Of a stretch of DNA of 64,000 nt, positions 1 through 64,000 are shown piece by piece. The stretch is taken from positions 6,800,437 through 6,864,436 of the forward strand of contig OZ029929.1 in the NCBI GenBank assembly GCA_964023275.1, given 5' to 3'. Numbering within the stretch: position 1 is the stretch's first letter; every line of letters starts with the position of its first letter. The position numbers were made by a program, and so were the translations under genes. Below the pieces are notes generated by a model, which had not been told where the DNA came from, made no database searches, and saw only the letters and a list, made by a program, of their open reading frames with translations. The DNA comes from Norana najaformis (Eukaryota; Annelida; Clitellata; Crassiclitellata; Hormogastridae).

Positions 1-65
1 AATCCGCCTTTGATTTGATCAGCAAAAGGTCAAACATAATAGTTTGTGTCTTTGTTTTTGCGCAG

Positions 66-10065
<10,000 letters not shown>

Positions 10066-10128
10066 ACTTCTACAGCCATTCCGTTGATCAGTTTTAATGG
10101 GACCGATCATCAAATTAGTAAATAAGTA

Positions 10129-10134
10129 AATAAA
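10129..10134 (+). promoter_or_regulatory. Polyadenylation signal AATAAA of the guanylyl cyclase gene
   Basis: A canonical AATAAA lies 64 bases after the stop codon at 10063-10065. Its position suits a short 3' untranslated region. Confidence 0.6.
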
Positions 10135-11261
10135 ATGAACAACTTTCCACTGGAGTTCTTAACTCTTCATCCATCTGAGCACAAGACTGTTGTACTTGAT
10201 TAACTTCTTGCCGAATGACACAATACAGGCCTATAGTAACAGCTGGAATTGATCCCCTAACAGGAAATCCATTGGCTTAACCGATTCCAGCCAGTGAATG
10301 TGATTTTATGCTTTCATTAACTAAAGTTGGCGAATGCAATGTATGAAACCAGTGTGCTGAAGCTAATGGTAGAGCAACATCGCGCAGGCATATCTGTGAA
10401 AATCAAACAATCGGACAGTGGATTATACTAGTCACGACTGCTACGGAATTGAAAATCAAGTGTCACCGGTATTTAAACTTATGCCTGAGGTTTTTCACCT
10501 TCTGTGAACCTTAAACCTCCAAGCCAACTGATTTTCAATTCTGCAAGAGCGATTATGTTGCGAAGATCTTCCTCCATTCCCCACCCCCCAAATCGACAAT
10601 GATTGGTTTACCAGTGACGCTTCCACCATACCCAGCATATACTGTATATTAGTTGGTGAATCCGTGTGTCGTTCTGGCCAGGAACTCTACATACCTCTTC
10701 ACAAACACTTGAAAATGTGTTCTTTAGCCTGAGCTGGACTGAGCTCCCCATTGGGTGGATATCTTTAATGGGCGCTACATGAATGCTCTTTATGAATGAT
10801 TGAAAGAACTAACAAAAGAAGAATGAATATGCAATCTATTCGATTTTGCTGTTTGCTTTCATTTCTTGCCTACAGCTCGCATTTTTATGGGCAGTTGACT
10901 GTTGTAATTGTTGCTAATTATTTTATATTGAATTTATTTTCTGGACGTTTTGCATTTTGACCAGTATTCCGGTATATATTTTGCATGGACGACTCGAAAA
11001 CATCTGGCCTTTCGTGATGTCTCAGAAAATCTGACAGATTTTAAACAACACTGTTCTAGTCGTGCAAAATAGTTTGCACAAAATTCCATTATATCTCATT
11101 TTGAGTTCGTAGAAATCACTTGATAACCGTAGACGTAAAATTTAATACACAACAAGAAAATTAATGCAGGCTGAATACACAATGGTCGATTTTTAATGTA
11201 ATGAAGAACCTGAGCATTACTGGTATAGCTGAATTAAATTCTGTAATTTGAGCAGTTTTTT

Positions 11262-11830
11262 ATGCTTTATGGCTCAGATTCTAGAGAAAACACTAGAAAT
11301 GTTAGGGGAAAGGACTGTTTTAAGTTTTTCATTTTAAAACTTTTTTATGCTTTTGGCTCAAATGTTATAAGTGGCCGTTTAATATTAAAGCAGTTGGATA
11401 TGGGGCTGGAGGGGTTTTGCTGTATACTAAAAGCAATATTAATGCAATACAGGACTGTGATATGGGGAACAAAGTCTTCAAAGAAAGCATATGGAAATTG
11501 CATATGGTGCGAAATGCAATTAAACAGCTCTAAAGTGCTTACTGGAGTTTGCTGCAGGATGCCAGATGACACCACAGAGGCTGATCAGGAGCTATGAAAA
11601 CTATTAGAGACGGCTATCAGGGAAGCGTCCTTTACTATGGGAGACTTCAACTACCATACTAATTGGGAAAATGCGAGAGAGAGAGAGAAAAGATAGGAAT
11701 TTCCAGCTTTATGTATCAGCATGACGTGAAATCCACCAGAGATACAGCGTTTTGGACTTTAAATATCCAGAAAGTGCCATTAAAATTGAAGTAGAGTCAA
11801 AAAGCCTTGACCATACATAGTTTAGGTTTA
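11262..11830 (+). mobile_element. CR1-like LINE endonuclease relic
   Basis: A broken frame encodes CIWCEMQLNSSKVLTGVCCR and, after a stop near 11597, REASFTMGDFNYHTNWENA. GDFNYxxxxW is the conserved metal-binding motif of the apurinic-type endonuclease domain in CR1-like LINEs. Several stops are present and no reverse transcriptase follows. Confidence 0.7.
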
Positions 11831-12217
11831 ATATCGCAAACGATAGGTGGAAATTTAGTACAACTCGCTTTAAAAATTTTAATTAATTTTGCCAGATGTA
11901 ATCAACTAAAATCATTCCTTACATAGGCCTAGATGTAAAATCAACGTGCCTTTGCTGACATTGTTCATTAGTAGTTCAAGTGATAGAGAAAAGTTGAAAA
12001 CGGTACCATAACAACTATGATTAGATCGACACAGCTGTTGTGGCAGAAAACAGCAAATATCAATGCAGAAAATGTAAACAAGGCAATCAACGGCAATAGA
12101 TTAGGACCAACACATGTCACAGAGAAAAACTTAAACGCCGATACTTTCCAAACGTTACGGCCTTAGCAGTTGCGCAGTAATGATTATGGAAAAAAATTGG
12201 CGTTCAATAGCTTATTA

Positions 12218-12440
12218 AGCTCACCCAATTAATTCATTGAAAATGAGCAAGGTCGAGGCCATACGGTCGCTATATAAAACCGTGCATATTTACATTTACA
12301 TGAACTTTTACTGTCCTGATTAGCTGCATTGGTTACAGCATACGTCAAGGCGCCTCTGTGTGTGAGGATGCCTGTTCGGCTTCTTTAACAGATTTGAATC
12401 TCAGGTTAGCACGGTACGTACACGGGGCCTTTAAATGGCA
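12218..12440 (+). repeat. tRNA-derived SINE parts (same family as 46745-47050)
   Basis: The tail half (AATTCATTGAAAATGAGCAAGG through TTTACATTTACATG) is followed by a second head half (TCAAGGCGCCTCTGTGTG, TGAATCTCAGGTTAGCACGG). Both match the more complete copy at 46745-47050. Confidence 0.6.
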
Positions 12441-13359
12441 TGGCACCCATTTAATCTGAATATGTTAAAATATCATTCCTACAATATTGCCGTGAACGTT
12501 CTTTATTTAATTGCGAGTTTTTTTACATTACACTTATTACAATACACGTATGTTATACTTAGTGGCCATAATGTCATTTCACTGTATGCCTTTTTTACAG
12601 TCCCGAACAAACGTGGGTCGTTATGATCTTCTTATCTGGTGTAGTCTCCAAAACATCAAGCGCGGTTGGTGCTCATTATACACGATATCAGAGTTAAGAA
12701 GGATATTAAGTTCACAACGATTCCACTTTTGTTCTTATAACTGAAGGAAACCTCCACTTACAGACACTCCTTAACACGATGAAGTCGGCCATAGTGACCC
12801 CAAAAATGTAGCAACACAATATTTCCTCAATCTTGCAAGCTGCTAGGTATGTGGAGCCCCGAGAGTTCGTACAGTGATGGCCAGTGGTGGATAGGCCAAC
12901 TGTAAAGGTGGTTCGTACGTTGAGACATAAATGACACAAGAGACTGAGCAGAACGAGTGAATACAGCAAGAGAGTTCCAAAATCACAGATGCAATCCCTT
13001 CGTCACTCCGTTTCTGAATTCACTGACTCACCGTCATTCGACCGAATCCGTGATTTTCGGGTCGGAAGTCGCGTACAACTCCAGGTACTGGGAATGTCAG
13101 AGTTGTAATTGTAATTGTAATGGCCAATTTCAAGAGAAACTCGTCAAAGGCTCTCCCGACCTAACAACACAAAACCACATTCAAAAGCAGTTGATAGATT
13201 AACGCCTAGCATACCTTGGGTATTACTTCGTAGATGGTGCCAGAATTATTGCCGATCGAAGTGGCGACGACAATCCAAGTCATAAATGTAGGAAATGGTC
13301 TTCAAATAGTTCACGTGAAGGCAACAAATATCGACACATTTAGCAATGTGTGTTCGTGT

Positions 13360-13545
13360 TCGTATTCATAATCGTAATTGTAGACTCCGCATTTCTTCTG
13401 CGCCCAAAAATGTCAGGTCAAGCCAACCAGTTTATTAGCAGGCGCTGATTCAAAACAAAATGAGCGAGACATGTTGGATTAGGTTCGGTTCATAGTCAAA
13501 ATGCAAAGATCAGGCACTCAGACAATCTACACTCCAAACGTTTTT
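13360..13545 (-). mobile_element. L2-like LINE 3' tail, diverged
   Basis: CATAATCGTAATTGTAGACTC, TTCTGCGCCCAAAAATG, CCAGTTTATTAGCAGGCGCT and GGTTCGGTTCATAGTCAAAA follow the order of the LINE tail at 42008-43282 but with more substitutions. Confidence 0.6.
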
Positions 13546-13930
13546 CTTACATTGAACTCAGTTTCCATTATGCCATTGATATCAATTCTTCTGAAAGTTT
13601 TACTCGTTGCTAAACTTGTCGATACTGCCTGCTTATTTTCTTAGCGGTGAAGTTTCTCTCTCACAATCGTGTGGGCCTGCTACAATGCAATCAAAAATCT
13701 GTCTGGCTCTTTTGAAAGTTCATCAAAAAACGTTGCATAGACGTGGTTCGCAATGCAACAAGGTTCAAGAAGAATGTTCTGTTAGTTCACATCAGAATGG
13801 AGCTCGCAAAATAAGAAAAGAGCTATCCAGTGCCTCCGTGAAAAGTCACTCGTAGACATAAAGAGTTTAAGTCACATCAGATGATGTTCGTCAAGTCACC
13901 TCAAGTAAGGTTCCTCGATTCAAGGCCACG

Positions 13931-16900
13931 TCACCTCCAGTGAGGTTTATTCGACGGTGGGGTAAAACCATACTCTCGAAGACCGAGGGGGTTGGCGGGT
14001 GGTCTCGACATTTTCTTTTCCCCGTGGAGGGAATCTTTTCCAGGCAGCTGGAGACACGTGCATCTCGGGATGCTTTCCATCGACTTACTTGTCGCATGCA
14101 ACGGAGTCTTGTTGTCATCTTTCTTCTGGACAACTCGCGGACTTGCCGCCGCCTTCGATGTCACCGAGTGTCCCAAGCAGCTAGGCGAGTTCTGCGCTGG
14201 AACTGAACGACTTTTCTCGAGTTTTTTAGGGTTTCTGTGTTCGTTGGTAACAGCTGCTTTCGGTGAGCTTTTAGCCGTCGAGGTATCTTTCCGAGTTAGA
14301 TTAGTTTTCCTTTCCGGCAGAGGCGAACTCTTGCTCAGTCTGCTGACTTCTGGGTGAGCGGATCTGGAAGCCAGCGGAATCTTTGTTTTCTTCTCAGCGT
14401 CTGGAGGTCTAACAGATCGAGAAACAGAGGGGAGCGAGGAACGTGTTTGTGTCGCGGTCTTTCTTTCTGGATCGCCAGCTTTGCACTGGAAGCCCACCGA
14501 GCGGCTTCTGACAGCACGAGCACCTGGTGACTGGTCTTCGTAAAGCACGTCTGGAGTCTGGGTGCAACTGTCACACGTGCTCTTTGTGTCGCTCGGTTGG
14601 TACATTACTAAGGGTTCCTTCGAAGTCTGGACATCGTCCGATGCAGGTGCTTTCCCACTATCAGTTGAATCTTCTGGGGAAACCGCGCCGGTATTTAGCT
14701 TGACAACAAGCTTCGAGGGTTTCGTCTTGACCTCCTTTGGGGCAAGCTTTATCTTGAGACTGGAGGTCCGGGGATCAACGTGATTGATGAGGGTGTCTTG
14801 TGGCAAAAGCTCGCACATCTGTCGGTTGGTCGACGATGTGATGCTGGATGCCATGAGTATGCTTGGGGCGTTAAGGATCTTGCCGCTGCCGAGGTTAACC
14901 TCTGGACTTCTGGGCACAGGCTGTTTTAGATGATGAACCTCGTAATCCGGTGCACCTTCCTCGACTTCCTGAATCCGTTGTCGAAGACTCTGACCAAGAG
15001 GAGTCGACGAGTACAGACTAGAGGCTGCTTTCAGGGTGACCACTTCCTTACCAGTGTCTAGGACATCGTACTCGCTGTTCTGTACTGGACCTCTGTCCTC
15101 GCTCGGAATACCTGGCGTATCGCTCAATTGCGGCTGCCTCTTCTCTTGTCCAGGAGCAGGAGTCGTGCTCACAGTGTCATCTTCTTCGTCACTCGAATCC
15201 TTCAAGTGCACTCTCTTGGTGGTTAGTTTAAGTTCCTCTCCACCCAACGAAATCAGATCGTCTTGATGGTCATCCTCGTTTCCGGTGTTTGACTCAGCGG
15301 GTTTAAGTGGCGGAGTGGGTGTCGACTCCGGTGGCGCAGCGTTGACGGTTGGATCGTCGGTCGTTAAGTCTCTTCTCGATGCCACGTATATCATGCTAAC
15401 GATTCGCTTCCTCTCTGTCGGAGGCGTTGTGCTTTCGTCGATACTGCCCTCGAATCGTACGCTCTTTTCTTTCTCTTCCGCAGCGTTTAGTTGGGCCGTG
15501 TTTGGTTCTGTGTCGTCCGATGATTCTTGTGATCCTAGAATATCATCCTCGTGCGGGGTCTGTTCTTCCTGTTCTTCGTTCTGAACTGTTCTTTCTTCAA
15601 CGTCGGGTTCTATAGGTTTCGTGTTGCCCTCGTCACTCTTGGCCCTGTCAACAGCGACAGGCTTTTCCACCGCATATTTTTTCCACTTTGGGTCCTCTAT
15701 CTTTCTTTTACGAGGCCCCACGGTCATTGCGATGGTGTAGCGCTTTGGTGTTGCATCTGAGTCGGCCTCAGGCTGTGAAGTCGGCTCGGAGGAGGCAGCG
15801 GCCTTTTCTGCTGACGGTGTTATCTTAGATATGCCATCCTTCTTATCTTCAGTGTTGCCTGCTGGATAAAAACGAGGCAGTTCCATTTTGGGTGAGCCAT
15901 TCTCCTTGTCTGCCTTATTTTCCAGTTTTTCATTCTTCTGGTTTGTCTTGCTCTTTGTCTCGCCATTGGATACGTTTTGAAATTCGGACTGGACAGATTT
16001 TCCAGCTGTGTTATTTATATCCAACTGAAGCAATTTCATTGCCGGTGTGTTAGCTTCTTTCTCTGGCTTGCTTTCCACCTTCTTAACATTTTCTTTCACA
16101 TCTTTCTCCCGCGTCTTGCCCTCTGTCTTGCCATTAGAAACGTTTGGGGATTCAGTCTTGCCAGATTCTCCAGTTACCTTCTTTTTATCTTCGCTTGGAG
16201 ATTGATAAAAACGGGGTAATTCCACTGAAGGTGTGTCGGCATTTCTCTCTGGCTTGCTTTCCAGAGCATCCTTTGATTGCTTCTCAACTCTTTCTTTGTC
16301 CTTGTGTTTCTCCGTCTTGCCGTCTGTCTCGCCCTTAGGCAAGTTGCGGGATTCGGACTTGTTAGGTTCTTCGGCTGTCTTGTGTTTATCTGACTGATAA
16401 AAAAGAGGCAGTTCCATTTTGGATGAGTCATCATCCTTTTCTGGCTTACTAACCATTTTCTCAACTTTTCGTCTGTCATCCTTTTCCTGCTTCTTGCCAT
16501 CTATCTTGTCATTGTGCACGTTTGGAGAATCGGATATGCCAGATTTTTCGGTTGCCTTATGTTTATCCGCGTTTGATGATTGGTAAAAACGGGGCATTTT
16601 CATTTTCTGCGAGTCAACCTCCTTTTTTTCTGCGTCGAGTGTCTCTTTTGGCAATTTCTCATCTTTCGTCGGCTTGGGAGGCTCGCCCACCATCTTCCTA
16701 TCGCTCCCTTTTGCATCTTTCTTCTTCTTTTGAGGTCGCAGAAATCCCTCTGGGGCTGTCGGTACTTCTCCCTTCGTGGGTAGCAATCCCTTCTCGCGCG
16801 CGTACTCTCTGCCCGACACGACACCGACGTAATGGTAAATGTTTTCACTAATAATGGTCATTCGCTTCGTGTGTTCGTCGACGTCAGGGGATTCCTTCGG

Positions 16901-17050
16901 TTCCTCCTCGGGCGTCTGTCCATCCGGCGCCCCGTCCAGTCTCTCCAGCGACGTCCCCACGTCTCCGTTCGGCAGCCTTGATTCAGGAGTGCCCTTCTCG
17001 GACCCCGGAGATCCTTCCGCTTCTGTTTGCTCCGTATTTTCGCCATCCTT
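13931..17050 (-). CDS. Large disordered protein with FYQS repeats; terminal 1039-residue exon
   Basis: No family recognised. One open exon of 1040 codons begins after a plausible acceptor (GGATGTTATAG, then AAGGATGGC) at 17050, in phase 0, and ends with TGA at 13931-13933. The first in-frame ATG is at 16861; upstream exons were not found, so the start is open. The N-terminal part holds one ordered-looking block (RMTIISENIYHYVGVVSG). Then five cores of the type KMELPRFYQS recur every 52-65 residues (exon residues about 150-400), separated by KETESG/NGKTEGKT-type charged linkers; the fourth core is degenerate. Short hydrophobic strands follow (KRYTIAMTVGPRKRK, KRIVSMIYVASRRDL). The C-terminal third is Ser/Lys/Pro-rich with two TQT motifs (SCTQTPD, TATQTRS) that fit dynein light chain LC8 ligands. 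No signal peptide or membrane segment in this exon. A cytoskeletal scaffold is a guess only. Confidence 0.75.
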   Translation of the reverse strand, partial: KDGENTEQTEAEGSPGSEKGTPESRLPNGDVGTSLERLDGAPDGQTPEEEPKESPDVDEHTKRMTIISENIYHYVGVVSGREYAREKGLLPTKGEVPTAPEGFLRPQKKKKDAKGSDRKMVGEPPKPTKDEKLPKETLDAEKKEVDSQKMKMPRFYQSSNADKHKATEKSGISDSPNVHNDKIDGKKQEKDDRRKVEKMVSKPEKDDDSSKMELPLFYQSDKHKTAEEPNKSESRNLPKGETDGKTEKHKDKERVEKQSKDALESKPERNADTPSVELPRFYQSPSEDKKKVTGESGKTESPNVSNGKTEGKTREKDVKENVKKVESKPEKEANTPAMKLLQLDINNTAGKSVQSEFQNVSNGETKSKTNQKNEKLENKADKENGSPKMELPRFYPAGNTEDKKDGISKITPSAEKAAASSEPTSQPEADSDATPKRYTIAMTVGPRKRKIEDPKWKKYAVEKPVAVDRAKSDEGNTKPIEPDVEERTVQNEEQEEQTPHEDDILGSQESSDDTEPNTAQLNAAEEKEKSVRFEGSIDESTTPPTERKRIVSMIYVASRRDLTTDDPTVNAAPPESTPTPPLKPAESNTGNEDDHQDDLISLGGEELKLTTKRVHLKDSSDEEDDTVSTTPAPGQEKRQPQLSDTPGIPSEDRGPVQNSEYDVLDTGKEVVTLKAASSLYSSTPLGQSLRQRIQEVEEGAPDYEVHHLKQPVPRSPEVNLGSGKILNAPSILMASSITSSTNRQMCELLPQDTLINHVDPRTSSLKIKLAPKEVKTKPSKLVVKLNTGAVSPEDSTDSGKAPASDDVQTSKEPLVMYQPSDTKSTCDSCTQTPDVLYEDQSPGARAVRSRSVGFQCKAGDPERKTATQTRSSLPSVSRSVRPPDAEKKTKIPLASRSAHPEVSRLSKSSPLPERKTNLTRKDTSTAKSSPKAAVTNEHRNPKKLEKSRSVPAQNSPSCLGHSVTSKAAASPRVVQKKDDNKTPLHATSKSMESIPRCTCLQLPGKDSLHGEKKMSRPPANPLGLREYGFTPPSNKPHWR

Positions 17051-17404
17051 CTATAACATCCATATAAGATGAAGTGTAGTCTAGATGGACTCATATACAT
17101 AGCGATAAAATCCAACAAGAACCAACGACTTACTTACTTATTATTTCACTTTACGTCGTTCGTAATCGTAATCGTAACTGCACCTCTTTTATGTGGCACC
17201 TCTTTAAGAAGTTGTTGTTTATGCGTATTCGAATCGTAATAGTATCCAGTGTTTACTGACATCTTGTGGCTGCCATGGTCGTTGACGTCGGCCTCACCTT
17301 ACCTTACTAACACGAAGTGTAATCTAGTTGGACCTTTATATAGCGCGATAACACTCAACTTAAGCCAATGACCTACTTATTTATTATTATTGTTATTATT
17401 GTTA

Positions 17405-17560
17405 CACAATCGCTGGCTGTCAATCTCAAGAGCCTGGGTTCGAATCCCGGACGCAGTATTGAAATTAGCCTTGTATGCAGAATGTTTGCATGCATCAAGA
17501 CACTGATGATAATAGCACCTGTCGCAAAGGCGCTGGCAACAGTGCGTTGGAAGGAGCACT
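17405..17560 (+). repeat. tRNA-headed SINE
   Basis: ACAATCGCTGGCTGTCAATC followed by GGGTTCGAATCCCGGAC gives A- and B-box-like sequence; the body is unrelated to a tRNA. It is a retroposon head, not a tRNA gene. Confidence 0.55.
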
Positions 17561-18439
17561 GAGAAATAGTATGAACCAATGGGTGAAGGTCTCCCAATGC
17601 TCCTGCAAAATTGCATCCTGCTTGTGTTAGTATTCACAGTATGCACGCAATATGACCTACAAGTCACCCAATGTACCTGGCTGAGCAGATTGCAAGTGTT
17701 AATAAACCGGGCGAGTGCGCACGATCAATATTGCTTCAAAACAAATCAATGGCCTACTTACGGAATTTTCAGCACCCATCTTTCCAATTTAGTTTCCAAG
17801 AGACCAACAAACACCCAACTGATCAAAGCCGAATTCTCACTAAGCTGACTTCCCTCTCAAACGTCTCAGCTGGCGATAAACTTCGTTTGAGATCTGAAAA
17901 CTGAGCTGAATTCGTCAGAAAGCGTCTAGCTGTTTCCGACAGCAGTTACTCAGCCTTGCTTGCTTAACACATGGCCGACACGAACGTCTCCAACAAGAGA
18001 TATAGGACAACTACCACCAGCTGTTGACTCAAATGCGCCGGTAGCTTGTTAGCGAGATGCTCTCAGTCCCTACGCCTTTATCCGTAAAACGCTACAGGCG
18101 TCGAATCCTTCGTACATCTGTGTTGTATGCTCGTTAAAGTATCGACTTCAGAAACATTAGTATACGCATACTAAGTTATGTCTCATAATAGGGCAACCAC
18201 CTGCTTGTCAATCTATACCGACATATCAGCTTCGTGTTCGTGGCTCTCGTAGTGAACATTAATATCAACATGCATGCTTAGATGAATATGCATATATATA
18301 GAGTTTTCGCGGAGGCGATCACAAACGTATGCTGCGCAACTGATAGCACCTAGACCTAAAACGGTTTATACACAGGGAAACGTATGTATGGGTCGTGTTA
18401 GGCCGATTGATGTCGATGATACATGTATAACGCTGGCAG

Positions 18440-18700
18440 GTACAATGAAGATAAGCATTATCAAGCCCAGTTAGCACTGGGATAGGTGATTGTCCGTGCA
18501 ATACCAAGCCACCCGGCGCAAACTCAGTCCACCATCCTGTCGTGGTCGGTTATAAGGATCAACATGGGTGGAGAGGTTTAAAAGGTGTTCTGTTTTTGTA
18601 TTACTGCAAACTCGGCCGTGCAATACCATGCCATCTGGCGCAAACTCAGTCCTCCATCCTTTCACGTCGGTTATAAGTACCAACAAGATGCCTGTCTTTG
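18440..18700 (+). repeat. Tandem duplication, period about 122 bp
   Basis: CGTGCAATACCAAGCCACCC (18495) and CGTGCAATACCATGCCATCT (18617) begin two copies that share GGCGCAAACTCAGTCC and TCGGTTATAAG. No coding potential was recognised. Confidence 0.7.
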
Positions 18701-19469
18701 AATGTCTGTAGCTGTGTTTGCAATTCGGCCGCAAGATCCATCGATCCATATAGAGACCATGTTTCTATAGAGAGGTATGCTACCTTACTGGTTTTACCCA
18801 AATGGCTTGGCATTCATTAAAACGGATATCACCGGTGAAGAATGAAATCACTGCTCGAAGCCAAACGGTCGCAATAGAAAACTTTGAGTGCAATACAATA
18901 AATGACAAATACAATCATTTATACACTTAACATCAGCTTCATGTTGCACGAGATAGAGAGAGCCGTTTGTCTTCAAAAGACAACAGCCACGTCTACAAAA
19001 CGCCTCCACAATGGTTGATCGTTAATCGTAACCGTAATTGTACATTTACAAAGTCCCTCTGCAAGAAAACTACTCAGCAGTGCTTCCGACAACATACACA
19101 GATCTATGCATTCAGTTGTGTAACAACATACAAATAGGGAATAACACTTTGGCTTGACAGCTCTGTGTCATGGCTTCGCATCTCGGTGCCAAAGTCAGCG
19201 TTACAACGAAAAATTCTGTAAACTTGTGAGGAGGCCTCGTCTAGTTATTGTAGTGCTCACCTTTAGATTTTGACCCGCAACTGAACCTGACCTTACCTGT
19301 CTCATCGATTTGTTTGAGCCCTTGCCTGCCAACAAGCTGGATCCTATGAGTCAATTTATGGGCGCTGAAGAAATTCGGACTCGGTACGATTTGATTCTTT
19401 AAATTTAAGACAATGGATGCATTTCAACCGCAGAACCACGCTTCTGATGAGTACGGTTGCTGGAATAAC

Positions 19470-19800
19470 TCTTCTTCTTTATGTTCTCTGCCCCCCGGCA
19501 GGTTCGTATGTCCAATGCCGCCATTTTTCTCTGTTCTGTGCTTCTCTCTTCAGTCCACTGTATCCCTCCTCTGTCATCATCCAGTCCAGCATCATTGTTC
19601 TTGGTCTGCCGCGTGTTCTCTGTCCCTCCATTCTTCCCTCGATGATGTCTTTAAGTAGGGTGTCACTTCTCGAGATATGGCCTATCCATTTCCTCTGTCT
19701 TCCGCGTATAGTGCCTATCAAGGATCTTTTTTCCTCTACCAGTTGTAATATCTCTTCATTTGTTCTTCTCTCCTTCCAGCTGACTCTCCCCTGGAATAAC
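19470..19800 (-). mobile_element. RTE-like LINE C-terminal fragment
   Basis: The minus strand encodes [20 protein letters not shown], then [14 protein letters not shown] and [17 protein letters not shown], the usual end of RTE-type LINE polyproteins. Related pieces flank the nested LINE at 42008-43282. Weak L2-like tail sequence precedes it at 19225-19395. Confidence 0.75.
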
Positions 19801-20429
19801 TACGTGACGTTATCTTTCTTCCATTTATGTCAGTTTTTGCAAACAAGAAAGGCTAAGAGCCATGACCTAACTCGATTACGTGAAAGCCAGAGGTGCTTTT
19901 GACCCGTAGCATTAAAATTTTGTGTGTGCCTAATTTTCGGGTCGGCTAAAACCGCTGTTGACATGATGAACAAATCCAATAGTCGATGTTCGCTTCAGGT
20001 AAGATGGTATTCAGGAATCATAGGCTTGCTTTCCAGGTAATGTTTTAATGAAGCTGTAGGTCAGATGTGGTACGGTATTGTAAAGTAGGTTACGTTTATT
20101 GTCACTTGCAAGAACTGTAAGTTGAAGCTAAAGAAACGTAAGGAGGTAAGACAATATAAAACAAGGCAAGATGAGGAAAGGTAAGAGTGAAGATCGAAGG
20201 TAAAGTTCAGAGTCTATGAGAGATTCACAAAATGTCCTGTACAAATGTTCAGATACAATCAAAGTGAAGTGAGGTTAGAAAGAATAAGGTTAGATAAAGT
20301 AAGGTAAGATAAAGGCAAAAGCAAAAGTAGAATAGGTAATACAGCATCTTTCTCTTCAATATTGTAATCTTCATTGTTATGGTCATTGTTATTATCATTG
20401 TTGTTCTTATTCTCATTCCTATGTTGGTC

Positions 20430-20600
20430 ACAGGGTGAGCAATAGTCTAGTAGTATACTGTCAGCCCAGAGGTAGAGGGTTCAAATCTTGAACAGGACAG
20501 AAAGATTTCTGCTTGATATCGCCGCATACCTAACTCGGCGATATAGATATGTATATGCATAATAGCACATCGACTGTACAGTGAACCTTCGTCTAGAACC
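20430..20600 (+). repeat. tRNA-headed repeat
   Basis: AGTCTAGTAGTATACTGTCA and GAGGGTTCAAATCTTGAACA resemble internal polymerase III boxes. The rest is anonymous. Confidence 0.4.
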
Positions 20601-20644
20601 CGATTTCTCGTATATCAGTGAAATTTAGTTGTTCAGCCATGAGA

Positions 20645-20692
20645 CAGACAGGCAGGCAGGCAGGCAGGCAGGCAGACAGACAGACAGACAGA
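20645..20692 (+). repeat. (GGCA)n/(GACA)n microsatellite
   Basis: Short GGCA units followed by GACA units lie just upstream of a tract rich in AGAGACAG. Confidence 0.9.
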
Positions 20693-21705
20693 AAGACAAG
20701 AGACTGACAACACAGGAAGTGAGAGTGAAACAAATATACAGAGAGACAGCAAAAACGTGCTGCCACCTAGCATTTAAAATAGAATCTGTTACAAGGGGAT
20801 TAATTAAGACTAGTCTTTAGGCAGAGACTTTAGGATGCCACCTAGCGATCGTGTTTTCCCTTCGCATGTTAACAATTCCTACGTCCTTTACCACTACATC
20901 TCGGATTCGATTCTCGGCCGTCGTGTTAAATGTACAGATTGTTGCTGTCCGTTTCAATCTTGAATTGCATTTAATCACGTCTTGACCTTTTCTATATTTA
21001 CTCGTAGTCGATATCAAATTCTAGGATTACAATTTACAGGAAGAATTGGTCTTGAATGGCTATTTTGTGCTGATATTTAGCTTTGGTGTGGAAGGTGCTG
21101 CAAAAAGCGACTACACCGAGGCGCTGGATGGTCGTAGATGAGCGCCGTTTGTACTGGATCAAAAATTGGCTCAATGGAAGAAGGTAGAGGGTTGTGACCC
21201 AGGGACTTGCATCTAGCTGGAGAGATATGCTCTTTTGTGTCCCACATGACTCTGTGTTGGGTCCTCTGTCATTTAAAGAGTCTAGCGATCGAGACGCAGT
21301 ACACCGCAGTGGGTTATATAGGTACTAGTCCTGCTAAGTGTTATATACATGTAGGTACTAGTCCTCTTCCCATTCAAGTCACCCCACCACCCCAAAAGGT
21401 GGTGTTACTAAATTACTAAATCTTCGCTAGTGTGTGACCAAATGAACATGCTTTGAAAGGCAATCCCTGTTGAAGCACTGGATGCTATAGAAAGAGTTGT
21501 GAGAGAGAGATGAAGTCAACCATTTGGTAGCCTTCTATTGAGGCCTGCTGAAAATAATGAAACGCTTTCTTGAAAAAAATTAATTAGGTTGGATTAGAAT
21601 AGACTGGATTTGATCAACTCATGTTTATAATTAACAACATTTTTAGGTATTACAGCTTAAGACTCACTCGGTAAAATTTTTCAGCGAAAACCAATCTCCC
21701 ATCGT

Positions 21706-21711
21706 TTTATT
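21706..21711 (-). promoter_or_regulatory. Possible polyadenylation signal of the Ly6/uPAR gene
   Basis: TTTATT on the plus strand is AATAAA on the minus strand, about 200 bases past the stop codon of the Ly6/uPAR gene. Confidence 0.5.
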
Positions 21712-21909
21712 TATGCTCAGCGCTGTTTGTCATTGTAGGTCAGCTACATCCTTCTCTTCTCTTCGATCCATCTCTTCCAGTCTCATTTTCACTCTATCTC
21801 CCTGCCCTCACGTCCCTTATATGCTGTAACTCATCCCGCATGTACAGCTGACCCATCCATTTTCCTGGCTCCCAAATCCGCCCTCCCTCTCTGTGTCTTC
21901 TTCCCTCCA

Positions 21910-24900
21910 TCATCGGAGGAGATCGAGGAAGTGACGCAGCGACCAGGATCCGTTGCATCCGTCTTCGGAACAAGTCTGGAAACACAGGCGCATCGGCTCC
22001 TGCGTGATCTTGTGGAATGCCGGGCGACAGTGCCTCGAAAGCGACAGAGGACTGCAGTTACGACTGAATCCGATCAACGTTCCTGAAACGACAACAACAT
22101 TGTCGTCGTCATCATATTCAGTATTATCATCATCATTATCATCATTGCGACTTGAGCGCCTTTCTCTTCCCCTTGCAGTGTTCCGCAGGCGCCTGAAGAC
22201 TGTACTGTTTAACAGTGATTTTACTTTTTCTGGTCGGAAGCACCTCTGTTGAGTTTATCCTCTAAGAGGCGCTTTATACATCTCAAATTACAATCACAAA
22301 TCATCATCATCATCATCCTTGTCATCATTTCCTACAACAGCAGCAGCAACAACATCTGATCTAATGATTTCAAAGTGCTATTATCGTGTTGCCCAAAGCA
22401 TCAGTCTACTGTCGATGAAAAACGTAAACATCTTGGTACTGATTAGGTTTTTTTATGGCAATGATGATGTCGAGGGAAAGGAGGAGTAGGAGGAAAAGTA
22501 GGAAGACATTTATATAGCCCTCTTCAAAATACCTTCGAAAGAGGACCATTTTAAGTGTTGACGAAAGGCGTATGTAGCATGAGTGGCCACAAAAAAGACG
22601 CAGCTCCAGAGGGAGATGACCAAGCAGATGACCAAACCAGTGAACAGACGCGACAATGAAAGCAAACTCATCATCACTAGCACCATCATCATAATTATTA
22701 TTGACCCATTCATCATCATCGTCATAATCATCATCATCCTTATAAAACACATCAGCACCGTCATCATCATATTTTTCTTCATTATCATTATCATCATTTT
22801 CATAAATTCATGTACAGTAGTCGGCAAACGAACCCTTCTTACTAGTCAATACACTAGGTCTACCTACTTACAATTACCTACTTACAAGGTGAACGACTGA
22901 CCTTGTTGGGAGTACTTGCTGACGGTCATGCAGAAGGCGAGGTTCTCGGGACACTCAGTGGCTGCCGGCGGCTGACTGATACAGCTCTTGTGGCCCGAGG
23001 CAGTGTCGCATACCGAACAGCGGATAGCCGATGCTAAAAACAAACGCCCAGACGAGCATTTACAAAGCGCTACAAAAAAGGATGTAATCGTAATACAGCA
23101 GATCCTTTTTGTTCTGCCGCGCAAGGTGACCTGGTTGCCCCAACGGCCTGAAACTTCGCTGTGATTAGCCCTTCTTTCTGGAATAACTTGTCTAGCAACC
23201 TGCGGTATGAACTTCTTGGCCTTTCTCTGGCTCTTTACCGTAAACGCTTGAAAACAATTCCACTGAATCGTAGTTTTTGTGTTATTATCTGATGAGTTTC
23301 TCTTGAAGTGGCGCTATATAAATTTGTGATTACAATTTCCAGTTACAGCCCAGGAAAGATTTCTCAGAGCAGCACACTAACGTTATGTGTATCAACCATT
23401 ACGCTAACCCTTATATAACCCTTAAACCACGTTAGAGTATCGTTATTCTAGCGTTCCGCTAACATTAATATGTAAGCTTTTGATCAACGTCAAAAAACTA
23501 CGTTTAATAAACTTTCCCTACAAACGTTAGATTAATAATTTCCAGTTACAGTTTTTCAAAGCAGCACGCGAACGTTAAGGTAATGTTGAAATATGATTTT
23601 AGGATACGTTAATCTAAAGTTTGCATGAAACGTTTATTAAACGTAGTTTTGTTGACGTTGATTAAAAGCTTACATATAAATGTCAGAGAAATGTCAGAGT
23701 AACGATACTCTAACGTGGTCTAGGAGTTATATAAACGTTAGCATAATGGTTGATATACATAACGTTTGTGTAAAAGGTTGATTAAACGTTGTTTTATCAG
23801 TTTATTTTAAATAGATAATTCGTTTAAACGCAAACGTAGAAATGTCGGAAACGTGTTGCTGCAACGTTTAGCGGAAACGATGTTGTTTTATAATTATTTT
23901 AAAGCATAATAAATTCTGAACCAAAAATTCTAACATCTTTTGTAGCAAAACGTTCTAGTATGTAGCACAATAATATTATGGGGCCTACATTTAAACAATA
24001 AATTAACGCTATAAAATAAATCAATTGCATCAATGTTGGAAAGTTCAAAAACCTTGACAGGTAAGGTAAGGTCGACGTCAACGGCCCTGGCAGCCATAAA
24101 ATGTCCTTAAACACTGGAAACTATTACGAATTGTCAGAAAAACTGTAGGCCTTCACAAATTTTCTATCGACGTCAATGGCCTTTGATGCCATAAGATGTC
24201 GTTAAACAGTTGGAATCCAATCGTGAGGTCTTTAAAATGCAGTCAGTAGTCTGAGGCAGTCGTTAAACGTGTAGCGTTCGATGCCATAATAATAATAATG
24301 TAATAGTAACAATAAACATGAATCACACAGCCTTTCAAGCCTTTCGCGCCATCTTGGGCCTGGTCGGACTGCAAGACACACCCTCACAAATGACATCAAC
24401 TGGCGTGGGCTCATCAAAGCTGGTTTTCCTGGAACTGAGAAGCCAGCTGGTCTTGTCTGGTCCGATGGGAGACGTCCAGATTGCGTCTCTCTCATTCTGT
24501 GGGAGTGTGGGTAATGTCTGGCCTGGGACGCTACTGTTATTGACCCCTTGGCAGAGTCTTGTTACAGAGTCTGGTTGTCCAAGAACTGCAATGGCTGCGT
24601 TGCTTCCGCTGAAATAGCAGCTGAAAGAAAAGTACACTTCTGTTCTGCCCGCATACTGTTCTGTGCCTTTGGCCTTTGAAACTCTGGGACAATAAACTAA
24701 GGAGTCGTGGCTTTTCTTAACAACCTCGGCCATTCCCTTGAGCAGATAACTGGAGATAACAGCAGGGAAACTACGAAGCTACCCTTCTCTATCAGCGCTT
24801 ATGTATGACTATTCAGGGCTTTTAAGCAATTGCAATTTCACAGCAACTTTGCCACCAAGCACATAAACAAAGAGACTATAATAGTAATAATAATAATAAT

Positions 24901-26269
24901 AATAACAATAACAACAACAATAATAATAATAACAATAATAACAATAATAATAATAAGAAGAATACTGTAAAAAGAAAAAGAACACCAAGAAAGGATGATG
25001 ATGATGATGTCGACGACGACGACGACGACGATGATGATGATGATGATGATGAGAGTGCCTCAGAGTAGGAACTTTTAAATTTACTAAATAAGTGAATGAA
25101 TTAAAATTTTTGAAAATCTTAACTCTCTGTGCTTAGGTATTATTGTTCCCATTCTGAACTTGTTCATTCAGCAATCTCGCTTAGGTGTTTGATACCTCAG
25201 TGTCATTCGCAGCGATCATGTATTAGTTCCTAGTTGCCTCGACTGCTGCAATCTCTTCTCATCAAAATCGTAAAGGCGAATTTACCAAAGTTGCAAACGT
25301 ATGGTTCAGACTTCTTTGGTTATCAGTAGCACTTCAAAGTTCAGGAGACCCATCTGTCTATCTATCCATCCAGTCATCTATGCATCCCTCCATCCCTCCA
25401 TCCATTGCTCATTCATCCAGTTTACATCCATTCGTCCATCCATCTATCTATTTTGTATTTGTAATTGTAATTGTAATTTGAGATTTACAAAGCGCCTTTT
25501 AGAGGATAAACTCAACAGATTTGCTTCCGACCCGAAAAAGTAAAATCACTGTTAAACAGTACAGTCTTCAGGCTCCTACGGAACACTGAGAAGGGGAGAG
25601 AAAGGAGCTGAAGTCGCAATTCTTGAGGGAGACGATTCCAGCAAGTGGGACCAACGTAGGCAAAGCCTCTGGACTGGGCAGTAGCGGTGCGCATTCGAGG
25701 GACAAAGGAGATCCTGAGTGGCCGAGCGAAGGGCGCTACAGCCCGGCAACGAGGAGACCAAAGTGCAGAAGTGAATGAGGTAAAGGGGAGCAGACTCAAC
25801 AACATAATTGCGCATGAGGAAGAGGATCCTAAAGTGGACACGCTGCTAGACTGGAAGCCAGTGAAGAGTGTCACGAATATAAGACGAGATGTGGCCATAT
25901 TTTGGAATGCCCCCAATGAGACGAGCAGCAGAGTTAAGCACAGATTGCAGCTTAGCAGTGTTGGCTAGCGATAGGCCGGTAAAGATGGCGTTACCAAAGT
26001 CAACCCTAGTGCAAATGAGGGCATGGACCAGAGTGGAGATAGCGTGGAAGGAAAGAGTACGGCGAATGGTGCGGAGCTGACGAAGATGCTAAAAACAACA
26101 GCGAGAGACCCATATTTCCATCTACAGTAGCAGCGTGTACGTCTCTGATTAAAACTGGTTGCATTTTGCGCGCGCGAGAGCTTAGACGATTATTTATAAT
26201 TATGTGTGTATTGTTCTATTCCAAGCATCCATATGTCTAGATGCTTGGCTAAAACAAAACCAGACTAAA

Positions 26270-26321
<52 letters not shown>

Positions 26322-29300
26322 CTATCTCTCTCCATCCCTCCTTTCTTTTGTCTGTATATCTATCCGTCCATCCGTTAATTGCTATCCATCGGCGACATAT
26401 CCGGTCGTGTTCGAGAACCCAACAGGAAGGTCATTACTTTATAACGATTCGGGCCAATAAACATGTTCATCGTCTCTTTTCTTCTACCCCCTCTCATCCA
26501 AATCCCTCCTTTTCCTTCTTTTTAATTCTTCATCTCGATCATCGCTTCCTCGTCTGTTTAATTCTCCTCTCTTCCCGTCTCCCTTCTGTTATCTTCCAAC
26601 CTTCCAATCCCTCTTCTGCCTTTCCCTCCCTCCCTCCCTCGTTTCTATCTCCTCTCCTCCGTTTGATCCTTTCATCCTTCCTCTAGTCCTCTTTCCATCT
26701 GACTATCAATTCTTCCCTTCTTCCTTCTCTCCTTCCTTCTCTCGATCGCTCCCTTCTTCCTGTCCATCTGCCCTTTTCCCGGGCGGGCTGTATTCCCGTT
26801 GTCGACCCGGAAAGAATCACTCCTCCGACGACGAACACCTCTCATCCGTTAACTGTCGTCTGCCCCTTTGAGACGGAATTAGAATGTATTTTCCCGACAA
26901 CCCACAGAAAGACATCTGTGGGGGCGTATTCAAACGCTTTGCCCGCGTTTGCGATCTGCTGCGTAGGGTCTGTGATCTAAACGAGCAGTCGTGACAATCC
27001 GTCATGAGTTAAAGGACGTCTGCCTACTTTTGGTGACCCCTGTAAAAGGACATAAACTTCCGATACACATCATTCAAAGGAATCGCTCCGGATAATGTTA
27101 ATAAGATGCTGTTGCTGCTTTGCTTGCTGATGTGACAGAATGCAGTGTAATGATGTCGCTTCCTTTGTGTCGACTTTGTTTCCGCCATAATTTCAATTTG
27201 GGATTCAGTCGTTTGTCATCATTAACCTTCTTTTCGTTGGCTCTCGATCTCCGCTTTAGGTGATTTGGTCAAAATCGGATTAATGCGTACAGTTCCTGTG
27301 GCAAGACAATAATTAATTACACACTTATTATTACCAATATTTCTTATAAACACAATCGCGACACATTGTGATTGACAGCAAGGTGCAAAAAGAGGTATTA
27401 GTTAAATATAAAAAGGACGCATGTATAGTTTGTATACTAGTATAAATTTAAAAACACATTTCCAAAATTAATTCAGGCCATTTTGATTTTTTACAGTTAT
27501 CACTGCCATGTTATTTCTTATATGCATGTTATTGCAAGTTCGTTATCAAACGGAACCAAAACTTACTCGTTGCATGAAAGAAATGACTTGGCCGTTTTTG
27601 TAAGTTTCCATAAATCTAAATTTATTTATCCTAAATCCGCCTCAGAAGACTGGTTTGAAAATGTGCTTCTTAACTGCAAATAAAAACAATTTATTGAAAA
27701 CTGAATTACAAATATTAAGAAATAAATTAAGTAGACTGCCATCAATGAACTTGGATAGTACAAACAAATTTTGAAGAACTTAAAATTACAGCGATTGAAG
27801 AATTATTTGAATTGAAGCACATATTGGTAAATATTTTAGTAAATAACTATTGTGCACTTGAAGAGGCTATGAGAGATCAAACGGTAAACTTACACTTAAG
27901 CAACGCTAAATTATCGTTATTCTACTGTGCTTTAAACGTTTACATATTACCTTGTTTTCAACGTGCAAAACTTCCATGCAGAAACCGTTTCATGCAAACT
28001 TTAGATAAACCAGTCCGTGAACTCTATTCCAACGATAATTTAACGTTTTTGTGCCGCCCGTCGTCATTATACCATAAAGTCCTAATTCTGTCTTAATCTG
28101 AATATGACATGACTAGGAAAAATTCTGACCAAAGAAGCTTAATGGATAGGCCACATTTCTGGAATGAACTTCATCAGTCTGACAGCTGTTAACTTTCTAA
28201 AAATCACCTTAAGACCTACCTGTTTTAGAGTACCAATTCTCGAAGAACTAGCCTCCTGGAATTGAGTGATTCTTTATTAACGTTAGGAAAGCATTTCTAG
28301 ACTTACTGATACCTTACTAACGTTTCACCGACGTTAATTGGGCGTCCAAAATGTAACGCAGACCAGTATTCAACGGACTCAACTAAAAACAAACGTTAAG
28401 GGTGTTTGAGTGCTGCAGGGAACCATAGTTACTGCCAACAGTTTTTAGACTCATTTCACCATAAAGATAACATTTCTGCTTCTACTCGATTAGAATTCAT
28501 TTAGCCATAAAGATAGCAATTCTGCTTCTACTCAGTTAGAATTCATTTAGCCACAAAGACAGCATTTCTGCTCGTAGTCATTCTATAATTAATTTGCTTA
28601 AAGAGTCATCAACTCAGTTTGCCTGTTTTGCATCATTGCCCTTTTCTTCACTACTTTCAAGATGTATGCCGATAGCTACTTGATGTCGATGTTCGGTCGT
28701 ATAACACGGTATCTTGACGCTGCAATTCTTGCTCTCCTGCATCCTTATATATTGTTTTCTACCAATTAAAGACGGTGTGGGTGTGTTGAAGCGAGCAAGA
28801 CCCTCTAGCGTCAGCGATGTCCCTCATCATTGGAGTATCTGTCGGCGTGTCACAGTGCCATTTGTGGCTGTCTACAATTTCACGTCACTGGCGCACCTGC
28901 TGATTGCGCAAAGCCTACCTGCACGCACGTTGTAATGACACAACAGCAGTCAGTGTGGGCCGTTAATGACAGCAGTTTGTAGCTGAAAACGAAAAGAGAA
29001 GAGCGGTATTTATCTACTTCGACTACCAGGAGTTAAGCAGATTACAACGTGGAGGACCTAGATAGCGTATCACTTGCGAACCTCTGAAAGGCTACACCGT
29101 ATGCGTCGATATCTAGTTCTTCTTGCTATCACGTTGCGTTATACGAAGTAGCTTCTCTCCTCAGCGCTCTGAGTTTGAATCCAGGTGAAATGACATCCAG
29201 TGCTGCAGATCCACCTAATCCACAAGAAAAGGTTGTTCTCTTTCTCTGCGTGTCGTGTTTCAGTCGTGTTTGCGATTCGGCTGAGAAACAAACCGTTCAA

Positions 29301-31567
29301 CTACTGGATCATGTGTCTGATTACCATTGTTAAAGTAACGAGGTACATAACAGTTGAATGATTGCATGTACCTGGGCTTCTCGCAACTAGGCTATGAGCG
29401 GAACTTAAAGACGTTATATTAAGTGATCTGATGCATGCATAGCCTACATACATACATGTACACACGTACTTGCATGCATACATACGTACATATACACAAA
29501 TACACATACATAAACAAATACTTACATATATAAATACATGCACACATATATAAATACATACATATATATAAACACATACACAAATATAAGTACATACACA
29601 CATATATAAATACAAACACATATATACATATATAAACATACATGTATAAATACATATACATATATAAGCACCTACATACATATATAAATACATATACATA
29701 CATACTGCGATACCTCGTGATTTTCGCGGTAACCGTTACTGTGCCATGCTCTGATCATTAACACATGCATACAATTATTCTAAACAAGACACATTTCATC
29801 TTGTTTTGCAGGTTTTGCCCCCACGTGCGTCTGTAAGACCAATCACATCCCCATTATTGCCTCAATCCGCCCCTGCATGCTTCTTCTATTGCTGCCTCAC
29901 TTGCAGCTCAAAGTACCTTCTTGCAGTTTAGACGACTTCTATCGTTATTCATTCTACGACGTCTTAGATGAATAATAGTTCAACTGTAGATGAGGAATCA
30001 ATACTATTCTCATCAAACTGGAAATTTCAGACTAGAATAAATAGATTGTTTTACGTTATTTAACTTGTGCACCGATATTAGCACAAATGATCATCTCCTG
30101 TCATTGATTTCAATTTTCTTTATTTCTCTGAACTCTTCCACATTCCGTCTAATCACCAGATAGCTACTGCAACACAAATCGCTCGATTTTCAACGGTGAA
30201 TTACTGGGTTGTTGTCGTTGGCGCATAACCAATGCATGTTCGTACTTGCTTGCTGAATTTTCAGTTATTAAAGAAGCACTTTACTTAGCTTTTCAATGCG
30301 TTTACGTGATTATGAATTGTGTCGTAATTACTTGAAAGTTTTTCGTTATTTTTATGCACAATTAGGCCTACATATTTTTTCTCTTTATTTCTAAAATACT
30401 ATTATTTTTATTTGTACAGTAATATTTGATTTTTACAGTAATATGTTTTCTTTGTTTCTCTTTATTTTTATCCACAATTAGGCCTACATATTTTTTTCGT
30501 ACAGGATATATGTTAAGTATTTCGTGTTTTGACTTCTTCAATTGACATTTCAATTTGTTTCTATGCAACTGGCCCTAATCGAGTGAGGTGCTGGTTCTTT
30601 TCGACCTTCTGACTGTGTCGGGTTGTCTTGTATACTGTAGGAATACTTGTATCGTTTTTCTTTAAATTTGGAAGTCATAAAATGATGACGAAATTGTTAA
30701 GGTGATGCAGTTATCCATCAAGGCTTAGTTTTAAAACTGGTGCGTGATAGTGTGATGGTTAGCGGGTTTAACCTTCAGCCTAAAAGTTTGGGATTCAAAC
30801 CTCTGTCAGGATAGACAATTATTTGAGATTTTCGCTATATTAGGGCCCTCTAGCGAACTCATCTTTAAAATGAGTACACTGACCTACACTGTCAACGGAA
30901 AGGTCAGGCGGCGAGCAGAGACTGCCCTCGTGTAGCATATGCCGAGGCTAAGAAAAAGACAGTTGCTAACACTTCATACCCACTAGGCTAGATTAAGGGA
31001 CTGCTCTTTTTCTTCTATATAATAAGAATATTAATACATTATTATTAAATAATATAATTTTAATCAAATGATTAAATATTTTAAAGAAATTAATAAATAC
31101 TGTAGCTAATTAAACGTTTAAACTGTTGCGTTAATATCAATATTGTTGCTTCTATAGTAATAAGTATAGTATAGTATTTTAGCACAATATTAACTCGGTA
31201 GAACATATGCTTAATTAAAAGTTCTCGGTAATGAAGGGCTTCATAGCATTGCCCTGCGAAATATATCAAGATCCGACACCGAACTGACTAATACACGCGA
31301 CGAGTTACCGACGTAGCTATCCAGGCGGAATAAGATGCTGAACATCATACATAATTATAATCAGCACAAATTCGGTGCCGTTGGCTCTAATATAGAAGCC
31401 AGATGTTATTCCATACAATTGTTACAGTATTAGTTTCAAAGTCTTTTGTCTTAACAGGTTTCCTTAAACTTTAACAGACCAGAACGGGCTGACATCGGAA
31501 TAGAATATAACTGGACGTCATCGAAAGAAAAGAATTTAACTTATCGTTTTATCCGAAAAATATAACA

Positions 31568-31611
<44 letters not shown>

Positions 31612-32412
31612 GACAATTTCTATAGCGCCGTGACATGGCCGAGGCCGAAGAAAAGGGCGCTGTACAAGTTCAAGCAACAACAGAAAATTAACTACAGTCA
31701 TACGATAATTTATATGAATATGAAATAATTCCAATCACAGAGCCAACCACACGCAGTCCATCATATGGTCATGGGCAGAAACTTATAGGCATATAGGCTT
31801 ACGGGCATGAAGCGACCATAATTATCAACTGATGCTTTTGACATTATGATAACGGTGCTATAGAAGTCTTTAGATTAGATTAGATAAGATTTTTACGTTT
31901 TAATGATACAGATGATGATGATGAAGACGACGACGACGATGATGATGATGACGGTGATGATGATGATGATCGCATAAGTTTATTCATTATGTTCGTCGTC
32001 ATGGTCGTATTGGTAGCAAGAGTGGATATAGTGGTGGGATTATGAGCATCAGAAATAAATTAAAGGCACGATAACAACACAGAAAAAATTGAAATCAAAA
32101 CTGAAATAAATTCAAATAATAACACAAGAACACAAGAAATAAAGTGAAAATATTAACATAATAATAATAATATCAAAATATGAATACTTCATGTTGCTCA
32201 TTTTGAATATCGATTAGGCCTACAACTGCGACCGAATGACGTATTTATTCTTATAAGGCGCTATAGAAGCTCATCCTCCGTATGTGTTCGTATAAGGCGC
32301 TATAGAAGCTCATCCTCCGATTAGACTTGTTCTTACCGGGCTCCTCGGTGGTCATTACGACGACGGCGACGAGAAGAAGGTAGCGAGCGAACGAGGATCT
32401 AGTCTTCTTCAT
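21910..32412 (-). CDS. Secreted Ly6/uPAR (three-finger) domain protein
   Basis: Three exons read from high to low coordinates: 32412-32337, 23033-22902, 22082-21910; both junctions are phase 1 and agree, giving 126 residues. Exon 1 encodes a signal peptide (MKKTRSSFARYLLLVAVVV). Exons 2 and 3 each hold half of an LU domain: IRCSVC, KSC, TEC, AFC, then RNC, RHC, RLC, QTC and the hallmark DGCNG, ten cysteines in family order. Splitting the LU fold across two exons is common in this family. The reading frame stops 13 residues after the CN motif (WSLRHFLDLLR) without a hydrophobic tail, so the product looks secreted rather than GPI-anchored. Donors are CCCG|GTAAGA and CAAG|GTCAGT; acceptors TTTTTAG and TTTCAG. 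Intron 1 is 9.3 kb and packed with transposons. Ligand unknown. Confidence 0.87.
22140..22293 (+). mobile_element. L2-like LINE 3' tail (family with AAAGCGCCTCTTAGAGG end)
   Basis: Encodes the LINE C-terminus VFRRRLKTVLFNSDFTFSGR, then TCCTCTAAGAGGCGCTTTATA and ATTACAATCACAAATC. It lies in intron 2 of the Ly6/uPAR gene in the opposite orientation. Same family as 25455-26090 and 35891-36094. Confidence 0.8.
23130..23335 (+). mobile_element. L2-like LINE 3' tail, diverged
   Basis: CTTTCTGGAATAACTTGTCT and GTAAACGCTTGAAAACAATT correspond to the LINE FWNNLS..YRKRLKT region, followed by GTGGCGCTATATAAATTTGT and an ATTACA end. Confidence 0.65.
23374..23772. mobile_element. Foldback (palindromic) element, MITE-like
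   Basis: The left arm (ACACTAACGTTATGTGTATC and onward to about 23535) reappears as an imperfect reverse complement in the right arm (about 23600 to 23772). The arms are roughly 165 bases, with shared blocks CCACGTTAGAGTATCGTTA, TATGTAAGCTTTT and CTACGTTTAATAAAC. Related AACGTTA-rich sequence with a GCAGCAC end is at 27880-28430. No open frame. Confidence 0.65.
24061..24290 (-). repeat. Two partial copies of the 121-bp SINE-like element
   Basis: GGTCGACGTCAACGGCC..CCATAAAATGTCCTTAAACA and GACGTCAATGGCCTTTGATG..CCATAAGATGTCGTTAAACA are the reverse complement of the element at 8006-8126, side by side in the same orientation. Confidence 0.65.
24315..24850 (+). mobile_element. LINE reverse transcriptase C-terminal relic
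   Basis: In one frame the sequence gives GLVWSDGRRPDCVSLILWEC, then AWDATVIDPLAES and, after further stops and shifts, a PLAFETLG match. This order (DGxRPDxxxL.. WDxTxxDxxA.. PLAFETLG) is typical of a domain near the end of some LINE proteins. Several stops interrupt it. Confidence 0.55.
24881..25055 (+). repeat. AAT / GAT / GAC trinucleotide tracts
   Basis: Impure (AATAATAAC)n passes into (GATGATGAC)n. Translations are low complexity. Confidence 0.85.
25455..26090 (-). mobile_element. L2-like LINE, 5'-truncated, thumb and C-terminus
   Basis: The minus strand encodes STLVHALICTRVDFGNAIF, SVLNSAARLIGGIPKYGHIS, LHWLPVQQRV (with one stop and shifts) and CWNRLPQELR..VFRRSLKTVLFNSDF. It ends in GGCGCTTTGTAAATCTCAAA and (TTACAA)n, the microsatellite 3' end usual for L2/CR1 elements. 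It lies in intron 1 of the Ly6/uPAR gene in the same orientation as that gene. Confidence 0.85.
26271..26340 (+). repeat. (CTGT)n/(CTAT)n microsatellite
   Basis: Eight or more CTGT units pass into CTAT units and a C/T-rich tract that continues to about 26760. Its open frame (26204-26686) is Ser/Leu/Pro low complexity. Confidence 0.9.
28450..28590 (+). repeat. 46-bp tandem repeat, three units
   Basis: CCATAAAGATAACATTTCTG, CCATAAAGATAGCAATTCTG and CCACAAAGACAGCATTTCTG start successive units at 28459, 28505 and 28551. Confidence 0.85.
29445..29705 (+). repeat. ACATA-type degenerate microsatellite
   Basis: Alternating ATACATAC / ACACATATATAA units. Minus-strand frames here are Tyr/Cys/Ile low complexity and not coding. 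Confidence 0.9.
30735..31015 (+). repeat. tRNA-headed SINE, second family
   Basis: GTGTGATGGTTAGCGGGTTT and TTGGGATTCAAACCTCTGTC mimic tRNA A and B boxes. The body (AATGAGTACACTGACC.. CCGAGGCTAAG.. GACTGCTCTTTTTCTTC) matches 50410-50685, a copy in a DNAI2 intron. Confidence 0.7.
31566..31611 (+). repeat. (AAT)n microsatellite
   Basis: About fifteen AAT units, followed by ATTTCTATAGCGCC, a LINE-tail-like end. Confidence 0.9.
32246..32323 (+). repeat. 39-bp tandem duplication beside Ly6/uPAR exon 1
   Basis: TATAAGGCGCTATAGAAGCT is present at 32252 and 32291, each followed by CATCCTCCG. It lies just inside intron 1, close to the exon 1 donor. Confidence 0.85.
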
Positions 32413-32895
32413 TTCTGCGCAGTCGGCTCCTTCCGTCTATTCCAAGCGGAGGAGCAGAAGGAGGAAAAGGAGGATGAAGTTAATAAGGAGGAGGAGGAGA
32501 CGTCGAGCAATTCCCAGGAGGTAATGGACCCCCTTGCGACGACTTGGCTCTCCGACAAATGACGATCGACTGGAAGGAACGGAGGATGGACCCCACTGCA
32601 CGCAGGATGTAGGATGGCTAGCTCCTTTCAGTGCCTGTCGCCGCCGAGGGGTTCTAATTGCTGTTGCTGGTGCTGATGCTGTCGATGTAAGCAGATGCTG
32701 ATGCGAGAGAGGTGGTGGTTTGGCGAATGTGGGTTGGAAGCAGTGTCGTGCGCCGAAGGGAATGCGCTAAAAGATAGTTACGGATCAAAAGGACGAGAGA
32801 GGATGGAGAGGAGAGAGATGGATGTGTACTAAAGATGAAGATAGCCTTTAAAGAGGAATAGGTAAAGGAAAGAAGGGAAGGAGTGAGGAAGTGAG

Positions 32896-32896
32896 G

Positions 32897-32946
<50 letters not shown>
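32896..32946 (+). repeat. (GA)n microsatellite
   Basis: About 25 GA units inside a G/A-rich stretch (32840-33240). Confidence 0.95.
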
Positions 32947-32950
<4 letters not shown>

Positions 32951-34041
32951 GAAATGAAAGCAGAGAGGTATGGTAGGATGACGGAAGGGATGAAAGAAGA
33001 TAAGGACACAGGGAGGAAAGGAGACTGATAGAAACAGGAAGAGGAAAAAGGAAAAAAGAGAAGGATGGGTAATGATGAAGTGAGATATGGAGGGAGGCAG
33101 GAAGGAAGGAAGGAAACGAAATGGAGAGAGGAAAAGGGGAAGGGAAGAAGGGAAGGATTGGTAATGAGTGGGTGATGGATGGAGGGATGGAAGGAATGTG
33201 GGACACGGGTGGATAGAGGAAAATAAAGAAGTCAGCGGGCAGGTAGGGACACAGACACATAGATAATATTGTTGCAGTGACAGGCTAAATTACAACTCGC
33301 TATAATTCCTGATAAACTGTTTGGAAACCGAGCCTCATTTCAATCCACCAATTTCTTGATCATATTACCGTGATTGCGCCTGTCATATTGTAGAATTGCC
33401 TGCAATTTGAATAAATGTTTATCTGCTACATAACAGCGTGGTCCTTCATGGCCTATAGGTCCAATCTTTTTTTATAGCAAAGCGCATAGTGAGTCATAGG
33501 AAGTGTATTTTTACGAGTTTTATATTTCTAACCCAGTCAAATCTGAAAACTTCTGCAGCGCAGTTGTTACAGCATACAAGGCACTTACCAATGTTCTCTT
33601 CGAAGCAAAGCTCTTCCCTCTACACTAAGCGCCAGAGAGGCAGGCAGGTAGCTACGCTATAGTTACGCTGTCGTTATAGTTATTTGGAGTAGCGGTATTA
33701 GTTGGAGTAATGGGAGTAGGTTGTTAGTTTGAGCAGCAGTATCAGTGGGAATAGTTGGAGAAGCAATCACAGTTGTAACTGCATTTTGTATTATAGGCTG
33801 AATAATCCCCACAGGATATTATGAAGTTTATATGACAATAGTCCCACATGGGTTTCATATGTCTCACTGTGGAGGGCCGTGTGTCTACGTAGGACATATG
33901 AAACCAATATGGGATACTATCGTTAATTTAAGGGCTTCGTGTGTCAAACATATCACGTTGCTGTTGGGGATATTCATGTATGTTGGGCTCCTGGTGCGAC
34001 AGAGATGTTTTCCGATTGTGTAAAACAGTTCATGTGTTCAC

Positions 34042-34330
34042 AAGGTTTCAGGAGATTAATTCAAAAGACTTTTAAGGTCTCAGGAGATTAATTCAAAAGA
34101 CGTCAAAGGTCTCAGGATATTAATTTGAAAGACTGTAAATGTCTCAGGTAATTAATTCAAAAGACTGTAAAGATCTCAGGAGATTAATTCAAAAGACTTT
34201 AAAGGTCTCAGAAGATTAATTCAAAAGACTTTAAAGGTCTCAGAAGATTAATTCAAAAGACTTTAAAGGTATCAGGAGATTAATTCAAAAGACTTTAAAG
34301 GTCTCAGGAGATTAATTCAAAAGACTTTAC
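34042..34330 (+). repeat. 32-bp minisatellite, nine units
   Basis: The unit AAGGTCTCAGGAGATTAATT + CAAAAGACTTTA is repeated nine times with few substitutions. It begins about 225 bases beyond the stop of the heptad-repeat gene, in its 3' flank. Confidence 0.93.
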
Positions 34331-34555
34331 GCAGAAAATGAGCAGTTTAATTTGTTTAAAGGCATCAATCGATGGTCATATTTTCAAAATGGCGTCGGTC
34401 GAAAACAATCAACTCATATAACAAGAGAAGGATATATATGCAAGAACGTCTTAGAATGAAAACTGGCATTGCAAAAAAAAACTTTACTGAATTTTTACAG
34501 ATTATTCTAGTTTCTTGAATCCATCCAGTAAAATCTTCGTTCCGGGCGCCGGAAG

Positions 34556-37500
34556 CTACTGGCGTTCGAAGCCTTTTTCGTCGGCCTCGTTGCTCTTGAG
34601 GTTCAAGTAGTTCATAATGTCTTGTATGTTTCTCTCCGTCTTATCCTTAGCTCTTGATCTCCTCTTATCTTTCAGTTCTTCCTTTGCCTTCTTATTGGCC
34701 TTTTCATTAACACCACGTGCCTCATCGCCGATTACCCCATTAACCTCTTCTTTAGTTAACTCCCAAGCGTCAGTTCCAAGCTTTGCAATATCGTCCCCCG
34801 TTTTGTCCAGAAATTCCACTGCTCCATCTCTCGTTTCGCGTGCTGTTTCATCTTTCTCGAACTCCTCTTTGGCACCCATCTTCACCTCTTCCCTGACCTC
34901 AGTGTCAGCCTCTTTCCCCATTTCCCTCTTAGCCCCATTTTGGGCCTGTCCTTGTGTCTCTTTTTTGGCCTCCATTCTCTGGACTACCTTTTCGACCTCG
35001 TCGTTGATTTCTCTCTTAGCCTCTTGCTGAGCCTGTCTCTGGGTCTCTCCTTTAATCTCAACTTTGGCCTCTCTTTCCGATATCCTCTCGAGCTCATTCT
35101 TGACTTCCGTCTTAGTCTCCTTCTGACCCTGTTTCTGGGTCTCTCCCTCGATCTCAACTTTGGCCTCTCTTTCCGATATCCTCTCGAGCTCATTCTTGAC
35201 TTCCGTCTTAGTCTCCTTCTGACCCTGTTTCTGGGTCTCTCCCTCGATCTCAACTTTGGCCTCTCTTTCCAATATCCTCTCGAGCTCATTCTTGACTTCC
35301 GTCTTAGTCTCCTCCTGAGCCTGTCTCTGAGTCTCATCATTAGCCTGCTCTTGGACTTCATGCTTTACCTCCGTCTTAGCCTCTTCTTGGGCCTGGCCCT
35401 GGGTCTTTACATTGGCCTCTCTTTGGATTACCCTCTTGACCTCATTCTTTACCTCTGTCTTACCCTCTTCTTGGGCCTGCCTCTGGTTCTCTTCGCTTTG
35501 GAATAGCCTCTCGACTACATCGTTGACCTCCCCTTTAGTTTCTTTCTGGGCTTGTAGGTGGGTCTTCCCTTCGACGTCCATTGTGGACTCTCCTTGGACT
35601 GCTTCCTTTTCCTCTCCTTCATCGTCCTTATCAGCCTCAGCATCTGCAACTCCCAGTAATTCTCTCTTTTCCACTTCTTGTTCAGCTGCCTGCGACATCT
35701 CGAAGTCCAGACAGAGCCCAGAGTTGACCGCCTGACTGTAGAGGTCTGTCTCATGACCGTACACATCGGTGCCGTTGAATCTTCGATCCTTCATCAAGCT
35801 GCAGAAACGGCTCAACTCCACCGATTCACTGTCACGTTCTGGAACACCAGAACACAATACATTTACAACAGAACGGCATAAGACAAGAGGGGTAATTGTA
35901 ATTGTAATTTGAGATTTACAAAGCGCCTCTTAGAGGATAAACTCAACAGAGGTGCTTCCGACCCGAAAGAGTAAAATCACTGTTGAACAGTACAGTCTTC
36001 AGGCGCCTGCGGAACACTGAGAGGGGGAGAGCAAGGAGCTGAAGTCGCAATTCTTGAGGGAGACGATTCCAGCAAGTGGGACCAACGTAGGTATGAAGTA
36101 ACCTCGTATTTGTATGTATGCATGCATCTATGTATGTTTACGTTCGTCGTATATGTATATGCATGTATGTGTATGTACTTATGTATGTATGTATGTATTT
36201 ACTTATGTAAGTATGTATCACTAGATTTGTATAGCGCCTTTTAAGTAACACACAAAGTCGCTACAGCACGGCTACCTAATGAACTCTAAAGAGGAACGAC
36301 TTGAGTGGAATGTGTGTATGTAAGAATGCATGTATGTGCATGAATGTATACATACATGTGTAATTTATGTCTGTATGCACGTATATATGTGTACGTATGT
36401 GTGTATGTATGTATTTATGTACATATGTATATACATGTGCGTACGTAAGTGTATGTATGTATCGATGTATGTATGTATAATGCATGTATGTACATGTACG
36501 TATATACATGTTATTTATGTTGGTAAGTATGTGTATATGTGTATTTATGCGAGTATGCGTAAGTATGTACGAGTTTCTGGTTAATTATATAGCGCCTTTT
36601 AAGAACCTCACATAAGCTTAATGATGGAATGGCAAATCATGGCATATGTCAGTTAGCCCTATGGAATGTGATGGCATAGCGTAGAATACAATACAATACC
36701 ACTAAAATTTGTTAATGCCCTCCTTACAAAGTTCAGAAGTGCACTTGAAGCCGGGTTATGCGAAGTATTAAGAACCATAAGCAGACTGGAAGAGGTAACT
36801 TTTAAAGTTAGAGCGAAAGACAGAATGGGTGGCAATGGAATAGGATAACGTAGAACAGCATGGAGTGGTTACAAATTACTAAGAATGAGGAGAGATGGTA
36901 TCTAACAAATTGGGATAGAATGAGGTAGAATATGGGTGAAATAGGATAGGATGGAATGGACTGGATCAGAATAAGGCACGCGATGTCAGACGGTTGGATT
37001 GTATATGGTAGGTCGGACTAAATCTGAACAAATTTAATCTCTAATAACTTCTATAGCGGCGTTTTCGTAATGCGCAAGGCAACAATGGAAGGTTGCTTAA
37101 GTTAAAACGTAGTAAAACATCTAAGTCAAGCTGAAATCCGTTAGGTCAATAAAAACAGAAGTCAGGTAGATGAATAAGTTGGAACAGATGAGTCTTCAAT
37201 TAAGACCTGATGAATGAGGGTAAATAACGGATAGAACGATGGCTGGAGTGGGATAAGACAGAACTGGATCAGATAACTTAGAATGGTACAGGATATATGA
37301 CGGGATGAACTGGAATCGGATGAGATGTGCTGGGATAAAGTACTATAAAGTTCTATTATGATAGGAAATATTTTAGTAAAACAATATAATTGGATGAGAA
37401 TACAATAGGCTCCCAGGAAATGAGAATGAAATGGAAACAGAATTATCATATCAGAAAGGAGAGAAACTGAGTTTCAGCCGAGATAAAGAAAATAATCAAA

Positions 37501-40500
37501 TGGAATCTGTATCTTGAAGACGAAACCCAAACAGTTCGGAACAAAGAAAAACTAACTGGAGAAGATTAGTAAAGCTGAGGACAGTCTAGAACACAACAGA
37601 AAAGTCTTAATACATCAAGCTGACCAGAAACTTCAGAATAACTTAGAACAGAACAGGAAACACCAGAACGACTAGTAAAGATACCAAAACGAGAAATGTG
37701 GGCTTACTAAGGTCCCTGCCACTTCTTCTTAAGTTTCTCCTCCTCCTCTCTTCTTCTTCTTCTTTTTGCATTTCTTTCGCCTTGTGAAGCGCCTGAACCA
37801 CTTCTTCTTCCAGCTTCGGAGTCCCTAGGGTCTTCATTACCCTGTCATAGACCTTTTCGATGAGCAGATTCGCCAGCTCCCGCGAGATGGCGTCCTCATC
37901 AGCCTTGTCCGTCGTATCCTCGCTTGCTGTAGCCTCGCGCCTCCGACGGGTCAAGATGTACCCCGGATTGTTGCCGAATATGTAATCCTCGTAGCCCAGT
38001 CGCTTCCGTAGATGGCTCGTTTCCCGTTTCCTCTTGCTCAAGTCTTCCTCGTCCTTTTCCTGCTCCTCCTGTCCGACCTCCTTATTAAGTTTCTCGGCGA
38101 GGCGCTTGAACTTCCTTTCCTCTGAACCACTGTGGCGTCTCGCTCTCTCATCGCGGTACTTCGCCTGGAGGTGTGTCCTGCGGTTCATCCTGTCCGCTGA
38201 TCGCTTACTTCGGAGTCCGATTGGTTTCTGCTCACCTTTAGGGGTATCGTGCGACGACACGTCCCTGAATTCCATCTGCCCTTGTTCCTTTTTCCTTCCC
38301 TGTACTGTTCCGTCGTACTTCAACTTCTCGGCCGCTGTCTCTTCCAGCTCAGACTTTCCCGATGATTCGGCGACGCCCTTGTTTTCCAGGCCAAAGACAT
38401 CGGCGACTGCGTGCAGCACTTTTCGCATCGCTTCGCTGTTCTTTAGCTTCATGCCCGGTTTCAGTTGTTCCCAGAGAGATCCGAGATAGTCGAGCTCCGA
38501 CATAATATTTTCCATCTCAGTAGACATTGCACTTTTGACCTCTCCTCTGCCTAAGGTCGAGTTCGGGTCTAGGCCTACCGTATCGTTTGCGCTGACAGAA
38601 GAGTCGGTTTTCTCTGTTGGTGTGTCCTTGGCTTGTTTAGACACGGCTTCATCTTTCGCCGAAGTGTTCTCTGCTTTTGCAGACATGTCCTTTGCATTTT
38701 TAGACACGTCCTCTTGTTTGTGTGCTGCTATTGGTATTTCAGCTGCATTCACAGGGATATCATCTACGCCTGCGGGGATATCCTCCGCTTTAACACGAAT
38801 ATCATTTGTTTTTACAGGAACATCCGTTGCTTTCCTATGACTATCCTTTGTTGTGCCCTGCACTGTAATAGGGACACCTGTTGACGTCAATCTAATGTCT
38901 TCTGCTTTCAAATCAATAGCCTTTGTACTGGTATGGGAGTCCTCTGCTTTCGCAGGTGTGGCGTTGGCTGTCACAGGAATATCCTTTGTGTGCATCGTAA
39001 TGTCCTTTGCTTTAAGAGGAATGTCCCTTGCTTTCACATAAACAGTTTTTGCGTTCACAAGGATACCCTTTGCTTTCACAGGGATATTTTTCGCTTTTAC
39101 AAGGACGTCTGTTGCTTGTAACTTCAGTGGAATATCCTTTGCTTTGACATACATGTTCTCTGCTTTCTCGTGAATTTCCTTTCCTTCTTCTGAGAAATGC
39201 TCTTCTTTTTCCGCATCATTTACTGGACTATATGAAGTGCCTTTTACATTTTGTGGTGAACTGTCCATTGCTTTAGAATTTTGGTCAAACTTGTGTTGAC
39301 CCTTCATTAAACTGGCCACCCGACGGTCTCTCTCAGAACTGGCGCTTCCATTTGTTGAAGCAACATTCGTGCTTTCTTCTCTGGCTTTAGTATTTTCACT
39401 TGTTTGATTCACTGCAGCTGAAGTGCCTCTTTCGTCACTAGTATAGTTCTTCACTATATCAAAACTAGTTTTTGCATCGTCAAAAAGATTCTTCACTGCT
39501 ACTAAAGTTCCGTTTTCCTCCGTGGAAAGTCCAGTCTCTGCACTTTTATTTGCATATGCTTTCGGGTCCTTGACATCTGTTGAAACGTCCTTTGATTCTC
39601 CTAAGCTGTCCATAATTTCATCTAAGCTGTTTTCTGAAACCCTTTTAGCTGCTTCTGAAAAGTCTGTCTCGTCGGAGATCAACTCTTCTGGTGTTTCAAT
39701 GGCGTTGTCATAACTTCGGAAAAGGGCATTCAAAATTTTGGCAAAGAACCCCGAATTTTCGTCAGAAGAGGATGAAATCTTTGATCGTGAGTTTTCCGTA
39801 AGTAAGTTAGAAGATGACGAATCTTTTGAATCTGAATTCGTCTCCTTTGAAACGAGAGGCGTATTTGTTGTGCTTGAAATGGAACTTGGCTTCACTGACG
39901 CAGAAAGTGGTGGAAAATCACTGACGACTGGTGTTTTTGGAATTCCAGGAGGTACTTTCGTATCGGTAACACGTTCTTCTTTTGAAGCGACAATGTTTGT
40001 CGTTGAAGTGACGGCTTCTGCCTTTGAAGCGAGGTATCCAGAGTCCAAGATTTTAGCCCTCGGAAAGATGCCCTTCGCCACAAGCGTGGCCTGGATCCTG
40101 ACTGGTCGTGCCTTTGAAATGACAGATCTGAACACTTCTGCTCCTGAATTGATCCGTTTTTCTTTAGAAGCAGCATGCCGAATCTTTACCTCGGACTTAT
40201 TCTCTGCTTCTTTTTCCTGCTCAAACTTCGAAGCTTGCCACTCTGTTTTTAAATCGACATCATTTTTCGTCGATCCTGGCTGCCGCGCAGCCTTGAACCT
40301 TTGTTGACGTTTGTTCGAGAGCAAATCAGACACTTCGAAAGCATCCAGAAATGCATAGAGACTCTGCTCTACGGGAAGCTGGTCATGTGACTGAATAACC
40401 TCCCGCCCATCAGCGGCTAGGCTCTCTTCTGACCACTGAGACTCCAGTCTGTTGTTTTCCGCCCTCGTCTTTTCCCTCTGCGGCCATGGCTCCCCGTCCT

Positions 40501-41729
40501 CAGTGGCTGATACTCTGGATGCAGGTCTGTATTGGTCCGTGGATACTAGGAACAGTTGTTGGAAATCCTTTTCCTCTTCTGCGTTCTGTCTTCGCTCGCC
40601 CATGTTCATGACCTCTCCCTTGTCCTGAACCTTGACCTTTAGATCTGTAGTTCCTCCGTCACTGGCACCTCTTCCGCTGGCATTTCTGCCACTGCAAATG
40701 TAAATGTACACGTTTTTCTATAGCGAATGTATTGCCTGGACCCTGCTCATTTATCAATGAATTCATCGGATGAGATCCTTCACCACCGCTGCCCGTCTGA
40801 ATGGGCGCCACGCCATCTAAGGTACCCGTTTACGGCCCGAGGTTTAAATCTCTAAAATATAGCCACGATCGGTATGCGAACCGGCATTCTCACGCTCTGC
40901 AGAGGCGCCATGACTTACGCTTAACCAATGTGGCTAAACAGCAAGGTCGTTTAATAAACCCCATTACTAGTAAATCAGTCCTGTCTTGCAATGATGATAT
41001 CGAGCATACGTTTAGCATACATTAAGACATCCATTCAAAAATTCCCCAGTTCAGACACCTTCAAAGTACCCCATTCCATTGCATCATTGCATGTAATCCA
41101 AGTTATGGCCTTCACTATACAAAATTTGAAGGAAATTTCATTACATCAGTAGAAAACATTTCTATAGAGCTACCTCAAGCACCCACAACTTAACTGATGC
41201 AGCACCCCGTTCTGTCATAAGTCTCAAACTACTACTTGCATGGCGCAAGTGATACAGATAATCCAAGTTTTGGCCTTCATTGTAAAAGTGTTAAAAGAAA
41301 ACATAGGCCTACTTCAAACACCCAAAACAGCTATAACAGCTATTGGCTGTTTGAAGTAGCTGCCGTAGTGGTTTTATGGAAATAAATTTAAGGGCTTTCA
41401 TTACACGGCACAGGTTGCGTTACTAAGGAAGTCCTAAATAACAATGCAATATGAAACCGCCCTTCATTTCAAATCTAATTACATTAGGAACATGAAGTAC
41501 TCGAACTTGGCGAACATAATATATCCAAATTCGCAAAGTGTATACAGTTTATATATTCAGTGTTCATAACGGTCGTAAAAAATTCGTTTTACAGAACTCG
41601 TAATTCTTACCAGCTGATGGGAGAGCCAGTTTCAGAAATGCAGAGATTTCTGGCAACCAGAACGCACGCAAAGAAGCCACAGATAATAAGCTCTATGTAC
41701 AGGATACGAAACACGAGCTCCGTTGGCAT
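34556..41729 (-). CDS. Secretory precursor with heptapeptide repeats, furin-type sites and charged repeat tail
   Basis: No family recognised. Three exons, high to low: 41729-41611, 40691-37708, 35838-34556. Junction phases (2, then 1) agree, giving about 1461 residues. Exon 1 encodes a signal peptide (MPTELVFRILYIELIICG, then FFACVLVA). Exon 2 is almost cysteine-free, has many N-glycosylation sequons (NYTS, NQTS, NGSA, NDTV, NSTL) and about 24 imperfect heptapeptides of the form VKAKDIP (residues about 553-738). Basic cleavage sites follow: RSKR (867-870), KRKR (926-929), LRKR (934-937) and RRRR (955-958); the last two enclose LGYEDYIFGNNPGYILT. Exon 3 carries Lys/Glu/Gln-rich repeats of 32 residues (EREAKVEIEGETQKQGQ, then KETKTEVKNELERIS), probably helical. 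Donors are CAGCTG|GTAAGA and CCTTA|GTAAGC. If the second intron is not spliced, the frame ends in a hydrophobic tail at 37643 (1055 residues). The gene model rests on phase and motif only. Confidence 0.72.
35891..36094 (-). mobile_element. L2-like LINE 3' tail
   Basis: (GTAATT)n, GAGATTTACAAAGCGCCTCT, TGCTTCCGACCCGAAAGAGT and AGTCTTCAGGCGCCTGCGGA match the tail of the copy at 25455-26090 closely, implying a younger insertion. It lies in intron 2 of the heptad-repeat gene. Confidence 0.85.
36095..36580 (+). repeat. GTAT-type degenerate microsatellite
   Basis: GTATGTATGCAT-like units surround a LINE-tail-like TATAGCGCCTTTTAAGTAAC at 36230. Frames in both directions are Tyr/Cys/His/Thr low complexity. 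Confidence 0.9.
36590..37640. other. Rest of intron 2 of the heptad-repeat gene
   Basis: Degenerate GGATAGAATGG-type sequence fills 36700-36980 and 37210-37440. A LINE-tail-like block (CTTCTATAGCGGCGTTTTCG, GCGCAAGGCAACAATGG, CAGATGAGTCTTCAATTAAG) is at 37030-37200, related to 48950-49320. No gene is seen. Confidence 0.5.
37643..37707 (-). other. Alternative hydrophobic C-terminus by intron read-through of the heptad-repeat gene
   Basis: Beyond the donor at 37707/37706 the exon 2 frame stays open for 21 more codons: SKPTFLVLVSLLVVLV, then FPVLF and stop. A hydrophobic C-terminal end after a Ser/Gly/Asp stretch (RRSGRDLS) resembles a GPI-anchor signal or tail anchor. Either the intron is real and this is chance, or two isoforms exist. 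Confidence 0.45.
40750..40955 (-). repeat. tRNA-derived SINE, minus copy
   Basis: TGAGATCCTTCACCACCGCT, GGCGCCACGCCATCTAAGG, ATGCGAACCGGCATTCTC and CAGAGGCGCCATGACTTACG are the reverse complement of the SINE at 46745-47050. It lies in intron 1 of the heptad-repeat gene. Confidence 0.8.
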
Positions 41730-41959
41730 TTTTGCCTCAAAAAACACGTTCTTTGAAGACAAACCCGTTGTATATTGCAATATTTAAAGTTGTCCTTAAT
41801 ATATTATCAACCTAAATAGTATTTTTGTAGTATGCCGTCAAATAAATAGCAAATCTGTAGTCCGTCTCATACGAATAAATAGCAGTGATTCAGATAAACA
41901 ACGGTTGCTGAATTACGTCAATTTTTTGTGACGTAATCGCCTTGCCATTTAAATGAACG

Positions 41960-43420
41960 CCGTTTTTTTCTTCTGGTTCTCTGCCCTCAGGCAGGTTCAA
42001 GTCCGTTCGTAATCGTAATCGTAATCTCGAGATTTCTACAGCGCTCAACGAAAGCTAAGTCGCGGGAACCAGCTTATTCACAGGCGCTCAGTCAAAACAA
42101 AATCGATAGGCAAAAGGGTCAAGATCCAGGAGTCAGGCACTCAGACAGTCGGACGGCTACGGTGGATGCTGTTTGAAATTGAAGCGAGAAGAGAGATAAG
42201 AGGAAGAGGAAGAATCAGGATAAGATTTCTGGAAAAGAAGTGTTTTCAGTCTTGAGTGAAAGACCTGCGCAGAAACTGAAAGAGGTGAAGTGTTGGTGAG
42301 TTCGTATGATTGACCAGACAACTGTCGCAATTCTGGCGGGAGTTTATTCCAAAGGGGTGGGGCAGCTATGGCTATCGAGCGATTTCCAAATTTTAAGGAT
42401 GAGGTGACGGGAGGGCGAAGAAGTGTTAGGACAGATGAGGAGCGGGTTGAACGGAGTGGTTGGATAGTAAATAATTGACGAAGATAGGAGGGTTGGGAGG
42501 ATTGAAGTGTGTTGTAGGCGAGGGATAAGACCTTGTACTCTATTCGTTCTGGTATTTTAAGCCAGTGCAGTGATTTGAGAACAGAGGTGATGTGATGGTG
42601 TTTGGGGGTTTTGGTGACAGCACGTGCGAGAGCATTCTGGATAGCTTGTAGGCGATTTATCTGGGTTGTGTCAATATTGAGGAAAAGTGAATTGCAGTAG
42701 TCAAGTTTTGCATGGACTATGGATGTGGCAATGATAGATGCGGTTTTGAAGTCAAGCATAGGACGGATTCTGCGAAGGTCGCGGATATGCATAAAGCAAG
42801 AGCGGGAAAGATGGGTGATATGATCAGAAAAAGTAAGGTTCTGGTCGAAAATAACTCCTAAATTACGGACAGAAGAGTTAGTATTAAATGTGTGGGTGGA
42901 GGCAGAGTCCAGGCTGAGGGAGATAGAGGGGTCAGGAATTTTCTTGAGCTGGTCACGTAGGCCGATAAGTATGAATTCAGTTTTAGATGGGTTCAGGCAT
43001 AAGAGATTAGATGTCATCCAAGAGGAGATTTGTTTAACCACACAAAGAAGATGATCTGTAGATTCACTGAAACAATTTGGAGAGAAAGAGATGAATAGTT
43101 GGGTGTCATCAGCATAGAGGTGATGGTCAACGGAGGATGCTTTAATGAGTGAACTGAGTGGGGTAGTGTAGAGGATAAACAGAAGAGGTCCAATACGGAG
43201 CCTTGTGGAACTCCGCAAGTGAGAGGGCATGACTTAGAAGAGGCTTCCGAAGTTTTAACAGAGAAAGAGCGGGAGGAGAGATAAGTCCGTTGATGCCACT
43301 CCTCTCGGTGCTCAGCTTCTTCTTTCAGCCTGCTGTATCCATCCGTTATAATCTAATCCAGCAGCATCTGTCTGGGTCTTCCTCTTGTCCTCCCCCTCCA
43401 TTCTGCCCTTTAACGCTCTT
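41960..43420 (-). mobile_element. RTE-like LINE fragment split by a nested LINE
   Basis: Sequence at 41960-41998 (CTTCTGGTTCTCTGCCCTC) and 43292-43420 (TCTTTCAGCCTGCTGTATCC, TCTGGGTCTTCCTC) corresponds to consecutive parts of the RTE-like piece at 19470-19800. The L2-like LINE at 42008-43282 sits between them. Confidence 0.65.
42008..43282 (-). mobile_element. L2-like LINE, 5'-truncated, with reverse transcriptase C-terminal half
   Basis: A 358-codon frame (42157-43230) encodes YADDTQLFISF, the reverse transcriptase active site, then LCLNPSKTEFILIG, NLGVIFDQNLTFSDHI, VHAKLDYCNSLFLN and PPLWNKLPPELR. The preceding CGVPQGSVL box is one base out of frame with the rest, so one frameshift is visible. 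A 3' region of about 150 bases ends in (ATTACG)n. Flanking AAGTCCGTT at 41999-42007 and 43283-43291 is a 9-bp target-site duplication. It is the best-preserved LINE in the window. Confidence 0.9.
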
Positions 43421-43744
43421 TAATTTTTTATAATATTAGTGAGGATGATTTATTTAGGGCCTTTCGCATATGGGTTTACTCAGTCAGTTTAATTCTGCAA
43501 GTCTGTTATGTAACCTACGTGAAGCTCTTTGAGAAGTGAAGGAAACTACTCGCAAAGATTAAATCTTCTGAATCACTTAAATGTTAAAACCCGTTAGGCC
43601 TATATGTAATGCTACTTTAGGCCATAATTGTTGTTTATGTATATAGGCCTGTGTCCACGTACGTAGGATTATGGGCATAGACATACTTCGACCGATTACT
43701 TGCTTCGAAATGTAATTAATTATGACAATTATCTTACCCATCCT

Positions 43745-43995
43745 ACTAATTAACCAAACATTCCTCTCACAGATCCTATACCCTCCTTCCTCTTATCTCT
43801 CTTTCCGCTCAAATCCCAAACACCATTCACCGTAGCTGCCACGCCGTCTCTCTGCCTGACTTGAATTTTGACCTGAAACCGAACACTTTTTGCCTATCGA
43901 TTTTGTTTTGACTAAGCTCCTGTGAATAAGCTGGTCCCCATGACGTGGTTTTCGTTGGGCGCTGTAGAAATCTTGGGATTACGATTACGATTAAT
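43745..43995 (+). mobile_element. L2-like LINE 3' tail
   Basis: CCTCTTATCTCTCTTTCCGC, GAATTTTGACCTGAAACCGA, CTATCGATTTTGTTTTGACT and GGGCGCTGTAGAAATCTTGG follow the tail of 42008-43282 in plus orientation, ending in (ATTACG)n. Confidence 0.8.
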
Positions 43996-44034
43996 TCACC
44001 TAACACTTAACCCGTTGCAATCTCTACGCAGGTC

Positions 44035-44285
44035 TTTCACTCAAAACAGTCCTCTTCCACAAAATCCTATCCTGATTCTTCCTCTTCCCCTTATCTCTCT
44101 TCCAATCCCAACAACCATCCACCGTAGCCGTCTGACAGTTGGCCTGCCTGACTCTTAAATCTTGACGTAGAACCGAACCCTTTATGCCTATCGATTTTGT
44201 TTTGGCTGAGCGCCTATGAATAAGCTGGCTCCAGCTACTTGGCTTTCGTCCGGCGTTGTAGAAATCTCGCGCTTACGTTACGATC
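44035..44285 (+). mobile_element. L2-like LINE 3' tail, second copy in the same orientation
   Basis: It repeats the order seen at 43745-43995: CCTTATCTCTCTTCCAATCC, GCCTATCGATTTTGTTTTGG, GAATAAGCTGGCTCC and GTTGTAGAAATCTCG. The two tails are about 40 bases apart. Confidence 0.8.
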
Positions 44286-44351
44286 ACTCTTTAATACTAA
44301 AGTTCTTTGAAACACAAAACGGAAGTGGCTTTTACGCATGCGTTGATTTAG

Positions 44352-44365
44352 GTATCCTTAGCAAC
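44352..44365 (+). promoter_or_regulatory. RFX X-box-like site
   Basis: GTATCCTTAGCAAC fits the X-box consensus GTNRCC-N(0-3)-RGYAAC with one mismatch (T for R). RFX factors drive motile-cilium genes, and DNAI2 follows. It lies about 105 bases before a good splice donor (TTTTCAG|GTAAGT at 44469/44470). Confidence 0.45.
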
Positions 44366-44379
44366 CGTGGGCACTTGGA

Positions 44380-44469
44380 GGTTGTCATCATAAAAATTCG
44401 CGAAATAAAAGTGTGTGAAGTTTGTTATCGGCGAATAATTAAGTAAATAGATATAAAAAAAGTTTTCAG
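44380..44469 (+). other. Possible non-coding first exon of DNAI2
   Basis: The DNAI2 start codon lies one base after a splice acceptor (TTCCTTAAACAG|C at 46148/46149), which implies a spliced upstream leader. The donor TTTTCAG|GTAAGTAACG at 44469, downstream of the X-box-like site, is the best candidate I saw. Its left boundary is not defined by the sequence. Confidence 0.4.
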
Positions 44470-45269
44470 GTAAGTAACGAATAATTGCATTACCTTAACT
44501 AATGTTTGTGGATTTGTCTGCGCGTTTTATTTAACAGATTTTTGAGAACAACCTTCTATATGTATCAGATCCAGGACAGATGTGAGAAGTTTGCGTAGGA
44601 TCTTCCAAGTTAATAGGAACTGTCAAATTATTGGGGTGTAAACTGGGATTTAACGAAGCTTTGAGTCCATTTTGAATCCGCAGCCTTGTGGCAGGGGCGA
44701 TGCCATACGGTAGCTATAGAAAAACATGTACATTTACATTTACAAGACTAAAAAATGATCTGAAAAAGCCTGTATAGCCCCCCTACTTATTATGCACTAG
44801 GAATAAATCAGTAGCCATTTTAAAATAAAACAAATATATATAAGACATTAATGTGCCAGGCGTCAGAATTAATTCGCAGGCCGTTTGGGTCATGAATTGA
44901 CTTGTTGTAACAAACGCATTTTAAATGCTAAAAGGATAAGAAAGGTAAAGGTAAAATAGTCGCTCATTTGTTACTTTCCTTTTTCAACAACAGTATAAGC
45001 ATGGTGCTGGGATTGAAGGAGCTAAATGCAAACATGACAGCAGCAGTCTAATGACTGGGCAAGCTTTCCACGTGTGTTACAGGACTTAACAGTGAATTTC
45101 ACTTGATGCACTTGTATTTGAACCCTGGATGCAGAGGTGAAATGCAAACAGATTAACAGTTGGTTTCACTTATTAAGAAAACTAGACTATTAATAGGTAC
45201 TCAGTAAAGGCAAAATGAACAAGGCAGATTAGGTCCAATTCAGTAAACTGTAAATGCAATTTGGAAATT

Positions 45270-45460
45270 TCAACATTGCCTAAAAATGCATAGCTGCAGG
45301 AACCAGCTTATTCACAGATGCTCAGACAAAACAAAATCGATAGGCAGGTAAGGTCAGGTTCGGTTTCAGGTCAAGATCCAAGGATCAGAGTGGTAGATAA
45401 TCATATGGAAGCAGTGGTTTGGTTTTAGAATTGGAGCAGTGGGATAGATGAGGAGAAGAG
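45270..45460 (-). mobile_element. L2-like LINE 3' tail, diverged
   Basis: AACCAGCTTATTCACAGATG, CAAAACAAAATCGATAGGCA and GGTTTCAGGTCAAGATCCAA are the reverse complement of the LINE tail. Confidence 0.7.
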
Positions 45461-45993
45461 GAGGATTTGTTTAAGCAGAATATTAAGAGAAGATTTGTTT
45501 ATGTTTATTTTGGAGAGTAAGATAGACTGGTGCACTGGTATACTGAATATTGTTTTGTAAGCCAAGGACAAGAAATGAAATCTCAATAAAGCATTTTGAA
45601 ATGCAGTGTTTCAGTTCGACTAAAAGAACAAGAGGAGTTTTTTGAAGTGATAATGGGTTACTGGTTGAACTAGCTAATAAGCTGGTCTTTCTGATGTAGC
45701 TTTTGTGTAATGCTGAGAAGTTTTGGAGATTTGCATTAAATTTACATTTAAAGAAATATTGAGGGATCAATTCAAAAAGGAATGGCTCAGGCCAGCAACA
45801 ACAGAAAAATTTCAGGCAGAATTTTTTAAGAATATGAAATAGTTTAACATAAAATTATTTCTTTGTGCAAATAGAATTACATTAGTAACTTTAATAAAAA
45901 TCCATCGATCAATATAAAAAACACTTGCTATATCAATTGTCTAGCATACAAATCTTAGTGAAATTTGTTTTTTTTTTGTAAAAAGTAGTAAAT

Positions 45994-46112
45994 CGTAGTA
46001 GTAGTAGTTCCAATGTTTAACGACATCTTATGCCATCAAAGGCCGTTGACATTGCCCTCCTCCTTTAACCAGGCTTGGGACTGGCACCACCCCATTAAGG
46101 GCAGTGGTGGAG
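45994..46112 (+). mobile_element. 121-bp SINE-like element just upstream of the DNAI2 first coding exon
   Basis: CAATGTTTAACGACATCTTA, GTTGACATTGCCCTCCTCC and CTGGCACCACCCC match 8006-8126. Its right end is about 37 bases from the splice acceptor of the first coding exon. Confidence 0.8.
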
Positions 46113-46148
46113 TTAGTAAATTATACTTAGTGTTTATTCCTTAAACAG

Positions 46149-49100
46149 CATGGAGATAACTTACGTCTACACGAAGAGGCGCTCGGAGTTTGGGCGTCAG
46201 GTAAACTTCTCTGATCGCCCAGCTGAGTTGCACTGCGACATCTCACCCGACCCAAACCTCAGCAGCAATTTTATCGAGAGAAATCCTGTCGACACCGCAT
46301 CACAAATCGGAGCTGAAATGTCAGAACACGAGGCAAGTGACAAACTTCCACACTGTAATGTAACCAAGCATTTATATAGCACCTGTAAAGAATTGCAGTA
46401 CCCAGTGGCTTTCAATGCATTACAGATTCATTAGTATGTAACGTAATAATTATTTTGTATAGCAGATGTTCAGAATATCTGTGAGTGCTCAGAGTCAGGT
46501 TGCGGTTTGTGGCTGGAAGCAGTTTGGGAAAGACCTTTACGTTGGAGCCTGATGACTGGAAATAATGGACGATGTATTGCGCCAGTGAGGGCAAATTTCA
46601 GCTTATTCCTGTACAAGTAGGACCAGGACTACTTCCGGTCATGCCCTGAGCAAGTAGAATGGTCTTCACTTTGAGGCAAAAGCTGCCAGTAGCACCTGTT
46701 GGACTCAGATGCTGATGATGATTCAGTCAACAGAGCTAAACACTTGTGCATTAAGGGTTGACTAAAGCACCAGCCTCAAGGCAGGTACACTGCGCTAGTT
46801 GGCTACACTGGTTAAAGCATACATCAAGGCGCCTCTGTGCACGAGGATGCCAGTTCGTATACTGATCGCGGCTATATTTTAGAGATTTAGATCTCTGGCT
46901 AGCATGGTCCATACACAGAGATCTGAAAAGGCGTGGCGCCCATTCAAACGGGCAGCAGTGGTGAAGGATCTCACCCGATAAATTCATTGAAAACTTAACA
47001 GGGTCGAAGACATATGGTCGCTATAGAAAAACATACATTTATATTTTACATGAAAAGCCTAAAGCCTCAGCCAGACTCCATGTCTTGTGAATACTGTACT
47101 TGTGCACTTTGTAATTTTATGTACATCAAATTGAGTATTTTTAGAGAGCGCATCCCATGAAAAATGTCAGTGCAGGTCATGAGAGTACTGGTGCATTTCA
47201 TTGCAAGTTTTGCAATTGATTATCGTTGATTGCTTTCTGATCTGCCCTTGCTGAGGCAGTTTTATGCTAACGAATATCTAACAATTTTATTCCTGGAATA
47301 TGGATATTGGGCATGTGTCTGTGGATTGTAGGTAAACACAATTGTGTATGACATGGACAATCGAGGCGTACATCACACGGAAGGGGGCTGGCCCAAGGAT
47401 GTTAATCCGCTAGAAATTGAACAAGTCATGAGGTATAGAAAGAAGGTCGAGAAAGATGAAATGTACATCAATACCATCATGGGTCTGTCAACGGTAAGTC
47501 TAGTCTGCTTTGGTCTCGTCTGATCCAGTTTCATCTGGTTTGATTTGGTTTGGTCTTGTCTGACCTTTTCTAATCTGGTCTGGTCTTTTCTTATATGATC
47601 TAGTTTGGTTGGTTTGGTGTGGTTTGGTTCAGTATTATCTGATCTGGTCTGGCTGTCTGGTCTGTTTTGACCTGGTCTGGTCTGGTTCATCCTGACCAAT
47701 CTGTTTAGTATGGTCTGTGTATTGTTTCTTTAGTCTAGTCTAGTCTAGACTAGGCTTATTCAGGGTTAAACTTGTATAATTCTGTTTTGAAACTGATAGT
47801 CTAATCTCATTTAGTTTAGTGTAATCTAATATGCCCAATCTCATATAGTCTAAGTGAAATTTCGTTGAGTACCCCTTACAGATATTTTTTAAAAATCTGT
47901 ATCAACTTGCGGAATTGTAATGCAATTGAAGGTTAAAAAGGAAAATAATAATTAGCAACTTCTAATGCGCCGGTGTCTAATGCACAAGGCGTCAACCGAA
48001 AATGTGAGTCCTTGTGATTTTCAGTTATAAATATGTTTGTGTTTTTGAAATTGTTGACCAGTAAAGAATGAGGTATATATGGTTAATTGTATATCCACGT
48101 TTTTATGTGTTTACTCCATTGCCAAGACTTCAAATTCGAAAATTCGACCTGACTTCTACAGGGGATTATGGTTTTGATTACAATTTCACTTGAAATGACC
48201 ATCAGTTGATGCCTTGGGCATTAGGATAACAGCACCATAGAAGTTACCAGATTAGATTAGAGATTTGCTGTGAGATTCATCACTTGTCCTAAGAAAATGA
48301 ATGAATGCCTTCCATACATTCTGATGTGGAACATGAGAGACTGCTTTTGCAATGGCTGTGGACTTGCTTTCGTTATAAGTTGACATCGTGGAAAAGATTA
48401 GAGTGAAATCTAATGTTTGCTTTGCTCAGGTGATGGAGAGCTGCATAAAGCAGAACAACGCGATAAATATCTATGAAGATTACTTTGGTGACGTCAGTGG
48501 TGGGTCATCGGTTGAACCTCCATGCGGAAAAACCATCAACATATTCAGGCAAGATTCCAGTAACGATTTGTTGCTTATATTGACCAACCGATTAAACAGT
48601 TGATTTGTTTGATTGATTGATCAGTCTTTGATCAGATCAATGAATTGATCTCCTGTTGATCAAGCAAATTATCAAGTTATTGCTTTATCAATCATTGATT
48701 AGTCAGTTGATTATTTGGTTGGTTGGTTGGTGACGTGGGTGGCCAGCTGATGAATTGTTTTCTTCTGTAGGGATCCAAATGAGATAAAGAGGACTGCAGC
48801 ACACATTTCTTGGTATCCTGATGGACCAAAGAAGTTGGCAATTGCCTACTGCAACCTCGATTTCCAGGGTTCAGCCCCAGACTCAAACATGGAGTCATAT
48901 ATCTGGGATATTGGTGAGTTACGACAACTGAGAGTTCTAATCTGATCTAATCTAATGACGTTTATAGCACCGTTATCATAATGCCCAAGGTATTAAGTAA
49001 AAATCACAATTCAAAATCATAATCCGTTGGAGAAGCTGGGTCAATTCTGATAGGTCAGAGAAACCGGAAGTTAGGCTACAGTGGGTAAGCAAGCTGAAAC

Positions 49101-49650
49101 AGATGAGTCTTGAGTTTAGACCTTAATGACATTCTTAATTCTTATAATACTATAAGAATTGACCGAACGAATAGAACTTGGCAGTGAACTCCAAAGCCAT
49201 GGACCAGCAACCGTGAAGGCCCGAGAGCCCAGTACAGTTCGGGTATGGGGCACAGCAAGAGTAATGGTGTCCATTGATGGAGTGCAATATTTGTTGGTAT
49301 GTGTGATGAGCATGGAATGTAGACTGGTTGGCTGGTTTAAATGTAGTACTTTCGGAGTTCAACTTTCAGCTAATGTATTGTTATTTGTGCTGTCAATGAT
49401 GTGAATGTCATTGCTGGTGATTTGAGCCTCTCTTCATGTTAAATATGGTTGGTTCTTAGCAGTGTGGACATGATACTGGAAAGCACCATGAAGCAAAGCA
49501 AAGTTGAGCATTGGCTACTTCTTATTTACATGTATTATGTTGCTATTCTTACTTTAATAATACAATATTTTGGAATAATAGTTGATAGTATGTTATTGTC
49601 CAGAACACCAGACTTGGTGCCACTTTGCGAATAGGCCAACACTGACATGT

Positions 49651-49684
<34 letters not shown>

Positions 49685-52600
49685 GACAGACAGACAGGGA
49701 GTAATGAAGTGTGTCACATCAGTTAGTCATATAAATAACCAACACAATGGATTATGACAAGTAAACTGTGGTTTTTCTTGTGTTGTGCTTTTAGAAAATC
49801 CAAATAAACCCGAGACGACGCTGAAACCGGCCTCTCCCCTTGTCTGCATCGAATATAACCCGAAAGACTCGCACGTCCTCATTGGTGGACAATACAACGG
49901 TCAGATCGTGTTCTGGGACACCCGTAAAAGCTCCCAGCCGTGCGACATGACCCCCGTGGAGCGGAGTCATCGTGACCCAGCTTACAAGGTCATCTGGGTG
50001 CAGAGCAAAACCGGAACAGAGTGCTTCTCTGCTTCTTCGGATGGTCAGGTACTCGGATCAGTATTTCAAAGCGCCTTCAGCAAGGTCCCCCCACGGCAGC
50101 ACATATGAGACATAACCACCTTGTTAAATAGCTTAATCTAAACACGTCGACAGACTTTCGTAGTGCTCACCGCTATCCTGAAGGCAGCAATTGTTGGTCC
50201 TTTCAATGAAACTGCAGTCCACAATCTGTTGCAGAAGACTGGTAGGTCCAGTAGGTTGTCTGTCATTTTATTCATCTTATTTTGGTTGGATTATCTTGTC
50301 TTGTCGTTTAAGATGATAAAATGGCTACAGATGGTTCAGTGAGATAAGACAGGATAAGCCATTATCTTTTCGTATCTTAGCTTATTTTGCCCTGTCTTAA
50401 CTTAACTTTTTCTTATCTTGCATGCCGGACAGTCAGCTGTTAGGCTGGGTGTTCAAATCTCTGCCAGAGGGAAAGACAGCATAAGACATGTCATCCATTT
50501 GTGTTTCCTAGCTAACTCCACTGAAGAGTGAGTACATTGACTGTCCACTATCAGATGGTGATGAAAGGAACTGGCCACATACCCTCACATGTCAAGGCTA
50601 AGATAAAAGTGAAGTAGCTGCCTTTCTGGATTAGCTTAGGAAAGGCCTGCTCTGCTCTTCTTCATTTCTCGTTCTTCTCATCTGTGCTAAGTTATCCTGT
50701 CCTTATTTATCTTACCCTAACTTATTATCTGCATTTTGTAGGTTCTGTGGTGGGACACAAGGAAGCTTGGTGAACCAACCGAAGTTATGTATCTTGATCC
50801 GACGAAGAAGCAGGACTTTACAAAGGCCCATGGTGCCATGTGCCTTGAGTATGAACCAACTATAGTGAGTCTTATGACCTTTGGCCCTTCTGACCTTTTC
50901 TTGACCTTCTAAGGCTATTGAAATTATGGACTGAATTGCACTGGATTAGACTGAACTAACTAGACAGTATTAGATTCAACAAGATTTCACCAGACAAGAT
51001 ACAGCTAGTCTAGATGCGATTTTTTTATTGGTAGACTGGAATGGTTAGTACTGATTATGAATCCTAATCTAAGATAGATTAGATCTTACACAGATTGTAT
51101 TAATGTATGCATAACCACTGGGTTACTGATGAATTTTAAGCAGCCATTAAATCACTTTGCAATTCTCTTAGCAATATCAGAAACCTATGTTCATTTATTC
51201 ATTCATTCAGTCATTCATCTTGATTTATTTATTTATCCCAACATTTGACACAGATACAAAATTTAACATGCAGTAAACAGGTCATTACGTTACAAAGAAC
51301 AGACCCACAATAGACCATATCTTGTTCTGCTTTATTAGATGGGGCTGAGTCTTAACAAGCATCGCAGACCCACAAGAGACCATATATTGTTCCGCTTTAT
51401 TAGATGGGGCTGAGTCTTAACAAGCATCGCAGACCCACAAGAGACCATATCTTGTTCTGCTTTATTAGATGGGGCTGAGTCTTAACAAGCATCGCAGACC
51501 CACAAGAGACCATATATTGTTCCGCTTTATTAGATGGGGCTGAGTCTTAACAAGCATCGCAGACCCACAAGAGACCATATATTGTTCCGCTTTATTAGAT
51601 GGGGCTGAGTCTTAACAAGCATCGCAGACCCACAAGAGACCATATCTTGTTCTGCTTGATTAGGGCTGCCTATTAAAAAGCATTGCAGCACATTTCATCT
51701 TTCTGATTTGCAGCCAACAAAGTTCATGGTTGGCACAGAACACGGAACTATAATGTCGTGCAATAGAAAGGCAAAAACGCCAGCCGAGAAGATCGTGGCT
51801 GTCTACCCAGGACACATCGGACCCGTCTACTCGCTTCAGCGCAACCCGTTCTTCCCAAAGAACTTCCTCTCTGTTGGCGACTGGACTGCACGGGTTTGCA
51901 ATAACTATGACAATAACTGCAACAATAACAGCTGATACTGTAGCAACACAGCATTTCAATGGTGCACCTTTTACTTGTTTAGTGACCAGTAGCAATTATG
52001 TAATATTGTTAGACGAGGAAAGCCAAGTTAGTACAGCAAGAATTAAGTAACAGCAACACTAACATCAACAGTGTCAACAATTATGACAAATTTCAAGAAC
52101 TTCTGCAGTGCCTGCATAATACTGCACAACCCATCAATAAATGTTGACTTCTAGTTAAAAATCAATGTTTACGTAAATGCTTGGTCAGTCTGGTTGAAAC
52201 CCTTAAGGACAATCCAATTTTTGGACATTGAAACGGCTGACAGGCAAAAGGAAGTGACAACCTAAAAATGACGAGTTTTCTCGATCATCTGATGATCTGT
52301 ATGGAAGAATTTTTGACCTTACTTTACCTTATGTCACCTGTTACCCTACCTGGCATAGTTTGGAAGGGGTTTTGGCTTACCCTGCAGTTAGTTTGATAGT
52401 ATTCATCATCTGACAGACACTGTTAGCTTTTTCAGTGGCTCCACAGAAGTTAGATTCAATTATTTTTGTTTAATTTTTTATCAGATCTGGTCTGAAGACA
52501 TTCGAGAGTCATCTATCATGTGGACCAAGTACGTATACCGTCAGGATTCCATGTTTTTTCGTCTGAAGATTTTTTCTAGCCACCGGACATTTTGGGTTCC

Positions 52601-55600
52601 TTCTCCCAGCTGTGTGTATTATTTAAATTATGTAACTAGTAAATAAACTTATGTTTGTCTTTTCGTTCCTAATCACCTTCATCTGTTGTAGTTTCTCCTG
52701 GAAATTTATGCTCTCTGCTACCAAGTTGTAATTTAATAATTTATACAAACAATCTTGAGCTACTTCTGTGGAGCTAAACTGAGCAACTTTGTGAACTTTA
52801 TTTTGATAAAAGATTCAACTGATATGGAAAACTTTAACTTTTAAAGTATGAAGACTTTCTCTTGAATGACAACTTTACAAGACTGCACAGGCAAAACTGC
52901 ATTAGTTGACAATAAAATCAAATCAAATAGTTTCTTATTGACCACCAACCTATCTATAATCGTAATAATTCAAACTGTTATAGTGATGGCTGATGTTGAT
53001 AGTGGATATGAACAAAGTCGTTAGATCCCAGGTGCACCACTGACCACTGGTTGATGCCTTGTTCAACTTTCTAGATTAGTTTCTATTTTTTGAATTTGTC
53101 TTTTGTTTCTTTTCACATTTCCATTGTGTTTTTTCCCAGGTATCACATGTCCTACCTGACGGACGGTTGTTGGAGTCCAACGCGGCCATCCGTGTTCTTC
53201 ACAACGAAGATGGATGGAACATTGGACGTTTGGGATGTCATGCACAAACAGAACGATCCCGTTCTCAGCCTACAGGTGTCATATCATACTTTGCTGTAAT
53301 AGATTCTAATGTTGAATAATCTTAAGTTTTTCTTCTGTTTATTTTATGTTATCCTTTCTTAATGTATCCTATGCTGCTCCATCGTATTCGATCAGATCTT
53401 ACATTTAGCCTAACTATTCTAGACTAGCACATCCTTGCTTGTTGTAATCTAATCTTTACTGTTCTAGCCATACCGATCAAATCCTGCCCTACGTTACTGT
53501 GTTGTTCTGTCGTATCATACCTTCTATTATTGTATCCTACCTTATCACGAAGGTAAACAGGCCATCTATTGTCGGTAAAAAAGTGCCAAGGGAGGTTGTT
53601 TTGTAGTGATTGCTGTCGTTTTGTAGTGATTGCACGTGTCTGAAAAAATTCCTCTAACTTTGATATCATGATTCCTATGAGTTTCAACAGAGGCACATAA
53701 ATAAATGTATTGCTTTTACCTGTATTTGTTACTCTTGTAGTCTACAAAGGTATAGTGTTGCTAACAGGTTTGTGACGAGGCTCTTCACAGCATCAGAGTA
53801 CAGGAACAAGGGCACCTCGTTGCCACTGGCTCCCAGAATGGAACAACCACCCTCCTCGAACTTTCCTCGGGGTTAACTGTCATTGAACGAAATGAAAAGA
53901 ATGTCATCTCAGCAGTCAGTATAATTTTATGACCACAAATAATACTTCACTCCTTATAAAATAACTCTGCATTATATTTTATAACTAGAAAGCCAATCAA
54001 TGGATTATGGGCTTCAGGTTATGATAAATTCAGTGAAAATGAGCAGGGTTAAGGTCGCTACAGAAAATCGTGTACATTTATATTTACATTTACAAATGAG
54101 TATTTTGAAGCACTGTACTGTTGTATTGAGCCATTTTATTCCTGACGTAGTGGCTCTCAACTTGTGTACATGTATGTGTACATAGCCGAACATTTTAATG
54201 TTTGCTTCTAAGAAATTGTGCAAGGCATTACTAGCTTAAATGATGTTAGAATTAAGTAAGAACAAGTTAATATGTAAGCAAATACTGGAAAAGTCACCAC
54301 TGATGAGCTCTCATTTGCATGTAGAACACAACCAAAGGCATTTTAACATCATGCTCAGAATTCCTGGTCTGTACTTCTGAAGTGATGTGTGTAGATATAC
54401 ATACATATGTATATGTATATATATAAACATTTATATAGTGCATTTAAGAACCTCACAATGATCTATATAAACTGATGATTAAACTACCACTAGAATGCTT
54501 TCTTATAATAATAATAAAGGAAACCTCTTAGTAATTGTTTGACAAAATAACATTAATACTAATAACACAAGAAATGTTACGGTACTAAAATTTATTACTC
54601 AATCAGATCTTTGAACGAGAGACAAAACGAGAGAAAATTCTGGAGTCACGACACAGAGAAATGAAACTCAAGGAACGGACGAAAAGCCAACTGGACAAAG
54701 ACAAAGTAAGAAGAACTCCATATTATTTTCACCTTTTAAGATTTTGGCTTTGATAAATATGTGTAATTTCTTAATAATAACTGTGCTTTTGTTTGAAATA
54801 ATTACTATATTTGATTGTTGTATTGTTTTCATCTTTTAAGATTTTGGCTTTGATAAATATGTGTAATTTCTTAGTAATAACTGTGCTTTTGTTTGAAATA
54901 ATTATTATATTTGATTATTGTTAATGTCATTCATTATTTTAATCATCATATAATTTTATTAATGTTGTTACTTATATATTTGGTTATACAATGAATATTA
55001 CTAATACATAAATCAGCATTCATGGTGGCTTGTTCAAGTGGATATGAAGTTAACAAGCAGTGAAGTTAAGCAGCACTCGGCGCTGTTAGTACTTTTTCAA
55101 CTACAATTACTTGTTCAGCTGATGGACATATGGCATACTACAAATGCATTACTTACTTACTATGTGGATGGGTTACCATGTACTTAATTCCATCTGGACC
55201 AATTTGGGCGGCAAAGCTCAACACCTTCAGTTTTAGGAGTACAATGATAAATTTGAAGTTAAAAAGATTTCCTATTAATAGATTATGCAATGGATGGGAC
55301 TTATTTTCAGGCCTTTTTAATATATTGTTAAACTGATGTGAAGTTAATAACGTACATATTTTGAAAAACTACACTTACTGATAATTACAGTATGGAGAAT
55401 TGTTGATGTAATATGCTGTAATAGTATATAATATATAATATATAATTCCTCACTCAGCTGAAGAACACATGGTGTGTTAACAGATGTCTTACTTACTTAC
55501 TTACTAATAGTAAAAACTGTGCTGCAGTTAGCCATTTTGAGCAGGAAATGTATACATGTGCCATATGCTTCTAAAGGCATTGTGTTGTGATTGCAGAAAT

Positions 55601-57566
55601 ACATGCATACTTACATGCATACATACGTATATGCACACATATATACATATGTTAATTACATTTCTTACCAGGAGGAGGTTGACCACCGCGAGGAGGACAA
55701 CATCAACGTGGAAGATCTGGTTGCCAAGGCAGAAAAGGACTTCTTCGAAATCCTTGAGCAGGAGAGGAAGCGGCGGGAACGAGAGGAATTGAAGAGACAA
55801 AAAGGAGAAGTTAACCAGGAGGAGGAGGAGGAGGAGGAGGAGGAAGAAAAACGTGACGAAGGAAAGGTTAGTGGGTACAGAGGCACTGTTGAGTAAATAA
55901 AGTAGGTCAGGTCATGACCTGAGCGTTGTTTCAGTTACCATCATGTGTGAACGTTCCAATAAAAGAAATGTTTAATTTGTTAGGTAAGATAAGGCATGGT
56001 ATGGTAAGGTAATATGGTTAAGAAAGGTCAGTTTGGTTAGGGGATTTATGATATGTTTTGACATTTACTTGACTACAATGAAGCCAGATTGAGTAAAGAA
56101 GTTTGTGTTTCAACTGCTTATCAAAGCAAGCAAAGGGGTAACAGGACAATAACCCCCCCCAGACAATTACCCTGGGACAATAATCCCCGGACAATAACCC
56201 CCCATGCAAATAACCCCCCATGCAAATAACCCCCCAGACAATTACCCCCTGTACTGATACAGTACATACAGTAAAGAGTAGACATGAAAGACTTACCATA
56301 TATCAAAAACTAATTATTAGACAATTAATAGACAACTGGGCAGAGAGTAGACATGAAAGAATTACCAAACATCCAAAACTAAATATTGGACAATTATTAG
56401 ACAATTGGGCAGAAAGTAGACATGAAAGACTTACCATACATCAAAAACTAATTATTAGACAATTATTAGACAACTGGGCACAGAGTAGACTCCCTTTGAG
56501 GAGTTGTCTGAAATACTGCCTCCAGAGAGTAGACCGGTTGCTGATTATTTCGAAGATGCATTCATAGGAAGACCACAACGACGTGGACGACGACAACCTA
56601 CTTATGCCATTGGGATGTGGAATGTGTATTGAAGATCCGAAGACGAATTACCAAAAACAAACAATTCGGTTGAAGGCTGGCATAGAAGTTTTCAGTCGAA
56701 CGTCGGCAGTTTTCATCCAACCATTTGGAAGTTCATTGGATTTATTCAAAGAGAACAAGCATTACAGCAAGTTCACTGCAGCCAATTTCTGGCTGGTCAC
56801 CCATCACAACCTCCAAGGAAGAAGTATGCTGACTCCAATGCACGGATTTTGGCCGTCATTAGCAACTACAATAAGCACAATGTTCTTGACTATCTACGTG
56901 GAATAGCTCACAACCTTTCCTTTTAAGTTCAATAAACTAATAAACAATAAACAGCATTTTCTGTTACACATTTAATTTCATACTGTAACGTTGCATGGTT
57001 CTCCAATATATGTCTAATAAATTAATATATAAACTGTATGATTAATATACATTATTTGTATATTTATATAATTAATATATCAGTATAGGGGGTTACTGTC
57101 TGGGGGGTTATTTGCATGGGGGTTATTGTCCGGGGGTAATTGTCCGGGGGGTTACTGTCCTAGAAGCAGCAAAGGTATGCTAGCAAAAGCTGAGGTAAGC
57201 CAGACTAAGGTAATTTTAGTTAGATGAAGGAAGGTAAAGTACTCTGTTTATTGTTTGCCTCTCAGCACTTGTTTTCAGTCATTACGATATTTAGCTGAAG
57301 CACAGACATCAAAGATCCTACAACAGAACATTTGATATTTAGCTGAAGCACGGACATCAAAGATCCTACAACAGAACATTGATTGCGTGGTTTAACAACA
57401 GTTCTTGGTTTCATCTGGATTTGATTTACTAGCAACTAATAAACATTTCTTAAAATAAAAGGTTTTAGTGTTGGTGGGTCAGTTTTAATGTTTTATCAAT
57501 TTTTCTCAACAGAGATCACCAATTGCAGAAGATGATGAAGAACAAGAAGAGAAAACCTCAGATTAA
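46149..57566 (+). CDS. DNAI2: Dynein axonemal intermediate chain 2
   Basis: Outer dynein arm intermediate chain of motile cilia, needed for arm assembly. Coding starts at ATG 46150; exons 46149-46332, 47332-47493, 48430-48548, 48771-48913, 49795-50048, 50742-50864, 51714-51893, 52485-52528, 53140-53275, 53768-53914, 54607-54705, 55672-55866, 57513-57566; all phases agree. The 612 residues compare with about 605 in human. Collinear landmarks: [137 protein letters not shown] and the [12 protein letters not shown] helix, ending in an acidic Glu-rich tail. The WD-repeat propeller occupies the middle. Two introns use GC donors (46333 and 48549). Introns carry SINE, LINE, minisatellite and Mutator-like insertions; the coding frame is intact. 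Confidence 0.97.
46745..47055 (+). repeat. tRNA-derived SINE, near-complete copy
   Basis: The head GTTGGCTACACTGGTTAAAG plus GATGCCAGTTCGTATACTG mimics A and B boxes. The body (GCATGGTCCATACACAG, GGCGTGGCGCCCATTC, GGTGAAGGATCTCACCC) runs to a tail CATTTATATTTTACATG. Other copies: 12218-12440, 40750-40955 (minus), 44690-44745, 54000-54100, 59700-59860 (minus). Confidence 0.8.
47494..47760 (+). repeat. Degenerate TGGTCTGGT-type tract starting at the DNAI2 exon 2 donor
   Basis: From GTAAGTCTAGTCTGC onward, about 260 bases are imperfect repeats of TGGTCTGGTTTGG / GATCTGGTC. The minus frame at 47373-47699 is a low-complexity artefact of it. Confidence 0.8.
48935..49320 (-). mobile_element. L2/CR1-like LINE C-terminal fragment and tail
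   Basis: The minus strand encodes [20 protein letters not shown], then [10 protein letters not shown], the LINE C-terminal block, followed by a tail TTATAGCACCGTTATCATAA. It lies in DNAI2 intron 4. Related tails: 37030-37200, about 47950-48010 and 60366-60420. Confidence 0.65.
49651..49697 (+). repeat. (GACA)n microsatellite
   Basis: Eleven or so GACA units with one interruption in DNAI2 intron 4. Confidence 0.95.
50410..50685 (+). repeat. tRNA-headed SINE, second family
   Basis: GTCAGCTGTTAGGCTGGGTG, TGTTCAAATCTCTGCCAGAG, GAGTGAGTACATTGACTGTC and GAAAGGCCTGCTCTGCTCTT follow the order of 30735-31015. In DNAI2 intron 5. Confidence 0.7.
51302..51661 (+). repeat. 65-bp minisatellite, 5.5 units, before DNAI2 exon 7
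   Basis: GACCCACAAGAGACCATAT begins units at 51302, 51367, 51432, 51497, 51562 and 51627 (partial). Units differ at a few positions (ATCTTGTTCTG against ATATTGTTCCG) in two subtypes. The array ends about 50 bases before the exon 7 acceptor at 51713. Confidence 0.95.
54000..54100 (+). repeat. tRNA-derived SINE, tail part
   Basis: AATTCAGTGAAAATGAGCAG, GGTCGCTACAGAAAATCGTG and TTTACATTTACA match the 3' part of 46745-47055. In DNAI2 intron 10. Confidence 0.65.
54725..54925 (+). repeat. 100-bp tandem duplication
   Basis: CTTTTAAGATTTTGGCTTTG appears twice, 100 bases apart, each followed by ATAAATATGTGTAATTTCTT and CTGTGCTTTTGTTTGAAATA. Few differences, so recent. In DNAI2 intron 11. Confidence 0.93.
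56137..57166. mobile_element. Mutator-like (MULE) DNA transposon, internally deleted
   Basis: Terminal inverted repeats of roughly 90 bases: the left end AGGACAATAACCCCCC.. matches the reverse complement of the right end (..GGGGGGTTACTGTCCT). Flanking AAGCAAAGG (56128-56136) and CAGCAAAGG (57167-57175) is a likely 9-bp target duplication with one mismatch. The interior holds a 69-bp repeat (three units from about 56278) and, at 56571-56926 on the plus strand, a frame with [41 protein letters not shown] and [14 protein letters not shown], the C-terminus of MULE transposases, with one internal stop after WNVY. The catalytic core is missing, so it is non-autonomous. It sits in the last intron of DNAI2. 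Confidence 0.85.
57286..57382 (+). repeat. 48-bp tandem duplication
   Basis: GATATTTAGCTGAAGCAC starts at 57286 and 57334, each followed by GACATCAAAGATCCTACAAC. In the last DNAI2 intron. Confidence 0.92.
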
Positions 57567-59194
57567 GGTAGACCAATATTTTTACTAATATACTATGGTA
57601 AGCTGAATTGAAAGATTTGCTAATGTTGTGTGACAGAATAGTAAGGCAAGATTTATTTTCAAAAAAATTTGATAAGACATGCAAGTATCCACTATTGATT
57701 TTTAAACTCATTGACAAAGTACATGATAATTAAACAATGACCTTACCTTGCCTTACTTTACAACACAATTTTAGTTTTAAAAATGTTATTCTTGATTAAC
57801 GATCAGGCATTCTGTAGTTACTTACATGTATGTTGATACATTTGCAGTGAATGGGATTTTGCCTTCCTTGCTCAACCTAAATAATAATAATAAACCTAAA
57901 CAGTCAACCAATAAAACCTTATCTCACAAATTACTTTACCTTACCGGTAAATGTAAATGTAAAACAGAGCACTCAGCAGTCAGATTCAATGTAATGATGA
58001 TGTAATAAGATTCAGCAAGACCTAAAGCTCCTCAGATTGAAGAAAGCAGATACTGAAGACAGAAACAAATGGAAAAGAGGGATTCGTGTGGCTGACCCCT
58101 CTCCTAGGAGGTATTAATTCCAGCCAGAAGGAAGAAGAAAACATAAATGTAAAACTCTGAAATTTCTCACATAAACAAACAAAAGTTGTGTCAGGGAGAC
58201 CAGTTTATTCACTGGCGCTATATCATATCAGGTCCACAACAGCCATGATGTTGGTGGGTCAGTTTCAGTGCCATGTCAGAGTCTGAGGATCAGGTCAGAA
58301 GAGGAAGTGAGGTACTAAACTGGAAAGCAGTTGCGATGGTCATAGGACGGTCCAGGATCAAGCACAGGATAGGATAGTTTGATACCTTACTTACCTTACC
58401 TTACCATACCTAACTTTATCTTACCTTACACTGCTGGTACTTTAGCCTATAGCATATTACCCTACCTTACAAGTGCTGCAGACTATGAGGACTGTTGTCA
58501 CTGTTTTCCACTGAATTGTGCATTTGATTAGGTTTGATTGTTTTTTTTATTGTAGAACACTAGCAGCAGGGGTTGAAAGGAAATTAATTCTCAGTATTTC
58601 AAGTTTCTGAAAGCACCTTAGCCACTTGCATCTGAACTTCGACCAATTTTCACGGAACTTTATAACAAAGAAATTGAGTTGCTGTTTAGGTAATGAGCAA
58701 CAGTGGTTAAACACCCTTTTTAGCAGAGCTTGGTTGTAAACAGTATGCATGCAAATCATGATACATTAGATAAACTGTTTTATAAACTAAAATCAGAGTT
58801 TGAGCACATGAAAACAAATGCAATAAAATAAAGACGTTTAATTTATTATTGTAATCTGTTATCAACGGTGAAAGACTGCTTGCTGCTGTGTTTTTGAGGT
58901 ATGTGTACTATTATTATTTTGTCTAATTAGTACATATTATTTGGTTTGTTTAAGATACTTGTGACTGTGCTAATGTGTGAAAGACAGTTTTTAAACTGGT
59001 GTAAAATAAACGTGTAATGGAAACACGTTTCATTGTGGTTGGTCTTTTTTTTGTGGTCTTTTTCAATGTCGTTATTTGTTTACGTTGTTTCAACTGCTGA
59101 TCAAAGCACGAAACTTACAGGGATCAGAAACAGAAGGAAGTGTAGGGGTTCTGTGCTTGGTTACAATGAACTGTATACATACATATGTATTTAG

Positions 59195-59290
59195 ATATGT
59201 ATATGTGTAAGTATAAATGCATTTATGTACATGTATGTATGTATATATATGCATTATATTTTTATATTTGTATATATATATATATATATA
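59195..59290 (+). repeat. TATG / (TA)n microsatellite
   Basis: ATGTATGTATATATATGC passes into a (TA)n run of about ten units. Confidence 0.9.
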
Positions 59291-59699
59291 TAAAGTCTTA
59301 TATAACCTTTTTAGTACCTCTCAAATTTCTACATTGAGCTACATCAAATTCAAAGATCAGCAGTTCAGCACTGGCTTGTCCACATCTGCCTGATATATTA
59401 ATAGGCCCTATATATTTCACAATCTGACTAACCCGGAAGAGGGGCTATCCATTTAGGATGTCTGCAAGGAGAGAGGGAAAGGTCACTCAAATGCGGCAAG
59501 GAGAGGAGGTTATACCCAACGTGGATGTCTCTATCTAAATTTGATAGTTATTTTGAGTGCAGTCTGTGCCTTAAACACCAACGTCAGTCACACAGCAGAC
59601 GGTGTGTACCGCGTTGAATCTAAGAACCCCTTTGGTGGATTTGACAGGATCAAAGAACCCCACCCCATAGCACAGTAAGCCCTGCAAGATCAACAGGGA

Positions 59700-59860
59700 A
59701 GCTTAACCACTGAATTCATTTAAGTGATTCAGTGAGATCCTTCCCCACCGCTGCGTGTTTGAATGGGGGGTACCTTGCCATTTAAGGTCCCAATGTACGG
59801 ACCATGCGGCATGGGGGGGGTCAGGTTTTGGGGATTGTTAACGAATATCATCAAACCTTA
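59700..59860 (-). repeat. tRNA-derived SINE, minus partial copy
   Basis: CAGTGAGATCCTTCCCCACC, GTTTGAATGGGGGGTACC and TTTAAGGTCCCAATGTACGG are the reverse complement of the SINE body at 46745-47055. Confidence 0.65.
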
Positions 59861-61582
59861 CTTGATGACAGCTATGAACACAAGTAGTCAAACGCGTCTA
59901 TTCCCATCTTCTAGAAATGAACAGTGTGCACTTCTGGACTGTTTAAGGAAGGCATAGTCAAACTGCAGTTGCAATATTCTGATTTGGCTCTTCTGATGTT
60001 CTTTGAGACCAACTGAATGCAGGCAAGCTTTAACAAACTAGGCACGCCTTACAACTTCAGGCACAGGCCGCAGTCATTTTGAAGGCAAGATACTATAACA
60101 ATGAAACACTTGTGTGACACAGTAGGCCACTGGTTTGAACGTTGTCTGGTTAGGTGAAATGTGCATTGAGATGGCAAATGCGTGGGGATTTTGTGCAAGT
60201 CTTTCATGCACAATTGCTCAGAGCCATGTCCTAAATGCTTGGACATTACACAGTGGCACCTAGTAGAAGCAGAAATAATAATGTTCGTAGCTATCATCAG
60301 ATAAAACTTGATGAGACTCAGTAACAGTTCCAAAAACCTGACCTGTGCTGAAGAGCACTTAAAGTTGTAACTTCTGTCGTGCCGGTGTCCAGTGCACAAG
60401 GCATCAGCATGAGGTGCACCAAAATCACACCGTAATCTGGTGAATATCTTCAGTCCTCTGAAACAGACCAGTCATTAAGCTAAATGGATGGATTCACCTG
60501 GACAACAGCAGTGGTCAGCTGGAGACTTCGGTGATGAGGGGTGAATTCATGGTGCTTCTCGCTGAAATCGAATGTCTGCTGATACGAGCGTAGTACAAAA
60601 TACACCAAACGGACCTTGAGGAGTTGCCCAAGTTGGTTTTGAACGTTGCAAACTGTCGATGACCAGTTTCTTTCCACTAAACAGAGCAAGGTACTAGCTA
60701 AGACCTTGCCAAGTCATGTGACCTGGAATCATGTATGGCCATCAGCGGATGCATACGGGGAGCTGATGTACGCCAACTTCTTTCCCAATTTTCTCAGTTA
60801 TTTCTGATCCCCAGACCCCAAAAACACAATGCCACATGTAGTTTCGAGTCCTGCATCAGATCCACCAAGTTTCGACGAAAAGATCGAAACTTTTGAAAAT
60901 CTCAAATTTTCAGTCAAATCTGGCAAAGAAATTTCGCTGTGTTTGGCAGTCGGCTCAAACACATGGCAAGGATAGCTTCACAGTCCGTCAATGTATCGTG
61001 TTAACGTTGAACCTATCGCGTCAAAGTCATGGATTACCTGTTCTCTGACGACGGTAGATGTTTTTCCTACGCCGTAAGTCCATATCTGGTCTTATTTTCG
61101 ATGAAATTTGTCGAAAACGTGAAAAACACGTGTTGCCTAAAAATCACTTAGAACAGATTTTGTGAGTATATGGACATTTCATTTTCACCATCGCCGTCTA
61201 GCGAATACAATTGGATCATTCAAAGCTGTTTCAATGGGCGTTTTATGGGACCTGTCGCCACCTAGCGAATATAACGGAATGTTTCTCACGCTCATTCGCC
61301 TTTCGAATTCATAAAAATTCATTATTTTATGCCTAGAATCAATCAAGGGTGCTAACAATTCGAGCCCTAATGGTTTTTTAAGTCTTAAGAAATTTAATAA
61401 GCAGTGGCAACTTTCATTATTTGTTTGGAAAATTGAAGAGAGTTAGTTTCAAGCCAGGTAAGAGAGTGTTCGAATGTACGTCGGTATACACGTGGATACG
61501 GACGTATATGCTGTACTCTGTCGCACGTGGCTTAATGTTAACGATCATTTAGGCGCGAGAAGATGATGCAAGATCGCAAGCT

Positions 61583-61590
61583 ATATAAGG
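61583..61590 (+). promoter_or_regulatory. TATA box of the universal stress protein gene
   Basis: TATATAAG within GCAAGCTATATAAGGGGC lies about 220 bases before the start codon at 61806. Transcription would start near 61613, giving an unspliced leader of about 190 bases. Confidence 0.6.
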
Positions 61591-61805
61591 GGCTGTTTAA
61601 CGTTTGTTCCTAGCTTGCTCGCTTGCCTGCCTGTATTTACGATTTTGATTACACGAAATTAAACTATAATTTGACTCACTTACTGAACTGATGGAAGGAA
61701 ATGGCGCACAGTTCTTTCGTTGCCAGCTGACATTTTGTGGATTTTGTTTATTTGAGTGAAATTTTGTTCGAAATATTTGCAACCACGGAGAAAATCAAGA
61801 ATAAA

Positions 61806-62997
61806 ATGCAGCAGAATATAGTCATACCCATTGACCACTCACTGCAGTCTGAAAATGCTGTGAGATGTAAGTTTAAAGGAAAGATTTTCCGACAAAGGCG
61901 GGTCGTGTAGTAGACACTAGTTGGACGCATCAAGATTTCTTAGTTCTAGCAATGGCTGAGCTTAAAGTTTTCTGCAAGCTAAATTTGGAGTCTTATAGAG
62001 TTCCAAGCCTTAACAGAATTATGTCTGCTTGTTCGATAGTGTTATCGTGTTTTGCGTAAGCAGGAAGGTTTATGTGAATGTGAACGAATAGCACGTGAAG
62101 GTAATCGAGGTGTGCATTGTTGAAAGTTTGCCGCATAGGTTCAGTGGTTGATTTTTTTCCAGTTAAGATACCAAACCTAATTACCCTCACCCTACATAAT
62201 GGCGAAAGTTTGTTTGAGGTCTGTTAATTCCGCATAAGTTTAAACATTACGGCCGCCCTAGATTGCGGCGTAATAGCGTGCCGCAGGCCTACGGGAAGTT
62301 ATCCGACAAGAAACAAGTATGTAATAATTAAGTAATCGGTAACTCAAGAGCAACACGAGTTGACATTTTCATGCATTCTGTTGTTGTCCAAAAACACAAC
62401 TTTGTTGATCTGGACAATACTGAGGTGCAGACACAGAACATGAAGAACATGTAGATTGGTGAAAAACGGAAAATAAGACAGTTTTGCCAAAAGTCACGAT
62501 ATTGTATCCAATGTATCTGCAGGAGTTTGCATGGCACAGTGCCTTTCTTTATGAGAACCCTTTTCTCCAACTTTCTTCTATCCATCACATAAACTTAATT
62601 GGTTTGGCACAAGGGATTTGTTTCCCATTTATCCGAAGTAGTCCTATGGCACTGCACGTTATTTTCACAACAAAAAAATGGTTGATGATCATTCTTTTGT
62701 GAATGTCACAAATTTACAAATTTTAATTTAATTGTAAAAAATAAAATCATTTTTGAAACACACGTGTTGCGCTTGTATTACTACTTAATTATTACTCCCT
62801 TGATTCTTTTTGGAGAGTGAGAGATTACTAAAATAGCTATGAAGGAAAGGTTGCGCTCTGCAAATAAGATCTGTTAAAGAATCTTTGTGCTGTTGTTTCT
62901 ATGGTGACAGTCTACCTTAAGTCAGTTCATCGCCCTGGCAACCGACTTGTGCTCATTCGATGCATTGAGCTGCCTGAGCCAAGCCTAAACAAAGCAC
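61806..62997 (+). CDS. Universal stress protein, first two coding exons
   Basis: Exon 1 (61806-61866) encodes MQQNIVIPIDHSLQSENAVR and ends in phase 1 at donor AGAT|GTAAGT. Exon 2 (62911-62997) follows acceptor ATGGTGACAG and continues FYLKSVHRPGNRLVLIRCIE, then LPEPSLNKA, with donor CAC|GTGAGT, phase 1. Joined, they match the N-terminus of the UspA fold: beta strand (NIVIPIDHS), helix ending in FYLKSVHRP, and second strand (NRLVLIRCIE). Aspartate in PIDHS is at the ATP-contact position of UspA proteins. The rest, including the glycine-rich nucleotide loop (GxxGxxxxxxxGS), is not seen before the window end, so the gene is partial. Both exons are short, and neither alone would be convincing. 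Animal USPs are typically 140-170 residues, cytosolic. Confidence 0.85.
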
Positions 62998-63314
62998 GTG
63001 AGTACTGTTTTATAGGAAGTGCTTGACGTCCTGTGTACTTAATGATGTGATTAACGTATACAGTTGCAATACTGATTTGTATTATGTTTAACAGCCATTT
63101 CTAAAGGACTTTTATTGCTGAGTAGGGCTATACAGACCTGATACTTTTAAAAGTAAAGATGTTGACAGTGCTAGTAGTTTAAAAAATGATTAAGTTGATA
63201 TTGTGAAGTAAGTTGTTTCAGATATTGTGAAGTAAATTGTTTCATTTATTTTCCTCCTCTATGAGGTCCTTGAAAGGTGGTACAGAAATATCAAAATGCA
63301 TACATATACTTGTA

Positions 63315-63590
63315 CTATGTGATGGTATGGTTGTTGCCTCATAACCGGAGGGCCACGGGTTCGAATCTGCCTCAAGCCACTGCGTGGCGACCTTGGACAA
63401 GTTGTTCACCCATAATTGTCTGTGAGGAAGGCAACGGAAAACCACCTCACTCTTCTCATCCCCGGGTGGCATAAAGCCAGTGGACCTGCCTTCGAGCAGG
63501 TCCACTGACAACATGTTGAGGCGATATGTTGTATGCTTGTCGTCACGTATGGGCTTTGCCAATTAACTGCTTCTGGAATGAGAGCTAATT
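63315..63590 (+). repeat. tRNA-headed SINE with a strong hairpin
   Basis: GTATGGTTGTTGCCTCATAA and GGCCACGGGTTCGAATCTGC mimic A and B boxes. Near the 3' part, AGTGGACCTGCCTTCGAGCA followed by GGTCCACT (63479-63506) is a near-perfect inverted repeat closed by a TTCG loop. It lies downstream of USP exon 2, probably intronic. Confidence 0.7.
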
Positions 63591-63667
63591 ACCTTGTCTT
63601 ATTTTGGTTCATTCTGCCCTCGTCTAACATTCTTTGGTAATTTAGAAACCAGACCACAATTTTTGTA

Positions 63668-63860
63668 ATTTTGTACTTGTAATTGTAATCTCAGATTTAT
63701 ATAGCGCCTTTTCAAGAATAACTCATTAGAGGCGATCCTAACCTGACTACATAGAGCCATGATGGAACAAAATGGTTTTCAAGCGCTTAGGGAATTGAGG
63801 TAACACAAGGCCAAGGATCTTGTGTCGCAGGTTGCTTAGCATCCTATTCCAGAAATTATT
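63668..63860 (-). mobile_element. L2-like LINE 3' tail, diverged
   Basis: (TTGTAA)n, ATCTCAGATTTATATAGCGC, CTCATTAGAGGCGATCC and GGTTTTCAAGCGCTTAGGGA follow the tail order of 25455-26090 (minus orientation). Confidence 0.65.
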
Positions 63861-64000
63861 AAACTGCTTGTAGACCTGATAAATAATTTATTTAGTAATT
63901 GATGGTTTTTAATCGTTACGATCATTTAAACAACCTTTGTAAGCAGCAATCTTGAGAGCAATTAATTAATGAATTACCATTAATACTAAGGCATATCTAT

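Follow-up and report, generated by a model that had tools for sequence, protein, structure and literature searches.

Does the long, repeat-rich frame on the minus strand of this stretch of Norana najaformis DNA (the window, 64,000 nucleotides in all) encode one secreted chain, or a protein with a choice of ends? A sequence-only reading of the locus had joined three exons into a single secretory precursor of 1461 residues. We find that alternative anchored and soluble ends are most likely, and likelier than one 1461-residue product. With a probability of about 0.4, the locus is one animal gene for a probably lineage-restricted, largely disordered protein of the secretory pathway with two alternative C-termini, here called isoforms A and B. 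The features on which this reading is built are listed in Table 1.

The host can be placed from the surroundings of the gene. The joined translation of plus-strand exons at 49.7-53.3 kb matches axonemal dynein intermediate chain 2, with E 2.7e-74 for the best PDB chain; a gene of this kind implies a host with motile cilia, and an animal origin of the window is very probable. At about 1.4-8 kb, also on the plus strand, frames resembling a membrane guanylate cyclase were recognised by eye among the frames listed. The gene described here lies between these frames and the dynein gene, on the opposite strand.

Table 1. Positions of the features discussed (slashes mark junctions)
Feature	Position	Strand	Description
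Exon 1	41729-41611	minus	119 nt; start codon with A at -3; signal-peptide-like segment MPTELVFRILYIELIICGFFACVLVA/RN..., then phase-2 donor CTG/GTAAGA
Intron 1	40692-41610	minus	~245 bases at its end belong to a dispersed repeat
Exon 2 as first proposed	40691-37708	minus	2984 nt
Exon 2 extended to the stop at 37643	37643-40691	minus	isoform A, 1055 aa including exon 1
Heptad repeat region	38591-39175	minus	residues 546-740; 21-bp DNA repeat; consensus close to VKA[KE]DIP
Best internal donor	38235-38236	minus	AAG/GTGAGC; last exonic base 38236; phase 1, fits exon 3
Segment with clustered basic cleavage-like sites	37709-38236	minus	residues 859-1034; in isoform A, skipped in isoform B
Donor of the sequence-only reading	37707-37708	minus	TTA/GTAAGC; last exonic base 37708
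C-terminal hydrophobic tail	37646-37696	minus	FLVLVSLLVVLVFPVLF, then stop TAA 37645-37643
Exon 3	35838-34556	minus	1283 nt; a pair of Cys at a distance of 30 residues, enclosing one sequon, followed by 32-residue repeats rich in E, K and Q; stop at 34556
Possible poly(A) signal	37033-37038	minus	ATTAAA; hexamer only; ~605 nt past exon 2 stop
Possible poly(A) signal	34346-34351	minus	ATTAAA; hexamer only; ~205 nt past exon 3 stop

A long open frame, possibly grown in part from short repeats

The exon 2 frame runs for 1024 codons. In 200 dinucleotide shuffles of an 8-kb region the longest frame averaged 132 codons and never exceeded 208; since the observed length is far above this maximum, we take the reading frame to be real. 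Codon usage, scored with a table trained on 40400-38600, was determined for parts of exons 2 and 3, leaving exon 1 aside, and the claimed frame came out best in the scored parts of both. The three exons are indeed consistent in phase (2, then 1) and the joined frame is open, as first described; that the 1461 residues exist as a single product is doubtful, given the weak donor at 37707 and the hydrophobic end of exon 2. The joined product is also nearly free of cysteine, with six residues in 1461, two of which (17 and 22) fall inside the hydrophobic N-terminal segment. The 1285-residue isoform B would have four cysteines beyond the signal segment, arranged as two pairs. The many N-glycosylation sequons reported before proved to be no more than composition predicts: 12 were found against 9.7 +/- 2.9 expected, and a fraction of 0.27 of the shuffles reach 12.

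Both tandem arrays named in the sequence-only reading were recovered. Identity at lag 7 stands out in residues 541-740 (z = 9.4) and identity at lag 32 in exon 3 (z = 12.4), where the DNA carries 3.4 copies of a 96-bp unit with 94% matches. Among lags 1-40, the strongest were 7, 14 and 21 in the heptad region and 32, 4 and 28 in exon 3. Residues 40-540 give a weaker 7-residue signal (z 3.8), and 21-bp self-matching is raised mainly around residues 200-450; consequently, much of exon 2 may stem from a 21-bp repeat. At lag 21, matches at codon positions 1, 2 and 3 amount to 0.521, 0.590 and 0.415, against 0.345, 0.315 and 0.264 expected; the third position is the most diverged but also has the lowest expectation, so that these values do not establish constraint on the heptads. 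Among the 96-bp copies the codon positions differ little (0.629, 0.642 and 0.582).

No family was recognised in the original description, and this still holds for the Pfam, PDB, viral and prokaryotic searches made. With the whole 1461-residue product as the query, Pfam gave no family at E <= 1. For pieces of exons 2 and 3, matches were reported to E <= 10, a range in which the HMMER filters drop most matches above 0.1; the weak matches obtained (LEDGF, the best, at E 0.016, LmeA at 0.073 and CBM64 at 0.14) lie far below curated cut-offs and were discarded. A sequence search of the PDB found no match for residues 1-504, one match of no meaning (E 1.1) for the middle part spanning exons 2 and 3, and for exon 3 four sequences at E >= 0.11 that we take as compositional. 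When 279 residues from the C-terminal part of exon 2 were used as the query, 11 pattern hits in viral contigs and 28 in prokaryotic genomes were returned, none of them confirmed. By orphan we therefore mean that no known domain was seen, the genome collections searched being the viral and prokaryotic ones only. Single-sequence structure models of exon 3 (pLDDT 64.9, pTM 0.19) and of residues 756-1055 (pLDDT 56.5, pTM 0.22) are mostly helical and of low confidence; a Foldseek search of the PDB with the exon 3 model gave one match, at E 9.4, which was discarded. Literature searches with sequence strings of the repeats and the tail returned no match, and those combining heptads with GPI, or addressing anchored/soluble splicing, returned no closely matching paper. 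We regard the gene as real, as an orphan built from repeats, and as probably secretory.

A candidate signal exon and its predicted junction with exon 2

Exon 1 reaches a hydropathy of 2.98 in its best 13-residue stretch. Its donor scores 4.81, within the top 1.1% of GT dinucleotides, and is one of three donors above 4.5 in the 8.3 kb from 40700 to 49000. Reading the (-3,-1) rule by eye, we would place signal cleavage after A26; a Glu within the hydrophobic stretch and a Leu at -3 are weak points of this candidate. We scanned both strands of the 64 kb for any ATG that has a hydrophobic segment in its next 35 residues and is followed by a donor with a score above 3. The scan returned 21 cases over all phases, six of them in phase 2 and two of these six on the minus strand. 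Exon 1 is the sole phase-2 candidate on the minus strand in 40700-50000, lying 0.9 kb upstream of exon 2 and in the right phase. At the scan rates, chance alone would place about 0.06-0.09 phase-2 signal exons in the 2 kb preceding exon 2, and this scarcity lends moderate support to a secretion signal. A secretory-pathway precursor with a predicted signal peptide, as originally proposed, is consequently the likelier reading, by virtue of a rare candidate in the right place and phase; the argument from glycosylation fails.

The acceptor of exon 2 at 40691 scores best within 40760-40000. It coincides exactly with the end of the dispersed repeat that closes intron 1, and the 5' boundary of exon 2 may for that reason be recent or wrong. 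The repeat is 76% identical over 253 columns to 46799-47046, has shorter pieces at 12220, 54023, 44691, 59803 and 12316, and to our eye resembles a SINE.

Two candidate ends for the large exon

Two features near the end of exon 2 had been overlooked: its own stop at 37643, preceded by a hydrophobic tail, and an in-phase donor at 38235 that is stronger than the one at 37707. The latter scores only 0.18, within the top 9.7% of minus-strand GT dinucleotides, and ranks fourth (tied with the third) among the 31 phase-1 GTs of exon 2. The hydrophobic C-terminus in which exon 2 seems to end looks genuine, and support for a single product of all three exons is weak for that reason.

We assessed the tail by simulation, extending the frame at random 40,000 times under each of three local composition (Markov) models. 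The rates at which a 17-residue mean hydropathy of at least 3.0 was reached ahead of the first stop were 1.5e-4, 7.5e-5 and 3.3e-4. In the 17 tail codons T occupies position 2 in 15 cases and the other two positions in 6 and 7 (hypergeometric P 7e-4); past the stop, over 37642-37400, this bias is absent (0.43, 0.48 and 0.47). Real frame ends of at least 17 residues in the window served as a control: a hydropathy of 2.3 was reached by 8 of 1204 on the minus strand and 12 of 1254 on the plus strand, and the tail's own value of 3.18 by 9 of 2458, the tail included. Hydrophobic frame ends are commoner in real sequence than in the simulations; the other eight equally hydrophobic ends are mostly L/I/V runs with the look of simple repeats. 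We conclude that the tail is probably coding. In GPI-anchored proteins a signal peptide is combined with a hydrophobic C-terminus that follows an addition site and a spacer; here the tail and the signal-like segment are compositionally unlikely, and the candidate addition site, by eye only, looks mediocre. The basic cluster EERRRRNLRRSGRDLSKPT precedes the tail and would face the lumen, an arrangement more in keeping with a tail-anchored protein of the cytosol; the difficulty would disappear if the tail were a cleaved GPI signal.

Donor 38235 scores 7.07, a value reached by 13 of the 3445 minus-strand GTs, and is the only donor in exon 2 to score at least 3; the runner-up, 38208 (2.97), is likewise in phase 1. 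Donors as strong as 38235 occur at about 0.2 per kb, or ~0.6 per length of exon 2, and are in phase one time in three. Because they are this common, donor 38235 alone proves nothing, and a splice from it to exon 3 is plausible. Acceptor 35838 (score 1.59) is the best within 35935-35500. Acceptors 36016 (8.17) and 36006 (5.16) outscore it but precede the stop that bounds the exon 3 frame at 35929, and the 30 codons directly upstream of 35838 also score coding-like. Both observations cast doubt on where exon 3 begins.

The segment that the 38235 splice would remove is set apart by its basic sites. It holds 14 [KR]R pairs against 7.1 expected (P 0.003) and four R-X-[KR]-R motifs against 1.06 (P 0.017), while residues 41-858 hold five [KR]R against 5.2 expected. 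Fourteen of the 19 KR or RR pairs in residues 27-1055 of isoform A fall within it. Over residues 27-1461 there are 27 [KR]R against 15.9 expected (P 0.001), and among the parts tested clear enrichment is confined to residues 860-1110 (17 against 7.0). All basic pairs taken together, at 36 against 41.2 expected, are not enriched.

Competing readings and known systems

The sequence itself shows the open frames, the repeats, the in-phase joints and the compositionally unlikely hydrophobic tail; splicing, signal-peptide function, anchoring, cleavage, release and lineage restriction are inferred. From exon 1 would come the signal peptide and, together with the sequence past the splice, the Cys pair C30 and C40; exon 2 would contribute a long charged stalk, part of which arose from the heptapeptide-coding repeat. 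If translation continues to the stop of exon 2 itself, the tail of isoform A would tether the protein to the membrane, acting either as a signal for GPI addition or as a transmembrane segment at the terminus, and the adjoining convertase-type basic sites could release the stalk. Splicing from 38235 to exon 3 would remove the tail together with the basic-site stretch, leaving a soluble isoform B whose repeat tail is charged and probably helical. The function would then be that of a charged stalk, tethered at the surface or released. It is a doubtful further step, which we offer as speculation, that splicing of one transcript sets surface retention by producing either a sheddable tethered protein with convertase sites by its anchor or a soluble form with a helical tail.

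A single soluble secreted precursor of 1461 residues, made by splicing from 37707 to exon 3 so that the hydrophobic tail is an accidental reading of intron, would account for the in-phase exons and for an acceptor at 35838 that outscores all others in 35935-35500, and its basic sites would serve in precursor processing. To the eye the DNA also becomes T-rich right at 37707, the first 66 bases of this intron being 45% T. The weakness of donor 37707, a chance of about 1e-4 for the tail in simulations and a T bias seen at codon position 2 alone speak against it, and we consider it unlikely. The tail and stop of exon 2, and the presence of an ATTAAA hexamer after each of the two stops, would equally fit two genes, with exon 2 (with or without exon 1) complete at 37643 and exon 3 belonging to another. 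The phase of exon 1 does not fit exon 3, however, and a search of 35800-42000 for first exons of the hydrophobic type found no phase-1 ATG with a hydrophobic segment and a donor; two genes seem improbable.

The remaining rival dispenses with secretion: a cytosolic tail-anchored protein would start at M68 in exon 2, exon 1 would be a chance frame, and the tail would be inserted post-translationally with its Arg-rich flank in the cytosol. By the positive-inside rule, an Arg-rich flank ahead of the tail fits the cytosolic side. Sequons at chance level, the low Cys content and the position of the exon 2 acceptor at the end of a dispersed repeat agree with this reading. It is nevertheless quite improbable, as a chance signal-peptide exon is unlikely here, with two phase-2 candidates on the minus strand in 64 kb, and codon usage favours the frame over 40691-40401, whose first 27 codons precede M68. 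If the reading with alternative ends is right, expansion of a 21-bp and a 96-bp repeat gave rise to a compact orphan protein with a secretion signal and a choice between anchored and soluble forms, and one of its exon boundaries falls at an apparent mobile element. Caution is in order, since long repeat frames joined over weak splice sites can yield products that do not exist. Otherwise, this is an ordinary, probably lineage-specific gene.

Secreted, disordered, repeat-rich and lineage-specific low-complexity matrix proteins are apparently among those discussed in parts of two shell-matrix proteome papers (PMC6003135, PMC9365450); the likeness to what is described there is one of general description, and nothing here points to mineralised tissue or to the same taxon. 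A structural or protective role, as the sequence-only reading proposed, is speculative here, and an assignment to LEA-like proteins was rejected. The protein is charged, Cys-poor, repeated and, in the low-confidence exon 3 model, helical, but its periods are 7 and 32 (sub-period 4), not 11; no LEA profile was found at E <= 1 (whole product) or E <= 10 (pieces), nor was 11 among the strongest lags. A single alpha-helix domain was also rejected for the repeat part of exon 3, where attractive i,i+4 pairs number 19 against 24.5 expected and repulsive ones 45 against 25.2 (z = 5.0).

Granins (chromogranins and secretogranins) have a signal peptide, a disordered charged chain, a Cys pair near the mature N-terminus and dibasic sites. 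The first three have likely counterparts in the present protein, and its basic pairs may correspond to the dibasic sites; it differs in its hydrophobic C-terminal tail and its heptad and 32-mer arrays, and granin-like working would apply at most to the soluble form. Granin and 7B2 profiles were absent at E <= 1 for the 1461-residue product and at E <= 10 for the exon 2 and 3 pieces, and a granin was rejected. A passage of PMC6209648 mentions a sea urchin relative of secretogranin V (7B2); that passage has no bearing on this gene. We also discarded a neuropeptide precursor: the peptide best flanked by basic sites, LGYEDYIFGNNPGYILT, lacks an amidation Gly before its basic site and occurs as a single copy in the product, and a literature search with four overlapping pieces of it gave no match. 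Acetylcholinesterase has alternative C-termini, namely a GPI-anchored 'H', a helical 'T' and a read-through form. We found no sequence relation to this enzyme and no catalytic domain, and the switch proposed here is only inferred; the likeness would lie in the arrangement, in which one body receives an anchored or a soluble helical end by splicing or read-through.

Repeats in and around the orphan gene

Several repeat features lie within or close to the probably secretory minus-strand gene. We think that the period of 32 common to the nine-copy tandem repeat and to the 32-residue repeat of exon 3 is a coincidence. The dispersed repeat bordering exon 2 appears by eye to be SINE-like, with A- and B-box-like parts, and further copies or pieces of it are found at 46799-47046, 12220-12300, 54023-54088 and 44691-44744. 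Within intron 2, positions 36091-35892 are 95.5% identical to 25660-25461, a segment which, as judged by eye, looks like the end of another non-LTR retrotransposon family.

Repeat features and their positions
Feature	Position	Strand	Remarks
32-bp tandem repeat	34042-34329		nine copies; a short way beyond the putative polyadenylation site of exon 3
Dispersed repeat	40693-40937	minus	end coincides with exon 2 acceptor
Non-LTR retrotransposon fragment	42157-43233	minus	RVT_1, E 1.6e-8

Other frames in the window

A second open frame (13931-17050, minus strand; 1039 codons) encodes a highly charged, low-complexity product in which [LM]P[RL]FYQS-like motifs recur; this product matched nothing in Pfam or in the PDB at E<=1. 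By eye only, a membrane guanylate cyclase is recognisable in exon-like frames at 1466-7819 (plus strand), where a kinase-like part is followed by two motifs of 15 and 13 residues, likewise seen by eye. The exons at 49758-53296 (plus strand) encode axonemal dynein intermediate chain 2 (DNAI2), whose C-terminal part may correspond to a Glu-rich frame at 55591-55893.
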